In this document: positions 1 through 64,000 of the stretch, in pieces
Layout: the number at the start of each line of letters is the position of its first letter
Position numbering within the stretch: position 1 is the first letter of the stretch
Source: an uncultured Flavobacteriales bacterium
GTDB taxonomy: Bacteria; Bacteroidota; Bacteroidia; Flavobacteriales_D; Parvicellaceae
DNA: 64,000 nt
Reading direction: 5' to 3'
NCBI GenBank assembly: GCA_943787535.1
Contig: CALSMU010000004.1
Coordinates: 186,001 to 250,000 of the forward strand
Position numbers and translations under genes: made by a program
The notes under the pieces: model-generated
What the model saw: the letters and a program-made list of their open reading frames with translations, nothing else
What the model was told of the DNA's origin: nothing
The model's database searches: none

Positions 1-275
1 AAAATCAAGTTTCTTTCTATATCACTAACTTGATAACTAACATCCCCTAATTGTTCTTCAGCACAAACGACAAGTCTATATTGCTGTTCACTGTAGAAAG
101 TAAGCATAATGTCGGCACTGTCACCAGGGAATAATACAGCACTGTTCATCTGTCCATTGTGAATATATGGTTCTACTAGCGGGCGACCCGTTTTCTTAGT
201 AAACCCTCTACATTGTCCATTTATTCCAAGAGGAATTAATACTGACAATAAAATTATAAGACTTAAATTTTTCAT
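1..275 (-). CDS. Secreted protein of unknown function (3' part outside window)
   Basis: A reading frame starts with ATG at 275 on the minus strand and stays open to the window edge, giving about 91 residues. It begins with a typical signal peptide (MKNLSLIILLSVLIPLGING) ending before a Gln-Cys, so the product is exported. Two cysteines and a polar, beta-rich composition follow. It starts 2 bases after the stop of the lipoprotein gene at 278-1171, so the two are probably cotranscribed. I do not recognise the family; the C-terminal part is missing from this window. Confidence 0.6.
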   Translation of the reverse strand, partial: MKNLSLIILLSVLIPLGINGQCRGFTKKTGRPLVEPYIHNGQMNSAVLFPGDSADIMLTFYSEQQYRLVVCAEEQLGDVSYQVSDIERNLI

Positions 276-277
276 GA

Positions 278-1171
278 TTATTCGTTAATAATATCTGTTC
301 TAATTTCTGCAATCTTTGCTGTAATTTCCTCTAGTACGGCATCATTCATGCCAAGCTCAATACTTCCTCCAATTATAGTTACACCATTTTCATCTTTGTG
401 GTTTTCTCCCATAGTTTTGACCTCGGTGATTTTTTTAAAAATGGTATCTAACTCAAGTAACTCCTCTAAAATTTCTTGGCTCATGTCATCGTCTTCATAA
501 GAATGAAGCAGTCCGATGAGATTGGTTAATGAATATTTTTGTTCCGCAATTCTTAATTTAAGTACTTCATTATCGGGAGCAATTCTCGCCAATTGAGTTG
601 AAAGGTATACTCCTTCAATCCATCCACCTACAACGATTAAAGCAGAAATATTTTCCCTGTCTTCCTCTTCTAAGTAGCTGTTCATTTCCCAAAATATCTC
701 TGTAATAATAACTTGCATGGAATCTTTTAGTTCTAAATTCCACTCAATTCTATCTATTGTTTCTTCATCAAAAACTTGCTCCATTCCAAGTTCATTTCCC
801 AGAGTTCTTGCGCATTGAAGATAGAGCATTGTTTCGGTGGTTTGATTAAAAACGGTAGCGTAATTTAAATCAGCGCCATAAACACCCATGTTTAAAGACT
901 GCTCCACAATTGATTGATAGTCATCAACTGCTGAGGGATTACTGGGTAATGTAAACTCATAAGTCGCGCCAGCGGCTTGAAGTATTTGTGAGGTCTCCAT
1001 GGGAGAAGGAATGTTGAAAAATATATTCTTAATTTTGTCAGACCTTTCTATAATATCACTTCCTGGCTCTTCTGGGGAGTCTATGTATATATCATTCTTT
1101 GCTACCTCCTCTCCGCAACTTAAAAGTAAAGATGCTACAGATACTATTACTATGCAATGTTTTATATTCAT
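278..1171 (-). CDS. Lipoprotein of unknown function, 297 aa
   Basis: The N-terminus is a bacterial lipoprotein signal with lipobox LLSC (Cys at residue 19), so the mature protein should be lipid-anchored in the envelope. The rest is soluble, acidic and mostly helical by composition, with no membrane segment and no catalytic motif that I recognise. It resembles the family-specific helical lipoproteins common in Bacteroidota. The secreted protein gene at 1-275 follows after 2 bases, suggesting an operon. The gene is about 100 bases downstream of the polA stop and could be read through from it, but no motif links it to DNA metabolism. Confidence 0.7.
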   Translation of the reverse strand: MNIKHCIVIVSVASLLLSCGEEVAKNDIYIDSPEEPGSDIIERSDKIKNIFFNIPSPMETSQILQAAGATYEFTLPSNPSAVDDYQSIVEQSLNMGVYGADLNYATVFNQTTETMLYLQCARTLGNELGMEQVFDEETIDRIEWNLELKDSMQVIITEIFWEMNSYLEEEDRENISALIVVGGWIEGVYLSTQLARIAPDNEVLKLRIAEQKYSLTNLIGLLHSYEDDDMSQEILEELLELDTIFKKITEVKTMGENHKDENGVTIIGGSIELGMNDAVLEEITAKIAEIRTDIINE

Positions 1172-1277
1172 ATTTCCTTAATCTGATTGTATCAAATATA
1201 CTATAAATCCAAAAGACTTTTACCCTTCACATGCTTAATTCATAGGAAAATATAATAAATAGAGATACTCAGCCTTC

Positions 1278-4124
1278 TTAATGCGCGTCAAGCCAGTTGT
1301 CCGCTATTCCATACTCTACTTTTAGAGGAACAGCAAAATCAATCGCATTTTCCATCTTATCTGTAACCAATTTAATCATTTCATCCTCTTCAGGAATGAA
1401 CAAATCAAAAACTAATTCATCATGAACTTGGAGTAACATTTTAGATTGCAGGTTTCTTGATTTCATTTCATCATGAATGTTAATCATTGCGATTTTTATA
1501 ATGTCAGCTGCACTTCCTTGGATTGGAGCGTTAATGGCATTTCTCTCGGCATGGCCGCGAACTATTCCATTTGTCGAGTTAATATCTTTTAGATATCTTT
1601 TACGGTGCATAATGGTTTCTACAAATCCTTTTTCCTTCGCCAATTCGATGCTTTGATCCATAAATGTTTTAATTTTTGGGTATTGCTCAAAATAGCTCTC
1701 TATTATTTCTTTTGCTTCTCTTCTTGGGATATTTAAATTCTGAGCTAATCCAAATGCAGAGACGCCATAAATAATTCCAAAGTTTACAGCTTTAGCTTTA
1801 CTCCGCATGTCTCTATCCACATCTTTTAATTCTACACTAAAGACCTTAGCTGCAGTGGCCGAATGAATATCTTCACCACTGATAAAAGCCTTTTTCATAT
1901 TTTCATCGCCACTCATTTCAGCAATAATTCGCAATTCAATTTGAGAGTAATCCGCAGCAAATATTTTATAGTCTTTTCCTCTAGGAATAAATGCTTTTCT
2001 AATTTCTCTTCCCATTTCTGATCGAATAGGAATGTTCTGTAAGTTTGGATTGTTAGAGCTTAACCTTCCAGTTGCTGCAACGGTTTGAAGATAGGTAGTG
2101 TGAATCTTATTAGTAGTTGGATTTGCTAATTTCGGCAATGCATCAACATAGGTAGATTTTAATTTTTTCTGTTGTCTGTAATCAAGAATTTTAGCGATTA
2201 TTTCATGCTTGTTTTTGAGTTTTGATAAAGTAGCTTCATCCGTTTTGAATTGACCGGTTTTAGTTGTTTTTGCCTTTTCATCAATTTGTAATACGTTGAA
2301 TAAAATATCTCCCAGTTGCTTTGGTGAGTCAACATTAAATTCTGTTCCAGCATCTTGAATTATTCCTTCATGAAGTTCAGCTAAACTATTTGATAATTCA
2401 ATAGAAAATTTGGATAACGCTGCAGTGTCTAAAGTTATCCCCTCGCACTCCATACTCATTAAAACGGAACTGATAGGCATTTCAATTCCGTACAATAAGT
2501 TTTTTATATTTTTTTCCTGAAACTGTTTTTCGAAAAGTGTTTTTAATTGAAAAGTAACATCGGCATCTTCACTAGCATATTCCGAAATTTCAGATGGCTC
2601 AAGTTCTTTCATGCTTTTTTGGTTTTTCCCCTTAGGTCCAATTAATGATTCTATTGAAACAGGCTTATAACCTAAATATGACTCAGAAAGAAAATCCATC
2701 CCGTGCTTGAAGTCCGGTTGTAGCAAGTAATGCGCTATCATTGTGTCAAAGGTAGGGCCATAAATTTCCATTCCATATCGAAGCAAAATTGTTTCGTCAA
2801 ATTTGAAATTATGTGCAATTTTTTCGATGGATTTACTTTGAAAAATCGGTTTAAATAAAGCAACTCTTTCAACGGCATCTTCCCATTTTGGAGGTATGGA
2901 AACGTAAAATCCTTGACCTTTTTTATAAGAGAAAGCAATCCCAAGAAGCTCAGCAGTTTGCTTTTCAAGTCCACTTGTCTCTGTGTCAAAACAAATGGAC
3001 TTTTGTTTTAGTAATTCTTGAATGAGCTGTTCAACTTCATTATCACTTTCAATAAATTTGTAGTTGTGTGGAGTGTTGTCAATTGTTTTTAATTGAATAA
3101 TATCGTCTGTCAAATTTAATTCAGTTGGTTTTGTGTTTTGGATATTGGATTGATTTTCAACTGGTTGCCCAAACAAATCCATTTGTCTATTGTTTTTTAT
3201 GGCTATTTGTGGCAGGGGCGGTGGAGGTGTTTTTTTGATAACAATGTCTTCTCCAGTTACTCTTTTTGCCAATTGCCTGAATTCCAATTCTGTGAATAAT
3301 GCTCGAATTTTATCTTTGTCCGCCTCTTCTTTAATAAATGATTTTTCATCAAATTCAACAGGAGCATCAAGTAAGATGGTTGCAAGTTTTTTAGAAAGTA
3401 AACCTTGTTCTGCAAAATTAATCACATTTTCCTTCTGCTTTCCTTTAAGCTCATCTGAATGAGCGATTAATCCTTCAATGCTACCATACTGAGCGACCAA
3501 TTTTTTCGATGTTTTTTCACCAATTCCTGGGATTCCTGGGATATTATCTGCGGCATCTCCCCATAACCCTAAAATATCGATTACTTGAAGTGGGTCTGAG
3601 ATTTCAAACTTTTCACAAACCTCCTCAATCCCCCAAATTTCTCTCGGTTTTCCCGATCTTCCAGGACGATACATAAAAATATTTTCAGAGACTAACTGAG
3701 CAAAATCTTTGTCAGGGGTCATCATATAGGTTACGAAGTCTTCTTTTTCGGCTTTTTTTGCTAAGGTTCCAATTACGTCATCCGCCTCAAAACCAGCAGC
3801 TTGAAGAGTAGGTATGTTAAGTGCATCACAAAGCTGTTTTATATAAGGAATAGCAATACGTATATCTTCTGGCATTTCTTCTCGATGCGCTTTGTATTCT
3901 GTATATTGTTCATTTCTGATGCTTCCTCCAGGCGCATCAAAAACCATTGCAATGTGCGTTGGGTTTTCTTTTTTGATCACGTCTAGGATGGTCATGGTAA
4001 CGCCAAAAACAGCAGAGGTATTCATTCCTTTTGAATTGATTCTTGGGGTTCGAATAAAAGCAAAATGTGATCGATAAATTAATGCAAATGCATCTAATAG
4101 AAATAGTTTTTTCTTATCCGCCAT
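1278..4124 (-). CDS. polA: DNA polymerase I
   Basis: The 948-residue product has the full three-domain PolA layout. The N-terminal 5' nuclease has the metal-binding and helix-hairpin motifs (VFDAPGG, FEADDVIGT, GDAADNIPGIPGIGEKT). The 3'-5' proofreading domain keeps its acidic residues (CFDTETSGL, NFKFDE, YASEDADVTF), so proofreading is probably active. The polymerase domain has motif A around Asp725 (DYSQIELRI), motif B R774/K778/F782/Y786 and motif C His901-Asp902 (VHDELVFD). It acts in Okazaki-fragment maturation and repair. The start lies 2 bases after the stop of the upstream peptidase gene, so the two are likely cotranscribed. Its motifs serve here as a reference for the element-encoded polymerases. 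Confidence 0.98.
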   Translation of the reverse strand: MADKKKLFLLDAFALIYRSHFAFIRTPRINSKGMNTSAVFGVTMTILDVIKKENPTHIAMVFDAPGGSIRNEQYTEYKAHREEMPEDIRIAIPYIKQLCDALNIPTLQAAGFEADDVIGTLAKKAEKEDFVTYMMTPDKDFAQLVSENIFMYRPGRSGKPREIWGIEEVCEKFEISDPLQVIDILGLWGDAADNIPGIPGIGEKTSKKLVAQYGSIEGLIAHSDELKGKQKENVINFAEQGLLSKKLATILLDAPVEFDEKSFIKEEADKDKIRALFTELEFRQLAKRVTGEDIVIKKTPPPPLPQIAIKNNRQMDLFGQPVENQSNIQNTKPTELNLTDDIIQLKTIDNTPHNYKFIESDNEVEQLIQELLKQKSICFDTETSGLEKQTAELLGIAFSYKKGQGFYVSIPPKWEDAVERVALFKPIFQSKSIEKIAHNFKFDETILLRYGMEIYGPTFDTMIAHYLLQPDFKHGMDFLSESYLGYKPVSIESLIGPKGKNQKSMKELEPSEISEYASEDADVTFQLKTLFEKQFQEKNIKNLLYGIEMPISSVLMSMECEGITLDTAALSKFSIELSNSLAELHEGIIQDAGTEFNVDSPKQLGDILFNVLQIDEKAKTTKTGQFKTDEATLSKLKNKHEIIAKILDYRQQKKLKSTYVDALPKLANPTTNKIHTTYLQTVAATGRLSSNNPNLQNIPIRSEMGREIRKAFIPRGKDYKIFAADYSQIELRIIAEMSGDENMKKAFISGEDIHSATAAKVFSVELKDVDRDMRSKAKAVNFGIIYGVSAFGLAQNLNIPRREAKEIIESYFEQYPKIKTFMDQSIELAKEKGFVETIMHRKRYLKDINSTNGIVRGHAERNAINAPIQGSAADIIKIAMINIHDEMKSRNLQSKMLLQVHDELVFDLFIPEEDEMIKLVTDKMENAIDFAVPLKVEYGIADNWLDAH

Positions 4125-4126
4125 GC

Positions 4127-5155
4127 TTATATTTTTTGATAAACTATATGTAGTACAGTTTGCCCAACTGCCTTCAATGTTTTTTTATGGATTATATCCA
4201 TATTGTCTTTTTGTGTATGATGGAAATGCCCAAAATCAAAATTCCCATAGCTTCCTTTGGGAGCATAATGAACTATATCCAATGTGGGTATCCCAGCTAT
4301 TTGGTTAATGTAAGTATGATCATCTGTTATTGGGGGAGCTATTTTTTTAACAAAATAATTTCCGTAACCGAGCAATTCAGCTTCTTTCCAAATTCTTTGA
4401 ACATGAGCTCCTGCATATTTTTGTGAGAGCCCTTCTTTGGGAAATGTCGCGTCCTCAGCACCTACCATATCTAGTAATATTCCATATCGTGGTTTGTAAT
4501 CCTTAATAGGAGGGTTTTTACTCCAATATTGGGACCCCAAGCACCAGGAATCCCCCATGGTGTTTAAATCGCTTATCACATCATTTGTACTCATAGCGCC
4601 ATAGTCCTCCGCGTCAAAAAAGATTAAATCAACACCTGTTTTTGGATCCGAAAGACTTATTTGTCTGCCTATTTCTAGTAAAACCCCAACACCGCTGCCT
4701 CCATCATTTGCTCCAGGAATTGGTTTGGTTTTGTTTCCAGCACCACGATCTGCATACGGTCGAGTATCCCAATGGGTACAAAGCATAATTCGATTAGTTG
4801 CTTCAGGATTATATTGGGCTATTATGTTTTCTATATTCAGCATATTTCCGGTCCAAGCTTTTACTTTTCCTGTTTGTATGGTAAGTGTAAAACCATATTC
4901 AGTCAACTTTCGTTTCATCCAAACAGCACAACTGTCATGTTCGGGAGTGTTTGGTATACGAAACCCAAAATCGAGTTGGTTTTGAATAAAATTATATGCA
5001 GTGTCCGCATTAAAAATTGGAGTGGGAACTTTTCGAGTTTTATCTACTGGTTTAGTAACAGGCACATTAACAACATCTTTTGGCCTTTCTGTTTCTCCAC
5101 AGCCAATTAATAAAACAGCTATAATAGAAACAAGGAAAATTTTAAGTAGAGACAT
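4127..5155 (-). CDS. M28-family zinc peptidase / glutaminyl cyclase-like lipoprotein
   Basis: The 342-residue product starts with a lipoprotein signal ending LLIGC, so it should be anchored in the envelope. The M28 zinc-site pattern is visible in order: a His-x-Asp (CTHWDTRPYAD), an Asp (GANDGGSGVG), a Glu-Asp (FFDAEDYG), a later Asp, and a C-terminal His. In Bacteroidota this subset of M28 contains the type II glutaminyl cyclases, which form N-terminal pyroglutamate; aminopeptidase activity is the alternative. It precedes polA by 2 bases, without an obvious functional link. Family assignment is firm; the exact reaction is inferred. Confidence 0.85.
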   Translation of the reverse strand: MSLLKIFLVSIIAVLLIGCGETERPKDVVNVPVTKPVDKTRKVPTPIFNADTAYNFIQNQLDFGFRIPNTPEHDSCAVWMKRKLTEYGFTLTIQTGKVKAWTGNMLNIENIIAQYNPEATNRIMLCTHWDTRPYADRGAGNKTKPIPGANDGGSGVGVLLEIGRQISLSDPKTGVDLIFFDAEDYGAMSTNDVISDLNTMGDSWCLGSQYWSKNPPIKDYKPRYGILLDMVGAEDATFPKEGLSQKYAGAHVQRIWKEAELLGYGNYFVKKIAPPITDDHTYINQIAGIPTLDIVHYAPKGSYGNFDFGHFHHTQKDNMDIIHKKTLKAVGQTVLHIVYQKI

Positions 5156-5222
5156 AAAGTTCGAAAAATGGATTTCTTTGAAGTAAAGCCAAAGTTAAGA
5201 AACGTTCAAAAAAAACAATGAA

Positions 5223-6119
5223 TTATTTTCTGTTAATAAGAAATACTCCTAAAATTAACACACCGATTCCTGATAATTGAAGAATAGAAACATTTTCGCC
5301 TAGCGTAAGCCCTAGCAATATGGCAACAATTGGGATAAAATAAGTCACGGATGATGCGAATACAGCCGTACTTATTTTAATCATGTTGTTAAAAAGTAAT
5401 ACAGCCATTGCGGTTCCTACAAATGCTAGTATTCCAACAATTCCAATACCCTCAATAAAATTAGGTTGATTTGCGATTCTGTCAAAGAAGTTTGTTGTAA
5501 ACAAATAAACAATACAAAACGGTCCAATTGCTGCAAATGAAATTGACGTAATTGCCATTGCATTTAAATCTTTTAACTTATACTTTATTACGTTTAAGCT
5601 CAGTGCATAACAGAATGTTGCCAAAACAACAGTTAGAATAGGTATGGTGTCATTGAATGAAAGGTTCGTCGAAAATAGTTTTTGATAAACGATCATAAAA
5701 GCTCCCAAGATTCCTACTGTAAGACCTGCGATATGATTCCATTTTAATCTAAATTTAAAAACAATTGTTGCAATTAAAACAGTGAATATAGGCACCAATG
5801 AATTTAGCATTCCTGTTATTGAGCTATCAAGTTTTGTTTCGGCATAAGCAAACAAAAATGCTGGGAGGCCGTTTCCTACAACCCCAGAAATAATTACGAA
5901 TAGGATGTGTTTTTTCTTTAATTTCTTAATTGAGGTATACAACAAAGGCGTCAATGCGAGAAAGGCAAAACTAATTCGTAAAGCACCCAAAAGTTGCGGG
6001 GGCATCCTTTCATTCCCATATGAATCTTCCAGTCCTATTTTAATCAAAAAATAAGAACTTCCCCAAATCACAGAGAGAATGATCAAATAAGCCCAAGCTT
6101 TTATACTATTTACAGACAT
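5223..6119 (-). CDS. EamA/DMT-family transporter
   Basis: The 298-residue hydrophobic protein has about ten predicted membrane segments in two five-helix halves, the usual EamA duplication. Signatures of the family include an N-terminal WGSSYFLIK motif in the first helix and a C-terminal GLTLGE stretch before the last helices. Members export amino acids or other small metabolites, but substrate cannot be read from sequence. The start ATG at 6119 is followed directly by the first membrane helix. It is separated by about 70 bases from the next gene downstream and is divergent from the HMA lipoprotein gene at 6244. Confidence 0.85.
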   Translation of the reverse strand: MSVNSIKAWAYLIILSVIWGSSYFLIKIGLEDSYGNERMPPQLLGALRISFAFLALTPLLYTSIKKLKKKHILFVIISGVVGNGLPAFLFAYAETKLDSSITGMLNSLVPIFTVLIATIVFKFRLKWNHIAGLTVGILGAFMIVYQKLFSTNLSFNDTIPILTVVLATFCYALSLNVIKYKLKDLNAMAITSISFAAIGPFCIVYLFTTNFFDRIANQPNFIEGIGIVGILAFVGTAMAVLLFNNMIKISTAVFASSVTYFIPIVAILLGLTLGENVSILQLSGIGVLILGVFLINRK

Positions 6120-6243
6120 CCTGCGAAAGTAAGCAGAGTTATTGAGTTTGTCTAAATGTAGAATGATAAAGGGTCTTAAATCATCTTTTATCTTTTTTTG
6201 CCTAAATTTGTATTATTATATTTATTCTACAATTAATTTTTAT

Positions 6244-6681
6244 ATGAAAATAAGTCTGTTAGCATTGCTCTTACTCTTCTTGAACTCTTGCGGAGAAGCG
6301 ATAATAAAGAACGATGAGGTCATAGCAAATACATCTTGTTCATTGATTGTTGAAGGGATGATGTGTGAAAAAGGTTGTAAAACAACTATTCAGCAAAAGC
6401 TTTCAAACACAAAAGGGGTTGTTGCTTGCGTGGTTGAGTATGAAGAAAAAACAGTTGTGATTGACTTTGATAATAACGTTGTTAGTTCAAAAGAATTGAT
6501 CCAAGTGGTTGATGAAATTGCAAATGGAATATATAAGGCTGCATTGTTAAACGAGGGTGTTTTTATTCAAGAAGTTGGCCACGGAACGGTTGGAAGTTCA
6601 TCTGATTCAGATGCGGTTAGTGTCTCTGATTACGGTGTTCAGTTTCCTAATTTCTCCGGTATTTTTTCTAACTTTCTTTAG
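6244..6681 (+). CDS. Lipoprotein with heavy-metal-associated (HMA) domain
   Basis: I choose ATG 6244 because it yields a clean lipoprotein signal ending LFLNSC; the upstream extension from 6142 is unlikely. The 145-residue product then contains an HMA-like ferredoxin fold. The metal-binding loop reads GMMCEKGCK, with CxxxC spacing instead of the usual CxxC, followed by the expected VVACVVEYEEKTVVIDFD strands. It may bind a thiophilic metal at the membrane surface, but the altered spacing makes copper transfer uncertain. The C-terminal tail is low-complexity. It sits alone between the divergent EamA gene and the histidine kinase gene. Confidence 0.75.
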   Translation: MKISLLALLLLFLNSCGEAIIKNDEVIANTSCSLIVEGMMCEKGCKTTIQQKLSNTKGVVACVVEYEEKTVVIDFDNNVVSSKELIQVVDEIANGIYKAALLNEGVFIQEVGHGTVGSSSDSDAVSVSDYGVQFPNFSGIFSNFL

Positions 6682-6769
6682 GTTAAATAACATAATAATT
6701 ATTGTTATACCCTTTCTTTTTTTTCAAAAAGTTATAATAAAAATAAGATACGTAAGTTTGTGTTAAGTA

Positions 6770-8236
6770 ATGAACCTATACTCTAAAAAACAACGCTGGA
6801 AAATTGTGCTTCTATTTGCAGCATTTCTCATTGCATCCAGCACCATTTGGTATACGAGTTATATTGCCAATAAGGTTCAAAAAGAAGAGAGGCAAAAAGT
6901 AAAATTGTGGAGTGAAACGATACGAAAAAAGGCTGACTTGGTTAAGTTAACAAACCAATCTTTTTCTGCATTGGCAAATGAAGAACGTAAAAAAGTTGAG
7001 CTATGGGTAATGGCTACAAAAGAATTGGAAAAAGACATTTCTGATTACACTTTTGCCCTTAATATAATTCAAAGTAATACAACAATTCCTTTAATTTTAG
7101 TTGATGACCAAGGAAACATTTCCTCTTCTCTAAATATTGAGCATGATCATCCAGATACATTGCAAAAGCATATACAAGATTGGTCTGCAGAGAATAATTT
7201 TATCGAAGTGAAAAAGCAAAAAATTTTCTACAGAAATTCTGATAGCTTTTATGACCTTCAGGATAAAAGAGACTCTTTAATTGCTTCATTCAATAATGAT
7301 TTAGTTGATAACGCTGCTTTGGTCCCTGTAATTTTTATTGACGCAAATTCGAAAGAATTAATTGCAACCAACATTGAGGATGTTGAATTAACTTCTAAAG
7401 CACAAATTGAAAAGCATATAGCTTTAATGGAAAGTGAAAACATTCCAATTCAAATAAATTTAGATGAAGAGAGTACAGGGGAAATTTACTTTCAGGAGTC
7501 ATTAACGTTAAAACAATTAAGGTACTTTCCTTATATTATGCTGTCTATAATAACGTTGTTTTTGTTTGTTGGATATTTATTATTTAGCACTTTTCGGAGG
7601 GCAGAGCAAAATCAAGTTTGGGTTGGAATGGCTAAAGAAACAGCGCATCAATTAGGAACCCCTCTATCATCACTAATGGCTTGGTTAGAAATTCTAAGAG
7701 ACCAAGGTGTTGAAGAAAACTCTATTGTTGAGATGAACAAAGATATAGTTCGTCTTGAAACAGTGTCAGATCGATTTTCTAAAATTGGCTCTGCATCAAA
7801 AAAGGAGGAGGCTAATGTTTACGATGTTATACAACATAGTTTAGGTTATTTAAAAAGCAGAGTATCTAAAAAAATAAATATATCCATTCAGTGTGAGGAT
7901 AAAACAATTTGCCCTTTACTGAATATATCATTATTTGAATGGGTTATTGAGAATCTCACAAAAAATGCTGTAGATGCAATGGCTGGTGAGGGGGATATTA
8001 TTTATACAATTTACAAAGAAAATCAATCGGTCATTATTGAGGTTTCGGATACCGGAAAAGGGATTCCTTCATCAAAACTAAAAACTGTTTTTGAGCCAGG
8101 ATACACAACTAAGAAACGCGGCTGGGGCTTGGGTCTATCTTTGGTTAAAAGAATTATTGAAGAGCATCATAACGGTAAAATTACTGTGAAACATTCTCAA
8201 ATAGATAAAGGAACTACTTTTAGAATAGTTCTATAA
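6770..8236 (+). CDS. Membrane sensor histidine kinase
   Basis: The 488-residue protein has a membrane helix near residues 11-33, a periplasmic sensor region of about 215 residues and a second helix near 252-273. The dimerisation box has the phosphoacceptor His294 (AKETAHQLGTPLSS). The ATPase domain shows the N box (ENLTKNAVDAM), G1 box (DTGKGIP, 427-433) and G2 box (GWGLGLS, 451-457). It should autophosphorylate in response to an envelope signal, but no response regulator lies next to it, so its partner is elsewhere. The cation/proton antiporter gene starts 26 bases downstream and may be cotranscribed. Confidence 0.93.
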   Translation: MNLYSKKQRWKIVLLFAAFLIASSTIWYTSYIANKVQKEERQKVKLWSETIRKKADLVKLTNQSFSALANEERKKVELWVMATKELEKDISDYTFALNIIQSNTTIPLILVDDQGNISSSLNIEHDHPDTLQKHIQDWSAENNFIEVKKQKIFYRNSDSFYDLQDKRDSLIASFNNDLVDNAALVPVIFIDANSKELIATNIEDVELTSKAQIEKHIALMESENIPIQINLDEESTGEIYFQESLTLKQLRYFPYIMLSIITLFLFVGYLLFSTFRRAEQNQVWVGMAKETAHQLGTPLSSLMAWLEILRDQGVEENSIVEMNKDIVRLETVSDRFSKIGSASKKEEANVYDVIQHSLGYLKSRVSKKINISIQCEDKTICPLLNISLFEWVIENLTKNAVDAMAGEGDIIYTIYKENQSVIIEVSDTGKGIPSSKLKTVFEPGYTTKKRGWGLGLSLVKRIIEEHHNGKITVKHSQIDKGTTFRIVL

Positions 8237-8262
8237 TAGAAGATAAATAGTAGTTTTACATT

Positions 8263-9663
8263 ATGAATCCGTATTTATTCATCATAGCTGCTTCATCAGT
8301 AATTATTCTAAGCTTTTTATTTAATATAGTAGCTAAGAAGACAAATATTCCAAGTGTATTAATGCTCATTATATTGGGAGTAATTATCCAGCTGACGCTA
8401 TGGAAGCCTAATGTTGATGCTCCAGGCAATGGGGTTATGGTAGTCCTTGAAATTTTAGGCAATGTCGGACTTATTTTCATTGTTCTAGAAGCTGCGTTGG
8501 ATTTGCAGCTTAAACGAGAAAAAATAGGCTTAATCGTCAGAAGTTTCTTTATGGCTTTAATTACCTTATTCGCTTCTGCGTTTGCAATAGCATGGTTGTT
8601 TATTTTATTATGGGATGTCAGCTTGTTTAACGCACTAATTTATGCTGTTCCCCTCTCTATTATGAGTAGTGCTATAATAATTCCAAGCGTAGGATCTCTT
8701 GTTGCTCATAAAAAGGAGTTTATGATATACGAAAGTACATTTTCAGATATTTTGGGTATAATGTTTTTCTACTTTCTAAAGGATAACGGTCATGCAGAAG
8801 GAGCATCAGAGGTTGTTGGGAGTGTGTTATTTAATATTGGAATAACAGTCGTAATTGCCACTTTCGCTAGTTATTTACTAGTAGGGTTGTTTCAGCAATT
8901 GAAAATGCATGCGAAGTATTTTTTAATGTTTTCAGTTTTATTGTTGCTTTATGCACTGGGCAAAAGAGCGCATTTATCTTCCTTATTAATTATCCTATTT
9001 TTTGGCCTTGTATTGAATAATACACAACTATTTTTTAGAGGTCCTTTGGCGCGTTTCGGAAGTCGCGAAAAAATAAAAGACTCCTTACACGAGTTGCATG
9101 TTATTACCTTGGAAACAGCTTTCGTGTTGCGCACGTTTTTCTTTGTAATATTTGGAATAACAATTTCATTGGTTTCATTGGTTGATTGGAGATTGGCTTT
9201 AATAAGCCTTGGTATTGTTGGGATTTTGTTTGGAGCACGTTTCCTTTTTTTGAAAATATTTGCTTCTAAAGATATAAACCCTCTTCTATGGATAGCTCCT
9301 AGAGGGTTGATTACTGTTCTGCTCTTTTTTGCTATTCCTAATGGAATGGTTGATAGTCATGGCGAAGTGATGGAGGTTTATGATCCTAGTTATGATTATC
9401 GAATTCCTCAGTTTGACCAAGGGATTTTGTTGTTTACAATTCTTATCACAAGTATAATAATGACGCTATCTTTGATTATGGATAGGGGAGATAAGGTGAA
9501 GGATGTGCTGTTAGAATCAATAAAAATGAAGCAAAGCGACGATAATATTGTTGACCGAATTGAAGATACTTATACGGAAGAATCTTCGTCCGAATTAGAA
9601 GGTTTTCAGCAATCTAAAGACCATATAGTTGACGAAAAAGCAGAAGATTCTGACACTAAATAA
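8263..9663 (+). CDS. Cation:proton antiporter (Na+/H+ exchanger family)
   Basis: The 466-residue protein has about twelve hydrophobic segments through residue 410, then an acidic cytoplasmic tail rich in Asp, Glu and Ser. Family features include the early LGNVGLIFIVLEAALDL segment, typical of CPA-type exchangers, and a late LLWIAPRGLITVLLFF helix. It probably exchanges Na+ or K+ for protons in pH or salt homeostasis. The gene follows the histidine kinase by 26 bases, which would fit sensor-linked expression, but that is inference. The acidic tail could be regulatory. Confidence 0.85.
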   Translation: MNPYLFIIAASSVIILSFLFNIVAKKTNIPSVLMLIILGVIIQLTLWKPNVDAPGNGVMVVLEILGNVGLIFIVLEAALDLQLKREKIGLIVRSFFMALITLFASAFAIAWLFILLWDVSLFNALIYAVPLSIMSSAIIIPSVGSLVAHKKEFMIYESTFSDILGIMFFYFLKDNGHAEGASEVVGSVLFNIGITVVIATFASYLLVGLFQQLKMHAKYFLMFSVLLLLYALGKRAHLSSLLIILFFGLVLNNTQLFFRGPLARFGSREKIKDSLHELHVITLETAFVLRTFFFVIFGITISLVSLVDWRLALISLGIVGILFGARFLFLKIFASKDINPLLWIAPRGLITVLLFFAIPNGMVDSHGEVMEVYDPSYDYRIPQFDQGILLFTILITSIIMTLSLIMDRGDKVKDVLLESIKMKQSDDNIVDRIEDTYTEESSSELEGFQQSKDHIVDEKAEDSDTK

Positions 9664-9698
9664 AATGGAATTATTTTCTGATTCCATACAATTAGCCC

Positions 9699-9706
9699 TA
9701 TCTTTG
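9699..9706 (+). promoter_or_regulatory. Possible -7 box for the aldehyde dehydrogenase gene
   Basis: TATCTTTG matches the Bacteroidota -7 consensus TAnnTTTG and lies 41 bases before the ATG. I see no good TTG-type -33 box at the expected distance, so the call rests on one half only. Confidence 0.4.
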
Positions 9707-9746
9707 CATCCGCAAAAATGCATTAAACTAATTAATACTATAAATC

Positions 9747-11306
9747 ATGTCTGACGTAATGGAAGCTACAAACATACAAGAGGTACTAAGCCAACTTGGA
9801 ATTAAAGAAGTAAATAGTGGAGCAGCTATTGGGGAACATTGGTTTGCTACTAGAGGTGAAAAGATTGAGTCTTATTCTCCTGTTGATGGTAAATTAATTG
9901 CAACAGTAAACAGTGCAACTTCAGCAGAGTATGAAGCTTGTATTGCAAAAGCACAAGAAGCATTTAAAGCATGGAAAATGGTTCCGGCTCCAAGAAGAGG
10001 AGAAATTGTTCGCCAGTTTGGTGAAGAGTTAAGAGCTATGAAAGAACCTCTTGGAAAATTGGTTTCTTATGAAATGGGAAAATCTTACCAAGAAGGATTG
10101 GGTGAGGTTCAAGAAATGATTGATATCTGTGATTTTGCAGTTGGACTTTCTCGTCAGTTAAATGGAATTACTCTACATTCTGAACGTCCAAAGCACAGAA
10201 TGTACGATCAATATCACCCGCTTGGAATAGTAGGAATTATTTCTGCGTTTAATTTTCCAGTTGCAGTTTGGGCATGGAATACTGCCTTAGCATGGATTTC
10301 TGGAGATGTGTGTATTTGGAAGCCATCTGAAAAAGCGCCTATTTGTGGAGTAGCTTGTCAGAATATTATGAATAAAGTAATTGCTGCAAATGAAGATGCT
10401 CCGGATGGTATTTGCGCTTTAGTGATAGGTGGAGCAGATATAGGAAAAGCAATGGCTGCTGATAAAAGAGTTCCTTTAGTTTCTGCTACTGGATCTACTC
10501 GAATGGGGAAGTCTGTTGGAGAAGTTGTTGGAGCTAGACTAGGTAAGTCTTTATTAGAATTAGGAGGTAATAACGCTGTTATTCTTACTCCTAGTGCCGA
10601 TTTAAAAATGGTTCTTCCTGCATTGGTGTTTGGAGCTGTTGGAACAACGGGTCAAAGATGTACATCAACAAGAAGATTAATTATTCATGATAGTATTTAT
10701 GATAACGTAAAAGATGTATTGGTCAAAGCCTATGGTCAACTAAAAATTGGTGATCCTTTGGATGAAAGAAATCATGTTGGTCCGCTTATCGATAAGGATG
10801 CAGTTAATATGTATTTAGATGCAATCGAAAGAGGAAAAGCAGAAGGTTCAAAAGTTTTGGTTGAAGGAGGAGTTTTAGAAGGAGAAGGTTACGAAAGTGG
10901 TTGTTACGTAAAGCCAGTTATTGCTGAGGTAGAAAATCATTTTCAAATTGTTCAACATGAAACATTTGCTCCAATTTTATACTTAATTAAATATTCTGGA
11001 GATGTTTCAAGCGCAATTGAAATACAGAATGATGTACCGCAAGGTTTATCTTCTGCAATCATGACCAACAACATGAGAGAGCAAGAAGAGTTTTTATCTC
11101 ATGTTGGTTCTGATTGTGGAATTGCAAATGTCAATATTGGAACTTCTGGTGCTGAAATTGGTGGTGCATTTGGTGGAGAAAAAGAAACAGGAGGAGGCCG
11201 CGAGTCTGGATCTGATGCTTGGAAAATATACATGAGAAGACAAACAAATACCATTAACTGGGGAACCGATTTACCTTTAGCCCAAGGAATTAAGTTTGAA
11301 TTATAA
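9747..11306 (+). CDS. ALDH7-type aldehyde dehydrogenase (alpha-aminoadipic semialdehyde dehydrogenase-like)
   Basis: The 519-residue protein has the aldehyde dehydrogenase fold with general base Glu271 (LLELGGNNA) and catalytic Cys305 (TTGQRCTSTRR). The ALDH7 pattern is clear in GIVGIISAFNFPVAVWAWN and the GGGRESGSDAWK segment near the C-terminus. ALDH7 enzymes oxidise alpha-aminoadipic semialdehyde in lysine breakdown and related semialdehydes. The gene is monocistronic, with a possible TAnnTTTG box upstream and a strong terminator downstream. The family is certain; the physiological substrate is inferred from the subfamily. Confidence 0.92.
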   Translation: MSDVMEATNIQEVLSQLGIKEVNSGAAIGEHWFATRGEKIESYSPVDGKLIATVNSATSAEYEACIAKAQEAFKAWKMVPAPRRGEIVRQFGEELRAMKEPLGKLVSYEMGKSYQEGLGEVQEMIDICDFAVGLSRQLNGITLHSERPKHRMYDQYHPLGIVGIISAFNFPVAVWAWNTALAWISGDVCIWKPSEKAPICGVACQNIMNKVIAANEDAPDGICALVIGGADIGKAMAADKRVPLVSATGSTRMGKSVGEVVGARLGKSLLELGGNNAVILTPSADLKMVLPALVFGAVGTTGQRCTSTRRLIIHDSIYDNVKDVLVKAYGQLKIGDPLDERNHVGPLIDKDAVNMYLDAIERGKAEGSKVLVEGGVLEGEGYESGCYVKPVIAEVENHFQIVQHETFAPILYLIKYSGDVSSAIEIQNDVPQGLSSAIMTNNMREQEEFLSHVGSDCGIANVNIGTSGAEIGGAFGGEKETGGGRESGSDAWKIYMRRQTNTINWGTDLPLAQGIKFEL

Positions 11307-11327
11307 GAGACATAGTTAATTTACTTT

Positions 11328-11363
11328 AAAGCCTTCTTGATATTTTCAGGAAGGCTTTTTTTT
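11328..11363 (+). terminator. Intrinsic terminator after the aldehyde dehydrogenase gene
   Basis: A 9-base perfect stem (AAAGCCTTC / GAAGGCTTT) closes a loop of about 12 bases and is followed by a run of T. It lies 22 bases past the stop codon. Confidence 0.9.
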
Positions 11364-11447
11364 GGCTAATTCTGACAATACAACACAAAAAAGCCCTAAC
11401 ATCAATAAATACCGAAACTCAGGCTTTAATATTTTTAGTTGAGGTTG

Positions 11448-12350
11448 TTATAAGACACCGTTTCCAACGTACTTGCCATCTTTGTAAACTTCAATTCTTT
11501 CAAGAAGTCCATTTTCATCATAGATATAATGCTTTCCAGTCCATAGTTTACTATTCTTAAACTCACCATCCATGTAGATGTCCTTGTTTTCGTTGTAGGT
11601 TTTATGATATCCATCTTCAATTTCACCGATGTCTTTGGGGTCAAATGTAATGCCATCCGCTTCAACACCTTCTTCCTTTTCCGTAACTACATCTTCCTCT
11701 AATATAACGGCTGGATTAACTCTTTCCCTTAACTGTCTGCTGCCTTCTATTACTTTTCCGTCTTCACTATATTCAACAATTTCTTTAATATCTCCATTGG
11801 GGTAGTATCTGGTGGCAGTTCCATTTTCGACACCATTAGTTGTGTTGTATTCTAATTCTAACTGGGCATTTGTATGGTAATATTTTACAACACTATCAGT
11901 TTTACCCGAACCGTTAAAAGTTTTCTCTTGAGCAATATTTCCGTTGGGGTGCCATCTTGTAAATGATTTAGTGTAATAGCGGCCTACCCAGTTTCCTGCT
12001 TCCTCAGGTTTTCCATTTTCATAAAAAGTTTTGAAAGCTCCACTTGCTCTACCATTGATAAACTCAATTTCACTTTTTAAATTTCCATTTGCCCAATATT
12101 TCTTCCACAACCCAATTTTACGATTGGCTTTGTAGTTCCCCTCTTCTATTTTATCATTTGGTTTGAAATCAGGTAAATTCCGCATATGGGCCCAGATAAT
12201 CCAATATCCCTCTTTCTTCCCATCTATTTTTTGATTGATACTATCTCCCTCTTGGTCAACTGGCGGGTCAGTTATTAAATAAGCAAATGCATGAGCATTC
12301 ACACTAATCAAAAAAACAAATAATAATACAAACGTTCTTTTTATCATCAT
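11448..12350 (-). CDS. Secreted MORN/YwqK-type repeat protein, 300 aa
   Basis: A signal peptide (residues 1-23, ending AHAFA) is followed by repeated units of the type YYPNGDIKEIVEYSEDGK, the MORN-variant repeat found in proteins often named YwqK-family antitoxins. At least six units can be seen, with loops rich in Asn-Gly. The antitoxin label is historical; no toxin gene is adjacent, and a surface or periplasmic scaffold is as likely. The gene stands alone with about 85 bases to the ALDH terminator and 180 bases upstream. Related repeat proteins are encoded at 14503-14916 and 21940-22431. Confidence 0.75.
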   Translation of the reverse strand: MMIKRTFVLLFVFLISVNAHAFAYLITDPPVDQEGDSINQKIDGKKEGYWIIWAHMRNLPDFKPNDKIEEGNYKANRKIGLWKKYWANGNLKSEIEFINGRASGAFKTFYENGKPEEAGNWVGRYYTKSFTRWHPNGNIAQEKTFNGSGKTDSVVKYYHTNAQLELEYNTTNGVENGTATRYYPNGDIKEIVEYSEDGKVIEGSRQLRERVNPAVILEEDVVTEKEEGVEADGITFDPKDIGEIEDGYHKTYNENKDIYMDGEFKNSKLWTGKHYIYDENGLLERIEVYKDGKYVGNGVL

Positions 12351-12527
12351 AGAGTTGCTAAACTATTCAATTTCAAGGTTCAGTCGGATTTTTTTCGACA
12401 AAACAAAAATTTCTTTCGATGTAAGAAATACGTCAAAAAGGGGTAAAGGTTGCTCTGCTTAGGATAAAAATAATTTAACTTATTACGAAAGGATAGTATT
12501 CCTAAACCAACATGTTTTTAATAAAAT

Positions 12528-13469
12528 TTACTGAGAGAGATTTTCTAGCATATTTTTGGTCATTTCATTCAAATCGTATCGTGCTTCCCAATTCCAATCT
12601 TCTCTTGCATTGCTGTCTGAAATGCTGTCTGGCCAAGTTTCGGCAATCTTATTTCTATAATCTATCGAATAATTGATTTCGAAATCTGAAATATGATTTT
12701 GGATGCTTTGAGCAATTTCTTTAGGCGAAAAGCTCATTCCCGAAATGTTATAACTAGATCTGGTTTTTATATTTTCAATTGGCGCTTCCATTAATTCAAT
12801 TGTTGCACGAATTGCATCTTCCATATACATCATGGGTAGTTTTACATTTTCATCCAAAAAACAAGTAAATGAAGCGTTTTCTAATGCTTTATAATAGATG
12901 TCTACAGCATAGTCTGTAGTTCCGCCACCAGGGAGAGATTTGTAACTAATCAATCCCGGGTATCGAATACTTCTTACGTCTACGCCATATTGCCTAAAAT
13001 AGTATTCACACCATCTTTCACCGGCCTGTTTGCTAATTCCATAAACAGTAATTGGTTCCATTATAGTCGTTTGCGGTGTATTTTCTTTTGGAGAAGAAGG
13101 TCCAAATACAGCTATTGAACTTGGCCAGAATACTTTTTTAATAATACCTTCTTTCGCTATGTTTAGGATATTAAATAGTCCATCCATATTCAATTTCCAT
13201 GCGAACATTGGATTTTTCTCTGCTGTAGCCGACAGGAGTGCAGCTAATAAATAAACTTCAGTTATACTATTTTCACTAATAATATTTCTTACTGCCGGTT
13301 CATCTAAAATATCTAATTGAACAAACTTACCTCCAGCTAAAATCTCTTTGTTGGGTTCTTTTAAATCTGCAGCTATCACATTTTCAGCTCCTTTGGATTC
13401 TCGGAGCTTTAGTACAAGCTCTGTGCCTATTTGCCCAGCAGCACCTATAACTAATATTTTTACACTCAT
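12528..13469 (-). CDS. tdh: SDR/epimerase-type L-threonine 3-dehydrogenase
   Basis: The product is a 313-residue Rossmann-fold protein with the NAD-binding motif GAAGQIG near the N-terminus and the SDR catalytic pair in YGISKQAGE, preceded by the Ser of WPSSIAVFG. Overall pattern matches the UDP-glucose-epimerase-like L-threonine dehydrogenases known from flavobacteria, which oxidise threonine to 2-amino-3-ketobutyrate. I prefer ATG 13469 (MSVKILVIGAAG) over 13478 because the Rossmann strand begins there. A generic NAD-dependent epimerase is the alternative. No partner ketobutyrate ligase gene is adjacent. Confidence 0.85.
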   Translation of the reverse strand: MSVKILVIGAAGQIGTELVLKLRESKGAENVIAADLKEPNKEILAGGKFVQLDILDEPAVRNIISENSITEVYLLAALLSATAEKNPMFAWKLNMDGLFNILNIAKEGIIKKVFWPSSIAVFGPSSPKENTPQTTIMEPITVYGISKQAGERWCEYYFRQYGVDVRSIRYPGLISYKSLPGGGTTDYAVDIYYKALENASFTCFLDENVKLPMMYMEDAIRATIELMEAPIENIKTRSSYNISGMSFSPKEIAQSIQNHISDFEINYSIDYRNKIAETWPDSISDSNAREDWNWEARYDLNEMTKNMLENLSQ

Positions 13470-13562
13470 AATGGGCAAATGTAAGTATTAACTTGTTTGT
13501 TTTTTACATCTAATAAATAAAACATGAAATAGACTTCCGTATTAATGGATTAGATAATAGGC

Positions 13563-14525
13563 TTAATAAAAGTCACTATCATTTAAACTAAATTGATAGT
13601 AGAATTTACTCTTTTTTACTTGTTGATTTTCGCGATAGAGATAGGGTAGTCCGTTATTATCTAGCATAGGAAGATGAAGGTTTTTGGTCTTTACCCATTT
13701 AGCAGGAATAAAATACATATCATGGATAATTTTATTTTGAATTACATTTCTTATTCGTTCACTATCAATTCCAGAGCTAAACTTTAGGTTTTGACCAAAG
13801 CCTAAAGCATATTCAACTTGAACCCCTAAAACTCCATTCGAAAATTTTCCATAAGGCGTATTCGCTAAATCTTTATAGCCGTATCGGCTAAAAGTGGTTT
13901 CATAATGGTTTTTTGCTAAAGGTGAATTGGAGTTACCGGTCCACAACAAACTATTTAAGCCCACTCTAATACTATCTTTATGGTAAGCAAGGATTATCGC
14001 TGCTGTTCTGAATCTATCAGAGCCACTTGTTGCTAGAATATCATTTTCATGAATGATTTCAAAATCATAGAATTGAACTCCCACTGTTCCGGTTCGTTGT
14101 GAGGTGTTTCTATTGTCAAAGTAAAAATTATAGCCATAACCTAAGCTGCAATCTCTACCAGTTTGGTTACTTACCAGCGAATGAAAATATTTTTGTTTGA
14201 CCTCTTTTTGACCCCATGCAGCAACAACTCCAACCCCTAATTTTGTCTCTCTAAATTTTCCGGCAGCTCCCCAATTCTTGAAATTGAACGTCCACCTAGC
14301 ATTTGAATTTATTTGTAAACACTCTAATCCTTTTCTGCTTTGATAGTAATAACCAGAAAGATAGATGCCTATTTGCGAAACATGCGACCCCAAGTTTACG
14401 ATAGCACCGGCTGAAACTCCGAAATTTTGTTTTTGGTACAACTGATTTTGTCCTTTTATAGAAAAACCAAAAAAGACAGAAGGTAGTAGAAATAATAAAA
14501 GTTTAAGGCGTAATTTCTGGAACAC
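13563..14525 (-). CDS. Secreted, beta-barrel-like protein of unknown function
   Basis: The 320-residue product has a signal peptide ending near FSIKGQ and a body of alternating aromatic and polar residues, with many Tyr, Phe and Gly, as expected for an outer-membrane beta barrel. Flavobacterial proteins with a similar start (NFGVSAGAIVNLGSHVSQIG) are sometimes annotated as polymorphic toxin type 23, from memory; no delivery domain or immunity gene is visible here, so I do not call it a toxin. It overlaps the 3' end of the MORN gene at 14503-14916 by 23 bases, so the pair should be translationally coupled. Confidence 0.6.
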   Translation of the reverse strand: MFQKLRLKLLLFLLPSVFFGFSIKGQNQLYQKQNFGVSAGAIVNLGSHVSQIGIYLSGYYYQSRKGLECLQINSNARWTFNFKNWGAAGKFRETKLGVGVVAAWGQKEVKQKYFHSLVSNQTGRDCSLGYGYNFYFDNRNTSQRTGTVGVQFYDFEIIHENDILATSGSDRFRTAAIILAYHKDSIRVGLNSLLWTGNSNSPLAKNHYETTFSRYGYKDLANTPYGKFSNGVLGVQVEYALGFGQNLKFSSGIDSERIRNVIQNKIIHDMYFIPAKWVKTKNLHLPMLDNNGLPYLYRENQQVKKSKFYYQFSLNDSDFY

Positions 14526-14916
14526 CTTGAGAATCTTCTGTTTCAGAGTTCATGATTTTATCTTCGCTAAAGAAACCCTCATAAGTGGCACCTTCTTTAT
14601 CCCAATAAAATGTTCCTCTTCCACTCATCTTGTCTTCCTCCCATTGTCCGGTATAAGTGTTGCCACTATCCCATTTGTAAGTTCCTTGTCCTGTCATTTT
14701 ACCGTCCTCAAAATTTCCCATGTACTTATCTCCATTTTCCCAAAGAAATTTCCCTTGACCATTTGGGAGACCATTAATCCATCCACCGATGTACCGGTCC
14801 TTATTTTCCCATTGAAAAGTTCCATGCCCTTTGTAGCAGTTCCCTTTAATACATTGAGAATAAGAATTAAAGCAAGTAACAAAAGATAAAATAGCGGTAA
14901 TAGTAAATAGTTTCAT
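14503..14916 (-). CDS. Secreted MORN-repeat protein, 137 aa
   Basis: After a signal peptide ending CFNSYSQ the product has four to five classical MORN repeats of about 22 residues (for example YIGGWINGLPNGQGKFLWE and YTGQWEEDKMSGRGTFYW). MORN repeats form extended beta sheets used for membrane or protein contact. The C-terminal tail is acidic. The stop codon lies inside the start of the beta-barrel-like gene, so the two products probably work together at the outer membrane. No enzymatic domain is present. Confidence 0.8.
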   Translation of the reverse strand: MKLFTITAILSFVTCFNSYSQCIKGNCYKGHGTFQWENKDRYIGGWINGLPNGQGKFLWENGDKYMGNFEDGKMTGQGTYKWDSGNTYTGQWEEDKMSGRGTFYWDKEGATYEGFFSEDKIMNSETEDSQGVPEITP

Positions 14917-15084
14917 TGGTTGTAATTTAGTTTTTATTTGTGCTTTATACAGATTAATGATTCAATAGTTTCAAAATTATACAATATTTTGATTATTGAC
15001 TCGATTTAAACTCAATAAAAGCATTTGTCTTGTAATTTTTTTTTGGATATTAAACAATTTCTGTGCCATATAAAATATTGGTTG

Positions 15085-15112
15085 TTTGATTTGCACTTTT
15101 TTATTAATTTTG
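15085..15112 (+). promoter_or_regulatory. Probable promoter of the carbonic anhydrase gene
   Basis: TTTG at 15085-15088 and TAATTTTG at 15105-15112 match the -33 and -7 elements of Bacteroidota promoters, with a spacer of 16 bases. The start codon is 28 bases downstream. Confidence 0.5.
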
Positions 15113-15139
15113 AAAATATTTAACAATAAATATATCGAT

Positions 15140-15703
15140 ATGAGTATTTCAGCAAAAGAAGCGTTAGATAAAATTAAGGTTGGAAACCAACAGTATGTGC
15201 AGGATAAAGAGCATGTTGGTACTGATGAAAAAATTAGAGAAAGTCTAATTACAGGTCAAAATCCATATGCAATTGTATTAAGTTGTGCGGATTCAAGAGT
15301 GGTTCCAGAATCTATTTTTGATGCGAATGCCGGCGAGTTATTTGTATTAAGAGTTGCAGGAAATATTGCCAACACCTCTACAATAGCTAGTATTGAATAT
15401 GCAGTTGCGCATTTGGGAACAAAATTAATTATTGTACTTGGACACGAAAGTTGTGGCGCTGTTACGGCTGCTTTGGCTGGCGGAGATAACGGATACAACT
15501 TAAACCATTTATGTTCGCATATTGTTCCTGCTATTGCTGCCTCAGAAAGCAATGAAGTGAATGATGTAGTTCGTGTGAATGCAAAGTTAACATGTAATGA
15601 CTTAGTGAATAGATCTTCAATTATTGGGGATGCAGTTAAGAATGGCCTGGAAATAGTACCCGCCTATTATAACTTAAGTAATGGAAAGGTAGATGTATTG
15701 TAG
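15140..15703 (+). CDS. can: Beta-class carbonic anhydrase
   Basis: I start at ATG 15140 (MSISAKEAL), because the upstream extension from 15086 covers the promoter-like sequence. The 187-residue enzyme has the beta-CA zinc ligands Cys49, His102 and Cys105, plus the catalytic dyad Asp51-Arg53 (SCADSR). The GHESCGAV motif is canonical. It interconverts CO2 and bicarbonate in the cytoplasm, supplying carboxylases and buffering pH. There is no signal peptide. The gene is monocistronic, with its own promoter-like boxes and a strong terminator. Confidence 0.95.
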   Translation: MSISAKEALDKIKVGNQQYVQDKEHVGTDEKIRESLITGQNPYAIVLSCADSRVVPESIFDANAGELFVLRVAGNIANTSTIASIEYAVAHLGTKLIIVLGHESCGAVTAALAGGDNGYNLNHLCSHIVPAIAASESNEVNDVVRVNAKLTCNDLVNRSSIIGDAVKNGLEIVPAYYNLSNGKVDVL

Positions 15704-15721
15704 CATCTAGAATCCTCTTTT

Positions 15722-15758
15722 ATGGCGCTTTTTTGATAAAGCGCCATTCTTTCTTTTT
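15722..15758 (+). terminator. Intrinsic terminator after the carbonic anhydrase gene
   Basis: A 10-base perfect stem (ATGGCGCTTT / AAAGCGCCAT) with a 6-base loop is followed by a T-rich tract. It begins 19 bases after the stop codon. Confidence 0.9.
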
Positions 15759-15845
15759 TGGTTAATGTTCTTGTGTTTTTCAGCTAGAAGGCAATGGATA
15801 CGACAATGGATGTTACGAGAAAAGAAATTATCTTAACTTAGCTTA

Positions 15846-17824
15846 GTGATAAACTACAGCGATATTAAAATACTCTTTGTTGCCGTTAATCTATTTTTAA
15901 TCGCTTCAATACATTCTGCTCAATCCAGAACAGATAGCATAATCAAAGCAAATAAGGCATGTGAAAACATTGCCCAGATTGACGCTTTGCAGCCTGCATT
16001 ATATAGACTTGATAGTCTAGGTGAACGTCTAGACTATATTAATATTGCAATTGAAAAATCAAAACAACTTGATTACCCAAAAGGGTTGATGCAAATGCAG
16101 TATTTAAAGGCTGCAACTTACAATGAGATAGAGTCTTATGATGATGCGATATTCTACTTTCAAAACGCTACAAAAAGTGCGGAAGTGCTTCAAGATTCCG
16201 CATATCTTAGATATTGCTATATGAATATAGGGGCTATAAACCTCGACATTGAAAATTATGAGCAAGCAAAAAGAGACTTTTTTGTTGGGTTGAAATATGC
16301 CAATAATAGCATAGCAAAATCAGTTGATATATATCATCACCTAGGAACACTTTACAAAGAGCTGAGAATGTTTGATAGCTCTTTATACTTCCATAATAAA
16401 ACGTTAGAATTAAGGGAAATAAAAAATGATACACTTGGAATTGCTCATAGCTATAATAATATCGCACTTGTATATAAACATAGTGGTGATTATGTAACAG
16501 CTTTAGAATATCTCAACAAATCCTTAGAATTTAAAAAGAAAATTAATGCCACCAAAGGCATAGGAGGGTCATACATAAATATAGGGTCGATCTATTTATT
16601 ACTAGAAGATTATCAAAAAGCTTATGAATATGCTTCATTGGGAATGATTTACACAGATTCTGTTAAGTCTAAAAATTTTACACTTAATGGTAGTGAAACA
16701 GCTTTGAAAGCACTTTTAAAAATTAAATCTGAACGGGCATCCGATCTATTTGAGCTATATGATTCCTTAAATATCGAGCTAAATGGAGAAGAAATCCTCA
16801 ATAATATTGAGGCTAATCAAATTAAATTTGATGTTGCCAATAAAGAACAACAGTTGGAATTAGAAAAAGCAAAAGCAAATCAATTAAGTCAATCCTTAAT
16901 TGTTAAAGAAGAAAAGGAAAAAAGGTTGAACTTTATAATATTCGCTGGTATTATTGGTGTTATTATTTTAATTGTATTTCTAATTATTGTTTACAACAAC
17001 TTCAAAAAGAAAAAAGCCTTGAGTTTGTCTTTGGAAGATAAAAATTTGTTGATTGAGCAAAAAAACAAAGACATAACAGACAGTATCAATTATGCAAAAA
17101 AAATTCAAAATTCAATTATGCCAGATATTAATGAGTTTGGCAATTTATTTCAGGATTCATTAATATACTATAAACCTAAAGATATTGTTAGTGGTGACTT
17201 TTACTGGTTTGAACATTTTAATAATTCAATAGTTTTTGCTGCCGCCGATTGCACTGGACATGGTGTGCCTGGAGCAATGATGAGTGTAATTTGCGTTGGG
17301 GCTTTAAATCATTTTACAAGAAAAACTGACATTACTGATCCGGAAACAGCTCTTCATTTTATTGATAAAGAGGTGAATAGGAGTACCAATGGAGGAAGCT
17401 GATGAGCAAAGAATGGCAGATGGAATGGACATAGCCTTGTGTGCTTATAATAAGGATAATATACATATTGCAATTCAGTGGAGCTAATAGACCTTTGGTT
17501 TTAATAAGAAACAATGAAGTTATTGTTTATAAGGGTAATAAATTCCCTATAGGTCAAGACATCGGAATTGAGAAAGATTTTACCGGTGAAAAAATCCAAT
17601 TGGAAAAAAATGATACTGTTTACGTCTTTACAGATGGAATAGTGGATCAGTTTGGGGGAGAAAAAGGCAAAAAGCTCCTTTTTAGAAGATTAAAAGAATT
17701 TTTGCTTTCAATTCAGTCATTAAGCTTCAGCGAACAACAAGAAAAGATAGACTTCTTTTTTAACCATTGGAAAGGTGAAGAAGAACAAGTTGATGATGTT
17801 TTGCTAATTGGAATTAAGGTATAG
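15846..17824 (+). pseudogene. TPR-SpoIIE (PP2C-type) phosphatase, frameshifted twice
   Basis: Read through two +1 shifts, this encodes about 658 residues: signal peptide, tetratricopeptide repeats (about 85-280), coiled coil (about 310-355), membrane helix (361-385) and a SpoIIE-type Ser/Thr phosphatase with metal-binding Asp residues in VSGDFYWFE and AADCTGHGVPGA. The frame breaks after STNGG (17390-17400) and resumes as DEQRMADGMDIALC. It breaks again near 17460 and resumes as LQFSGANRPL to the stop. Start is GTG at 15846; no in-frame ATG is better. Such proteins relay envelope signals in Bacteroidota. The two extra bases look like sequence errors; a true pseudogene is possible. Confidence 0.8.
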
Positions 17825-17930
17825 ATTTCTCTATCATCTTTTGCTTTATTGCTGATTCTAAAATAAAAAACCTACACTATCTGCAAATAGCTTGGTTATG
17901 TGTCACTAGAATTAGTAAATTTAGCATCCA

Positions 17931-18291
17931 ATGAAACATATTTTACTTTTTATATTAATAGCTTTCGCTTATTGTTCTTCTGGTTGTAAAAAAGACAAAA
18001 CATCCCCTGTTCAGGAGCCTGTAGTTAATTTGTGTGATTCAATCACTCCTGTTTCGTTTATCAATGATATAGACCCAATATTGAATACCAATAATTGCTA
18101 TGCCTGCCATAGTTCTATAACTCCTATTTTTAGCGATTATTCTTCCGTGTTTGACTGCAAGAGAGCCTATATTAAAATCGATTCAGCATGATCCTTTATT
18201 TAGGCCTATGCCCGAAAATGGATCCAAGTTGCCCGATTCGCTTATTAATAAGGTGCAATGTTGGATAGAGTCTGGAGCTCCAAACAATTAA
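17931..18291 (+). pseudogene. Lipoprotein with c-type haem-like CxxCH motif, frameshifted once
   Basis: The first frame has a lipoprotein-like signal (AYCSSGCKKDK) and a CYACH motif that fits c-type haem attachment. After one +1 shift between about 18155 and 18185 the frame continues as SIQHDPLFRPMPENG and ends with WIESGAPNN, the usual tail of short Bacteroidota cytochrome-like proteins (about 119 residues in total). MP(E/K)NG-type sequences supply the distal Met in such proteins. It may take part in envelope electron transfer. The last four bases overlap a converging short gene on the minus strand. Confidence 0.65.
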
Positions 18292-18531
18292 TTCTTAATT
18301 AACTTATCGATTAATACAGTAATATTGATAGAGTTGAAATTATCAGAAAACAATGTGGGGATGCTTTGCCGTAAATTGCCAAGTGGCTGTATGGCTTGGG
18401 TCGACTCCTCTTTCTTTTGGTAAGTGAATTTTGCAGCTGATAATTCAAGTACATCCACTGTTACTCGTAATCCATCTCTTTGAGAAACTAATATGTTTGG
18501 CTTTTAACATAGTTGAAATATAATGTTTCAT
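18288..18531 (-). pseudogene. Short uncharacterised gene, frameshifted once
   Basis: Starting from ATG 18531 (MKHYISTMLKAKHISFS) the frame ends early, but one +1 shift near 18480 joins it to RDGLRVTVDVLELSAAKF and a continuation to the stop at 18288. The joined product is about 80 residues with good coding character, which is why I think this otherwise empty interval holds a gene. I do not recognise the family. The single shift has the same polarity as the others nearby. Confidence 0.35.
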
Positions 18532-18591
18532 CGCAAATTTGTTGTTTTTTGGAGAAGTAAAATGTAATTTTAGAGACCTAAAACTAAAACC

Positions 18592-21500
18592 ATGAATAAA
18601 ATACTAACCATAATCACAGGCTTAATAATAATGCTTACTCTTTCTGTAGGAGCTCAAGTGAAAGGAAAACCTGGTGATTATGTAAAAGGAGAATTAATTG
18701 TACAAGTGCTAGAAACCGCTAGTATTAGAGATATTGTGAGTCGTGCTCCAGATAATTATTCTTTGCAAGTGGAAAAGATTCTGTCACCGACTTCTCATAT
18801 TTGGCAGTTGACATTTGATCATACTTTGATATACTCATGAAGGTATGCTTAATTGGGTTTACTCGCAGGAGGAGGTTGAATTAGCGCAAAACAACTACTA
18901 CTTGGAATTGCGATCAACGATTCCAAATGAATCAACGTCTGGAAATTTCACCCAACAATGGCATCACAACAATACGGGTCAAACGGGAGGTACGCCTGAT
19001 GCAGATATCGACTCTGATTTAGCATGGGATATCACAACCGGAGGGATTACTGCCTCAGGACATGACATTGTAGTATGTTTAATTGAAAGTGGAAATTTAG
19101 ACCACAATGACATAACTGATAACCGTTGGTTCAATGCGGGAGAAATTCCGAACAATGGAATTGACGACGATGGAAACGGGTATGTTGATGACCGTGATGG
19201 ATGGAATCCTTTGTCAAATAATGACAATTATGGGACTGGTGGACACGGAACGAATTGTCTAGGTATGATTGGGGCAAAAGGTAACAACGGTTTATTGGTT
19301 GTTGGCGCCAATTGGGATGTTAAATTAATGGTAGTTGGTGGATATAGTATTAATACTGACGCCAATGCGATTCAAGCATATCAATACCCATATGACATGC
19401 GTTCTCTTTGGAACGCTTCAGGAGGTGACTCAAGGCGCATTTGTGGTTGCTACAAGTTCTTCTTGGGGTATCGATCGAGAAGACCCGAATACAGCCACCC
19501 TGTTTGGTGCAATTTCTACACAACTATGGGAGCAAGCTGGAATTTTGAATGTTGGAGCAACTACAAATAGCAATTTGAATGTTGATGCAGTTGGAGATAT
19601 GCCAACAGCATGTAATACACCCTACATGATTGGAGTTGGTCGTACTGATCACAATGACAATACCGCAGGTGGTTATGGAGCAACTACAATTGAATTTGGT
19701 GCTCCTGGTATTGATGTTGTTACAACCGCGAACACAAACACAACTACTTCAACTACTGGAACATCTTTCTCATGTCCATTGACAGCGGGAGTTATTGGTT
19801 TAGCATATTCCATTCCTTGTACTGATTTTATGAGCACTGTAATTGCAAATCCTCAAGCTGGAGCCGACATGGTTTTGCAAGCATTGATGGACGGAACAGA
19901 TGCTAAACCAGCATTAGCAAATAAGTTTGTAACAGGTGGTCGTTTGAATTCGAGGAACACACTTAGACGAATTGATGGCAGTAGGATGTAACGGAAGCAT
20001 TTGCCTACCTCCAAGTGCAGTTTCCGTTGGAAGTATTTTGGATAATTCAGCCTCTGTTACCTTTACAGCAGCTAATGGAGCAGTTTCCACAACTTTCTAT
20101 TGGAGAGAAGTTGGAGCTCCTACATGGACGACTGTTACAGGTGCCACCTCTCCAATTGACCTAACCACATTAACGGGGTGTGCGGATTACGAATTGTATT
20201 TTGAAACAGATTGTGGCGGTGGTGAAATAAGTGGGCCAACATCCACTCAAACCTTTTCTACTACTGGCTGTGGAGCTTGTATTGACTTGCCTTATTGTAC
20301 GGGTAGTGCTTCGGATGGAATTGACGAATGGATTTCAGACTTTTCTATTGATGCATATACAAACACTTCTGGTAATGATGGTGGGTATGGAGACTATACT
20401 GGATCGAACATTCAATTAGATGTAAATAACACATACCCTGTTACTATTGGAGTTGGATGGGGTGGTACATTATATGATGAGTATTCTAGAGTTTGGATTG
20501 ATTTAGATCAAAGTGGAACATTTGAAGTTAGTGAACTGGTATTCGATCAGGGAGCAGCTAGTCAAGTTACACCGGTTACTGGAAACATTACTATTCCTGC
20601 TAATGCTACTTTAGGAACGACTCGTATGAGAGTTCAGCTGGCTTACGTTGGTGGACAAACGACATTGCCTGTTGATGCATGTGAAACATTCCAATGGGGC
20701 GAAGTTGAAGATTACTGTGTCACTTTAAATGCAGGTGTTGTTTGTGGGTTGACTGCTGCAAGTAGTGCAAACGACCCAGCATGTGCTGGAGTTGATGATG
20801 GAGATATTACAGTAGGTGTTACAGGTGGGTCAGGTAATTATTCTTATGCGTGGACTCCAAATGTAGGAACTACGCCTACAGTTTCAAACTTGTCAGATGG
20901 AGCCTATTCTGTGGTTATTACAGATTTAACTGCGGGTTGTGATACAACTATCAATTTCACACTGAATTATACAACTAATATTAATGTGAACGTTAACACA
21001 ACAGATGCATCTTGTAACGGTTTAACGGATGGTTCTTTGGTTGCATTAGCTTCAGGAGGAACTAACTATACTTACCAATGGGTAGGTGGGCCGACTACAG
21101 ACACATACACAGGAGTTGGAGCAGGCAGTTATACAATAGAGGTAACCGATATTTCTGGTTGTACAGGTCAAGCATCAGGAACGGTTACTGAACCAGCCGC
21201 GGATCAGGCTAGTTTTGCATCTAGCAGCGCATTCTTAGACGTTGTTTTCACAAACACATCTACTGCCGGAACGTACTTATGGGATTTTGGTGACGGAAAT
21301 ACGAGTTCAGCAACCAGTCCAGCCCATTCCTATGCTTTACCAGGAACATACCTAGTATGTTTAAGTGTAACATCTAATTGCGGCACAGATCAAGCTTGTA
21401 CTGATTTAACAGTAGATCAGGATGCTTCTGCAATTAATGAAACTTTTTTAGACTATGTGAATGTTTACCCAAATCCAGCAAGTGAATTCGTTAATTTCCA

Positions 21501-21690
21501 AATTACGTCAACAAACTTGAAGTTAATTGAAATTATTGATGTTGCAGGTAGACTAATTGCTAGGACGCCTGTAAAGGATGAAATTACTCAATTTGATATT
21601 AGTGCCTTTAGAGATGGGTCTTATTTCTATCGTGTTCTTGATGCATCAGGAAATGTTGTCATTGTAAATAAATTGATGATTGTGAAGTAA
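18592..21690 (+). pseudogene. T9SS-secreted subtilisin-like (S8) protease, frameshifted three times
   Basis: Joined across +1 shifts near 18830, 19430 and 19965, the product is about 1031 residues. It has a signal peptide, an S8 catalytic domain with His in GGHGTNCLGM and Ser in GTSFSCP, a GEVEDY-type beta domain, SprB-like repeats, a PKD domain (LWDFGDGNTSSATSP) and a T9SS type A sorting domain at the end (NVYPNPASEFV). The position of the usual catalytic Asp reads Glu (VVCLIESGNLDH). It should be exported and fixed to the cell surface. The joints read smoothly (NASGG-TQGAF, NTL-DELMAVGC), so the frame breaks are probably sequence errors. A terminator follows. Confidence 0.85.
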
Positions 21691-21707
21691 TCATCAACTA
21701 ACATAAT

Positions 21708-21738
21708 CAAAAGCCTCTGAAATTCAGGGGCTTTTTTA
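21708..21738 (+). terminator. Intrinsic terminator after the S8 protease gene
   Basis: A 13-base stem with one G-T wobble (AAAAGCCTCTGAA / TTCAGGGGCTTTT) is followed by T residues, 18 bases past the stop codon. Confidence 0.85.
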
Positions 21739-21759
21739 TTTGTATTAAAGACCCAATGA

Positions 21760-21903
21760 TATTTTGCCAAGTCAGATTATTATGAAAATGGTAATATTAA
21801 GGAATCCCAATATTGGAGTTATAATTCGACTGACCCACTTGACCCAATCCTAATAAAACAAAAATGTTTCGATGAAGATGGAAATGAAATTTACTGCAGA
21901 TAG
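21760..21903 (+). pseudogene. Remnant of a MORN/YwqK-type repeat gene
   Basis: The frame ending at TAG 21901-21903 reads about 46 residues, including DYYENGNIKESQYW and CFDEDGNEIYC, the signature of YwqK-type repeats. No start codon or signal peptide lies in frame; a stop precedes it. It looks like the 3' end of a deleted or rearranged gene related to the neighbour on the opposite strand (21940-22431). Confidence 0.5.
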
Positions 21904-21939
21904 CTACCCTAAGTAACCACTTTAACAGGACGACAGATG

Positions 21940-22416
21940 TCATTCAACTTCTTTTGGGTAATGCCCAAATGTTTTCTTGTAAAGGACCAAGAACCTTTCT
22001 TTTCTACGTTCTCTAAAGAGGGCCATCTGATGACTATCTACCTCCCCGATCTCACAGAGTACTAATTCTCCATCTTCATAGTATTCAGTTATATACAGAT
22101 CTCCGTCCATATAATACTCAACTTTATAGATATCTTTGTCATCATTTAAATTTCCCTCTTTAAAATATTCGACATCAATGATTTCTCCATATCCGTAGGA
22201 TTCATTTTTAAAGAGAACACCGTCTTTGAAGTATTCAATTCTTCTGAGGTCTCCGTCGTTGTAGTGTTCAATCTTAGAGATAGAACCATCTTTATTGTAG
22301 TATTTGGACTTGAGTATTTCATCATCTTCGGAGTAAATAATTCTATCGATAGAACCATCTTCATTGTGGTAGACGACACTATCGCCTAACTCAAAATCCT
22401 CACGATTAATTTTCAT
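21940..22416 (-). CDS. MORN/YwqK-type repeat protein, cytoplasmic
   Basis: I choose ATG 22416 (MKINREDFELGD); a start at 22431 is also possible. The roughly 158-residue product has seven or eight repeats of the form YYNKDGSISKIEHYNDGDL, with strongly acidic loops, and ends with a basic helix (FRERRKERFLVLYKKTFG). No signal peptide is present, unlike the related proteins at 11448 and 14503. Its repeat register matches the remnant just beyond its 3' end, suggesting a local family of repeats under rearrangement. The function is not known. Confidence 0.6.
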   Translation of the reverse strand: MKINREDFELGDSVVYHNEDGSIDRIIYSEDDEILKSKYYNKDGSISKIEHYNDGDLRRIEYFKDGVLFKNESYGYGEIIDVEYFKEGNLNDDKDIYKVEYYMDGDLYITEYYEDGELVLCEIGEVDSHQMALFRERRKERFLVLYKKTFGHYPKEVE

Positions 22417-22533
22417 AATGGGCCAACTCATAGAACTAAAGTTAACAAATTCTAAACATAAGAACCAAATACAATGATAAGATTAAGAAGGAGAGAAAGA
22501 AGTATTTGCAAGCAGTAGGTCAATATGATATGT

Positions 22534-22809
22534 TCACAAATAGAGCCAATAACATTCTTGCAGTTCATTATGGGGTGTAGACAATGTATAAATTGAATTA
22601 ATTTGATTACATTGATTTAAATTAAAACAAATAATTATGGAATTAGCTATAATATAGGCAGTCTCAATATCTTCTGGTGATAAATCTCCATTTGTTGTGT
22701 TTGAGAGGTATTCGGCCTCTTCTTGAGTTAGGGGTTTTACATCATTTTGAGATGATACACCAATTGATAATCCGATTAAAATTCCGAATATTAAAATTAA
22801 TTTTTTCAT
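22534..22809 (-). CDS. Small secreted protein, 91 aa
   Basis: The product begins with the signal peptide MKKLILIFGILIGLSIGVSS, nearly identical to that of the next gene upstream (22832-23401), and the surrounding DNA is duplicated as well. The mature part is about 70 residues with four cysteines (ICFNLNQC and a later Cys), possibly disulphide-bonded. No family is recognised. The gene pair looks like a duplication of the promoter and signal-peptide segment joined to unrelated mature parts. Confidence 0.5.
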   Translation of the reverse strand: MKKLILIFGILIGLSIGVSSQNDVKPLTQEEAEYLSNTTNGDLSPEDIETAYIIANSIIICFNLNQCNQINSIYTLSTPHNELQECYWLYL

Positions 22810-22827
22810 AGTCTTTTTGTTTTTATC
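22753..22827. repeat. Direct repeat copy 1: signal-peptide and leader segment
   Basis: About 73 bases covering the start codon, signal peptide and 5' leader of the 22534-22809 gene are nearly identical to 23345-23418; I see only a few mismatches. Confidence 0.8.
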
Positions 22828-22831
22828 TAGA

Positions 22832-23401
22832 TTACAACTTTGTCATATGAGTTATTTTTTCTCCCTCATAACCGTATTCACAACCATATATTTTATTTAA
22901 ATCACCCTCAACATATCTATACTTATGAAGATTATCATTGATCGTGATTCCCATCAGTTTCCCTTCATTGTTATAGTTAATGTCAATATTATCATATCTT
23001 TCTGAATTAGGGTATAGGATAGTTATTTTGTACATACCACCAGCTGGTGAATAATAATTGTCATAATATTCTTTGTCAATTCTAAGTATTGTTAAATCTT
23101 TAGATCGAACATCTAAATATTTCTGAATGAATTGTACGAAGTATTCTTTGTTTTGACTTGGATTATATACACCACCACTTAAACCAATGAAAGTTATATC
23201 TTCTTCTTGAACCAAATCTAATAAGGGTGTTACGTCCCCTGTTTCGATATATTTCACCAGTTCATTGGTCAAATTACGCTCATAAGTTTTTTTGGTTACC
23301 CTTTTATGGGTTTCACTTCTTGTTTTACCATCCATATATTGAGCTGATACACCAATTGATAATCCGATTAAAATTCCGAGTATTAAAATTAATTTTTTCA
23401 T
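22832..23401 (-). CDS. Secreted protein of unknown function, 189 aa
   Basis: After the signal peptide (MKKLILILGILIGLSIGVSA) the mature region is about 168 residues, with a nuclear transport factor 2 or lumazine-like feel (helix, then beta-rich stretches such as MYKITILYPNSERYDN), but no confident family assignment. The signal peptide and 5' leader are almost identical to those of the 91-aa gene 22 bases downstream, so the two probably respond to the same regulation or are in one operon. Confidence 0.55.
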   Translation of the reverse strand: MKKLILILGILIGLSIGVSAQYMDGKTRSETHKRVTKKTYERNLTNELVKYIETGDVTPLLDLVQEEDITFIGLSGGVYNPSQNKEYFVQFIQKYLDVRSKDLTILRIDKEYYDNYYSPAGGMYKITILYPNSERYDNIDINYNNEGKLMGITINDNLHKYRYVEGDLNKIYGCEYGYEGEKITHMTKL

Positions 23402-23418
23402 AGTTTTTTTGTTTTTAT
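23345..23418. repeat. Direct repeat copy 2: signal-peptide and leader segment
   Basis: This is the partner of the repeat at 22753-22827 and covers the same parts of the 22832-23401 gene. Confidence 0.8.
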
Positions 23419-23457
23419 TGATTTTGAGAGGGTTGATTTAACTCTTACATAGATGTT

Positions 23458-24900
23458 TTATATGTTGTTAATCAATTTTCTAATGTCTGTCTCAGATTTC
23501 ACTTTTAAAGGTGTTCCAACTTTAAATTCATGTTTTTTTGCAAACCCCGTAATTCTTTCAAATTCGGAATTGCCTATAGCATATGCTTGCGCCAAGGAAT
23601 CAACTACAATCAGTGAATTCTTACTTTTAGGATCGAACTTAAATTTATCGAGGTTATAGGGGGTATATGTAAGCATTGAATTTACAGAGTCCATCAATAG
23701 ATATACCTTTCTTACGGGTAATAAACTTCCTTTTGCATCGACAAAGGAAGCCAGGATAGATTGAGGTTCAATTTTATAGACTCTGTCTAAATTTGCCCAT
23801 CCAAAACTTTGTATTTCAAACTCACGAGAAAATTTTCCAGTTAATTCGTAAACCTTGTTTCTTTGAGCCGCCTGCTCTTGTCTAATCTTTCTTTGACGTG
23901 CTTTTTCCTTTTCTTCTTCTTTTTTTGTCTCGATAAAAGTTTTGTATTTATCATATGTTTGGTTAAAAACATATTCTGCATACTCCATGTCTCGAGAATC
24001 GAAAACTGGCCTTACTGTTGTTTCAAAAACTTTATCACCTTTAACCAGTTTTAGTTTATAGATTCCATTCTTCTTTCGCTTAACAATTTCCATTTCATTC
24101 CAAACCGCAGTTGTTACCCATTTGTTTTTTGCAGGGTTTTCTCTGTCTTTCTTCCCAGCAAATTCCCACTGCACTCCATTGTAGATATTTAACTCTGGAT
24201 ATTGACTGAAATCTGTTTTGAATTTAAATTGAAATAACTCTTTGTCTTTTACCTCCGGTTTTACTGGATTTATCAAGCCCTTTTTTGAAGCAAGCTCAGC
24301 AAAGTTGGGTTCTTTATAAGTAGAAATTTCTTCCACTGATGGCAGCTCTCTTTTTAACTCCTCTGCAGGTACATCACTTTCAACTTCAACCCATTGGCGA
24401 TTTACCGTATCTAAATTATAAAGGTTATAATCATCATCGGAAAAATCTGATTCCATGTTTACTTTTATTTTACGATCGGGATTTACAAAAAGTGGTTCTT
24501 TTCCTTTCCATGCAATCATTTCTAACATTCCGGCACTTTCGAGATATTCCTGAGACCCTTCAGCTGTTTCCATAGGTACTCCACTCATCATAATTTTTAC
24601 GGGGTCGTTTACCTCCCTATAAGCCAATTTTACTTTTCCTTTAACTACTTTTCCATCTTTATCTAAAAAGGCAGATTCTGGTATGTTGATTTCTGTCTGT
24701 CCGTATTTCAAAACGGCTCCTTCAGAAGCGTCTACATCAAAAATTGTTCTTGGCACCTGTACATCAAACGGAGCGTCAATGTATGCTTCAGGCACCTTGT
24801 TTTTTGAGATGGTATTATTTTTATTGTCGCAGTTTTTTAATAACATCAATGATGCTACTATAGCTACTGCAGAAGCGAGAACAAAATATTTAGTTTTCAT
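23458..24900 (-). CDS. Envelope protein with ZU5-like domain, 480 aa
   Basis: The N-terminus is a hydrophobic export signal (residues 6-21) followed by a Cys at 24, which could be a weak lipobox. Residues about 55-140 read like a ZU5-type beta module (GAVLKYGQTEINIPESAF, then VKLAYREVNDP). A long Lys/Glu-rich helix (about 320-350) precedes a C-terminal beta-rich part. In Bacteroidota such proteins are abundant on the cell surface and lack known enzymes. It starts 2 bases downstream of the NlpC/P60 gene stop, so both should be cotranscribed and may act together on the cell wall. Confidence 0.6.
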   Translation of the reverse strand: MKTKYFVLASAVAIVASLMLLKNCDNKNNTISKNKVPEAYIDAPFDVQVPRTIFDVDASEGAVLKYGQTEINIPESAFLDKDGKVVKGKVKLAYREVNDPVKIMMSGVPMETAEGSQEYLESAGMLEMIAWKGKEPLFVNPDRKIKVNMESDFSDDDYNLYNLDTVNRQWVEVESDVPAEELKRELPSVEEISTYKEPNFAELASKKGLINPVKPEVKDKELFQFKFKTDFSQYPELNIYNGVQWEFAGKKDRENPAKNKWVTTAVWNEMEIVKRKKNGIYKLKLVKGDKVFETTVRPVFDSRDMEYAEYVFNQTYDKYKTFIETKKEEEKEKARQRKIRQEQAAQRNKVYELTGKFSREFEIQSFGWANLDRVYKIEPQSILASFVDAKGSLLPVRKVYLLMDSVNSMLTYTPYNLDKFKFDPKSKNSLIVVDSLAQAYAIGNSEFERITGFAKKHEFKVGTPLKVKSETDIRKLINNI

Positions 24901-24902
24901 GA

Positions 24903-25859
24903 CTACTTGGATTTAGTGGTTAATAAATTGTTGTTGTTTAATCTTTTTATAAATAGAAAGCGTTTGTTCCAATACATGTCATAACTCGGCTCTCCTTCTC
25001 CTTCAATTCGAACCCCACTATTAGGGCAGTGTATTATTTTAATTTTACCATTGTCGTTAGCGTATATCATACCCACATGCTGAAAATGATATCCGCTATT
25101 TGATCTGGATCCAAAAAATATTAAATCCCCTGTTTTACAATCTTCTTTGCTTACTAGGACGCCTAGTTTGGATTGAGACTTGGCGCTATGCGGTATATTG
25201 ACTCCCGATTTTTGATACACATACTTTGTAAATCCCGAACAATCCAACCCGCTTGAAGTTTCACCTCCATACTTATACCTTGTACCTAAAACACTTTGCG
25301 CATCCGTAATTAACTTACTCTCATTAACGGATACCGTATTGGAAACATTCTTTTTTGGGGTGCTACTTTTCTTCTTTTTTGCTGCCGTTTGTTTTGCTTC
25401 CTTTGTTGCTACTATTTGATCGTAGTTATTTACATTACTACCAAATAGTTTTGAAAACTTATCCGCCTCTTTTCTGGCTTTACTGTATTTCTTCTTTTCC
25501 AAAATTTCAGTAATTCGAACTTCATAAGCGGTGCTTAAATCATTAATGATTTCTTGATTTACAACAACATTTGAATTTTTATTGTATTTCTGATATTTAC
25601 CATAACTTCTTAAAGAAGTTGTTAAATATGTCGTTTTGCCCAGTTGAGTATATTTTTTATAATTTGAACAAGTAAGGTAGTAATAGGGCAGCGCCATACC
25701 TTTTCCTTTTTCTATAAGTCTATTTGATTTTCGTATACACCTATCCGGTGATTTTACCAATAGTTTTTCAAGCTTAGCCTGTTCTTTAGACAAAGTTTGT
25801 GCTACAGCTGTAAAACAACTTAACAGTAAAAGGCATACTATGTAAATTACGCTCTTCAT
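24903..25859 (-). CDS. Secreted NlpC/P60-family cell-wall hydrolase
   Basis: The 318-residue product has a signal peptide (to about residue 20), a helical N-terminal region, a low-complexity Lys/Ser linker (about 160-175) and a C-terminal NlpC/P60 domain. The catalytic Cys lies in SGLDCSGFTKYVY and the catalytic His in FQHVGMIYA, with the third polar residue further on. These enzymes cut peptide bonds in peptidoglycan stems, so a role in wall turnover is likely. The downstream ZU5-like gene begins 2 bases after its stop. A small ORF just upstream overlaps its start by 4 bases. Confidence 0.9.
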   Translation of the reverse strand: MKSVIYIVCLLLLSCFTAVAQTLSKEQAKLEKLLVKSPDRCIRKSNRLIEKGKGMALPYYYLTCSNYKKYTQLGKTTYLTTSLRSYGKYQKYNKNSNVVVNQEIINDLSTAYEVRITEILEKKKYSKARKEADKFSKLFGSNVNNYDQIVATKEAKQTAAKKKKSSTPKKNVSNTVSVNESKLITDAQSVLGTRYKYGGETSSGLDCSGFTKYVYQKSGVNIPHSAKSQSKLGVLVSKEDCKTGDLIFFGSRSNSGYHFQHVGMIYANDNGKIKIIHCPNSGVRIEGEGEPSYDMYWNKRFLFIKRLNNNNLLTTKSK

Positions 25860-26047
25860 TTGTTAAGTGTGTTATCGACATTTCGAATTGATAAAAAAGT
25901 AGAAAATACGTTTGCAGGTAATTTAAACCCATTGAAAGTTTTAAAAGTAGAAACATAGAATAGTGTCTCTCTGAGAGTCAGTTGGTGTCCTTGTGAAATA
26001 AAATACCCCTCTATTATTTGTTTTAAAAAAATGATGCCATTTTTCAT
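25856..26047 (-). CDS. Small ORF of 63 aa upstream of the NlpC gene (doubtful)
   Basis: The frame overlaps the NlpC start by 4 bases, which is the arrangement of coupled genes. The peptide (MKNGIIFLKQIIEGYF...) has no signal peptide and no recognised family, and its length is within chance expectation for AT-rich DNA. It may be a leader ORF or simply noise. Confidence 0.25.
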   Translation of the reverse strand: MKNGIIFLKQIIEGYFISQGHQLTLRETLFYVSTFKTFNGFKLPANVFSTFLSIRNVDNTLNK

Positions 26048-26447
26048 AACGAATTAATTTTAGTTTAACAGTTGATAGAGTATTGTATTTACATAGGCAA
26101 TTGGTCGAAGTTTTAGTTTATTAAGGTGTCTTACTAACTATATAATACTTAAGATTAAAAAAGGTACAAGAAAATTGAATTTCATTGCTTGTATAACTCT
26201 ACGGAGGTACCTTCTAAAAGTTGGGGTCAAATAATAGTTGGTATTTGACAGATAATAAATGGATGAGGTTTTGGGGGTTGAAAACGGATAAAAATGAATC
26301 AAATGATGATTTTCTCATCATTTCCCATCATTTCTTAAATTAGAGGAATTAAGTGAAAATAAAACAATTTCCTGTTCAGTTCCTGTTCAATGGAAGGGTG
26401 TAAAAAACAAAAACACCTAACAATCAATATGTTAGGTGTTTTTTATT
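26048..26447. other. Gene-poor host flank left of the integrated elements
   Basis: No gene is visible. The stretch contains a perfect inverted repeat at about 26293-26315 (AAATGATGA / TCATCATTT with a 5-base spacer) and, next to the attachment site, a hairpin that is probably the ancestral tRNA-Cys terminator. Confidence 0.5.
26410..26444 (-). terminator. Hairpin next to att: probable ancestral tRNA-Cys terminator
   Basis: A 12-base stem (AAAACACCTAAC / GTTAGGTGTTTT) with flanking A and T runs lies 3 bases beyond the tRNA-tail repeat. It is on the side where the tRNA transcript would have ended before integration. Confidence 0.65.
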
Positions 26448-26462
26448 GAGGTCTCTGCCGGA
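26448..26462. repeat. att site, left end of element A (tRNA-Cys 3' tail copy)
   Basis: GAGGTCTCTGCCGGA is identical to the 3' part (acceptor and T-arm) of tRNA-Cys at 52443-52513 and is repeated at 43949 and 52441. It marks the host-element junction. Confidence 0.85.
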
Positions 26463-26574
26463 CTAGAAGTATTGTATTTGTATTGATTTCATTTTAATTT
26501 ACTAGCCCTTTTTGGCCCTAAAAATAGGTGTTTTTTTCTAATGTGGTAAAATAAGTAATAATTAATTAAAGATA

Positions 26575-26600
26575 ATGTTTGCACATATGTTTGCACTTTA
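26575..26600 (+). repeat. Arm-type repeats, left end of element A
   Basis: Two direct copies of ATGTTTGCAC occur side by side (26575-26598). A related pair lies at the right end of the element (43869-43892), as expected for integrase arm sites. Confidence 0.55.
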
Positions 26601-26624
26601 GTAGATTTGAGAAAAGAATGAAAG

Positions 26625-27929
26625 ATGTCAACATTTAATTATAAGCTCAGGTCTGATAAAGGTAACTCCCCTATAATTTATATCATATTTAGTTATGGGC
26701 GAAAGAAACTTTATAGGGTTTCTACCGGGTTCACGTTAAAGAGTGAGGATAATTGGAATCCGCAGAATCAAAAAATAAAGAAACGAAAAGAAGAGGTTCA
26801 TGGGAAGAGTTGGAATAAGACTTTATCAAGGCTTAAGATATATTTTGAGGATGAATATGACAGGCTATTAGATAAAGGTGGTCTGGTTAGTAATGACGAA
26901 TTAAGTATTATATTTAATAGTTTTGAAAACACAGCCGTAGCTACGTTACAAAAAAAACAATTTGATATCATATTATTGTTCGATGAATGGATATCATATT
27001 GCGAATTTGAAAAGAGAAATAAAGGAGATAAACTGTCCTTAGGTACTATTAAAACGTATAAAAACACCAAGGCTGTCTTTGAGGATTTTTTAAAGGTCAA
27101 TAGGTTGAGCTCAGAGGGAGAAGTAAATAGAGATCTCTATTATAGGTTGGTTACTTTTCTTGAGCAGAAGGATTATTCTTTAAATTATTCTGGGAAGGTT
27201 ATAAAGAATGTTAAGTCATTCTTGAAGTATCTAGTTTTTACGGGTAAATTGGAGTTGCCGTCATTTAGGTCTGAAGAATGGGAGGTAATGAAAGAGGATG
27301 TTGATGATGTGTATCTCTCGAATGAGGAGTTGGGTAAAATATATTTTTATGACTTGTCTAGTGTAGAAGAAAAGTATCGTATTGCAAGGGATTTATTTTT
27401 GATAAGTGCCTTTACTGGGTTGAGAATCTCAGATAACAAAAGGCTAAAGGATGAAAACATTGTAGAGGATAGTGGTAGTAGGTTCTTCAAAATTGAATCA
27501 AAAAAAACAAAGACGGAATTGATAATTCCTATCTCAAATATAGTGGAAGAGATTCTGTCTAGAAATAATGGGTTGCCCAAGTCAATGGCTGATCAAACGG
27601 TAAACATTCTAATAAAGGAAATAGGAGAGTGGGTAGGATTAGATCAAGTGGTTTACATCTCACGAACCAAAGGAGGAGAGAAGACTTCAGTAAAACATAT
27701 GAAGTACGAGCTAATTAAGACTCATACTGCAAGACGTTCGTTTTGTACGAATGCATACTTAGGAGGGATGGATACTTTATTAATAATGGCTGTTTCAGGT
27801 CACAAAACGGAACGAAATTTTTTAACTTATATAAAGGTAACAAAACAGGAGCAGGCATCTAGGATTGCAAATCATCCATATTTCTTGTCTCTTAGTGTTG
27901 ATAAGTTTGAGTCATTTAAAGCTAATTAG
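26625..27929 (+). CDS. Tyrosine recombinase (integrase) of element A
   Basis: The 434-residue protein has a SAM-like core-binding region (about 110-215) and a C-terminal catalytic domain. Catalytic residues are visible as Arg in TGLRISD, His-x-x-Arg in HTARRSFCTN, the late His in SGHKTERNF and the nucleophile Tyr in LTYIK. It belongs to the Bacteroidota integrase group often found in tRNA-targeting elements. Its position 163 bases inside the att repeat suits an enzyme acting on this tRNA-Cys. It is related to the integrase of element B but clearly distinct. It probably begins an operon with the gene 2 bases downstream. Confidence 0.93.
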   Translation: MSTFNYKLRSDKGNSPIIYIIFSYGRKKLYRVSTGFTLKSEDNWNPQNQKIKKRKEEVHGKSWNKTLSRLKIYFEDEYDRLLDKGGLVSNDELSIIFNSFENTAVATLQKKQFDIILLFDEWISYCEFEKRNKGDKLSLGTIKTYKNTKAVFEDFLKVNRLSSEGEVNRDLYYRLVTFLEQKDYSLNYSGKVIKNVKSFLKYLVFTGKLELPSFRSEEWEVMKEDVDDVYLSNEELGKIYFYDLSSVEEKYRIARDLFLISAFTGLRISDNKRLKDENIVEDSGSRFFKIESKKTKTELIIPISNIVEEILSRNNGLPKSMADQTVNILIKEIGEWVGLDQVVYISRTKGGEKTSVKHMKYELIKTHTARRSFCTNAYLGGMDTLLIMAVSGHKTERNFLTYIKVTKQEQASRIANHPYFLSLSVDKFESFKAN

Positions 27930-27931
27930 AT

Positions 27932-28423
27932 ATGATGGAAGTGAATGATGAAGGTACGGAAGAGTTTAATTCGATAGTACGATTTATAAGGTATTTACCA
28001 CTTGGGGAGGAAAGAAGATTAACGATTGAGGAATTGTTTTACGGTTACGTGAACATGGCAGAGGATGTTGTAGAGGTCGTTTTGCCAAAAATAATTTCTC
28101 ATGCTAAGCAGTTTGTGGAGGAGCATGTAGTGGACTATATAGTACCTAAGCTCAGTGCTAGTGGAAGGACAGCTCTTCAGGTGAGTTATCATGTGCAAAG
28201 TTATTACAATACACTTCCAGCGCTTATTAATGACAAAAATATTAGATGTGCTTCCTTGGATGTTGCTATGGAAAACTTATTCCTAAGTACACAAGATTTC
28301 CCAATGGAGAATCAGCGAGTTAGCGAAGTTAATATTAGGTTGGATTCAAGAGTGGGTAGTGTTTTTAAAAATAGCGCTTCAGAAGGTTTTTTTTTACTTT
28401 ATGAAGAGCAGGATGGAAGATGA
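27932..28423 (+). CDS. Uncharacterised element protein, 163 aa
   Basis: The gene starts 2 bases after the integrase stop, so it is likely cotranscribed. The product is acidic and mostly helical, with no signal peptide or known motif. The following ORF (28401-28646) overlaps its end in the +1 frame beside a run of nine T; the two may be one gene split by an indel, but each is plausible alone. Confidence 0.5.
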   Translation: MMEVNDEGTEEFNSIVRFIRYLPLGEERRLTIEELFYGYVNMAEDVVEVVLPKIISHAKQFVEEHVVDYIVPKLSASGRTALQVSYHVQSYYNTLPALINDKNIRCASLDVAMENLFLSTQDFPMENQRVSEVNIRLDSRVGSVFKNSASEGFFLLYEEQDGR

Positions 28424-28646
28424 AGAATTCACTTCCAATAAGTGGATTAGTTTTATGTTTAGGGAGATGGAGGTTCATGAAGGAACAGGAGAAATTGTTT
28501 GTATTCAGAAGGAGTATGTAGAGTTTTGTATGCGCCAATTAGGTGTCAAAAAACTGAAAATTAAGACAAAAGAGAGCATTGGTAATTATGTAATAAAGAA
28601 AAAGAGGTTAAAGACATTTAGAGAATTATATAAAGATAATAGTTAG
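28401..28646 (+). CDS. Uncharacterised small element protein, about 81 aa
   Basis: I use ATG 28401 (MKSRMEDEEF); ATG 28413 is the alternative. The product is basic in its C-terminal half (KKLKIKTKESIGNYVIKKKRLK), which may indicate nucleic-acid binding. It overlaps the preceding gene by 23 bases in the +1 frame, so it may be coupled to it or a continuation of it. Confidence 0.4.
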   Translation: MKSRMEDEEFTSNKWISFMFREMEVHEGTGEIVCIQKEYVEFCMRQLGVKKLKIKTKESIGNYVIKKKRLKTFRELYKDNS

Positions 28647-28716
28647 AACGATTGGGGAACGATTAGGGAACGAATCATGAATTTCATTTGTATTGAATTT
28701 ATAAAAACAATACAAA

Positions 28717-29004
28717 ATGACAGATCTAATACAATTAATTACAATTACTCCTAAGGAATTTCGAGACCTACTTTTAAAGGGTTTTATTCTAGAGTTAAAC
28801 AAGCTAGAGCTTAATCAAAATAAAGAGACTAAACTCTTAACAAGAAAAGAAACAGCAGATTTTTTTAAGGTCACTTCTCAAACCATTATTAATTGGGAGA
28901 GAGATGGAATAATTACCTCAGTCGATATTGGGGGTGTTATTCGATATAAAAGAGATGAGGTAGAAAACCTAGGGAATAATACTGAAGGGGGTCAAAATGA
29001 TTAA
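28717..29004 (+). CDS. Helix-turn-helix (excisionase/MerR-like) protein of element A
   Basis: The 95-residue protein has an N-terminal helix and a C-terminal winged helix-turn-helix of the excisionase type (LTRKETADFFKVTSQTIINW, then GGVIRYKRDEVE). Such proteins bend DNA in excision or regulate replication genes. It overlaps the following 63-aa gene by 8 bases and is separated from the replicase only by that gene. An equivalent gene (46316-46609) precedes the replicase in element B, so the pairing is conserved and points to a role in initiating or controlling replication as well as excision. Confidence 0.8.
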   Translation: MTDLIQLITITPKEFRDLLLKGFILELNKLELNQNKETKLLTRKETADFFKVTSQTIINWERDGIITSVDIGGVIRYKRDEVENLGNNTEGGQND

Positions 29005-29188
29005 TTCATTTAACAACTCCGAAGCTAAAAATCATCCCAAGGGGAATAGGTTAGAGGCGTTTTTAAGGGCTGTAACGGAGGTTTCTCATATTTCTGACCA
29101 TAACCTTCATATTGTAGCAAACCGCTTAAATATAGAAGCGGAAATTCTTGCAATAGAGATACTAGCAAAAGGAGGGAAGCTGCTATGA
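28997..29188 (+). CDS. Small protein of 63 aa between the HTH and replicase genes
   Basis: The start lies inside the HTH gene and the stop overlaps the replicase start in an ATGA arrangement, which strongly suggests a real coupled gene. The peptide is helical and charged, with no known family. Element B has no equivalent between its HTH and replicase genes. Confidence 0.5.
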   Translation: MINSFNNSEAKNHPKGNRLEAFLRAVTEVSHISDHNLHIVANRLNIEAEILAIEILAKGGKLL

Positions 29189-30498
29189 GAACAAGTAAGC
29201 CAATAATCCTATTCGTTCCGGATTCATTTATTACAGAGCTTGATGACTACCTACATGAGAATCCTCCGGGGTTCAGCTTTAATAGGGTGAACTTTTATTA
29301 TGTAGCCCATCACCTCATCAAGTTACAAATCCAATTTAAGAAAGAGGAATATCATTACTTGAATCTTGAGTGCCTTAAAAAAGTAACCTGCAGTAAAATT
29401 GGTAGATATATTAAACTGTTGCGTGATGGAAAATTTGTTCTAGGGAAAGAGTTCTATGTAAATGGATTCAAAGCATACAGATACAAGCTAAATGAGACAC
29501 ATATAGAGTGTGTTTCAAGAATTGAATTAACACGAAAGTCAAAATTAACAAAGAAAATTATGAAATTACAGAAAAATACAAAAGCCAACTATAATAGACA
29601 GGAACCGCATGTGAAGGTTCTAAGAGAAGAATTTATGAAAATGGAACTTGAGTATGATAGTGCTTATGAATGGGCTAACAAGAGTTCTGATCCTTTGAAA
29701 AAATTAAGCTACTTGACATCTCTTTACCATCTTGAGAACAAAAGCTTTCGATATTGTGGCAGAAATAAAACTAACTGTAGATTAGATACCAACTTAACTT
29801 GCTTGAAAAGTGATTTTCGAAAATTTATTAATGGGGACTATGTAAGCATTGATGTTAAAAATTCCCAACCGTTCCTGTTAAGTGTGCTAATAGATGCTAT
29901 TATTCACGACAGGGGTACCTTATGTGGTCACTTAGGTAAGGAGTATCTGGCTGGAACGTTTGGTGTAAAAGGGATTCAAAGATGTTCTTTCGTTCATCAA
30001 AATCAAGAAAAAGCGTTTTTGATGAACGTTAGAAACTATGCTGAAGCTGTAATCGAAGGGGTGCTTTATGATGATTTTGTTCGTTCATACCCAGGTGAGA
30101 TTAAAAGAGATAAAGCAAAGGATATAACATTTATGGTCCTCTTTTCTCAAAATGAATGTTACACTAGGTTGGGCAAAATGATCCCATATGAGGAAGAGAA
30201 AAAGGTATTTGCAACTGTCTATCCATTTATTTATAGAATCGTTAAAACACTGAAGTTAAAAGACTATAAAGCTCTTCCTATATACTTACAGAAACTTGAG
30301 AGCTACTTGTTTATAGATTGTATAGCAAAGAGGCTTATTGAAGCTGGTATTGTCCCACTGACTATTCATGATTCAGTTATTGTAAAGTCGGAAGATCAAG
30401 CTAAGACGCTAGCTATAATGAAAGAGGTGTTTATAGAGCAAATAGGAGTGACACCAAGCTTCAAAGTAGAGAGGCTAAAGGGTGATAGTGATGGCTAA
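29185..30498 (+). CDS. TV-Pol-like replicase of element A (superfamily-A polymerase motifs)
   Basis: The 437-residue protein has three motifs in the order of family-A polymerases. Motif A is YVSIDVKNSQPF with Asp223, preceded by a block RLDTNLTCLK and RKFI that parallels GRLSSNNPNLQ and RKAFI of the PolA encoded at 1278. Motif B has Arg308, Lys312, Phe316 and Phe320 at the exact 4-residue spacing of the O-helix (PolA R774/K778/F782/Y786). Motif C is LTIHDSVIVK with His395-Asp396. It lacks nuclease domains. The layout matches the TV-Pol family proposed for mobile elements and some viruses, predicted to have primase and polymerase roles. It is coupled to the small gene upstream. Activity is inferred. 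Confidence 0.75.
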   Translation: MRTSKPIILFVPDSFITELDDYLHENPPGFSFNRVNFYYVAHHLIKLQIQFKKEEYHYLNLECLKKVTCSKIGRYIKLLRDGKFVLGKEFYVNGFKAYRYKLNETHIECVSRIELTRKSKLTKKIMKLQKNTKANYNRQEPHVKVLREEFMKMELEYDSAYEWANKSSDPLKKLSYLTSLYHLENKSFRYCGRNKTNCRLDTNLTCLKSDFRKFINGDYVSIDVKNSQPFLLSVLIDAIIHDRGTLCGHLGKEYLAGTFGVKGIQRCSFVHQNQEKAFLMNVRNYAEAVIEGVLYDDFVRSYPGEIKRDKAKDITFMVLFSQNECYTRLGKMIPYEEEKKVFATVYPFIYRIVKTLKLKDYKALPIYLQKLESYLFIDCIAKRLIEAGIVPLTIHDSVIVKSEDQAKTLAIMKEVFIEQIGVTPSFKVERLKGDSDG

Positions 30499-30841
30499 CC
30501 TAAAGGGATCTAGGGTGAGTCAGTTGTTTAACAAAAAGAAACGATTCATACTAGGTCTCTGTCTCAAAGTGACTTTCTCTTTGCGTTGAGGGGGGGGTAT
30601 AGATTAATGTTACTATAGCCCACGTGTGAAAAAGGAGTAATGTTCATTTAGCGCACCTCATCGTGTTTTGCAGTTAATTACAGCGTAAATTACCTTAAGC
30701 ACAGTATTACTTGGGTGTATAAATAGTATTGTGAAAGTTTATACCAAAAAAAAGTACAAAAGAAGTTTGACTTAGTCTTATTGTTTATGGTAGGTTGGCT
30801 AATTGGTTCCTTAACTTGTAATTGACTGGGCTATTTCTTCT
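30499..30841. other. Intergenic stretch between replicase and remnant
   Basis: No ORF, RNA or clear hairpin is recognised. It contains an A/T-rich stretch and a run of eight G (30590-30597). It is probably a deletion scar or the region of element replication control; nothing decisive is visible. Confidence 0.3.
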
Positions 30842-31090
30842 GTGGAGTATTTGGTGTCCATTATAATCATACAAGAGAGAATGGAGAGTACAAGATTTTT
30901 CGATAAGGTGTCACAAGAGCTTGTAGATAATGGTATAGTGCCTTTTACGATACATGATTCAGTAATCGTCAAGAGAGAGTATGCTGAGAAGACTCTTGAG
31001 ATAATGAAGAGTAACTTCCTAAGGGAGTTTGGTGTGGATGCTTCGTTTCATGTTGACCCACTCAATCCAGGGTCTCCTAAAGTTGAATAA
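30842..31090 (+). pseudogene. C-terminal remnant of a second TV-Pol-like gene
   Basis: The frame has RMESTRFFDKVSQELVDNGI followed by VPFTIHDSVIVKRE, which aligns with residues about 370-402 of the intact replicase (LQKLESYLFIDCIAKRLI... LTIHDSVIVK). Motifs A and B are absent. Identity is moderate, so it derives from another lineage, not a recent copy of the neighbour. It shows that a further element once occupied or recombined with this locus. Confidence 0.7.
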
Positions 31091-31296
31091 AAGCTGATTG
31101 AACATGAGAATGCTGATGAGGTGCCAATAGGTCTGAATAGCGAGTCCGTAGGCTCGTTAGAGGGAGCCCATGCTGGCACTGCAGCTTCTTTTCTTTCAAA
31201 GAATGATTTCGCAACACTTACCTTATCATTCTTCCAATCAATTTTATTTTTCATTCTATCATATTTACGTATATTTACATACATAATTATGATAGA

Positions 31297-34200
31297 ATGA
31301 AAAAAATATTACTATCCATCACCCTTGTTCTTTCCTTTATGTCGATTAATGCTCAAAACTGGATACAGTTAGGGAATGGCATAGCACCCGAAGAGAGTGG
31401 TGACCGTTGGGGCCATTCTGCCACAACAAGTGCTGACGGTAACACTGTGGCTTGTTCAGCTCATTGGAATGGAGTTGGTGACGAAGGTCATGTTAGAGTA
31501 TTTGAATGGAATGGCTCGGCCTGGGTTCAAAAAGGTGGCGAAATTAATGGAGAAGGTGGTGGAGACAATAGTGGCCAGGGTCAGGGTGTTAGCTTAAGTG
31601 ATGATGGGAATGTAGTTGCAATTGGGTCTCGATGGAATGATAACTTTAATGGGAGTAACTCTGGCCATGTAAGAGTTTACGAATGGGATGGATTAGCTTG
31701 GGTTCAAAAGGGAGGTGATATAGACGGTGAAGATGCTAATAATTGGTCAGGCAGGTCAATCTCAATTAACTCCAATGGTAATGTTTTAGCCATAGGCGCC
31801 TCTGGAGGCAATGGGTCTACCGGACAAGTAAGAATTTATGAGTGGAATGGAATTGCTTGGGTTCAAAGAGGTGTTGATATTCACGGTTCAAATGTTAATG
31901 ATGGATTTGGGTATTCGGTTGGTATTGACTCTGCAGGCGTTTCATGTGTAATTGGAGCAAATTATAACCTTATGCAGTCTGGACAGGTAAGGGTTTATGA
32001 TTGGGATGGATTTACTTGGATTCAAAAGGGAGTTGATATCCAAGGTGAAAATGTTAATGATGAATCGGGACAAAGTGTATCTATAAATGCTACAGGTGAT
32101 GTTATTGCAGTTGGAGCTGCAAAAAACGATGGAAATGGAGCTGAAGCTGGTCAAGTAAGGGTTTTTGAGTGGGATGGATTAGCTTGGGTTCAAAGAGGTA
32201 TTGACATAGATGGTGTTACTGCCGGTGATTATTTTGGGTACTCTATAAGTTTAAGTTCAGACGGAAACAAATTAGCTGCTGGAACTTATAACCTTTCTAG
32301 TGGATATGTCCAAGTTTTTGATTGGAGTGGGACTGCTTGGATTCAATCGGGCATGAACCTCACTGGAGGGGGGGGCAACTATTTTGGATGGTCAGTTTCT
32401 TTAAATAGTTTAGGAACAAGATTAGCAGTGGGTTCTCCTGTAAATAATGGAGAATTGAAAATATTTTCAATTGGTTCTGCCTGTACTACGATTCAATCTA
32501 TAAATAACATTAATATTTGCAATGGTAATAGTTATTATGCGGAAGGAGCAAATCAAACAGTTTCGGGAATATATTATGACACTTTACCAGCAATAACTGG
32601 GTGTGATAGTGTAATTACTACAAATTTGGTTGTTTCTCCACAAATTATAATAACTCCATCGATTTCAAATGACAATGGTTCTGGTATTGGAATAATTGAT
32701 ATTTCAGTATCGGGAGGAAGCTCTCCGTACAGCTACTCTTGGTCAAATGGCAGTATAACGGAAGGCCTCATAAATTTAACTTCTGGTAGTTATTCGGTTG
32801 AAGTAACCGACTCTATTGGTTGCACAGCAAATGAAACGGTAAATATTATCAACTCGTGCAGTATGAATCTTACTATAAATTCTATAGGGACTTCTTGTGG
32901 ACAAAATGATGGTGCCACTTCTGTAAGTCTTACAGGAGGAACCCCTCCATATAATTACGAATGGTCAAATGGTGCAACCACCTCTTTGATAGCCACTTTA
33001 GATGCGGGTTTATATTATGTAACTGTTACTGATGATAACGGATGTATTGAATATGGTACAGCAACTGTTAACGATTCTCCTGGAGCAACAATATCAATTG
33101 CCACTACTCCAACTTCATGTTTTGGTGGAGCAGATGGAGCAATAGATGCTGCAATTAGTGGAGGAACTACACCATATACTTTTGCATGGTCTAACGGTGA
33201 AGCAACTGAAGATATTACTGGATTAGTTGCTGGACAATACCAACTGCAAGTAACGGATGCTGACGGATGTATTACTAATGATAACATTACTATTACAGCA
33301 GCAACAGCTCTTGAGATAACAACAACTGTAACCAACTCTTCTTGTGGTGGAAATACTGATGGAGCAATCACTTCAACAGTAACTGGTGGTACAGGTGCTT
33401 ATACTTACTTTTGGAGCACCACTGCAACAACTGCTGATATTAATGGATTGGTTGCTGGAGTTTATATGCTTACTGTAACAGATGCAAATGGATGTATGGA
33501 TTCTACTTCTGTTTCAGTTAATGAAGAAAATGGTCCTGTTGTGCATTTAGATTCTGTTGTATCTGCTTCTTGTGGTGGACTTGGTTCTGCTTATGTATCT
33601 GCATATGGTAACGCTCCATTTACTTATGCTTGGAGCAATAGCGAAGTAACACAAGACTTGATTGATGTAATACCAGGAACGTATCAATTAGAGGTAACTG
33701 CAGCTGGTGGTTGTGTTTCTAATCTGTCTGTTGTTATTGGTAATGATATGCCAGTTGTGCAAGACATTTGTATTGTAACAGTAGATAGTGCTACCAATAC
33801 GAATACAGTTGTTTGGGAGAAACCAATTACAACAGCTATTGAGTCTTTCAATGTTTACAAGGAGAGCACCGTTGCTAATCAATACTTCTTAGCTGGTAAT
33901 GTGCCTTACGATAGCCTTAGCCAATTTAATGACCCTAATTCAAATCCAAATCAAAGAGCTTGGAGATATAGATTAACAAGCGTTGATACCTGTAATGTTG
34001 AATCTGAAATGGGAACAATTCATAAAACGATTCACCTTACTGTTAGCTTAGGACAAGGAAACGACTACAATCTAGCATGGAATCATTATGAAGGGTTTAC
34101 ATACGGCAGCTACTATATTAGTAGGTGGAGTCCAAGCACTGGTTGGGTTAACATTGATACAATACCTTCAAACCTTAATACATACACAGACTTTAGTCAA

Positions 34201-35088
34201 CCACAGGGAAATGTGTTTTATTCTATTGAAGCTGAGCATCCGACTGGGTGTACATCAACAAAAGCACAAGACCATAATTCAACTAGGTCAAACAGACATA
34301 CTTCTATTGGAGGTGCTGCACCCTCATCAGATTTTAGTTCTTCTGGAACACAAATTGTTTCAGGTTCAAGTATTGACTTTTTCGATCAGTCTATAAATAA
34401 CCCAACAACTTGGAGTTGGAATTTGTATGGAGCCAATCCGTCTACTTCAACCGATCAAAACCCAACCAATATTACTTATGGCAGTACAGGGTTTTATGAT
34501 GTTAGGTTAATCGTAAGTAATGCTAATGGGATAGATACTTTGGTGAAAACAAATTACATAGAAGTAATCGCACCAGGAGGTGCTGCTCCAACATCAGATT
34601 TTATTGCGAGTACTACCCAAATTCAAGAAGGAAGTTCTGTTGATTTTTTAGATCAGAGCCAAAATAATCCTACTTCATGGACATGGGTATTTGATGGAGG
34701 AAACCCTGCTTTTTCCACCAATCAATCACCCACTGGAGTTTTATACAATGCAGCAGGTAGTTATGATGTAACACTTATAGCAAGTAATTCTTTTGGAGTA
34801 GATACTTTAGTTAAAACAACTTATATTAATGTAGCTACATCAAATTCAATAAATGAAAATGGATTAGGTAACTTAACAATTTTCCCTAACCCAACATCCG
34901 ACCAAATTACAATCGATATAAAGGGTTATAATGGAGTTGTTAATGTTGAGGTGTATGACTTACAAGGAAGGCTATTAGAAACCACCACAAACACCACTGT
35001 ATCTCTTAAAAAACACGCCAAAGGAATCTATGTTCTTAAGGTGAGTTATGGAGAGGTAACTGAAGAGTTTAGGGTAGTTAGGCATTAG
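31297..35088 (+). CDS. Large T9SS-secreted adhesin-like protein, 1263 aa
   Basis: A signal peptide (to about residue 19) leads into repeated beta units (about 25-390) of the type GQVRVYEWNGIAWVQRG, resembling FG-GAP-like propeller blades. These are followed by SprB-type repeats (about 440-830; GGTPPYNYEWSNG), two PKD-like domains (about 1010-1180; SSIDFFDQS...WSWN) and a T9SS type A sorting domain (NLTIFPNPTSDQ to the end). It should be exported through T9SS and attached to the surface, acting in adhesion or capture. It is cargo of element A and depends on the host's T9SS. No frameshift is seen. Confidence 0.88.
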   Translation: MKKILLSITLVLSFMSINAQNWIQLGNGIAPEESGDRWGHSATTSADGNTVACSAHWNGVGDEGHVRVFEWNGSAWVQKGGEINGEGGGDNSGQGQGVSLSDDGNVVAIGSRWNDNFNGSNSGHVRVYEWDGLAWVQKGGDIDGEDANNWSGRSISINSNGNVLAIGASGGNGSTGQVRIYEWNGIAWVQRGVDIHGSNVNDGFGYSVGIDSAGVSCVIGANYNLMQSGQVRVYDWDGFTWIQKGVDIQGENVNDESGQSVSINATGDVIAVGAAKNDGNGAEAGQVRVFEWDGLAWVQRGIDIDGVTAGDYFGYSISLSSDGNKLAAGTYNLSSGYVQVFDWSGTAWIQSGMNLTGGGGNYFGWSVSLNSLGTRLAVGSPVNNGELKIFSIGSACTTIQSINNINICNGNSYYAEGANQTVSGIYYDTLPAITGCDSVITTNLVVSPQIIITPSISNDNGSGIGIIDISVSGGSSPYSYSWSNGSITEGLINLTSGSYSVEVTDSIGCTANETVNIINSCSMNLTINSIGTSCGQNDGATSVSLTGGTPPYNYEWSNGATTSLIATLDAGLYYVTVTDDNGCIEYGTATVNDSPGATISIATTPTSCFGGADGAIDAAISGGTTPYTFAWSNGEATEDITGLVAGQYQLQVTDADGCITNDNITITAATALEITTTVTNSSCGGNTDGAITSTVTGGTGAYTYFWSTTATTADINGLVAGVYMLTVTDANGCMDSTSVSVNEENGPVVHLDSVVSASCGGLGSAYVSAYGNAPFTYAWSNSEVTQDLIDVIPGTYQLEVTAAGGCVSNLSVVIGNDMPVVQDICIVTVDSATNTNTVVWEKPITTAIESFNVYKESTVANQYFLAGNVPYDSLSQFNDPNSNPNQRAWRYRLTSVDTCNVESEMGTIHKTIHLTVSLGQGNDYNLAWNHYEGFTYGSYYISRWSPSTGWVNIDTIPSNLNTYTDFSQPQGNVFYSIEAEHPTGCTSTKAQDHNSTRSNRHTSIGGAAPSSDFSSSGTQIVSGSSIDFFDQSINNPTTWSWNLYGANPSTSTDQNPTNITYGSTGFYDVRLIVSNANGIDTLVKTNYIEVIAPGGAAPTSDFIASTTQIQEGSSVDFLDQSQNNPTSWTWVFDGGNPAFSTNQSPTGVLYNAAGSYDVTLIASNSFGVDTLVKTTYINVATSNSINENGLGNLTIFPNPTSDQITIDIKGYNGVVNVEVYDLQGRLLETTTNTTVSLKKHAKGIYVLKVSYGEVTEEFRVVRH

Positions 35089-35137
35089 GCCTTTTCAAAC
35101 TATTGTATAAAAGTTGGAAAGTTGTATATTTATCTAA

Positions 35138-36481
35138 GTGAGAAAAAAATATACCTACGATATAGTAAAAGCGGAAGCATTAAAATACACCACACGTTCT
35201 GAGTTTAGAAAAAAGAGTAGCGGACACTATGATGCGGCACTTCGACTAAAGATTGTTGATGAGATCTGTTCTCATATGGAGCGACTTAATAGAAAACCTT
35301 TTACTGCTGAAGAAATAAGATTAGAAGCCGCTAAGTTCCTAACTAGAGGTGAATTTGCCAAACAAAGTAATAGTGCATATGCCGCTGCATTAAGAAAAGG
35401 CATTTTAGATGAAGTCTGCTCGCATATGACTTTACTTCAACGCAAAAAATATACTCTTGAAGAATTAGAAAAAATAGCACTTGAATACAATACGCGAATT
35501 TCCTTTCGAAAATCTAATAATGGAGCTTACTCAGCAGCTTTAAGAAGGGGCATAATGGATGACATTTGTAAACACATGCACGCTGTTGGTAATCGAAAAA
35601 AAAGAGGTGTATATATTTTTGAATTTCCAGAAATAAAAACGGTTTATGTAGGTCTTTCTTACAATCTTGTGCATAGAAAGTCTACTCATTTACTTAATTC
35701 GCATAACAAAGGATTAAAGCAATTATTAGAAGAAAAAGCAACATATAACTATATAACTACTGGCAAGTATTATGATGCGGAGGTTGCTGCGCAAATTGAA
35801 ACAAACACAGTTTTAGACTATGAAAATAAAAACTGGACTATACTCAATATCTCAAAGACTGGAGGACTAGGAGGCGGAGAAGGAACATATACTAAGGAAG
35901 AATTAAAACAGGAAGCTAAATTGTATAAGAGTCGGTCGAAATTTAAAGAAGGTAGTCCGAATCATTACGCCGCTGCTCAAAGAAGAAGAATATTGACTTC
36001 AATATGCAAGCATATGGCAATTAAGAAAATTGAACCATACACTTTAGACTCTTTAATTGAATTATCTAAAAATTATTCATCTATTAGTGATTTAAGAAAA
36101 AACAAAAATGGAGCATATCAAGCTGCAATTCGACTTGAAATAATAGACCAATTAGGATTTAAAAGACAAACGAGAAAAAAAATTACTATTAAAGAGATAC
36201 AAGAGGAAGCTATGCTTTACAAAACAAGAAGCGAATTTGCCAAACAAAGTAATAGTGCTTATAATGCTGCTCAGCGTAAAGGCATTTTAGATGAAGTCTG
36301 CTCGCATATGACATTGGTCCAAAGAAAAAAATACTCCAACCAAGAGATAAAGGATATTGCATTGACATATGCTTCAAGAAATGAATTTAAAAACTCCTCA
36401 AGAGGGGCTTATGCTGCTGCAAGAGACAGAAACATCTTAGATGAAGTCTGCTCTCATATGCCGAAAAGAAAAAAGTCTTAG
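35138..36481 (+). CDS. GIY-YIG nuclease flanked by seven repeats, 447 aa
   Basis: Start is GTG 35138. Three repeats of about 48 residues (1-146) precede a GIY-YIG domain (about 157-245; GVYIFEF...VYVGLS, then HRKSTHL and an AQIETNTVLDYEN Glu), and four further repeats follow (about 251-447). The repeat consensus has EEA..Y.TR.EF.K...AY.AA.R..ILDEVCSHM. Repeats 2 and 6 are almost identical over 80 bases. The modules are likely DNA-binding units that place the nuclease. It might be a homing endonuclease or a defence nuclease. It is convergent with the nuclease/helicase pair. Confidence 0.75.
   Translation: MRKKYTYDIVKAEALKYTTRSEFRKKSSGHYDAALRLKIVDEICSHMERLNRKPFTAEEIRLEAAKFLTRGEFAKQSNSAYAAALRKGILDEVCSHMTLLQRKKYTLEELEKIALEYNTRISFRKSNNGAYSAALRRGIMDDICKHMHAVGNRKKRGVYIFEFPEIKTVYVGLSYNLVHRKSTHLLNSHNKGLKQLLEEKATYNYITTGKYYDAEVAAQIETNTVLDYENKNWTILNISKTGGLGGGEGTYTKEELKQEAKLYKSRSKFKEGSPNHYAAAQRRRILTSICKHMAIKKIEPYTLDSLIELSKNYSSISDLRKNKNGAYQAAIRLEIIDQLGFKRQTRKKITIKEIQEEAMLYKTRSEFAKQSNSAYNAAQRKGILDEVCSHMTLVQRKKYSNQEIKDIALTYASRNEFKNSSRGAYAAARDRNILDEVCSHMPKRKKS
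35351..35430 (+). repeat. Near-identical 80-bp repeat within the GIY-YIG gene, copy 1
   Basis: The segment encoding most of repeat 2 is almost identical at the DNA level to 36233-36312, with differences clustered in the middle. Confidence 0.85.
36233..36312 (+). repeat. Near-identical 80-bp repeat within the GIY-YIG gene, copy 2
   Basis: This is the partner of 35351-35430 and encodes repeat 6. Confidence 0.85.
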
Positions 36482-36538
36482 GAATTAACCCTATTCTCTG
36501 TTAGAAGATTTTTTTTAATAATTAATCTAACTAAGGTA

Positions 36539-37498
36539 TCAGGAAGTTAAATTTTGATACTTCTGTTTTAATAAAATCATCAAGTAATCCAAATCGATTT
36601 TCTTATCTAACTTCACTCTATATACACAGCCCTGTGTGCCATCTTTCCATGTCCATGAATATTCTTGAGTAATTTTTTTTGGGTCATCTAGGTCAAAGTA
36701 GTTTTTTGATTTTGTACCATCTGGTTTGATATTACCTCTTTGTATTTCAATGTTTATAAAAGCTTTCTTCCAACTAAAATATCCTAGCGTTTTATTTCCT
36801 ACCATCAAACTGATATAATTCTTTTTTGGTACAATATGCAAATCATCTAATACTTCAAGACGATCTTTTAATTCTTCCCATTTAGCTACTATGGCTTCAT
36901 CAGAATTAGCTGTATGATCTTCTTCACTAGATCTTTTTACTTCTCTACTAACAGATGCAATTACACTATTGCTTTTGGCACTTGATAATGATTCAATGCT
37001 TTCATTAGAAGTTGCTTGGTGTTTATTTAAGGCAATGGTTGAATTTGAAAACCTTTTTATTTCCCATAATTCAAAAGGAACATTCTTAAAATTAACACTG
37101 TCTTTTTGATAAGAGTTATAGGATGGTGAGACAAAAATTATTTTAGATTGACTCCAATCAATATCATCAGCACTTAAAACCTTATTCATGTGTTGAGAAA
37201 GTGTCAGAAGGAAATCTGATTTATTATTAAGCAGAAGTTGCAAATAAGTATAGCCTTGATCTATTACCGAATAACTTTTCCCCTTCTTATACTCGATAAT
37301 AACAAAAGATTTATTTTCCTTGTCATAACAAAGTGAATCAATTCGATACTTTCCAACTGTATATTCAGTTTTAATAAATTCCACATTGAAAAATGATTCG
37401 GTATTCTTTTCAACTAATTCTTGAATGTCTTTTTCTAACTTGAATGGGACTAGGTTCAATGACTTTGCTTGATTTTTTTTTAATTCATATACTTCCAT
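36539..37498 (-). CDS. PD-(D/E)xK nuclease-like protein with C-terminal DUF5655-type domain
   Basis: Residues about 45-75 have a restriction-nuclease core: a Tyr-Arg-Ile-Asp (KYRIDSLCYD) then IIEYKKG, giving the Asp and the Glu-x-Lys of the PD-(D/E)xK site. A Ser-rich linker (about 165-205) leads to a C-terminal domain of about 110 residues that resembles DUF5655 (KKNYISLMVGNKTLGYFSWKK). It starts 18 bases after the stop of the helicase gene, so the two form an operon. The pair looks like a DNA-degrading defence or restriction module; target and modification partner are unknown. Confidence 0.75.
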   Translation of the reverse strand: MEVYELKKNQAKSLNLVPFKLEKDIQELVEKNTESFFNVEFIKTEYTVGKYRIDSLCYDKENKSFVIIEYKKGKSYSVIDQGYTYLQLLLNNKSDFLLTLSQHMNKVLSADDIDWSQSKIIFVSPSYNSYQKDSVNFKNVPFELWEIKRFSNSTIALNKHQATSNESIESLSSAKSNSVIASVSREVKRSSEEDHTANSDEAIVAKWEELKDRLEVLDDLHIVPKKNYISLMVGNKTLGYFSWKKAFINIEIQRGNIKPDGTKSKNYFDLDDPKKITQEYSWTWKDGTQGCVYRVKLDKKIDLDYLMILLKQKYQNLTS

Positions 37499-37516
37499 AA
37501 ATTGTTTTTTCTGTTT

Positions 37517-40500
37517 TTACTCATTCCCAAAAAAGTCTTTCCATCCTTTCCATCCTTTGTCTTTGTATCTTCTCTGTGGGTTGGACGGTATATTAGAAGG
37601 TCTATTTCCATTCTTGCTCCATTCCTCCCAGTGTGTTTTTGATTTAATGTCTATTGATTTGATATATAATTTAGCTTGTTCAAATGTTTTAAACTCATTT
37701 TCTGGAAGCCCTAAGAAGTCTCTCCAACCTTTCCATCCTTGCTCTTTGTATTTTCTTTCTGGAAAGGAAGGTATATCGGATGGTTTATTTCCTGATTTGT
37801 TATACTCTCTCCATTCACTCGAGGATGAAAAGTTAAGGCTTCGAACAAATAATTTAGCTTGTTCAAATGTTTTAAACTCATTTTCTGGAAGCCCTAAGAA
37901 GTCTCTCCAACCTTTCCATCCTTTGTCTTTATAGAAAGTGTCGCATGTAGTTGGTATGTCGGATGGTTTATTTCCTGATTTTGAAAACTTCCTCCATTCA
38001 TTAGAAGATGAAAAGTTAAGGCTTTGAACAAATGATTTTGCTTGGTCGAATGTTTTAAACTCATTTTCTGGAAGTCCTAAGAAGTCTCTCCAACCTTTCC
38101 ATCCTTTGTCTTTATATGTTCTTTCAGGCGAGGCCGGTATGTCTTCTGGTTTTCCCCCTGATTTTAAATACTCTCTCCATTCTCTATTGCTTTTTAATTC
38201 TAGTTTAGATATATAGATTTTTGCATCACTAAAAGGTTTGAAATTTAACCTATTAGTGGCGACATTTCCAGAACCTAACCAATCACCCCAACTTTCCCAG
38301 CCCTCGTCTTTGTAAACTCGAGGGGCATTTGAAGGAATGTCGTTTGGTTTTTTACCTGAAGTGCAATAATTTCTCCATTCCTGTTCACCATTTAATTTAA
38401 GTTTTTGCACGATTTCTCTAGCAACTTTAAACTCCTTGTAAGTTTTTAGCCTGTTTGCTACGTTATTTGTACCTAGCCAATCACCCCAACTTTTCCATCC
38501 TTTATTTTTGTAAATTCTATCAGGAGCTGTAGGAATATCATTTGGTTTTTTACCTGATATGAAATACTCTCTCCATTCGTTCTCTCCTTTTAATTCAAGT
38601 TTTTGTACAAATTTTCGAGCATCAGAAAAACTCTTGAACTCCTTAAGTTGGTTCGCAACTGTATATGTCCCAATCCAATCACTATAGCCTTCCCAACCTT
38701 TTTCTGCATATATCAAATTAGGATTGCTAGGAATATCAGCTGGTTTTTTACCTGAAGTGCAATACTTGCCCCATTCGTTTTGATTGGATAGGTTCAAAGA
38801 GTGCACAAACTCCCTTGCCTCCTCAAACTCCATCCAATTAAACTTAGAAAGCTTCTCCCAAACCTTTATTTGCAGTTGTTTGGAGAGTTCCCCTTCGTCC
38901 ATGTATTCAGACAACACCTCAAAATTAAACTGCTCTTCAATCTCTTTTTGAGCTTTTGTGTTTATCTCTCCCTTATCTTTAAAATACTCTACAATTCTTT
39001 CGTCGTTGGCTGCCAAACCTCTAACAACATTTAGTATTTCATTAAAGTTATCGTTGTCTATTTCAGAAGTGGCATCATCGTAAATTACAGGCAGAATAAC
39101 ATAACCCCATTCTTTCCCTTTTTTTTTTCTCAACGCTCTACCAAGCGCTTGTACAATATCAACTCTACTTTTACGAGGGTCGGCAAATACAATGCAATCT
39201 ATGTTAGGAACATCAACACCTTCAGTTAAACAACGTGCATTGGTAATTAATGCTTTTTCTGAACGTGCAAACTCCTGAACTATGTCATTTCTTTTGGTAG
39301 TAGCATCTTTACCAGATACCGTATAAGTGTCTATTGGCTGATAATCATAAGTATCTGTTATGTGCTGCTGTAAGTCTTTGTTTCTTCTTGCTTTCTCAAT
39401 AGAAGAGTGGAAAGACACAGCATTTTTAATATTAAAACGCTTCATAGCCTTTCTAAGGGCTAACATAGAAGCCAAAGAACGAGCCTCAGTTTCTTTCTTC
39501 CACTTGTCGTTTAATTGTACTAGGTTATTGTCTTTTATAAAGTCGGCTATCTCCGATTTCTTTACATCAATGGTTATTACCTTATAGTCTGTAAGCAGTC
39601 CCAACTCAATGGCTTCTTTAAAGCTCATTAACGCAAACGTATCTCCATAGACATCTTCATCATCCATAGAGATAATATCATCCTTTGAACCTGCATAAAA
39701 CCTTTCGGTAGCAGTCATGAATATCCGCTTAGAAATAGCGATATTCTTCTCAAACAGTAAATGGCTGAAAAGCTTCTTGTCTGAACCCACTGTTTTGTGC
39801 GCTTCATCAAATATTCCTATATCAAATGTGAAGTTTAACCTTTTAGAAATCTCTGCTATAATTCGCCCACTTTGATAGGTTGTGAAGATGATTTTTTCCT
39901 CATTAATATTGTCTTTTAACCACTGCTCAATGTATTCAGGATCTGTTTGGCAAGGAACTCCTAAATTCTCTGTGTATATTACTACATCATCATTCTTTCC
40001 AATTCCTTCATCCGAGCATATACAGAGCCATTTAACCTCTTTGTTTGTAGCGACAATTTCTCGCAAGTAAACTTCTAAGGTTTGTTTTACAAGAGACAAA
40101 CTAGGAACAGCAATCAAAGTAGATTTTGATTTTAACTTTTGGGTCATCCAAAATCCAGTTAAACTTTTACCAGCTCCACAAGGAAAGATTAGCTTTCCTC
40201 TTGAATGGTTTTCTTTTCCAAAGTATTTAACGGCTTCTTTAAGCGCTTTGGTTTGATGTTTTCTAGGTTGAAAAGGTTTTAGTTTAATCTCTTTTCCTTT
40301 AAGTTGGGCATGGGCTTGTTTGAAAAAGTCTTCATCTAGTTTTTGCCAAACATCAGACATTAACGTGCTAATCTTATCCGTCTTTATCTTCTGAAAATTC
40401 TTAGATGTAACATCCGCACTTGAACAGATATACCCAAGCGTTAGTTTTTTGTTGCTTTCAAGCAATGAAAGAAATGTTGAAACTTCCTTAAAAGTTACTG

Positions 40501-40798
40501 ATGAGGTTTTATCACTATGGTATTTGCATTGTATTGCATGATACTCTTTCCCTGTCTTTGCAATTAAATCAATCCCTAAATCTTGAGCGGGTAGGTTTAG
40601 GTGCTCTAAAACTTTAGAAGGCACTTCTGATAGCATCCAAACTTCATCATATAAGCTTCTGTGTTCTGGGTTAATTTGAAAGTAAAGTTTTGTCAGTAAC
40701 TCAAACGCATCACCTTTTACCTTGTTATTTTCAAGGTCAATGGCTGACTTGAAGTCTAGCCAGTTTTTGGAGGATGATATGAGGGTTTTTGTGGTCAA
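37517..40798 (-). CDS. Mrr-like nuclease-SF2 helicase fusion with seven integrase-type repeats, 1093 aa
   Basis: The N-terminus (about 25-110) is an Mrr-like nuclease with Asp77 and Gln90-Cys-Lys92 (AIQCKYH). A superfamily 2 helicase follows, with Walker A Lys211 (CGAGKSL), DEAH 331-334, TAT motif III at 362-364 and motif VI QALGRALR at 550-557. From residue 656 to the end there are seven repeats of about 61 residues (for example EWREYNKSGNKPSDIPS... GWKGWRDFLG), the type known as phage-integrase repeat units. Three adjacent units are nearly identical in DNA at 183-bp spacing. It probably tracks along DNA and cuts it. No methyltransferase gene is near, so self/non-self discrimination is not explained. 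Confidence 0.85.
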   Translation of the reverse strand: MTTKTLISSSKNWLDFKSAIDLENNKVKGDAFELLTKLYFQINPEHRSLYDEVWMLSEVPSKVLEHLNLPAQDLGIDLIAKTGKEYHAIQCKYHSDKTSSVTFKEVSTFLSLLESNKKLTLGYICSSADVTSKNFQKIKTDKISTLMSDVWQKLDEDFFKQAHAQLKGKEIKLKPFQPRKHQTKALKEAVKYFGKENHSRGKLIFPCGAGKSLTGFWMTQKLKSKSTLIAVPSLSLVKQTLEVYLREIVATNKEVKWLCICSDEGIGKNDDVVIYTENLGVPCQTDPEYIEQWLKDNINEEKIIFTTYQSGRIIAEISKRLNFTFDIGIFDEAHKTVGSDKKLFSHLLFEKNIAISKRIFMTATERFYAGSKDDIISMDDEDVYGDTFALMSFKEAIELGLLTDYKVITIDVKKSEIADFIKDNNLVQLNDKWKKETEARSLASMLALRKAMKRFNIKNAVSFHSSIEKARRNKDLQQHITDTYDYQPIDTYTVSGKDATTKRNDIVQEFARSEKALITNARCLTEGVDVPNIDCIVFADPRKSRVDIVQALGRALRKKKGKEWGYVILPVIYDDATSEIDNDNFNEILNVVRGLAANDERIVEYFKDKGEINTKAQKEIEEQFNFEVLSEYMDEGELSKQLQIKVWEKLSKFNWMEFEEAREFVHSLNLSNQNEWGKYCTSGKKPADIPSNPNLIYAEKGWEGYSDWIGTYTVANQLKEFKSFSDARKFVQKLELKGENEWREYFISGKKPNDIPTAPDRIYKNKGWKSWGDWLGTNNVANRLKTYKEFKVAREIVQKLKLNGEQEWRNYCTSGKKPNDIPSNAPRVYKDEGWESWGDWLGSGNVATNRLNFKPFSDAKIYISKLELKSNREWREYLKSGGKPEDIPASPERTYKDKGWKGWRDFLGLPENEFKTFDQAKSFVQSLNFSSSNEWRKFSKSGNKPSDIPTTCDTFYKDKGWKGWRDFLGLPENEFKTFEQAKLFVRSLNFSSSSEWREYNKSGNKPSDIPSFPERKYKEQGWKGWRDFLGLPENEFKTFEQAKLYIKSIDIKSKTHWEEWSKNGNRPSNIPSNPQRRYKDKGWKGWKDFFGNE
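37681..38106 (-). repeat. Tandem 183-bp repeat, three near-identical cores
   Basis: Cores of about 60 bases at 37681, 37864 and 38047 are separated by exactly 183 bases (61 codons) and are nearly identical, encoding the end of one repeat and the start of the next in the helicase C-terminus. Confidence 0.85.
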
Positions 40799-40941
40799 TA
40801 TTCAATGAAATTACTAGTTAAAGTTAAAGCTTTGGGTCAGCTACTTGTTTACTAAAAACCCCACTAAAACTCATCTTCTCCGTTATTATGAAATATAATA
40901 ATTTTGTTGTTAATTTATTATTTAATGGCTATTGTTTTAGT

Positions 40942-41340
40942 TTAATTATAATTTACAATTTTTATTCTAGTAGCAATTGAGTATGACCCATCCATAGGGT
41001 AAATATAAACTACTTCTTCTTCTTCATAGTTAAATATAAATAAATACTTATTTCCTTGATCACTTATAGTATAATAAACATCTTGTTCTACTTCATTAAT
41101 AGTACTATCAATATAGTATGTTGATGTAAGATTATTATTATATGTTGAATGCTCAAATGATGTCTTTAAATCATTAAAAACAAATCCACTTATAAAGTTT
41201 GTATCATATCTACAATCTGAATATAATCTAGTTACATCATCACGAAAACATATTTCATATTCTGCGGTATATACTCTTAATTGTGCTACACCTACCATTC
41301 CTAAGAACAGCAGTGCAACAATGGTTAATATCTTTTTCAT
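40942..41340 (-). CDS. Small secreted protein of unknown function, 132 aa
   Basis: A signal peptide (to about residue 19, GVAQ) is followed by a roughly 110-residue beta-rich mature part with two cysteines. No family is recognised. It is probable element cargo and lies between the defence operon and the sigma factor, with about 140 bases of non-coding DNA on its 3' side. Confidence 0.55.
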   Translation of the reverse strand: MKKILTIVALLFLGMVGVAQLRVYTAEYEICFRDDVTRLYSDCRYDTNFISGFVFNDLKTSFEHSTYNNNLTSTYYIDSTINEVEQDVYYTISDQGNKYLFIFNYEEEEVVYIYPMDGSYSIATRIKIVNYN

Positions 41341-41461
41341 AGTTTTTGTTTTAAAAGGTGAATGTTTTTAATGTTAAAAGGGAACATTATTAATAGACGA
41401 TTTTTGTTTTGGATTTGTATATCTGTTGTTCTGTTTTATGCCCATCTGTTTGTGTTGGCTA

Positions 41462-41671
41462 TTAGTTTAACTTGTCAATACTTACTACAACCCTTACATC
41501 GCAAAATTCAGCAATCACAGCATGGTAAATCAAACCATGAAATAAGTAAAGTTCATTTTTGTTGGTGCCTTCCATTTCTCCTAAGAAGAAGGAATTATCT
41601 TTTATATAGAAATAGTGTATGCTTGGGGAATATTCCCCATCGTCAAAATCAATAAATACTGTGTTTCTCAT
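41462..41671 (-). CDS. Small hypothetical protein, 69 aa
   Basis: The peptide (MRNTVFIDFDDGEYSPS...) is acidic with no signal or known motif. It is preferred over the opposing frame because its composition is protein-like. Confidence is limited by length. Confidence 0.35.
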   Translation of the reverse strand: MRNTVFIDFDDGEYSPSIHYFYIKDNSFFLGEMEGTNKNELYLFHGLIYHAVIAEFCDVRVVVSIDKLN

Positions 41672-41742
41672 GTTTTCTTTTTTTAGTTACTTTTATAGTT
41701 AATTGATTGGGAAAATGAGATGTCACCTTTTTATTAAAAAAA

Positions 41743-42537
41743 ATGTTTGAAGAAGATTTTTTGGATACAGAATACTTCGGATGGTTGAAAGGAAGAAGTT
41801 CTATTCAACCAAGTAATCAACTCCAAGTAATTCAGAAGTATTTCAGAAACCAATTAAGACTTGAGTTACGGAGCTTATTGTATTTTGAGGAAAGTGATGG
41901 TTTAGACACCGATGTTAAGTTGTCTCCAATAACACAGGACAAACCTATTCATTCCTTTGAAGAGGACAGTCCAATGCCGTTCTCAAAAGATAAGATTGAA
42001 AAAGTTCCAAGTGACCAGGATAAAGAAAATAATTTAATCATTGGTTTAGTTTTAAAGGATAACAAGGCTTATATAGACTTATACGAAACGGAGTTTTCTA
42101 AAATAAAGGCATTAGTGCTCAAAAATTCTGGAAGTTTTGAAGATGCCAAAGATGTATTCCAAGAAGCGGTAGTTCTTCTAGTAGAGAAATTATCACAAAA
42201 AGGGTTTAAGTTTACATCTAAGGTAAGTACTTACCTTTATTCGGTTGCTAGGTATTTGTGGATAAATGAACTTAAGACAAGATCTCTCCGTGCTAACAAG
42301 CTTCAGCGGTTATATGATACATGTGAAGTATATATTGTAGACTATAATTTTGATAATGAAAAGGAAGAAAGTTTATTGTCTAAACTCAGTTATTTAGGTG
42401 AAACTTGTATAAAGCTTTTAGAGTATTATTACTATAAAAATTGGGAATGGTTGGATATAGCTAATGAATTAGGGTATTCATCTTCTTCAAGTGCAAGAAA
42501 TCAAAAGTTTAAATGTTTGCAAAAAGTGATAAAATAG
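41743..42537 (+). CDS. ECF-type sigma-70 factor of element A
   Basis: The 264-residue protein has an unusual N-terminal extension of about 95 residues, then sigma region 2 (DAKDVFQEAVVLLVEKL, with the TYLYSVARYLW DNA-melting part) and region 4 (ETCIKLLEYYYYKNWEWLDI, a helix-turn-helix). It should direct host RNA polymerase to element or host promoters. Its stop lies inside the following gene (25-base overlap), so the two are coupled. No recognisable anti-sigma factor is present; the extension or the partner might provide control. Confidence 0.85.
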   Translation: MFEEDFLDTEYFGWLKGRSSIQPSNQLQVIQKYFRNQLRLELRSLLYFEESDGLDTDVKLSPITQDKPIHSFEEDSPMPFSKDKIEKVPSDQDKENNLIIGLVLKDNKAYIDLYETEFSKIKALVLKNSGSFEDAKDVFQEAVVLLVEKLSQKGFKFTSKVSTYLYSVARYLWINELKTRSLRANKLQRLYDTCEVYIVDYNFDNEKEESLLSKLSYLGETCIKLLEYYYYKNWEWLDIANELGYSSSSSARNQKFKCLQKVIK

Positions 42538-43739
42538 TGAATATTCCAGTCCGAAATGTAATTGAAATGATGGCTTTATGCCATCCAGAAATAGTTGTTT
42601 TATTAACTATGCAAAATCGATCGGATATTATCAATGCCCCTGCTTTTAGAGATGTTTTTGCAGGCTGGCCTGAAGTATTCATAAACATAGAACAGGAAGA
42701 GACCCAAGTCAAAGCTGAAAAAGAATGGATTTGCATTAACAATATAGAGAGGGAACGAACATTCTCTTTTTTAGAAAAGAATAAAGAATTTATCAATTGG
42801 AAAACATTTAGTATAAATGGAGATATAATGTGGAATAGTGAAGTTGTTTCAGCTTTTTCTGATCAAATAAATTTTGGGGTGACTTCTATAAACGATGACT
42901 ACCCGAGAACAGAATTGAAAGATATCGAAAAACGTGTTAGAAGAGGTGAACGGTTTAGCTCAAAAGTATATACAGATTATTGGAGCCGACTTGGAGCTGA
43001 CAGAATACATGATGTATCAAGGATTAGGTGTGAAATGGGGGGGCTGAGCTCAAACCCAAAGTTAATTATTAATAATTGGTTGTTAGAGAGGTATAAGGAA
43101 AAATGGGATTATTATGCGCTTATACATAATGTTAGTTTGGATTGGGACTTGGAGTCTTTTCTTTTTGTTAAAGACTTTTACCTTTCGAGGGAAGATATTT
43201 TTCCATTAGATCATCCTGTTATGGCATATTCATTTAATCAGAATTTTAACGTTAGGCGTAGAAACTGCTTAGTTCTGCCTCGTTTCAGGATGATCAGTAA
43301 TGTTTTTCAAAAAAAAATAAGTTTAGATGACACATATTATTTGCTTCAAAAGCTTAATGCTTGTAGTGTCGATGTAAAACGAATGCAATATTTATATAGG
43401 TGTGATTACCAGTTTGATAAAAACTATGATCACTCTTTTATTAAGCCTAAAAAACCATATACAATTAAGATGAAGGCGTCTTTTAATAATTTAAATGTTG
43501 AGATTATTAATTGGTTCAAGCATGTAGACCCGGTCGAGTTTAAATTAATACTCTCAAAAATAGATTTAGAAAAAGTGAATCTTATTAAGTCTAAATTTAT
43601 TAATATTGAAGAGGGTAGAGGCTTGTGGGGAGTTAAGGTTAAAGAGCCCAGATCTGATTCATCGCCAAGTTTTAAGGATTTTTCTGGTCTATGTCCCGGT
43701 TGCGATTGCTCACCTTGTGAATGCAGCGATCCATTTTAA
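42513..43739 (+). CDS. Sigma-coupled protein with C-terminal cysteine cluster, 408 aa
   Basis: The gene overlaps the sigma factor gene by 25 bases. The product is soluble with no signal peptide, and its last residues are LCPGCDCSPCECSD, five cysteines in a C-x2-C-x-C-x2-C-x-C pattern that could bind zinc or an iron-sulphur cluster. The rest has no family I recognise, including a Tyr-rich stretch near residues 275-310. Its position suggests a regulator or target of the sigma factor, perhaps a redox- or metal-sensing anti-sigma factor; this is speculation. Confidence 0.6.
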   Translation: MFAKSDKIVNIPVRNVIEMMALCHPEIVVLLTMQNRSDIINAPAFRDVFAGWPEVFINIEQEETQVKAEKEWICINNIERERTFSFLEKNKEFINWKTFSINGDIMWNSEVVSAFSDQINFGVTSINDDYPRTELKDIEKRVRRGERFSSKVYTDYWSRLGADRIHDVSRIRCEMGGLSSNPKLIINNWLLERYKEKWDYYALIHNVSLDWDLESFLFVKDFYLSREDIFPLDHPVMAYSFNQNFNVRRRNCLVLPRFRMISNVFQKKISLDDTYYLLQKLNACSVDVKRMQYLYRCDYQFDKNYDHSFIKPKKPYTIKMKASFNNLNVEIINWFKHVDPVEFKLILSKIDLEKVNLIKSKFINIEEGRGLWGVKVKEPRSDSSPSFKDFSGLCPGCDCSPCECSDPF

Positions 43740-43868
43740 TTCAAGAAATCAAATTAAGTTCCTTTTATTGAGTAAAACTATTCTACATTTTCTAGCTAGA
43801 CTGAAAGGGGGTATGAGAAATCTAAATGGAAAAGAAAGCGTGAGGCATAAATAGGTCCGAAATATTAT

Positions 43869-43894
43869 TAGTTTGCACAAATGTTTTCACAATG
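43869..43894 (+). repeat. Arm-type repeats, right end of element A
   Basis: AGTTTGCACAAATGTTTTCACAA carries two imperfect direct copies of the TTTGCAC repeat seen at the left end (26575-26600). Confidence 0.5.
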
Positions 43895-43903
43895 CCCACA
43901 TAA

Positions 43904-43945
43904 AAAAACCTCAACTAACTCATTATAAGTCTGTTGAGGTTTTTA
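43904..43945 (-). terminator. Element-borne terminator next to the central att site
   Basis: A 12-base stem (AAAAACCTCAAC / GTTGAGGTTTTT) is almost identical to the hairpin at 52396-52436. It sits where a transcript from a tRNA gene restored by element A would end. Confidence 0.75.
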
Positions 43946-43948
43946 TTA

Positions 43949-43964
43949 AGAGGTCTCTGCCGGA
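43949..43964. repeat. att site between elements A and B (tRNA-Cys 3' tail copy)
   Basis: AGAGGTCTCTGCCGGA is identical to 52441-52456 and to the core at 26448. It is the junction of the two elements. Confidence 0.88.
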
Positions 43965-44077
43965 CGTCAAACAGTTTATTTCATTTAACTACATATATTG
44001 ATTTTACTGCCTTAAAAACCTTTAATTATAGGGCTTTATATTGTTGAAAGTAATATGAAGTTAAAATAAGTTAGGAG

Positions 44078-44102
44078 ATTGTGGGGTAAATTGTGGGGTA
44101 AA
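44078..44102 (+). repeat. Arm-type repeats, left end of element B
   Basis: Two tandem copies of ATTGTGGGGTAA are found here; the same 24 bases recur at the right end (52361-52384) in the same orientation. Confidence 0.75.
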
Positions 44103-44134
44103 TATTATATTTGAAATAATTAAATATTTCACAT

Positions 44135-45424
44135 ATGGCCAACATTAAATTTTTACTTAATAAGGGATTGAAAATTAAGAATAGGGATAAACAATATCCT
44201 ATTTATGTTAGGTATAGAATGGGGAGGCTAATTGATTTTAGTGCTTCAATAGGATTCAAAGTTTTTCCCGATTGGTGGGATACAGAAAAACAACGAGTAA
44301 AGAACAAAGCGATCATAAAAGATAAGACCAATATTAATCGATTAATATCTGATTTGGATACTCATCTTTCTGATTTTGAAATTGACAATAAACAACAAGG
44401 AATTACTCCGAGTTATGCAGATGTAAAAAACCATTATCATGCTTATTTTAAAAAGCCAGTCACTTCTGAAGAAAAGCCAATGACTCTTTTTGATTCAATA
44501 GATGAGCAGATTGAAAATGCTGAAAACCATAAAATTGTAGAACCTTCAACAATCAATTCGTACAAGGTCACAAAAGAAATATTATCTCAATTTAATATTA
44601 AAGAAAGAAAAATAGATTTTAATTCTATCAACCTTGAGTTTTATTATGACTTTATTAAGTGGTGCAACAAGAAGAAGTTATCGAAAAATTATGTAGGCAA
44701 ACATATCAAGACTTTAAAAACCTTTATGGCATATGCTGTTGATGTCGAAAGAAAATATACAGACAACTTTGCATTTAAGCATAAAGAGTTTAAGGTTTTG
44801 AAAGAGGATGTTTATAATGTTTATTTAACAGAAGAGGAGCTCCGAAAAATTTGGGACTTAGATTTAACACATTTACCTAAACATGATAATGCTAGAGATT
44901 TATTCTTGATAGGAGCATACACTGGTCTGAGGGTTTCAGACTACAATCATTTGAAAGTTCAAGACATGAAAACTGTAAATGGAGTTGAAATGATAAGTGT
45001 GAAAACTAAAAAGATGAAAAGAAGAGTTGCTATTCCTATACATCCTATTGTAAAGATGATATTTAACAAAAACGATGGCAACACACCCAAGAAGATGCCT
45101 GACCAACACATTAATTATAAAATCAAAGAAGTTGCTGAGAATTGCGGTATTGATGGTGTAGAATTTGTAACTAAGACTATTGGAGGTAAGGAGGTCACGA
45201 ATAAATTTTATAAGTACGAATTAATCAAGACACATACTGCAAGAAGGAGTTTTTGCTCAAATGCTTATTTGGCTGGAATGGACACGATTGATATTATGAG
45301 CATAAGTCAGCATAGAACAGAATCAGCCTTTATGAAATATATTAAACTTTCTCCTGAAGATATAGCAATTAAGATGAGTAAGCATAAATTTTTTAAAGAT
45401 GCTTCTGTTTTAAAGAAAGCATAA
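44135..45424 (+). CDS. Tyrosine recombinase (integrase) of element B
   Basis: The 429-residue protein has the same architecture as the element A enzyme. Catalytic residues are visible as Arg in TGLRVSDYN, His-x-x-Arg in HTARRSFCSN, His in SISQHRTES and Tyr in FMKYIK. It shares motifs with the element A integrase but has a diverged core-binding region, in line with the different arm repeats next to each gene. The two enzymes use the same tRNA target core. The gene begins 170 bases inside the att repeat. Confidence 0.93.
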   Translation: MANIKFLLNKGLKIKNRDKQYPIYVRYRMGRLIDFSASIGFKVFPDWWDTEKQRVKNKAIIKDKTNINRLISDLDTHLSDFEIDNKQQGITPSYADVKNHYHAYFKKPVTSEEKPMTLFDSIDEQIENAENHKIVEPSTINSYKVTKEILSQFNIKERKIDFNSINLEFYYDFIKWCNKKKLSKNYVGKHIKTLKTFMAYAVDVERKYTDNFAFKHKEFKVLKEDVYNVYLTEEELRKIWDLDLTHLPKHDNARDLFLIGAYTGLRVSDYNHLKVQDMKTVNGVEMISVKTKKMKRRVAIPIHPIVKMIFNKNDGNTPKKMPDQHINYKIKEVAENCGIDGVEFVTKTIGGKEVTNKFYKYELIKTHTARRSFCSNAYLAGMDTIDIMSISQHRTESAFMKYIKLSPEDIAIKMSKHKFFKDASVLKKA

Positions 45425-45554
45425 ATTTAGAATGTGCTTTACCATCTTAGCTGTGCCCATAAGATTATATGTAGTTCTGGACTGAACAACAAGCAAAGAA
45501 AATAAGTCTATCTAATAAAATAGGATAAATTTACTTTATCAAATTATTTGCGAA

Positions 45555-46247
45555 ATGAAAAACATATATAATTACCTTGAATCTTGCGAGAACTTAATAT
45601 TGTCCTTCAGTAACCTGAATAATCACTACAAAGAACATCCTGAGCATAAGAAGAACTTGTTTCTTGTTGGAGGGTTAGCTAAAGAGTTGTTACCCCATTA
45701 TAAAATGTGGACTAACTCATCAAAAAAAATAAAAGCAGAATTAAAAGAGTTGTATCTAAACAATGATGTTGTTAAAATAGAAAGGATCCAAAATGAATTG
45801 AGAAAAATTGAAGAGAGAGTAAATAACACCATACTATTAAAAGATGATCTTGATGAACATAATAATATAAAATGTAAGCGGTTCTGCAAAGAAACAAAAG
45901 AGCTTGTCGAATGGTTTAATGAAATTAAAGGTTCACTAATTATATCCAAATCAAGTTTGAATGCATCCGATTTACCCGAAATAGATTTAACCACACAAAA
46001 AGAACAAATACGTCTTATTTATGACTTGGGAATTATCGACTTTTTACAAAACAAATATCCTAAAACATTGAACAACAATAACAGTCAAGTTGCACACCTA
46101 GTATCAAAAATATTAAAATTAAAATACATATCAGTTCAACCCTCAATTAATGAATTGTTAAGTGACAAGGTAGGTAAGAATTACCCCAAAGAAACATCAA
46201 AAACAAAGGCAATAATTGACAAACTTAACGCAAATGAATCAAAATAG
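45555..46247 (+). CDS. Uncharacterised helical protein of element B, 230 aa
   Basis: The product is charged and largely helical, with a coiled-coil-like segment (about 55-95). Its last third (GIIDFLQNKYPKTLNNNNSQ, then SVQPSINELLSDK) resembles a C-terminal module common in Bacteroidota mobile-element proteins of unknown role. It lies between integrase and HTH genes, the position held by unrelated small genes in element A, and may take part in regulation. Confidence 0.6.
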   Translation: MKNIYNYLESCENLILSFSNLNNHYKEHPEHKKNLFLVGGLAKELLPHYKMWTNSSKKIKAELKELYLNNDVVKIERIQNELRKIEERVNNTILLKDDLDEHNNIKCKRFCKETKELVEWFNEIKGSLIISKSSLNASDLPEIDLTTQKEQIRLIYDLGIIDFLQNKYPKTLNNNNSQVAHLVSKILKLKYISVQPSINELLSDKVGKNYPKETSKTKAIIDKLNANESK

Positions 46248-46315
46248 GGAACTTTAATAAATCCCTATCAAATCCCTAAACTCTATTTGCTCATATCTAA
46301 TTAATAAAAGAAGTT

Positions 46316-46609
46316 ATGAGCGAGTTAAAAGTAGTTACAGTAAGTCTAAGTGTTGTCGAGACTTTAGTTAATGATAGTAATCAATTATTCTATGATAAAC
46401 TATCCAAGCAATTAGGAGAAACACAAAACCAAGAGAAAGAAATACTAACACGTAAAGAGGTTGCTGACCTATTAGGCATCAGTTATCCATGCATGTATGA
46501 TTGGATCGAGAATGGCTATCTAAAACCTTATAAGATGGGAAATAGAACTTACTTCAAGTATTCTGAAGTAATGGAGACTTTGTTCAGTTCTAATCCTCAT
46601 GTGTCATGA
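46316..46609 (+). CDS. Helix-turn-helix (excisionase/MerR-like) protein of element B
   Basis: The 97-residue protein ends in an excisionase-type winged HTH (LTRKEVADLLGISYPCMYDW, then GNRTYFKYSEVME). It is the counterpart of the 28717-29004 gene. The stop overlaps the start of the replicase gene by 4 bases (ATGA), so synthesis of the two proteins is coupled. Confidence 0.82.
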   Translation: MSELKVVTVSLSVVETLVNDSNQLFYDKLSKQLGETQNQEKEILTRKEVADLLGISYPCMYDWIENGYLKPYKMGNRTYFKYSEVMETLFSSNPHVS

Positions 46610-47876
46610 GAACAAGCAAGCCAATCGTTTTGTTTATTCCTGACAATTTAATAGCCGATCTCGATGATTATCTGGAATACAATGCACCAAAATTTAAAGC
46701 TAAGAACCTTTATTTCTATTATGTAATTCATTACCTAATCAAGCAGCAGATAATTCATAAAGATGTTGAATATCATTTCATAACCACGAAGTATCTGAAA
46801 AAGATTACTTGCAATAACATTGGTACGTTATGTTAGGATTCTTCGAGATGCCAAGTTTATAATATCTAAACAAGTAATCATAAATGGCAATAAAGCATAC
46901 AGGTATAAATTAGCATCCAAATATTCTAGGGGAGCGTCAAAAGTAGAAATAAAGACAAGCTCCAAGCTAGGGAAAAAGATTGTCAAATCCTTAAACAGAA
47001 AGAAGGCTCATTACAATAGACAAGAGCCACATATAAAGGTTTTAAGAGACCGTATCATGAATATGGAGCTAGACTATAAAGGAGCGTATAAATGGATAGA
47101 AAACAACGCAGATGGGCTTAAAAAGTTAAGCTATATAACAGCAATAAATCACATTGAAGATAAACGATTTAGATATGCTTCTAGAAATAGAACCAATAAA
47201 AGACTGGACACAAATTTAACCAATCTAAAAAGTGAGTTAAAACAATTTATTATGGGTGAATTTGTAAGCATAGACCTTAAAAACTCCCAACCTTTTCTCT
47301 TTGCAATAACTATCTATAACATAATAACCAACATAGGTACTTATAGTGGTTGTTTAGATAGTGTGTGTGTAGTTGAAGCCTTTGGTGTTAAAGGGATTAA
47401 GAATGTTTTAAAGTTTCACCAAAATCAAGAAAAAGGCGATATGGTGAATTTTAGAAATTACTTTGATGCTACACTTAATGGAGTGTTGTATGAAGAATTT
47501 ATGAAATGTTATCCTAAAGAAATGGAGAGAAAGGAAGCTAAGGATATGATGTTTGCTGTCCTATTCTCACGTAATAAATCATATGATAAGCAAAAGAAAG
47601 CGTTTGCACGTGTTTATCCATTTGTTGATGAAGGTAGCAAGGTTATTGAAAGCTAAAGACCACAGAGCGCTTTCTATTTACCTTCAGAAGCTGGAGAGTT
47701 ATCTATTTATTGATTGCATCGCAAAGGAGTTGATTAATGAAGGCATAATTCCTTATACAATACACGATTCGGTTATTGTTAAAAAGAAGGATGAGGCAAA
47801 AACTATCGAGATAATGAATAGGGTTTTTATGTCTCAGATTGGATTTGTTCCCACATTTTCAATAGAAGATATTTAA
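46606..47876 (+). pseudogene. TV-Pol-like replicase of element B, frameshifted twice
   Basis: Aligned with the intact element A protein, this gene has two extra bases. One A lies between GGT and CGT near 46825 (joining NNIG to RYVRILRDAKF). One G lies near 47632 (joining PFVDE to VARLLKAKDHRAL). The joined product is about 422 residues. Motif A (FVSIDLKNSQPF), motif B (R-KEA-K-DMM-F-AVL-F) and motif C (YTIHDSVIVK) are all kept. The start overlaps the HTH gene. Residue conservation across the joints argues that the reading frame is intact in the organism. Confidence 0.8.
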
Positions 47877-47891
47877 ACCATTACAACTTTG

Positions 47892-50228
47892 TCAAAGCTT
47901 TTTTAATTCCTCTATATATTTATTTGCCCTGGCCATAGATTTCATTGCTTTTTTGGAATTTCCTTCATTTTTATACTGGAAATACTTTGAAATTGCCGTA
48001 AAGTATAATTTAAGTGGTCTTTCTGTTTGGGTTGTGGTTCCCAAACGGAAAAGAATATTTTCTGCAGGATAGATTACTGCTACAGGCCTATATTTTCTCG
48101 TTGAATAATCCTTATATAATTTATTAACATTATACATAGGTAAAAATTGTATACTTAAATTATCGTTATAATCATAATCCTTGTTATCCATAAGAATTTT
48201 ATAGTCTTCAGGGAAGCCAATAACGTATTGTTGGTAGTAAATTGGATATTGCTTAATCCAATTTGATTCGTCATACTTATAACCGAAATAAGTATCGCGA
48301 ATAAATGAAGAATCCAAATTCAGACTATTCAAATCTAAACTGGTTAAGGAAATTTTACTTTGATCAATTACCCTCTTATATAGATTAAAATGTTCGTTGA
48401 ATCTGCCGTTAGGGGGTTTGTTCACTTTTATCCTTTTGTAATTTCCCGATTTTTCGTATACCACTAATTCATCACCTTTTAATTCAACCTTACCTTTAGT
48501 TAGCGGAACAAAACTTCCAAAAGCACGAGGTCCTCCCCCATACTCCCGCTTATACGGAATATGTAAACCGAGTTTACCTAAGGTTTCTTTATAATCGCCA
48601 ATTACGAAAACCAAAGAATCTGCGTTGGGATAGATTTTTTTTATCAAATAAAGAATACTTGGGTTGTAAAAATTATTAGTTCTTAAAAAGATTTCCCTTT
48701 TTTTTGCGATCATTTCAACATCCTTGCGAACATTTTCAAATTCGGTTTTTAAAAACTCATACTTATCATTTATAATTCCCTCACCCGGATAAGAAAGCGC
48801 GCTTAAACCATTCAATACTATAGGCTCATTTGAATTCAAGTAAAGCATTTTTTGAGGATAAAGTGACTCTAACATATTTCTTCCTGATTCATTCGTAACT
48901 TTTTCGTAGAGAGCGCTGATTTCCGTTGGTAATGGCATTAAAAAATATTCTATCTGAAAGACACTAGTATTCAAGATAGGTGAATTAACTATATGATTTT
49001 CATTCTTATAAAATTGAATAAATGGCACGTAAGTATTTGCACTAGTATCGTAAAGTAATTTAATATTCAATTTATTAACGATCTGTTCATTATATCGTCC
49101 CCTAAAATAATTCCCCCAAACACCCACAGGACAAATTAAATGCTTGTTGTTCTTTTTTGTATACACATATCCATCTTGATTGAGCAGATTCTCCCTGAAA
49201 ACTTTCGTAACTGGATTGGAAGTACTCGCAATTCTTTTTGCATATGCATCTTTCCCATTGATTGAAATCTCCTTACTCTTAATATCGTTTTGATATTTGG
49301 AAGTAAAATCAACAGAGGCTGTATCGTATTGTTTTTTTATTTGATTAAACTCGTTTATGTATGAAGAATATAATTCATTGAAAAAATCTTTTTGAGGTAA
49401 CCATCCAGTATTTATTTTGGTCAATAAACCATTGTCTTTATGATTCAGTTCGTTGTACAATTGTAATGCTATAAAATATTCTCTTTTAGCTAGAGCTTGT
49501 TCAATCTCCTCTCTCTTAAGTTTCTCCTCTTCAGACATTTTGAGATTAAATTTCACTTCTGATTCTGTTCCATCAATTGAAAAAACCCATTTAAATAAAT
49601 TATTTTTGAGTTCAAATCTACCTAGTTCTGTTCCATCCAATACAACAATTCCGGTTGAAATAGATTCATCTGTTCTAACATTGCGAAATTCCATAACAGA
49701 AGGTGTGTTTTTTTTATTAATAAAGTGCATCGAATTATTTTTGAATTCAATGGTTTTATTCGTTTGAAAACCAAAAGCATCAGCTATAAAACTTGGGTTA
49801 TTAATTGAATATTCACCAGAAATTAACAATTTATCCCCCAGTGGGTAAGTTCTTGTAAATTCAAACCTATAAGCAGAATAAGACGCATATCCAGTAGCCA
49901 TACTCGTAGGTTCTTCAAATTCAAGCATTTTAGTTCTTAAATCAGCGGTCAATATACCTGATGCCATGCCTCTTGGGTACTTAAAATTTATAGTATATTC
50001 GTCATAATTTAGTGACATTCCTATAATCTCAGTTTCTATATTGCCTTTGCCAGCATAACCCAAATCTAGTGGGATTAGCATAGTTTTATCCTCTTCATAA
50101 ACAATTATTTTCTCCCCTAAAATAAGCGTTGCATCACCACTAATTCTTGAAGTGATTTTGAACTCCAAGCTCTGTCCAAAAGAAATAACAGTTATAAATA
50201 AGAATGTTAATAGTAGTAGTTTTTTCAT
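47892..50228 (-). CDS. Large secreted protein of unknown function, 778 aa
   Basis: I start at ATG 50228 (MKKLLLLTFLFITVISFGQS), a clear signal peptide; the extension to 50279 is unlikely. The mature protein has a beta-rich N-terminal part (about 20-240), a helical middle with charged coils (about 240-345) and a long C-terminal part with many Tyr and Asn. No catalytic motif or sorting domain is recognised. It converges with the replicase gene (15 bases apart) and is the largest cargo of element B. Confidence 0.6.
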   Translation of the reverse strand: MKKLLLLTFLFITVISFGQSLEFKITSRISGDATLILGEKIIVYEEDKTMLIPLDLGYAGKGNIETEIIGMSLNYDEYTINFKYPRGMASGILTADLRTKMLEFEEPTSMATGYASYSAYRFEFTRTYPLGDKLLISGEYSINNPSFIADAFGFQTNKTIEFKNNSMHFINKKNTPSVMEFRNVRTDESISTGIVVLDGTELGRFELKNNLFKWVFSIDGTESEVKFNLKMSEEEKLKREEIEQALAKREYFIALQLYNELNHKDNGLLTKINTGWLPQKDFFNELYSSYINEFNQIKKQYDTASVDFTSKYQNDIKSKEISINGKDAYAKRIASTSNPVTKVFRENLLNQDGYVYTKKNNKHLICPVGVWGNYFRGRYNEQIVNKLNIKLLYDTSANTYVPFIQFYKNENHIVNSPILNTSVFQIEYFLMPLPTEISALYEKVTNESGRNMLESLYPQKMLYLNSNEPIVLNGLSALSYPGEGIINDKYEFLKTEFENVRKDVEMIAKKREIFLRTNNFYNPSILYLIKKIYPNADSLVFVIGDYKETLGKLGLHIPYKREYGGGPRAFGSFVPLTKGKVELKGDELVVYEKSGNYKRIKVNKPPNGRFNEHFNLYKRVIDQSKISLTSLDLNSLNLDSSFIRDTYFGYKYDESNWIKQYPIYYQQYVIGFPEDYKILMDNKDYDYNDNLSIQFLPMYNVNKLYKDYSTRKYRPVAVIYPAENILFRLGTTTQTERPLKLYFTAISKYFQYKNEGNSKKAMKSMARANKYIEELKKL

Positions 50229-50306
50229 AGTTTGAAGTTTAATAAGTCCCGAATATACAACTTTCAAATTTTTATACAATAGATAGAAGTAACGTAAATC
50301 TAACGT

Positions 50307-50588
50307 ATGGCATTTGATAAAGACACAGGAGCATCAGCTGGTAAGAAAAGTAAACGAGGCTCTAGCAAGCAAATTAATGAGATTAGAGAGGTTTATTCTG
50401 AACTACTACACAACAACAAGGACAAGCTCCAAGAATGGTTTGATGAAGTAGGAAAACAAGACCCTGCAAAAGCATTAGACCTAATGTTAAAGATGAGTGC
50501 GTTTGTACTACCTAAGTATAAATTGGTAGAGTCTAAAGTATTCGAAAAAAGCGAGCCAAAGGTTTATACAACTAGTTGGGGGACTTGA
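50307..50588 (+). CDS. Small phage-type protein, 93 aa
   Basis: The start MAFDKDTGASAGKKSKRGSS and the following helical DP-AKALDLMLKMSAFVLPK are typical of short proteins found near Bacteroidota phage packaging genes. No phage genes lie here, so the gene is either an element accessory or a stray. It is the only plus-strand cargo gene in element B apart from the core. Start and frame look sound, with no signal peptide. Confidence 0.5.
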   Translation: MAFDKDTGASAGKKSKRGSSKQINEIREVYSELLHNNKDKLQEWFDEVGKQDPAKALDLMLKMSAFVLPKYKLVESKVFEKSEPKVYTTSWGT

Positions 50589-50691
50589 CCAATCTATCAA
50601 TACACGAAGTTCTAAATGCTATACGGTAGCGATAAACCTACATAACAAGAAACGACCGCTTCGCGGTATTTATAAAATTGTTAAATAATAG

Positions 50692-51472
50692 TTAAAAAGC
50701 CCGAACAGCCCTAACATAGTTTGCGTCGATCTTAGTTCGTGGCTTCTGGTAACCCATGCCGAAATTCTGTAGCCACGCATTGAAGTCATCGTCCTCCGTA
50801 GAACTCCAATAGTTGTTAGTAGCAAAACCGCCAATTTTATCCTTTTGTTCATATAAGATATTTAATTCATCTTTTGTAGGTAATCGCCATCCATCTCCTA
50901 AGGCTGCACAAGCCTTGCTTGCTTCTTCCCAATCCATTCGCTCCTAAATCTTCGGTCATCACTTCTAATCGGCCAATTCTAACTGTTGCACCAACATTAT
51001 TGTCGTTTGAAAATGTGATACCGTTAGGAGTGGTTTTATTCATTAACGTAAGAATATTTCCATCTATAGAATACTTACCCAGTTGCTGTATAGCAGATTG
51101 ACCAAGTAATAAAGGAGAATTGGTTTCGTGTATTATTGATGCTTTTACTTTTGTCAATTTTATTCCAGCAATCTCAATTTCATCAATAATTATTGATGTG
51201 CCTTCAGCAATGTCTCCATTAGCAATAGAATATTGGACATTTCCTAAAATGTTTTCTTCTTTTAAATAACCGTGACGAATCATAAAAAGTGCTTCGGTTA
51301 AAGAAATTGAAACATCACTTGCTCCCGTATCAAAAATAAATTCCATATTTAAACCATTGACCTTACAAGGCACTGTATAAATACCCCCTTTTTTTGTCAT
51401 TTGAATTACTGTCTGGGAATTTCCCAAAAGCATAAATCCTGCAAACATTATTATCAGTAGTAGTTGCTTCAT
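50692..51472 (-). pseudogene. Retropepsin-like aspartic protease fused to a DUF1566-type domain, frameshifted once
   Basis: The first frame has a signal peptide and a clan AA aspartic-protease domain with its active-site Asp in FIFDTGASDVSIS. It breaks near 50935 with an extra A; the next frame resumes at MDWEEASKACAALGDGWRLP, the start of a DUF1566/FGE-like C-terminal domain ending in YWSSTE and NYVRAVRAF. The joined product is about 259 residues. The linker IGRLEVMTEDLGA plus MDWEEA is continuous with this domain. The combination of peptidase and binding domain suggests a surface processing enzyme. Confidence 0.7.
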
Positions 51473-51532
51473 AGTAGTAGTTGCTTCGTAAGGAGGTTAA
51501 GCGAGTGAAAGATGCTAAATTTCATATACATT

Positions 51533-51943
51533 TTAATTAGACCAGGTATCCACTGTGGAACCGGATGCATTTTTGAGATAAATAGTCTCTCCCGAGTCGT
51601 TTATTTGAAAGCCCATTGTTGATGCCATAAAATAGAAGGCATCGCCGTTATTAAGCAAATTGCCCGAAGGTATAGTATAGGCTGAAGGATTATTAAGGTC
51701 TCCAATACTCCACCCTTGCAAATCAACTGTTGAACCGGAATTGTTTTTTATGGTGACTTGCTCCGAAGTAGTTGGAGTGCTTACAACGGAATAAATATAA
51801 ACAGCATTAGGCTCGTATTCACAACTACCATCGTCTTTTTTTGCTTCCTCATTGTAGTTGGTCGCTAATTCATCGACACATCCTTTCTTTTTGCAAGAAA
51901 CTATCGCCAGCAATAATAATACATAACATAAACTTATTCTCAT
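51533..51943 (-). CDS. Lipoprotein with lamin-tail-type domain, 136 aa
   Basis: I start at ATG 51943 (MRISLCYVLLLLAIVSCKKK), where a lipobox AIVSC is evident; the longer frame from GTG 51973 is possible. After a CVDELATNYNEEAKKDDGSC motif, common in Bacteroidota surface proteins, there is a lamin-tail (LTD) beta domain (VTIKNNSGSTVDLQGWSIGD). Such domains act in surface contact and may bind nucleic acids or sugars. The upstream membrane peptide gene (51973-52104) ends next to it, so they may be cotranscribed. Confidence 0.75.
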   Translation of the reverse strand: MRISLCYVLLLLAIVSCKKKGCVDELATNYNEEAKKDDGSCEYEPNAVYIYSVVSTPTTSEQVTIKNNSGSTVDLQGWSIGDLNNPSAYTIPSGNLLNNGDAFYFMASTMGFQINDSGETIYLKNASGSTVDTWSN

Positions 51944-51972
51944 CTTGTTATTTTTTTGGGATTTACAATTCA

Positions 51973-52104
51973 CTATTTTGTTAATACGTATATCGCATAA
52001 CCAGCTGCCGCAAAACCTAAAATAGCTTTGAGCAATAAAAATCCATTACTATCCTCTTGCTTGATAGGCTCTTTTTTTGGCTCTTCAGTTTCTTCTTTCT
52101 CCAT
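51973..52104 (-). CDS. Small single-pass membrane peptide, 43 aa
   Basis: ATG 52104 opens a frame with a Glu/Lys-rich head (MEKEETEEPKKEPIKQEDS) and one membrane helix (FLLLKAILGFAAAGYAIYVL), ending at TAG 51973. The composition is very protein-like for such a short frame. The function is unknown; it could anchor or regulate the lipoprotein encoded next to it. Confidence 0.5.
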   Translation of the reverse strand: MEKEETEEPKKEPIKQEDSNGFLLLKAILGFAAAGYAIYVLTK

Positions 52105-52360
52105 AATTTTATTTCTTTAAATTGGATTCTAAAAATTTCTCGAAACTTTTAATAAACTCTTCATCGTCTTTTTGGCTCTGAAAAACAGATTGAATCTTAA
52201 TGATTTTTTTAATTGACTGACTATTTGCTTTCTGTTTACCATGATATTGTAATTTGAATTACGAATATAACAAAACCAATTCTAGATGACATTTAATAAT
52301 GAACAATTATAATTTTGAATTGTGACATTGATAGATGCTGGAAAAGTAAGCTAATTTTGA
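52105..52360. other. Right-end intergenic region of element B
   Basis: This stretch holds a possible short minus-strand ORF from 52242 that has no support, and is otherwise AT-rich without recognised features. The arm repeats and terminator that follow it are listed separately. Confidence 0.4.
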
Positions 52361-52384
52361 ATTGTGGGGTAAATTGTGGGGTAA
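52361..52384 (+). repeat. Arm-type repeats, right end of element B
   Basis: The two-copy ATTGTGGGGTAA repeat is identical to 44078-44101 and in the same orientation. Confidence 0.75.
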
Positions 52385-52395
52385 GTCATAAAAGA

Positions 52396-52436
52396 AAAAA
52401 CCTCAACTAACTCATTGTAAGTCTGTTGAGGTTTTT
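52396..52436 (-). terminator. Terminator of the tRNA-Cys gene, carried by element B
   Basis: A 12-base stem (AAAAACCTCAAC / GTTGAGGTTTTT) lies 7 bases past the tRNA 3' end on its transcript. It is almost identical to the hairpin at 43904-43945 and unlike the host hairpin at 26410. Confidence 0.75.
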
Positions 52437-52440
52437 ATTA

Positions 52441-52456
52441 AGAGGTCTCTGCCGGA
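52441..52456. repeat. att site inside the intact tRNA-Cys gene
   Basis: AGAGGTCTCTGCCGGA covers the acceptor 3' strand and part of the T-arm. Together with the copies at 26448 and 43949 it bounds the two elements. Confidence 0.88.
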
Positions 52457-52513
52457 TTCGAACCGGCGTAGATGGTTTTGCAGACCACTGCCTAACCACT
52501 CGGCCAAGAGACC
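52443..52513 (-). tRNA. tRNA-Cys (anticodon GCA)
   Basis: The 71-base gene folds into a full cloverleaf. The acceptor stem is GGTCTCT / AGAGACC, the anticodon loop is CTGCAAAA giving GCA, and the T-arm contains GGTTCGAATCC. The discriminator base is T (U73), as required for cysteine tRNA, and CCA is not encoded. Its 3' end is the target of both integrases. It is the only complete copy; the others are tails. Confidence 0.95.
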
Positions 52514-52586
52514 TTTTTACATAAGGCCTCCCGATAACTATCGGGTACCTTTGTTGCGATTGGTTGGCGAAGGTAATAAATAGAAT

Positions 52587-52937
52587 CTATTCCTCAACAA
52601 CAACTGAAACAAAATTTACATCTCCGTCAATAGGAGGGTTTACCTTTTTTATTTCAACTCGAACTTTTTCAAGTTGGTCCATTTCTTTTTTTAACTGATT
52701 CACAATGCGATAAGCTACCGTTTCTATCAGTTTGCAAGGCGATGCCATTTGGTCTTCTACAACCCTATTTACATCACAATAATCAATTGTCTTCGATAGA
52801 TCATCTGTTAGAGCAGAGGCGGAAAAATCACACCACAAATCTACATCTATAATATAGTTGCCTCCAATTTTTGTTTCTTCTGGCAAACAACCATGATAAC
52901 TAAAGGTTCGTATTCCGTATACTTTGATACAATTCAT
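52587..52937 (-). CDS. folB: Dihydroneopterin aldolase
   Basis: The 116-residue protein has the tunnelling-fold features of FolB: an early YHGCLPEET with the catalytic region, a central DYCDVNRVVED segment and the conserved Glu in KLIETVAYRIV. It converts 7,8-dihydroneopterin to 6-hydroxymethyl-7,8-dihydropterin in folate synthesis. The start ATG overlaps the gltX stop by one base, so folB is probably translated with gltX. Length is normal for the family. Confidence 0.9.
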   Translation of the reverse strand: MNCIKVYGIRTFSYHGCLPEETKIGGNYIIDVDLWCDFSASALTDDLSKTIDYCDVNRVVEDQMASPCKLIETVAYRIVNQLKKEMDQLEKVRVEIKKVNPPIDGDVNFVSVVVEE

Positions 52938-54489
52938 TATGCTTCAGCTTTCAATGCTTCAATTTTTACTAAGCCTTTTTCCATTCTGTCAATAACATAT
53001 TCTTTGCCCAATACAGAGCAGATATGAAACATAGATGGTCCCATTCCTTTTCCAGTAACGAGCAATCTGAACCCAGGTCCTACTTTTCCAAACCCGTATT
53101 CGTTCTTTTCTAAATACGCTTGAAATTTTGTTTCAATGTTTTCGGTAGTAAAGTCCTCTATCGATTTAAGCTCAACTAAAAGCTCTTGCATAATAGTAGG
53201 AGTGTCTTCCTTCCATTTCTTTTTCAACGTTTTCTCGTCGTAATCACTTACATCTTCAAAAAAGTACCTGCCTTCGTTTAAAATATCTTCGATAAAGGTT
53301 GCTCTTTCTTTCATAAGCTCGCAAACTTGCTCAACATATTCTATACAGACATCCAATTCTTCTTCTTCAATAATTGGCATTAACAATTGCGCTAATTCAG
53401 TATTGGATCTTATTTCTTAAATATTGCTGGTTAAACCACTTTGTTTTATCCGGATCGAATTTCGCTCCACTTTTACCAACTCTTTCTAGCGTAAATGCTT
53501 CCGTTAATTCGTCTCAACGAAAATATTTCTTGCGCAGTACCCGGGTTCCAACCCAAAAATGCAAGCATGTTAATAAATGCCTCTGGGAAATATCCGTTCT
53601 CTTTATATCCTGAAGAAATTGCGCCATCAGGGGCATTCCATTCCAACGGAAAAACCGGAAAACCTCCCTTGTCACCATCTCTTTTGCTCAATTTCCCATT
53701 TCCATTGGGCTTTAAAATCAAAGACAAATGCGCAAATTTTGGCATGGTATCTTCCCATCCTAAGTATCGATAAAGTAATACGTGCAAAGGAGCAGAAGGC
53801 AACCATTCTTCTCCACGAATAACGTGCGAAATATTCATTAAATGGTCATCAATAATGTTGGCTAGGTGATAAGTTGGCATTCCATCCGCCTTATAAATAA
53901 CCTTGTCATCCATGTTGTTGGTATTCACAATTACCCAACCTCTTATTTCATCATGAAAACGCACTTCTTCGTTACGGGGCATTTTTAAACGAATAACAAA
54001 CGGGTCTCCCGCATCTAAACGCTTTGTTACTTCATCTTCCGATAAGGAAACAGAGTTTTTCATGGAAGTTCGCGTAATGTTGTTGTATTGCCAATTCGGC
54101 ATTTTAGCCTTCTCAGCCATTTCACGCATATTTGTCAAATCTTCCGAAGTGTCGAATGCATAATAAGCAAATCCATCTTCAACCAATTTAAAAGCATATT
54201 CTTTATAAATTCCTGCTTCTTTTCTTTCAGACTGACGGTACGGTCCGCAATCTCCACCTGCACCAACTCCTTCATCGGGGTTTATACCACACCATTTTAA
54301 GGCTTCTAAAATATAATCTTCAGCTCCTTTCACATAGCGGGTTTGGTCAGTATCTTCAACCCTTAAAAGAAAATCTCCTCCATGCTTTTTCGCAAAAAGA
54401 TAATTATACAAAGCGGTTCTCACACCTCCCATATGTAATGGGCCTGTTGGGCTTGGGGCAAAACGTACACGTACTCTTCTTTCACTCAT
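52937..54489 (-). CDS. gltX: Glutamyl-tRNA synthetase (frameshifted twice in this sequence)
   Basis: ATG 54489 ([22 protein letters not shown]) begins the class I synthetase with HIGH-like motif GPLHMGG and KMSKS-like motif [12 protein letters not shown]. The frame breaks near 53512, where one extra base joins IFSL to [19 protein letters not shown]. It breaks again near 53412, joining QQYLRNK to [12 protein letters not shown]. The joined product is about 516 residues, the normal size. As the gene should be essential and single-copy, I regard both breaks as sequence insertions. It charges tRNA-Glu and lies one base from folB. Confidence 0.92.
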
Positions 54490-54563
54490 AACTCTCAAAA
54501 ATTGGAATGCAAAAATACGTAATCTCCACAATATTCGTTATCATTGAATTAGAATAAAATAGT

Positions 54564-56159
54564 ATGAAAAAAATAATATTAGGATTATTCCTTTTAACAG
54601 CGTCTTTAGTGACCTTCAGTCAGGCACGTACACAAATTGAAATGACGGATAAAGCGAAGCTAAATTGGGGTTCGGTTATTAAGATTGATAAAAAGAAGCG
54701 TTTTCAAGATGTATTGGCACACGATAAAACGGGCAGTTATATTTTAACAACAGGGAAAAAGGGGAAAAGCATCGATAAGTTAAATAATAACATGATGCTG
54801 GAAAACTCAATGACTTTGCCATTAGTTTATCAGAAGAAACAAATGGACTTGGAGGCGCTGGTTTACTATAATGAGAAATTTATTATGCTCTCCTCATTCA
54901 ATAATAGGAAACTGAAAAAAAATTATTTGTTTTATCAAATCATAAACCCTTCAAATTTGACTTTGGATGGAAGTATCAAAAATATTGGAGAAATCGCCTA
55001 CGAGAAAAGAAGATTTCAAGGTGATTTTGGTTTCGACATTTCAGCAGACTCCTCAAATATGTTGTTGTTTTTTGAAATGCCTTACGAAAAAAATACTGCA
55101 GAGAAATACAGCTTCAAAGTATTGGATTCCAAATTGGATGAAATTTGGAGTCAAGAAGTTGAGTTGCCGTATAAAGAACAATTTTTTACAGTCAAAGATT
55201 CTGAAGTTTCTAGTAAAGGCGATGTTTTTGTTTTAGGTAAAGAATACAATGAGGATAAAAACTCAAAAAAAATGAAAGATTTGCCGAATTACAAATACCA
55301 TATTTTAGGTTATTATAATAAGGGCGAAAAAATAGTTGATTACGAAGTAAGCTTACATGATAAGTTTATTAAAGACGTAACATTTGACATCAACTCTAGT
55401 GGCGATATTATTTGTTCGGGATTTTATTCGGAAAGTTATGGTTCAGGAATAAAAGGAGCCTTCTTTTTATCTATAGATGGCATTTCTCGTAAAGTTAAAA
55501 AGGAAAGTTACAAGGAGTTTGACGAAGCTTTTATTACAGAAGGATGGTCGGATAGGGCAATAAACAAGGCGAATAAGAAAAAGGTAAAAAAGGATAAAGC
55601 CATTGAAATGTATAATTATGATCTTCGCGATTTTATTTTAAGAAAAGATGGAGGAGTTGTATTGCTGGCGGAACAGTATTTCGTTAGAGTTGTAACCACC
55701 ACCACTACTGATGCAAATGGAAATACCAGTACAAAAACAACTTACCATTATTATTACAATGATGTTATTGTGATTAACATAAACCCCGATGGAGACATTG
55801 AATGGACTACGAAAATTGAAAAGTATCAACATTCAGTAAATGATGGAGGAAGGTTATCTTCTTTTGCTTTGCAAGTAAAAGATAATAGGATGTATTTGGT
55901 GTATAATGAATCTGCTAAGCAGTATTTTGATAAGGAAGAGCGAAGTGAAATGAAACGAAAAGACAAACGCTCTTATCTTACTTTATTGGTTTCAATAGAT
56001 AATAAAGGTGCCTACGATAAGGAAATATTACTGAACAATTCGGTTGATAAGGTTTACACCGTTCCAAAATTATGTGAGCAAATATCAAAAAACGAAATGT
56101 TGATTTATTCTTATTCTAAAAAGGGGCAAAAGTTTGGAACGATGAAGCTGCAAGAATAA
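54564..56159 (+). CDS. Secreted protein of unknown function, 531 aa
   Basis: The signal peptide (to about residue 20, SQA) is followed by a long beta-rich region with repeated Asp-rich turns and a Thr/Asn-rich segment near residue 385 (TTTTTDANGNTSTKTT). Related proteins occur in many Bacteroidota as conserved secreted proteins without assigned role, possibly propeller-like. It is divergent from gltX (74 bases between starts), so they may share a control region. No sorting domain is seen. Confidence 0.6.
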   Translation: MKKIILGLFLLTASLVTFSQARTQIEMTDKAKLNWGSVIKIDKKKRFQDVLAHDKTGSYILTTGKKGKSIDKLNNNMMLENSMTLPLVYQKKQMDLEALVYYNEKFIMLSSFNNRKLKKNYLFYQIINPSNLTLDGSIKNIGEIAYEKRRFQGDFGFDISADSSNMLLFFEMPYEKNTAEKYSFKVLDSKLDEIWSQEVELPYKEQFFTVKDSEVSSKGDVFVLGKEYNEDKNSKKMKDLPNYKYHILGYYNKGEKIVDYEVSLHDKFIKDVTFDINSSGDIICSGFYSESYGSGIKGAFFLSIDGISRKVKKESYKEFDEAFITEGWSDRAINKANKKKVKKDKAIEMYNYDLRDFILRKDGGVVLLAEQYFVRVVTTTTTDANGNTSTKTTYHYYYNDVIVININPDGDIEWTTKIEKYQHSVNDGGRLSSFALQVKDNRMYLVYNESAKQYFDKEERSEMKRKDKRSYLTLLVSIDNKGAYDKEILLNNSVDKVYTVPKLCEQISKNEMLIYSYSKKGQKFGTMKLQE

Positions 56160-56181
56160 AAGCTGTTTTTATCCGGTCAAT

Positions 56182-56799
56182 TTATTTAATTGGATAACCG
56201 ACTTTAAATCCCAGAATGAAGTCTGCACCGATTGCTTCTTCTATTTGAATCGAGTTGGATCCTATGGCAGTTGAATAAGTTGCTTTTATTGCTAAGGCTA
56301 AAACCTAAATAATAATCATAGGTAATGTTTATGGGCTCCTAGCCATTGAATACCAAAACCAGTATGGATATGTTGTGAGTTATAGTAATGAGATGAGAAT
56401 TTACTATCTTCTTTTAAATTAATTTTATACTGATGGTAACCTAATGCAAAGTATCCTTTGTATTGATTTCGTTCTCGATAAAAACATTTCAGTAATGCGT
56501 GTATAAAACGTCCATTTTTAATGTTTTTTTCATAGAGTTCGAAACCATCAATTATTTCGCTATAGGGACGCAGTTTAGCACCCATTGTGAATCCTGCTCC
56601 TGCAGTTAAGGAGATACTTTTTATGGGCAGTAGTTCCAGGTTTATATTTGGAGTACCCGCAATTAGTCTAGCGATATCTATTGAGGGATTGATTTTGTAA
56701 TCATGAATGAGTCCATCATCAAACATTTCATCGATGGTTTCTTGCGCAAATCCAGTGAGCAGAAAACAAAAGTAAGATGACGCCAAAAAAATAATTCAT
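56182..56799 (-). pseudogene. Outer-membrane beta-barrel-type protein, frameshifted three times
   Basis: ATG 56799 opens a signal peptide (MNYFFGVILLLFS) that joins, after one extra base near 56765, to LTGFAQETIDEMFDD. Further +1 joints lie near 56318 (GIQWLG to EPINITYDYYLG) and near 56250 (SLSNK to ATYSTAIG). The joined product is about 204 residues and ends GFKVGYPIK. Alternating aromatic and polar residues fit a small beta barrel. It converges with the 54564 gene. The three breaks within 600 bases mark this as a low-quality stretch of sequence. Confidence 0.6.
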
Positions 56800-56826
56800 A
56801 GATATAAACTTTAGTGGGAATGAATT

Positions 56827-57756
56827 TTATCTAAAATAGATTCCCTTCATTTCATTAATCTTGGAGTTTTTGGAAAGTGTGTAGATGGCAAACCCTCCTA
56901 TTAGTAAAGCTATAATTAGGTGCACTGCACCAAAGTTAATCCACCAACTAGATTCATTTATAAATCCTTTTCGGATTCCAAATAAAATAAAGATAGCCAA
57001 CGCATTGTTAAGAAAGTGCAAGATCATAGAATACCATATTTTTCCAGTCAAAAGAACAACATACCCAAATGCTGCGCCTAGAAAGAAATCGGGGAGAAAA
57101 TCCATATACTGGAAATGAATAAAGGCAAATAGAAAGGCAGTAAACCAAACGCTTAAGTGTATTTTTTGTGAAGCCTTGGCAATAAGGTTTTGTAAAACAC
57201 CTCTAAAAACGAGTTCTTCTCCAATTGCTGGAATAATCGCTAAGAGAAAAATGTTTAACCCAAAACTTCTCCATGTAGATCCAATATAGGCATAGATGGA
57301 TTTATCCCGAAAAGCTTGGTTGTAGTAAATCTCTTCTTGCAACTCTTTTGAGATAAAGCTCAAATCCAATTGAGCATTTATTGATGCAAACCAATCGTTT
57401 AAGACGGTTATGGCGAAAAAGAGCGTAATTATTATTAGTAATGGAGTTAATTGGGGTCGTTTTTTCGTTAGCAAATAGTCGCTTGGTTCAAATGCCCCTA
57501 GCTTCGCAAACAAAACACTAGGGAAGAATAAATGTTCCTATATGGAACAAGAAGTTAAGCATCTTGACTGTACGGATAGAATCTTTGTCTCCCAAGCTTG
57601 ATAGCTCATTAGAATTGTAAACATCAACTCCCAAACAAAGGACTCGCTATACTAGCTCCAAGCAAGCCAAATAGCACATGACGATAAAAAGCATAGCGCT
57701 ATAAATAGCGCTAATTTCTCCCAAGGAGTTAAATACTGTAAGCCTCCATTTTTCAC
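56827..57756 (-). pseudogene. CPBP-family intramembrane protease, frameshifted three times
   Basis: The long C-terminal frame contains the CPBP (Abi) motifs: EELVFRG with the Glu-Glu and Arg, the FAFIH second motif and HFLNN, set in hydrophobic helices. The N-terminal part is recovered from GTG 57756 (VKNGGLQYLTPWEKLALF) through three +1 joints near 57662 (WLA to GASIASPLF), 57633 (to GVDVYNSNELSS) and 57523 (to PSVLFAKLGAF). The joined product is about 308 residues, the family's normal size. Members cleave membrane proteins or prenylated substrates. The insertions are probably errors. Confidence 0.72.
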
Positions 57757-57981
57757 TGTTGCGAATATTGAAAGAATTAATTGGAATAAAAAATTAAAAC
57801 AAGAAGAAGGATTGTAAACTATTTCTCCGGAGTTTTTTTGTTTCGTTTTTTACATCAAGGCATAAAGAATGAAAAGCCACCAAGATAGTTATCGAGCCGT
57901 TATAACGACTGTGAAGTAAAATTATCTGTAAAAAAGCAGAAGTTTCCTGCCTTTGCAGCAAAGTAGTGCTAGTTTTTCGTT

Positions 57982-57989
57982 TACTTTTG
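57982..57989 (+). promoter_or_regulatory. Possible -7 box abutting the dusB start
   Basis: TACTTTTG matches the TAnnTTTG consensus. It ends 5 bases before ATG 57995, which would place the transcript start at or next to the start codon (leaderless). No convincing -33 box is seen. Confidence 0.3.
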
Positions 57990-57994
57990 CACCA

Positions 57995-58960
57995 ATGGTG
58001 AAAATTGGAAATATTGAAATTGGAGAATTCCCACTGTTGCTTGCACCTATGGAAGATGTGAGTGACCCTCCTTTTCGGGCAGTCTGCAAAAAACACGGTG
58101 CTGATGTAATGTACACCGAATTTATTTCTTCCGAAGGCTTAATTCGTGATGCTGCTAAGAGTGTTCAAAAGCTAGATGTTTTTGAATATGAACGCCCTAT
58201 CGCAATTCAGATTTTTGGAAACGAAATAGAATCTATGCGGCAGTCTGCAGCTATTTGCGAGCAGGCAGGGCCAGATTTTATTGATATTAATTATGGTTGT
58301 CCAGTTAAAAAAGTGGCAGGAAAAGGAGCTGGTGCAGGAATATTAAAGGATATTCCAAAAATGGTTGAAATGACCAAAGAGATTGTTAATTCCACTAGTT
58401 TACCCGTAACGGTTAAAACGCGATTGGGATGGGATGACAACACAAAATATATTGTAGACGTTGCTGAACGTTTACAAGATGTTGGAATTGAAGCTATTGC
58501 AATTCATGGAAGGACGCGCTCGCAAATGTATAAGGGTGAAGCAGATTGGAGTTTGATTGCCGATGTAAAAAATAACCCAAGAATGCATATACCTGTATTC
58601 GGAAATGGAGATATAAACTCACCCGAAAAAGTGGTTGAATATAAAAATAGGTTTGGTGTAGATGGAATTATGGTAGGTAGGGCTAGTATAGGAAACCCAT
58701 GGTTTTTTAATGAGGTTAAGCACTTTATGAAGACAGGGAAGCATTTGCAAAAACCTAGTTTAAAGGATAAGGTGAAAATTGTCAAGGAACATTTAAAATT
58801 TTCAGTAGAATGGAAAGGTCACCGCTTGGGAGTTGTAGAAATGCGAAGACATTATGCTAATTACTTTAAAGGTATAGAAAATTTTAAACCCATTCGCATG
58901 CAATTGGTTACAATTGATAGTTACGATGAGTTAGTTACAATTTTAAATAATATTGTTTGA
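57995..58960 (+). CDS. dusB: tRNA-dihydrouridine synthase B
   Basis: ATG 57995 (MVKIGNIEIGEFPLLLAPME) is the natural start; the upstream extension covers the promoter-like box. The 321-residue flavoenzyme has the Dus signatures: FMN-binding LAPMEDVSDPPFR, catalytic Cys in INYGCPVKKVAGKGAG, TVKTRLGWDD, and a C-terminal helix domain with MRRHYANYFKG. It reduces uridine to dihydrouridine in tRNA D-loops. The next gene starts 1 base past its stop, making an operon with the cobalamin adenosyltransferase. The family is certain; the DusB subtype is likely. Confidence 0.93.
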   Translation: MVKIGNIEIGEFPLLLAPMEDVSDPPFRAVCKKHGADVMYTEFISSEGLIRDAAKSVQKLDVFEYERPIAIQIFGNEIESMRQSAAICEQAGPDFIDINYGCPVKKVAGKGAGAGILKDIPKMVEMTKEIVNSTSLPVTVKTRLGWDDNTKYIVDVAERLQDVGIEAIAIHGRTRSQMYKGEADWSLIADVKNNPRMHIPVFGNGDINSPEKVVEYKNRFGVDGIMVGRASIGNPWFFNEVKHFMKTGKHLQKPSLKDKVKIVKEHLKFSVEWKGHRLGVVEMRRHYANYFKGIENFKPIRMQLVTIDSYDELVTILNNIV

Positions 58961-58961
58961 T

Positions 58962-59510
58962 ATGAAAGTATATACAAAAACAGGAGATAAAGGTGATACC
59001 TCTTTATTTGGAGGAAAGAGAGTCCCTAAACATGATTTAAGGATAAATGCTTACGGTACCGCTGATGAGCTAAATTCTTGGGTCGGATTGTTACGGGATC
59101 AAGAAATCGATGTTTCATATATTGCAATACTTCTTGCGATTCAAGACAGGATATTTACGCTTGGGTCTCAGTTAGCAGCTGACCCCGGTAAGCCGAAATT
59201 AAAAATGCCTAAAATTGAAGAGAGCGATATTCAGCTTTTAGAAGACGAAATGGACCGTATGAGTATTGGGTTGCCAGAAATGACCAACTTTACGCTTCCT
59301 GGTGGTCACACAACAGTGTCTTATTGTCACATTGCCAGAACTGTTTGCAGAAGGTGCGAGCGGTTGGTTGTAGAATTGGCGCGTGATGAAATAATTGATG
59401 CACTAATTATTCAGTATTTGAATCGATTATCGGATTATTTATTTGTGTTAAGTCGAAAAATCACCCAAGATTTAGGTGTCGAAGAGTCGCTTTGGAAGCC
59501 AAAAATGTAG
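58962..59510 (+). CDS. Cob(I)alamin adenosyltransferase (PduO type)
   Basis: ATG 58962 (MKVYTKTGDKGDTSLFGG) opens the canonical N-terminal ATP-binding motif TKTGDKGDTSLF. The 182-residue protein has the five-helix bundle features of the family, including HIARTVCRRCERLVVEL with conserved Arg and Glu. It makes adenosylcobalamin from cob(I)alamin and ATP. It starts 1 base after dusB. No cobalamin riboswitch precedes it, so its expression here follows dusB. The length is typical. Confidence 0.93.
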   Translation: MKVYTKTGDKGDTSLFGGKRVPKHDLRINAYGTADELNSWVGLLRDQEIDVSYIAILLAIQDRIFTLGSQLAADPGKPKLKMPKIEESDIQLLEDEMDRMSIGLPEMTNFTLPGGHTTVSYCHIARTVCRRCERLVVELARDEIIDALIIQYLNRLSDYLFVLSRKITQDLGVEESLWKPKM

Positions 59511-59573
59511 AAAACTAACTCAACACACTGTAAATCAAGTCTTTTTGAGTTGATAAAAGTTTATTCAATTTTA

Positions 59574-59604
59574 TTTTGAAATGTAACTAAAAAATCTACT
59601 TTTG
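59574..59604 (+). promoter_or_regulatory. Probable promoter of the DUF2795 gene
   Basis: TTTTG at 59574-59578 and TACTTTTG at 59597-59604 match the Bacteroidota -33 and -7 boxes with an 18-base spacer. The start codon is 37 bases further on. Confidence 0.65.
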
Positions 59605-59640
59605 CGTTTCGTTAAAAGAAATAATTAAAAAGTTAACATT

Positions 59641-59862
59641 ATGTATTGGACATTAGAACTAGCTTCATATTTGGAAGATGCACCTTGGCCAGCGGTTAAG
59701 GAAGAGCTAATCGATTTTGCGATGAGAACAGGAGCGCCCTTAGAAGTTGTAGAAAATTTATCTGCATTGGAGGACGAAGGAGAATCGTATGAAACAATCG
59801 AAGATATTTGGCCAGATTACCCTACAAAAGAAGATTTCTTTTTCAATGAGGATGAATATTAG
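59641..59862 (+). CDS. DUF2795 domain protein, 73 aa
   Basis: The peptide has the small helical DUF2795 fold (YLEDAPWPAVKEELIDFAMR and an acidic C-terminus rich in Glu and Asp). It is conserved in Bacteroidota as a single short gene; the function is unknown. It has its own promoter-like boxes and a strong terminator, which indicates high expression as a separate unit. Confidence 0.88.
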   Translation: MYWTLELASYLEDAPWPAVKEELIDFAMRTGAPLEVVENLSALEDEGESYETIEDIWPDYPTKEDFFFNEDEY

Positions 59863-59881
59863 GCAGGATTAATCAACATTA

Positions 59882-59920
59882 AAAAAAGCCGCATTTACAA
59901 GTGTAAACGCGGCTTTTTTT
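59882..59920 (+). terminator. Intrinsic terminator after the DUF2795 gene
   Basis: The hairpin AAAGCCGC-A-TTTAC / GTAAA-C-GCGGCTTT has one A-C mismatch in the stem and a 4-base loop. Runs of A and T on its sides would allow it to act in both directions. It begins about 20 bases after the stop. Confidence 0.85.
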
Positions 59921-60126
59921 TGTTCTATAAAGTTGCTTGAACTCGCAACTAGCAATAATGGGCGCTGCAGCTTAGAGTTTACAATGTATAATTTCAGACC
60001 ATGGTTTCAGGACAACATGTCATGAATAGCTGATTGGCACAATTACTGACTCCTCAAATACCTTGTAAAATATGCAATGTAAATCAACAATTAGGTTATT
60101 TTTGTTGGTTCAAAAAATTCAATACG

Positions 60127-63100
60127 ATGATTGGTGGAATCCTAAAAAAATTATTTGGAGATAAAGGTCAAAAAGATCTTAAAGAATTACAACCTTTTGT
60201 GGAGGCTGCAAATGTGGAGCATGCAAAATTAGGAGAGCTTTCCAATGATGAGTTAAGAGCTATCACCCCTATGCTTAAAGCAAAAATTAAGGAAGGGCTT
60301 AAAGGGGTAGATGATAAAATTGCTACGTTACAAAAAAAAGCAACTGACCCTAGCACAGTGATAGATGAGAAGGAACAAATTTTTCAGGAGATTGAAACCT
60401 TGGAGAAGGAGTCTGACGTGGTTCTAGAAGAGGTTCTATTGGATATATTGCCGCAGGCATTCGCTGTTGTAAAAGAAACAGCAAAACGTTTTACGGAGAA
60501 TGAAAAGGTTGAAGTAACCGCAAATGATTTTGACAAAGAAGTTTCGGAAACAAGAGAAAACGTTGAAATTATTGGAGACAAGGCTTTTTGGAATAAAACA
60601 TGGGACGCCTCTGGTACTGAAGTAATCTGGAACATGATTCATTACGATGTCCAATTGATGGGTGGCGCTGCTCTTCACAAGGGAAAAATTGCTGAGATGC
60701 AAACTGGAGAAGGAAAAACACTTGTAGCCACACTTCCTGTTTATTTAAATGCACTCTCTGGTAAAGGGGTTCACTTAATTACAGTAAATGATTACCTAGC
60801 ACGAAGAGATGCCTTATGGATGGGGCCAATTTATCAGTTTCATGGATTGACAGTCGATTGTATTGATAATCACGAGCCACATTCACCAGGTAGGATAAAA
60901 GCATATAATGCTGATATTGTATTTGGAACCAATAATGAATTTGGATTTGATTACCTTAGAGACAATATGGTAAGTGAGCCAGATGGTCTAGTACAAAGAA
61001 AACATCATTATGCCATTATTGATGAGGTAGATTCGGTATTAGTAGATGATGCAAGAACTCCACTAATTATTTCTGGCCCAACTCCAAGAGGAGACGAACA
61101 TGAGTTCAATGAATTGAAACCAAAAATTGAAAAGTTGGTTGCTGCTCAAAGAAAGTTAGTGACTACTTTAATTACTGAAGCAAAAAGTAAATTAGCTAAA
61201 GCAAATGCTGAGGGGGGCGAGAAAAAAGAAACGAAAAAGAACTCTTGAAGAAGGTGGTTTAGCTTTATTGCGTTCATTTAGAGGTTTGCCAAAAAATAAA
61301 GCAATTATTAAATATTTGAGCGAACCAGGAATGAGAGCTCAATTGCAAAAAACGGAAAATCATTATCTACAGGACAATGCTAAAGAGATGCCTAAGGCCG
61401 ATGAGGTATTGTATTTTGTGATTGATGAAAAAAACAATACGATTGATCTTACAGAAAAAGGGATTGATTTAATTTCAGGTGCTGAAGATCCAGAATTCTA
61501 TATTCTTCCAGATATTGGGATGAAAATGACCGAAATTGAAGAGAGTACACCTGCTAAAGATGAGCAATTGAAGTTGAAGGATGCTATGATAACTGATTAT
61601 ACAGTTAAAGCGGAAAGAATTCATTCCATCAATCAATTGTTGAAAGCATATTCTCTTTTCGAAAAGGATGTGGAGTATGTCGTAATGGACAACAAAGTGA
61701 AAATTGTTGATGAGCAGACGGGTCGTATCATGGATGGGAGACGTTATTCAGACGGTCTTCACCAAGCGATTGAAGCAAAGGAAAATGTTAAAGTTGAAGC
61801 TGCTTCTCAAACATATGCAACGATTACTTTGCAAAACTATTTCCGTATGTATCACAAGCTATCTGGAATGACCGGTACTGCGGAAACAGAAGCCAAAGAA
61901 CTTTGGGATATTTACGAATTGGATGTTGTTGTAGTTCCTACAAACCGACCAATCCAAAGAATTGACAAACAAGATTTAGTCTACAAAACAGCGCGTGAAA
62001 AGTACAATGCAATTATTGAAGAAGTTGAGGCGCTTCGGAATGCAGGAAGACCTGTTTTAGTTGGTACGACTAACGTTGAAATTTCAGAATTGGTTAGTAG
62101 AATGCTAAACATGAAGAAAATACCGCACCAGGTTTTAAATGCGAAATTACACCAAAAGGAAGCTGATGTGGTTCGTGCCGCGGGTGAGGCTGGTACTGTT
62201 ACCATTGCAACGAACATGGCAGGTCGTGGTACAGATATTAAATTAGGAGCAGGCGTAAAAGAAGCAGGTGGTTTAGCGATCGTCGCTACTGAGCGTCATG
62301 ATTCAAGAAGGGTAGATAGACAATTAAGAGGTCGTGCAGGTCGTCAAGGTGATCCAGGTTCTTCCCAATTCTTTGTTTCTTTGGAAGATAATTTAATGCG
62401 TCTTTTCGGTTCTGAAAGAATCGCAAAAATGATGGATAGGTTAGGCCACAAAGAAGGAGAGGTGATTCAGCATGGCATGATTTCTAAATCTATTGAAAGA
62501 GCGCAAAAGAAAGTGGAGGAGAACAACTTTGGTATTCGTAAACGATTATTAGAGTTTGATGATGTAATGAATGCGCAGCGTACAGCAATTTATACGCGAA
62601 GAAAAAATGCGCTATTCGGAGATAAATTAGACTTAGATATCGATAACATGTTCTTTGAGATAGCTGAAGTAATTGTTGCAGACTTTCAAGAAAGTAGAGA
62701 TTACGAAGGTTTTGAATTGGAATTAATACGTGTTTTAGGAATTGAAGCTCCGGTTGATATAGAAACCTTCAATGAAGGCGATCCAGATGATTTAATTAAC
62801 CAAGTTTATCAGCAGGCGAGAACTGCTTACCTAAGAAAAGAACAGATAATTAAAGATAAAATTGTACCAGTAGTAGCGCGTGTATTGGAAAAGCAAGGTG
62901 ATGCTTTCGAAAATATGGTTATACCTTTTACGGATGGAAGAAAGTCATTAAAAATTATTGCTAACCTTAAAGAGGCTTCAGAGTCGAAAGGAGCTAGTGC
63001 ACTAAAAGCAATGGAAAAAAGTGTTGCTCTTGGATTGATTGACAACGAATGGAAAGAACATTTGCGAGAAATGGACGATTTGAAATCTTCTGTTTATCAT

Positions 63101-63535
63101 GCCCAATATGAGCAAAAAGATCCACTTCTGATTTATAAATTAGAGGGCTATAATTTGTTTAAAGCCATGATGGATGAGCTAAATAGAGATGTTATTTCAT
63201 TCTTAATGAAAGCGCAATTACCTATTGGAGATGGGCAGCATCAGCATGCAGGGTCACGTTTGCAAGCACCTCCAAAACCAGATTTAAGTAGGTTAAAAGA
63301 AAGTAAGCCTGATTTAGGAGAAGCAACGCAACAAAATCAACAGCAAGCACAAAAACAACAAGGTGGAGGACAGCGACAAGCTCCAAAACCAGTTCCGGTT
63401 TCCGTTGGAAAAAAGTTTGGTAGAAATGATAAGGTCAAAATATTGAACCTTACAAGTGGAGAGACCAAAGAGTTAAAATTCAAACAAGCAGAGTCGCTAA
63501 TTGTTTCAGGCTCTTGGCAGTTGATTGAAAATTAA
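60127..63535 (+). CDS. secA: Protein translocase ATPase SecA (frameshifted once in this sequence)
   Basis: I start at ATG 60127 ([12 protein letters not shown]). The joined product is about 1135 residues, the size of Bacteroidota SecA. It has Walker A in [14 protein letters not shown], the [17 protein letters not shown] segment, GTDIKLGAG and a C-terminal part without a zinc-binding tail. The frame breaks between 61211 and 61245 near G6 and A6 runs, with one extra base; it resumes as [16 protein letters not shown]. SecA is essential and single-copy, so this is probably an error in the sequence. It drives preproteins through SecYEG. Confidence 0.94.
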
Positions 63536-63552
63536 ATTAGTTCATATTTTAG

Positions 63553-63591
63553 AAAGGTTGTTTGGGGATTTCTTAAACAACCTTTTTTTAT
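63553..63591 (+). terminator. Bidirectional terminator between secA and the DEAD-box helicase gene
   Basis: An 11-base stem (AAAGGTTGTTT / AAACAACCTTT) with a loop of about 10 bases is followed by T residues on the plus strand. It lies 18 bases past the secA stop. Confidence 0.85.
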
Positions 63592-63682
63592 GACACAAAA
63601 TCACGCTTTAAAAGGAAGGTGAATAACTGTTATTATTCGATAAATAACTTAATTAGATTGAGTGCTTTAAAAATAGCGCTAC

Positions 63683-64000
63683 TTAATAATCTTTCAAATC
63701 CAAATTATCACAAGCTACTCTATCTACCCATTTCTTCATTTTCTTTTGAATAATTTTAAAATGATGTTCTTCTTTAGGTGAAACTATAGTAATAGCATCG
63801 CCAGGGGTGTCCGCTCTACCGGTTCTTCCAATACGGTGAATGTAGTCTTTTGGTGAGCGCGGTAACTCGTAATTTATCACTACCGGTAGAAATTCAACAT
63901 CAATTCCACGTGCTAATAAATCTGTGGCTACAAGCACTCTTACGCTTCCTTTTTTAAAATTTCGCAAAGCATCCGTTCTTGCGCTTTGGCTTTTTTTACT
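63683..64000 (-). CDS. DEAD-box RNA helicase, RhlE-like (5' part outside window)
   Basis: The frame is open from the window edge to the stop at 63683. It contains helicase motif V (LVATDLLARGIDV) and motif VI (YIHRIGRTGRADTPGDA), preceded by SQSARTDALRNFKKG, as in RhlE-type enzymes. The C-terminus is short (about 27 residues past the core), without RNA-binding extensions. Such enzymes remodel RNA in ribosome assembly and decay. The N-terminal ATP-binding half is missing from this window. Confidence 0.88.
   Translation of the reverse strand, partial: SKKSQSARTDALRNFKKGSVRVLVATDLLARGIDVEFLPVVINYELPRSPKDYIHRIGRTGRADTPGDAITIVSPKEEHHFKIIQKKMKKWVDRVACDNLDLKDY

Follow-up and report, generated by a model that had tools for sequence, protein, structure and literature searches.

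The protein encoded at positions 29185–30498 (+ strand; 437 aa, ATG to stop) of the window, by which we mean the whole 64,000-nucleotide stretch of DNA analyzed, is almost certainly a member of the TV-Pol family, and its gene is carried intact by an integrative element (element A) downstream of a tRNA-Cys gene. The protein, designated P0001, is modeled as a family-A-like, predicted two-metal palm polymerase that has no exonuclease and is headed by an N-terminal winged-helix-like domain. Probably, P0001 is the replication polymerase of the integrative element, by which the excised element is primed and copied. A 2008 paper described the family and predicted its role (PMC2579912); the present analysis adds the division of P0001 into two domains, the ends of the element, its tandem arrangement with a second element (element B) at tRNA-Cys, a broken copy in element B together with a relic, and a recurrent gene order that lacks a helicase.

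Catalytic motifs and family assignment

The initial annotation had placed motifs A (Asp223), B (R308/K312/F316/F320), and C (Asp396) in the 437-aa ORF, and all three are present at those residue numbers. R199 (codon 29779–29781) lies in RLDTNLT, R212 in RKFI, D223 (29851–29853) in IDVKNSQP, and D396 in TIHDSVIVK (H395–D396, 30367–30372); the fingers RxxxK (R308–K312) is encoded at 30106–30120, and an LQxxE signature (Q369–E372) common to the TV-Pol of phage Ma-LMM01 at 30289–30300, all on the + strand. In an alignment of 41 homologues sharing 18–55% identity with P0001, exactly five columns are invariant: R199 (the beta-hairpin, or template, arginine), D223, K312, E372, and D396. Near-invariant positions are Q228, P229, Y295 (40/41, with an acidic residue next), F342, P347, Q369 (38/41), and H395 (40/41). 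Column 308 holds Arg in 33 and Lys in five of the 41 homologues, Phe or Tyr occupies column 320 in 39, and column 316 is poorly kept (Phe in 21). Judged from the alignment, the invariance of five residues at this level of divergence exceeds chance, and the columns concerned are those that would be expected for the template arginine, motif A, the fingers lysine, and motif C, plus the LQxxE block.

No Pfam family (at E up to 1) and no NCBIfam model matched P0001; the Pfam scan gave no nuclease domain, and DNA_pol_A (PF00476) matched neither P0001 nor the 25 homologues scanned. Searches of PDB sequences, both with the single sequence and with a profile, returned no match because P0001 is too distant. 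A viral sequence scan with P0001 alone found no relative, and one PHROG of unknown function weakly matches the motif-C end.

The parallels drawn in the initial annotation with the PolA encoded in the same window (1278–4124; D725, HD901–902) hold: motif B has the same spacing as R774/K778/F782/Y786, and the blocks before motif A pair R199/RLDTNLT with R687/RLSSNNPNLQN, and RKFI with RKAFI (709–713). In profile–profile comparison (hhalign), PolA scored 28.5 (shuffle maximum 23.7), and the alignment comprised motif C alone, with HD aligned; therefore, the homology of P0001 to PolA rests on structure.

The TV-Pol family was described by Iyer, Abhiman, and Aravind in 2008, includes proteins of Ma-LMM01 and Sputnik (V13), and is predicted to consist of primase-polymerases of mobile elements (PMC2579912). 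The Microcystis phage Ma-LMM01 is a named carrier (PMC2579912); we took MAP_030 as its TV-Pol from its motifs and its position beside transposases. In MAP_030, the hairpin arginine is present, together with NYDVVKCH (which resembles motif A), LLQRIE (with which Q369–E372 aligns), and QHDG. When the P0001 family was compared by hhalign with a set made up of the LMM01 protein, two IMG/VR copies, and relatives from Calothrix and Polaromonas plasmids, the probability was 85% (P = 6.1e-6; score 51.2). The alignment spans 179 columns and keeps R199, D223, LQxxE, HD, and the region around K312 in register. None of 100 column shuffles scored above 18.8, and the reversed control gave 14.7. Only profile–profile comparison was significant, as a plain HMMER profile search of the Ma-LMM01 ORFs was not. 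By profile score, P0001 thus stands closer to TV-Pol (51.2 against the LMM01 set) than it does to Pol I (28.5 against PolA, motif C alone). The earlier reading of these motifs as superfamily-A and of the protein as TV-Pol is thus sustained, and P0001 can be regarded as a TV-Pol of known kind because its family-A fold matches and its profile link to the Ma-LMM01 TV-Pol agree.

Predicted fold and domain organization

The AlphaFold2 model of P0001, with the 41-homologue alignment as input, has a mean pLDDT of 90.7 and a pTM of 0.88. Past residue 190, the order of its modeled elements is the family-A order: a hairpin (191–193/200–202) bearing R199; a strand (219–224) bearing D223; a helical fingers insert with the RxxxK opening helix 308–320; a long helix (363–386) with Q369 and E372; a hairpin (392–394/397–401) with D396 in the turn; and then a helix (402–420) and a final strand (426–430). 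The two aspartates, proposed at the outset to meet in a palm fold, accordingly occupy the first palm strand (D223) and the turn of the motif-C hairpin (D396) of a palm with family-A order in the model. Helices 141–152, 157–165, and 170–184 stand in the place expected for the TV-Pol thumb, a pair of antiparallel helices, as far as position in the order goes.

In Foldseek searches against the PDB, all 50 of the 50 matches listed were family-A DNA polymerases (KlenTaq, Bst, apicoplast, mycobacterial Pol I, and others), and no match to an unrelated family appeared among them. The best match had an E-value of 8.2e-6 at a Foldseek probability of 1.00; TM-scores were low (0.22–0.31), and therefore the overall arrangement of P0001 differs from that of the solved polymerases. 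Among viral models, the best match was a nameless 409-aa protein (E 2.9e-24, TM 0.71), followed by a "putative DNA polymerase I" from a marine phage and, lower down, by the DNA replication protein of the Zamilon virophage (V6BPG7; E 1.5e-4, probability 1.00).

The full 437 aa had been taken as a minimal polymerase. This needs correction: the polymerase part covers approximately residues 140–437, and residues 1–128 (29185–29568, +) form, according to the model, a separate winged-helix-like domain. Modeled alone (pLDDT 92.2), these residues give helices 34–50, 61–67, and 72–81, and then a two-stranded wing (85–92/95–102). Against the PDB nothing was significant (best E 0.043). The match list consists mostly of winged-helix DNA-binding proteins, the highest TM-scores (0.48–0.49) being those of 4pql ("N-terminal domain of DNA binding protein") and of 4pt7 ("structure of initiator"); the dominance of winged-helix proteins makes DNA binding by the modeled domain likely, and that it might bind an origin is a guess.

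Two elements in tandem at tRNA-Cys

The setting in a mobile element, as proposed initially, is evident from an integrase, att cores, and arm-type repeats at a tRNA-Cys (GCA) gene (52442–52513, - strand), the integration target. The att core GAGGTCTCTGCCGGAC occurs exactly at the distal end of element A (26448–26463, +; chance expectation 0.03 per window, 3 sites in the genome) and again at 43950, and with one mismatch at 52442, in the 3' end of the tRNA gene; the rest of the genome has no further copy. The att copies at 43950 and 52442 are preceded by nearly identical stretches of 62 bp that contain a terminator-like hairpin; terminator and att core occupy 43904–43965 (+; 62 bp) at the A/B junction with one mismatch vs. 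52397–52457. Just inside the att sites of element A lies an arm-type repeat, TTTGCACANATGTTTNCAC, at 26578 and 43872; the left copy, TTTGCACATATGTTTGCAC (26578–26596, +), pairs with the right copy (43872–43890, +), these being the only two in the window, where 0.03 are expected. Element B has a tandem arm-type repeat, AATTGTGGGGTAA, at 44077–44101 (left, +) and 52360–52384 (right, +), likewise just inside the att sites. On the basis of the att cores and matching arm-type repeats, element A extends over 26448–43965 (17.5 kb) and element B over 43950–52457, in tandem downstream of tRNA-Cys.

In a sister genome (G003), tRNA-Cys is intact and lies 6.7 kb from the same downstream gene, vs. ~34.6 kb here, with different content in between, which marks the tRNA-Cys site as a hotspot within the genus. 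In another sister genome (G002), the alignment to the left flank extends as far as 26316, and its context there is rearranged; no exact empty site was found. A tandemly repeated segment at 22734–23423 is present in several copies in G002.

Both elements open alike, with an integrase, variable ORF(s), an HTH_17 protein, and the polymerase. Element A encodes a tyrosine integrase (26625–27929, +; 434 aa; Phage_integrase E 7.6e-9); variable ORFs of 163 aa (27932–28423, +; no assigned function) and 95 aa (28359–28646, +; GTG start); an HTH_17/excisionase-like protein (28717–29004, +; Pfam HTH_17 E 2.2e-6, PHROG excisionase E 5e-9); and a 63-aa ORF (28997–29188, +) that overlaps the polymerase start. 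The tyrosine integrase of element B (44135–45424, +) is 37% identical to that of element A, and is followed by a 230-aa variable ORF (45555–46247, +), an HTH_17 protein (46316–46609, +; E 4.1e-11), and a TV-Pol gene (46606–47876, +). The place of the variable ORFs (27932–28646 in element A) is fixed and their sequences are unrelated: 163 + 95 aa here, 230 aa in element B, and 289–520 aa elsewhere, the place of the 163-aa ORF matching unrelated ORFs of 230–520 aa in relatives.

The cargo of element A (31297–43739) includes a T9SS/SprB protein, a GIY-YIG protein, a PDC-S18 candidate, a restriction enzyme-helicase, and a sigma-like protein. The GIY-YIG match is weak (35138–36481, 447 aa), and the protein also has a very strong match to PHROG 20046, a family with no assigned function (E 4.8e-86). 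PDC-S18 (E 4.9e-95) beside the restriction enzyme-helicase (36539–40798) constitutes a candidate defense pair, and at the right end (41743–43739) a sigma-70 region 2-like protein overlaps a family-less 408-aa protein.

Element A holds the only intact polymerase gene. The element B copy was noted earlier to keep all three motifs, which it does, although two frameshifts were missed that split the gene over three frames (46606–46836, 46820–47656, and 47553–47876) and make it a pseudogene; it was rejected as a second working copy on these grounds. Another TV-Pol has left a relic downstream of P0001, namely its C-terminal tail (30842–31090, +; the last 70 residues), which retains motif C, is 48% identical to residues 364–432 of P0001, and suggests module replacement inside element A. 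The broken copy and the relic would also suit a protein that keeps its motifs and is decaying or has a non-replicative function (e.g., a defense or regulatory polymerase), a reading that is highly improbable: the element A copy is open with every invariant residue kept, and none of the PADLOC defense models matches P0001.

Homologues were found in 23 of 396 whole genomes of the class and, by profile search, in 22 of 392 genomes of the phylum (about 6% in either case), as well as in phage contigs and plasmids. GTDB contigs contributed 16 homologue loci, including one in Aestuariivivens sediminicola (L035; 56% identity), and IMG/VR contributed 11. In five of the loci (L035, L036, L037, L038, and L043), the order is a tyrosine integrase (409–447 aa), an unrelated ORF of 289–520 aa, an HTH_17-like gene, usually a small ORF (69–110 aa in L035–L038, at the same place as the 63-aa ORF), the polymerase, and cargo. 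Type I methylases and a SIR2 protein are among the cargo at homologue loci. A recurrent Bacteroidota island type can be defined by integrase, HTH, TV-Pol, and defense cargo. A 686-aa homologue (L013:1468–3525) has a C-terminal GIY-YIG/NUMOD1 homing-endonuclease-like fusion and is an exception to the nuclease-free rule. Neither a replicative helicase in the loci scanned (a subset of neighbors), nor a D5/S3 helicase or SSB gene in element A or the relatives scanned, was recognized beside the polymerase.

The order of integrase, ORF, HTH, small ORF, and polymerase resembles that of Bacteroides NBU elements, in which int, orf2, orf2x, and orf3 precede a primase gene and then a mobilization gene. 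By this analogy, P0001 might be the primase of a mobilizable element, synthesizing the complementary strand once a single strand of the element has been transferred into a new cell, in which case copy number in the donor would not be raised. We regard this as unlikely, as Pfam scans matched no relaxase family among the element A genes scanned. Still less probable is a satellite of a phage, in which replication by the polymerase would be triggered only by a helper phage that packages the island. An integrase, a regulator-like HTH protein, and a replication gene at one end, together with defense cargo, resemble the general satellite layout, and phage contigs, some of which are huge, do carry homologues; nevertheless, the genes scanned included no recognizable capsid, terminase, or packaging gene, and we consider a satellite very improbable. 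The huge uncultured phage genomes LR756511, LR756501, LR745206, LR756502, and LR756504 (595–735 kb) hold homologues of 23–28% identity.

Iyer et al. proposed replicative transposons in which a TV-Pol is paired with the recombinase of the element (PMC2579912), and P0001 might correspondingly fill gaps or copy DNA during integration or repair, as in self-synthesizing transposons, rather than replicate a circle. Members of this polymerase family also neighbor serine recombinases: in two loci (L039 and L042), large enzymes of that class take the place of the tyrosine integrase near the polymerase. Tyrosine integrases at tRNA 3' ends carry out conservative recombination that leaves no gaps to fill, and with both points against it a role in gap filling appears improbable.

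Probable replication role and comparison with known systems

The reading that we prefer is replication of the element by P0001, and a replicative role as such is somewhat probable. The five invariant residues, the family-A fold, the Zamilon match, the Ma-LMM01 link, the recurrent gene order, the element ends, and the spread of homologues argue for it. Points against it are the lack of a neighboring D5/S3 helicase or SSB, which SCCmec and virophages have, and of an origin or iterons (no convincing iteron-like or origin repeats were seen near the polymerase gene), as well as the low TM-scores, the dependence of CCPol priming on MP (PMC7581432), and the replication initiators that Hymenobacter plasmids have of their own. 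Two such plasmids (L141:2824–4398 and L142:19368–20822) encode a TV-Pol despite their own initiator.

For P0001, we infer an activity, a mode of priming, origin binding, and a use of host factors along the following lines. The tyrosine integrase would move the element out of and into the 3' end of tRNA-Cys, with the HTH_17 protein probably acting as excisionase, and the winged helix would bring the polymerase to the DNA of the excised circle. There, the palm (D223 and D396), together with the fingers residues K312 and R308 and with R199 at the template, would start and extend a short DNA strand; the host helicase, SSB, and Pol III would complete the copying, after which the circle would reintegrate. 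A bolder version is a one-gene replicon, in which an origin-recognizing winged helix joined to TV-Pol would initiate, prime, and copy the integrative element with no helicase or SSB partner; this is doubtful, and if true such a replicon would differ from SCCmec and virophages, with their sets of polymerase, partner, and helicase.

In comparison with DNA polymerase I (PF00476), P0001 has motif A, RxxxK(xxxF), and motif C in the same order, but lacks the Pfam match and the exonuclease domains, and carries HDS where Pol I has HDE and LQxxE where Pol I has the QG.AAD block. With TV-Pols, which occur next to an integrase, resolvase, or transposase, it shares the invariant hairpin Arg, the Asp of motifs A and C in a modeled RRM-like palm, and RxxxK in fingers inserted into that palm, as well as the lack of an exonuclease, an extra N-terminal domain, and a location near a lambda-type integrase in a mobile element (PMC2579912); with the LMM01 TV-Pol it also shares the LQxxE block, and the published host list already includes Bacteroidetes (PMC2579912). 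A subset of TV-Pols has a fused or adjacent D5-like helicase, which is not required by definition; for P0001, no D5/S3 helicase was recognized among the element genes and neighbors scanned. The N-terminal domain of TV-Pols was predicted to be all-helical (PMC2579912), whereas that of P0001 is modeled as an alpha/beta winged helix. The fingers Asp reported as conserved in TV-Pols (PMC2579912) has no clear counterpart in the P0001 family: columns 286–312 of the 41-homologue alignment contain no conserved Asp, and show Tyr295 followed by an acidic residue instead. The polymerase part of the Zamilon/Sputnik-type replication protein matches P0001 structurally, but the virophage proteins are fused to a superfamily-3 helicase and P0001 is not; the Sputnik and OLV homologues of the Zamilon type combine TVpol with an S3 helicase (PMC3671162).

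The closest experimental parallel is CCPol-MP, the PolA-SSB primases of SCC elements (PMC7581432; PMC10061031). Detailed biochemistry of the family, of which the initial annotation knew none, is thus available (PMC7581432; PMC10061031): CCPol by itself extends primers but cannot prime, whereas in combination with MP it carries out de novo priming from dNTPs, which either D169A or D324A at the catalytic Asp residues abolishes (PMC7581432). CCPol is the sole biochemically tested family member and needs its partner protein MP to prime, which leaves the earlier description of P0001 as a self-contained replicase unproven. Like CCPol-MP, P0001 is a family-A palm polymerase of an integrating element with a catalytic Asp pair. 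The sequence of CCPol is close to that of DNA Pol I, and CCPol works with an OB-fold partner and a helicase encoded in one operon; P0001 has no such helicase (neither the ORF list nor the Pfam scan places a COG3378/DUF927 helicase adjacent to it), and directly upstream of it is only the 63-aa ORF, which we considered as an OB-fold partner and thought unlikely given its size. Element A offers a small (437 aa), well-modeled, and more divergent TV-Pol with defined element ends and a natural map of catalytic residues, and priming and copying by a TV-Pol that, unlike CCPol, has no partner therefore become directly testable.

Follow-up and report, generated by a model that had tools for sequence, protein, structure and literature searches.

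The larger of two adjacent genes in the window, the whole 64,000-nucleotide stretch of DNA analysed here, encodes a protein of 1093 amino acids in which an Mrr-type nuclease and an SF2 helicase-like motor are followed by an array of INT_rpt repeats. We consider it somewhat probable that this protein is an ATP-driven, defence-type nuclease in which a modular, fast-changing array that reads DNA, and not a methylase and TRD, determines the target. The data show (i) the architecture of the protein, (ii) its intact catalytic motifs, (iii) the hypervariability of the array, (iv) the lack of a linked methylase, and (v) the mobility of the gene; DNA binding, sequence specificity, translocation, cleavage, defence, and self-avoidance are inferred. 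The preliminary description of the locus was confirmed in part in what it observed and was supported in part in its interpretation.

Architecture of the large protein and its neighbour

Both open reading frames of the preliminary description lie on the minus strand and are separated by 18 bp (Table 1), and its account of the large protein as an Mrr-like nuclease, a helicase and seven repeats was borne out by domain matches and by an iterated repeat profile. The domain matches were to Mrr_cat_2 (E 1e-16), ResIII (1e-15), Helicase_C (2e-10) and INT_rpt. The array consists of tandem PF14882 units, the feature that defines INT_rpt membership; Pfam recognized six stretches of it (E 2.4e-8 across the array), and the iterated profile resolved seven units. 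A 41-base degenerate pattern of the repeat core has four matches in the window and none in 100 shuffles (0 expected). The description of three repeats as nearly identical proved overstated, as the pairs at 183-bp spacing are 82%, 73%, and 66% identical.

Table 1. Positions in the window of the large gene, its domains, the adjacent gene, and the integrative element that carries them.
Feature	Position	Strand	Details
Mrr nuclease - SF2 motor - INT_rpt array protein	37517..40798	-	1093 aa, TTG start
Mrr-type nuclease domain	40364..40726	-	residues 25-145; D77, Q90-x-K92 kept in complete relatives
SF2 helicase-like motor	38999..40282	-	residues 173-600
Motor motifs			Walker A GAGKS 208-212, DEAH 331-334, TAT 362-364, QALGRALR 550-557
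Seven INT_rpt repeats (hypervariable array)	37523..38827	-	residues 658-1092
PDC-S18 family protein, PD-(D/E)xK nuclease	36539..37498	-	319 aa, degraded DUF5655-like tail; local neighbour, not conserved partner
Integrative element A	26448..43964	.	17.5 kb, carries both genes; 15-bp att cores GAGGTCTCTGCCGGA
Tyrosine integrase of element A	26625..27929	+	PHROG integrase E 1e-19
tRNA-Cys gene	52442..52513	-	3' end supplies att core

A phmmer comparison matched the large protein to the type ISP restriction enzyme LlaBIII with E 4.5e-58, the match stopping at residue 609, and a Foldseek search with the full predicted model also returned LlaBIII as the top match (4xqk, E 8e-34). By sequence and by predicted structure, the nuclease-motor half of type ISP restriction enzymes (LlaBIII/LlaGI) makes up residues 1-610. 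Over about 600 residues, the large protein shares 31-35% identity with type ISP proteins of the phylum. Among 84,980 species genomes scanned, we found 14 further members with the same nuclease-motor-INT_rpt fusion (loci L100, L101-L112, and L114), of which L103 and L108 are truncated by contig ends and L100 lies on the same contig as the sister genome G406/L067. The nuclease and motor motifs are intact in all complete members. In the full-length ones the first repeat starts at residue 652-674, and the repeat number across the family varies from 4 to 12.

The product of the smaller gene belongs to the PDC-S18 family, since the PADLOC PDC-S18 profile matches it over its full length (residues 1-314, E 4.9e-95). 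Weak NucS_C and HSDR_N_2 matches point to a PD-(D/E)xK fold, and the PD-(D/E)xK residues D54, E69, and K71 are conserved with 14 homologs. The nuclease part of the original assignment of this protein stands. The DUF5655-like tail, also proposed there, is not recognizable in the window copy: 14 of the 15 PDC-S18 members match DUF5655, and the window protein is the exception because its tail is altered or degraded.

The two-gene module proposed initially was rejected as a conserved unit. No PDC-S18 gene is located beside the sister orthologue (69% identical to the large protein) or in the sequenced flanks, short on some contigs, of the other family members. In 15 other Bacteroidota genomes, PDC-S18 genes were found inside type I R-M operons (L073, L074, L077, and L083), beside type IIG or N6-methylase genes (L072 and L076), or alone, some of the neighbour genes being identified by eye from sequence. 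The window arrangement is thus local, and the PDC-S18 nuclease is best read as an optional neighbour of the large gene. In the four type I R-M operons, the PDC-S18/DUF5655 gene lies between the HsdM, HsdS, and HsdR genes, and its product is a possible accessory subunit.

Variability of the repeat array

Comparison of the window gene with its sister orthologue revealed DNA identity of 98% in the final 30 codons before the array, about 41-64% inside the array, and 87% in the last 13 codons. The same contrast was observed at the protein level in three pairs of enzymes. For L106/L107, the frame is 86% identical and matching repeats are 32% identical, versus 35% for any two repeats; the respective values are 84%, 49%, and 47% for L105/L109, and 83%, 47%, and 44% for the window and sister proteins. 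The nuclease-motor frame is conserved, while repeats at matching positions resemble each other no more than random ones.

Each repeat unit comprises 61-66 residues in four short helices. With position j defined as residue 905+j of the fifth repeat, the near-fixed scaffold consists of F12, A15, W30, P44, P47, Y51, W56, D61, and G64, and the most variable positions among the repeats of one array are 27, 28, 31, 32, 45, 46, 48, 49, and 50. Judged from the secondary-structure assignment of the predicted array (mean pLDDT 86, global shape uncertain with pTM 0.40), these nine positions would occupy one face of helix 2, and helix 3 with the residues immediately preceding it. When similar repeats within an array are compared, the nine positions have Ka/Ks of 0.92-0.95 and the remaining ones 0.25-0.28. 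As the positions had been picked in the same arrays, which makes this comparison circular, it was repeated with arrays from outside the family (phage proteins, an IS66 transposase, and an HNH-like protein) and in reverse. Eight of the nine variable positions are shared between the outside arrays and the family (P 5e-8); positions picked in the outside arrays give Ka/Ks of 0.91 versus 0.25-0.29 in the family, and family positions tested in the outside arrays give 1.07-1.13 versus 0.22-0.24.

Thus, the array scaffold is under purifying selection with focused hypervariability, and within each unit the variable residues fall at shared positions, a pattern also seen in TALE-type readers. Values of Ka/Ks near 1 at the nine positions would fit diversifying and relaxed selection alike. 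In agreement with the earlier suggestion that the repeats may read a DNA feature, the array behaves like a specificity module, as judged from the contrast between frame and array and from the Ka/Ks values. The same data bear on a modification-dependent, type IV-like enzyme, in which the array would sense modified phage bases or an unusual DNA structure, the translocating nuclease would cut, and host DNA would not have the feature, so that a methylase is unneeded. The lack of a methylase is as expected for such an enzyme, and the ATP-dependent SF2-nuclease SauUSI (7clg) is a distant structural relative of the motor. However, a reader of a single modification should be conserved, whereas the repeat number (4-12) and the nine residues of each repeat differ even between enzymes that are 84-86% identical, and a domain search of the protein recognized no SRA-like or other base-flipping domain. 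We therefore regard a type IV-like enzyme as unlikely.

INT_rpt repeats are fused to an IS66 transposase (L029). A large viral contig encodes them in a helicase-methyltransferase fusion (L032), and a 485-kb phage in an HNH-like protein (L035, identified by eye). They also occur in a ResIII helicase (L095), in a GIY-YIG protein (L092), and in a small protein with a nuclease-like C-terminus, likewise identified by eye (L094); one more INT_rpt protein is encoded directly after SbcCD-like genes (L069). Since all these contexts are DNA-acting, DNA would be the simplest ligand of the repeats. A literature search, with most subscription journals outside it, found nothing on INT_rpt as a DNA reader.

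The array resembled none of the solved structures searched: the best Foldseek match had E 1.8 and VIA-align gave no match at Z >= 2. Two of the loci are of separate interest. The viral contig L095 contains three INT_rpt genes (2647-7998), including that of the ResIII helicase, which is followed by an overlapping gene for a five-repeat protein; these two resemble a split version of the fusion. In L069 (443-12041), SbcCD-like genes, the INT_rpt protein, a HerA-like ATPase, and an SMC-like protein form one run, a possible further defence-type island.

Integrative elements, hosts, and methylases

The 15-bp core GAGGTCTCTGCCGGA is present in three copies, at 26448, 43950, and 52442, the last being the tRNA-Cys 3' end. 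The copies delimit tandem integrative elements in one tRNA-Cys gene (26448-43964 and 43950-52456), each encoding an integrase about 180 bp in from the left end, and the large gene and PDC-S18 are cargo of the first element. The sister orthologue lies within a 10-kb element that has a 28-bp repeat of a tRNA-Pro end. These att repeats are solid evidence for mobility. Across the family, a tRNA gene lies no more than roughly 2 kb away in about 5 of 14 loci; with a rough uniform model P is about 0.01, which is only suggestive as an argument for mobility.

Several further features of these elements were observed. The integrases of the tandem elements share a DNA stretch that is 71% identical, and a 62-bp region at both right-hand att sites is 98% identical. 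The convergent neighbour at 35138-36481 (+) encodes a GIY-YIG protein (phrog_20046, E 5e-86) with seven repeats of about 45 residues around the nuclease domain, unlike INT_rpt; homology of the two repeat types was rejected, as profile comparison found no similarity. Related proteins with motifs like D-x-K/E-NSQPF and HDS are encoded in all three elements (window 29185-30498 and 46820-47876, the latter split into two frames; L067 11280-12506), and we presume that they may be family-A-like polymerases of mobile elements. A 132-aa secreted-type ORF (window 40942-41340, L067 4975-5373) has 95% DNA identity between the elements of the window and the sister, compared with only 78% for the helicase gene, and therefore appears to be recently exchanged cargo.

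The location of the large gene raises the possibility of a device for element conflict or homing, with the array aiming the nuclease at rival or empty elements or at insertion sites for the sake of element spread and not host defence. In both the window and the sister, the gene is carried by a tRNA-integrated element, tRNA genes are found near it in several other loci, and the adjoining GIY-YIG nuclease has repeats of its own. Nevertheless, insertion in the window and the sister is explained by the tyrosine integrases at the tRNA ends and not by the nuclease, and such elements typically carry defence genes too; hence this explanation, which we hold to be improbable, differs from a defence role mainly in the beneficiary.

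The family hosts are mostly Bacteroidota MAGs, together with one Terriglobia (Acidobacteriota) and one Desulfobacteraceae (Desulfobacterota) MAG. The architecture is sparse, as a sample of 395 genomes of the phylum contained it once, and an alignment-based scan of viral contigs yielded a helicase fragment only. Known or candidate defence genes neighbour two members: AbiEi/AbiEii and PDC-S02 in L102, and PDC-S13 in L110. Most members have core-gene surroundings with no obvious defence neighbour, which counts against a defence nuclease, the explanation we prefer. In two different genomes, DUF4379 treble-clef repeat proteins are encoded downstream of the helicase gene (L104 13016-14695 and L107 11155-12801). 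The distant similarity of the motor to RadD and XPB would suit a cellular helicase-nuclease of DNA repair with structural or protein-binding repeats, or a decaying remnant. The sparse and mobile distribution, the intact catalytic motifs, and an array scaffold that selection maintains while variability is focused argue against both, and we rate this explanation the least likely of all.

The absence of a linked methyltransferase, noted in the preliminary description, extends to the relatives, as the [DNS]PP[YFW] methylase motif was absent from the 112 neighbouring ORFs of 14 of them. Searches of the sister genome with five Pfam families of DNA methylases gave no match or weak matches only, the best being N6_Mtase (E 4.9e-8) and Eco57I (6.7e-5), both in one 320-aa frame; we read these as putative PrmC-like core enzymes. 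Several other genomes with the large gene do encode DNA methylases, and a C5-methylase locus of the window genome contains in-frame stop codons. Thus, methylation is apparently dispensable in at least one host, and is not excluded in all.

Proposed mechanism and known systems

We propose that the large gene encodes a self-contained, horizontally moved, ATP-driven restriction-like nuclease. The Mrr nuclease and the SF2 motor would act as in type ISP enzymes, with site binding followed by translocation and cutting, and the 4-12 INT_rpt repeats would replace the methyltransferase and TRD in target recognition. Each repeat would be a small helical unit whose conserved scaffold shows nine variable residues to DNA, and the array would determine which DNA is engaged. 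As the array evolves by duplication, loss, and substitution of units, specificity would shift while the engine remains constant. Self DNA would most likely escape through the length of a multi-unit site and its absence or rarity in the host chromosome, and not through methylation. The genes travel in small tRNA-integrated elements and would most likely target phages or rival elements.

A broader generalization is offered tentatively, with less confidence than the proposal for this protein: INT_rpt arrays may constitute a modular code in which each repeat reads a few bases through nine residues, and the family may represent a methylase-free, sequence-specific, ATP-driven restriction enzyme that separates self from non-self by target length and rarity and is retargeted by repeat shuffling, the same module being used in transposases, homing-type nucleases, and phage helicases. 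Unit-by-unit reading of DNA by the array would make this a restriction-type enzyme that can do without protective methylation, and a new way to settle self versus non-self. INT_rpt would then constitute a novel natural family of modular repeats that bind DNA, for which no structure has been solved. The idea is directly testable, given the nine variable positions and the closely related window and sister enzymes, whose arrays differ.

Comparison with known systems revealed several partial parallels. The type ISP enzymes LlaBIII and LlaGI (PDB 4xqk and 5ffj) share the N-terminal Mrr nuclease followed by an SF2 helicase-like ATPase. According to PMC4666363, a coupler, a methyltransferase, and a recognition domain come after this half in type ISP enzymes; PMC7049714 describes cleavage upon head-on convergence of translocating type ISP enzymes. 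In contrast, the coupler, methyltransferase, and TRD are absent from the chain of the 1093-aa protein, where the INT_rpt array directly follows the motor, and because the methyltransferase/TRD feature is absent, the protein is not type ISP by definition. The smaller protein belongs clearly with the PADLOC PDC-S18/DUF5655 nucleases, but its C-terminal DUF5655 motif is degraded and its gene lies outside any type I R-M operon.

The Actinobacterial Mrr-DEAD helicase-HA proteins (e.g., WP_064689746, Rhodococcus plasmid) have the same plan of Mrr, ResIII, Helicase_C, and C-terminal repeats, with 8 HA repeats and no methylase domain; the literature covered gave no function for them. HA repeats (PF03457) have no match in the 1093-aa protein, and homology of the HA and INT_rpt repeats was rejected, the two being dissimilar by profile comparison (hhalign probability 0.3%). 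The TALE, STAR, and MOON arrays (PMC11417379) share with INT_rpt the tandem units, the conserved scaffold, and the few hypervariable residues. INT_rpt differs from them in being unrelated in sequence, in its 61-66-residue four-helix units, in its fusion to a motor nuclease, and in that its putative reading of DNA is deduced from sequence.
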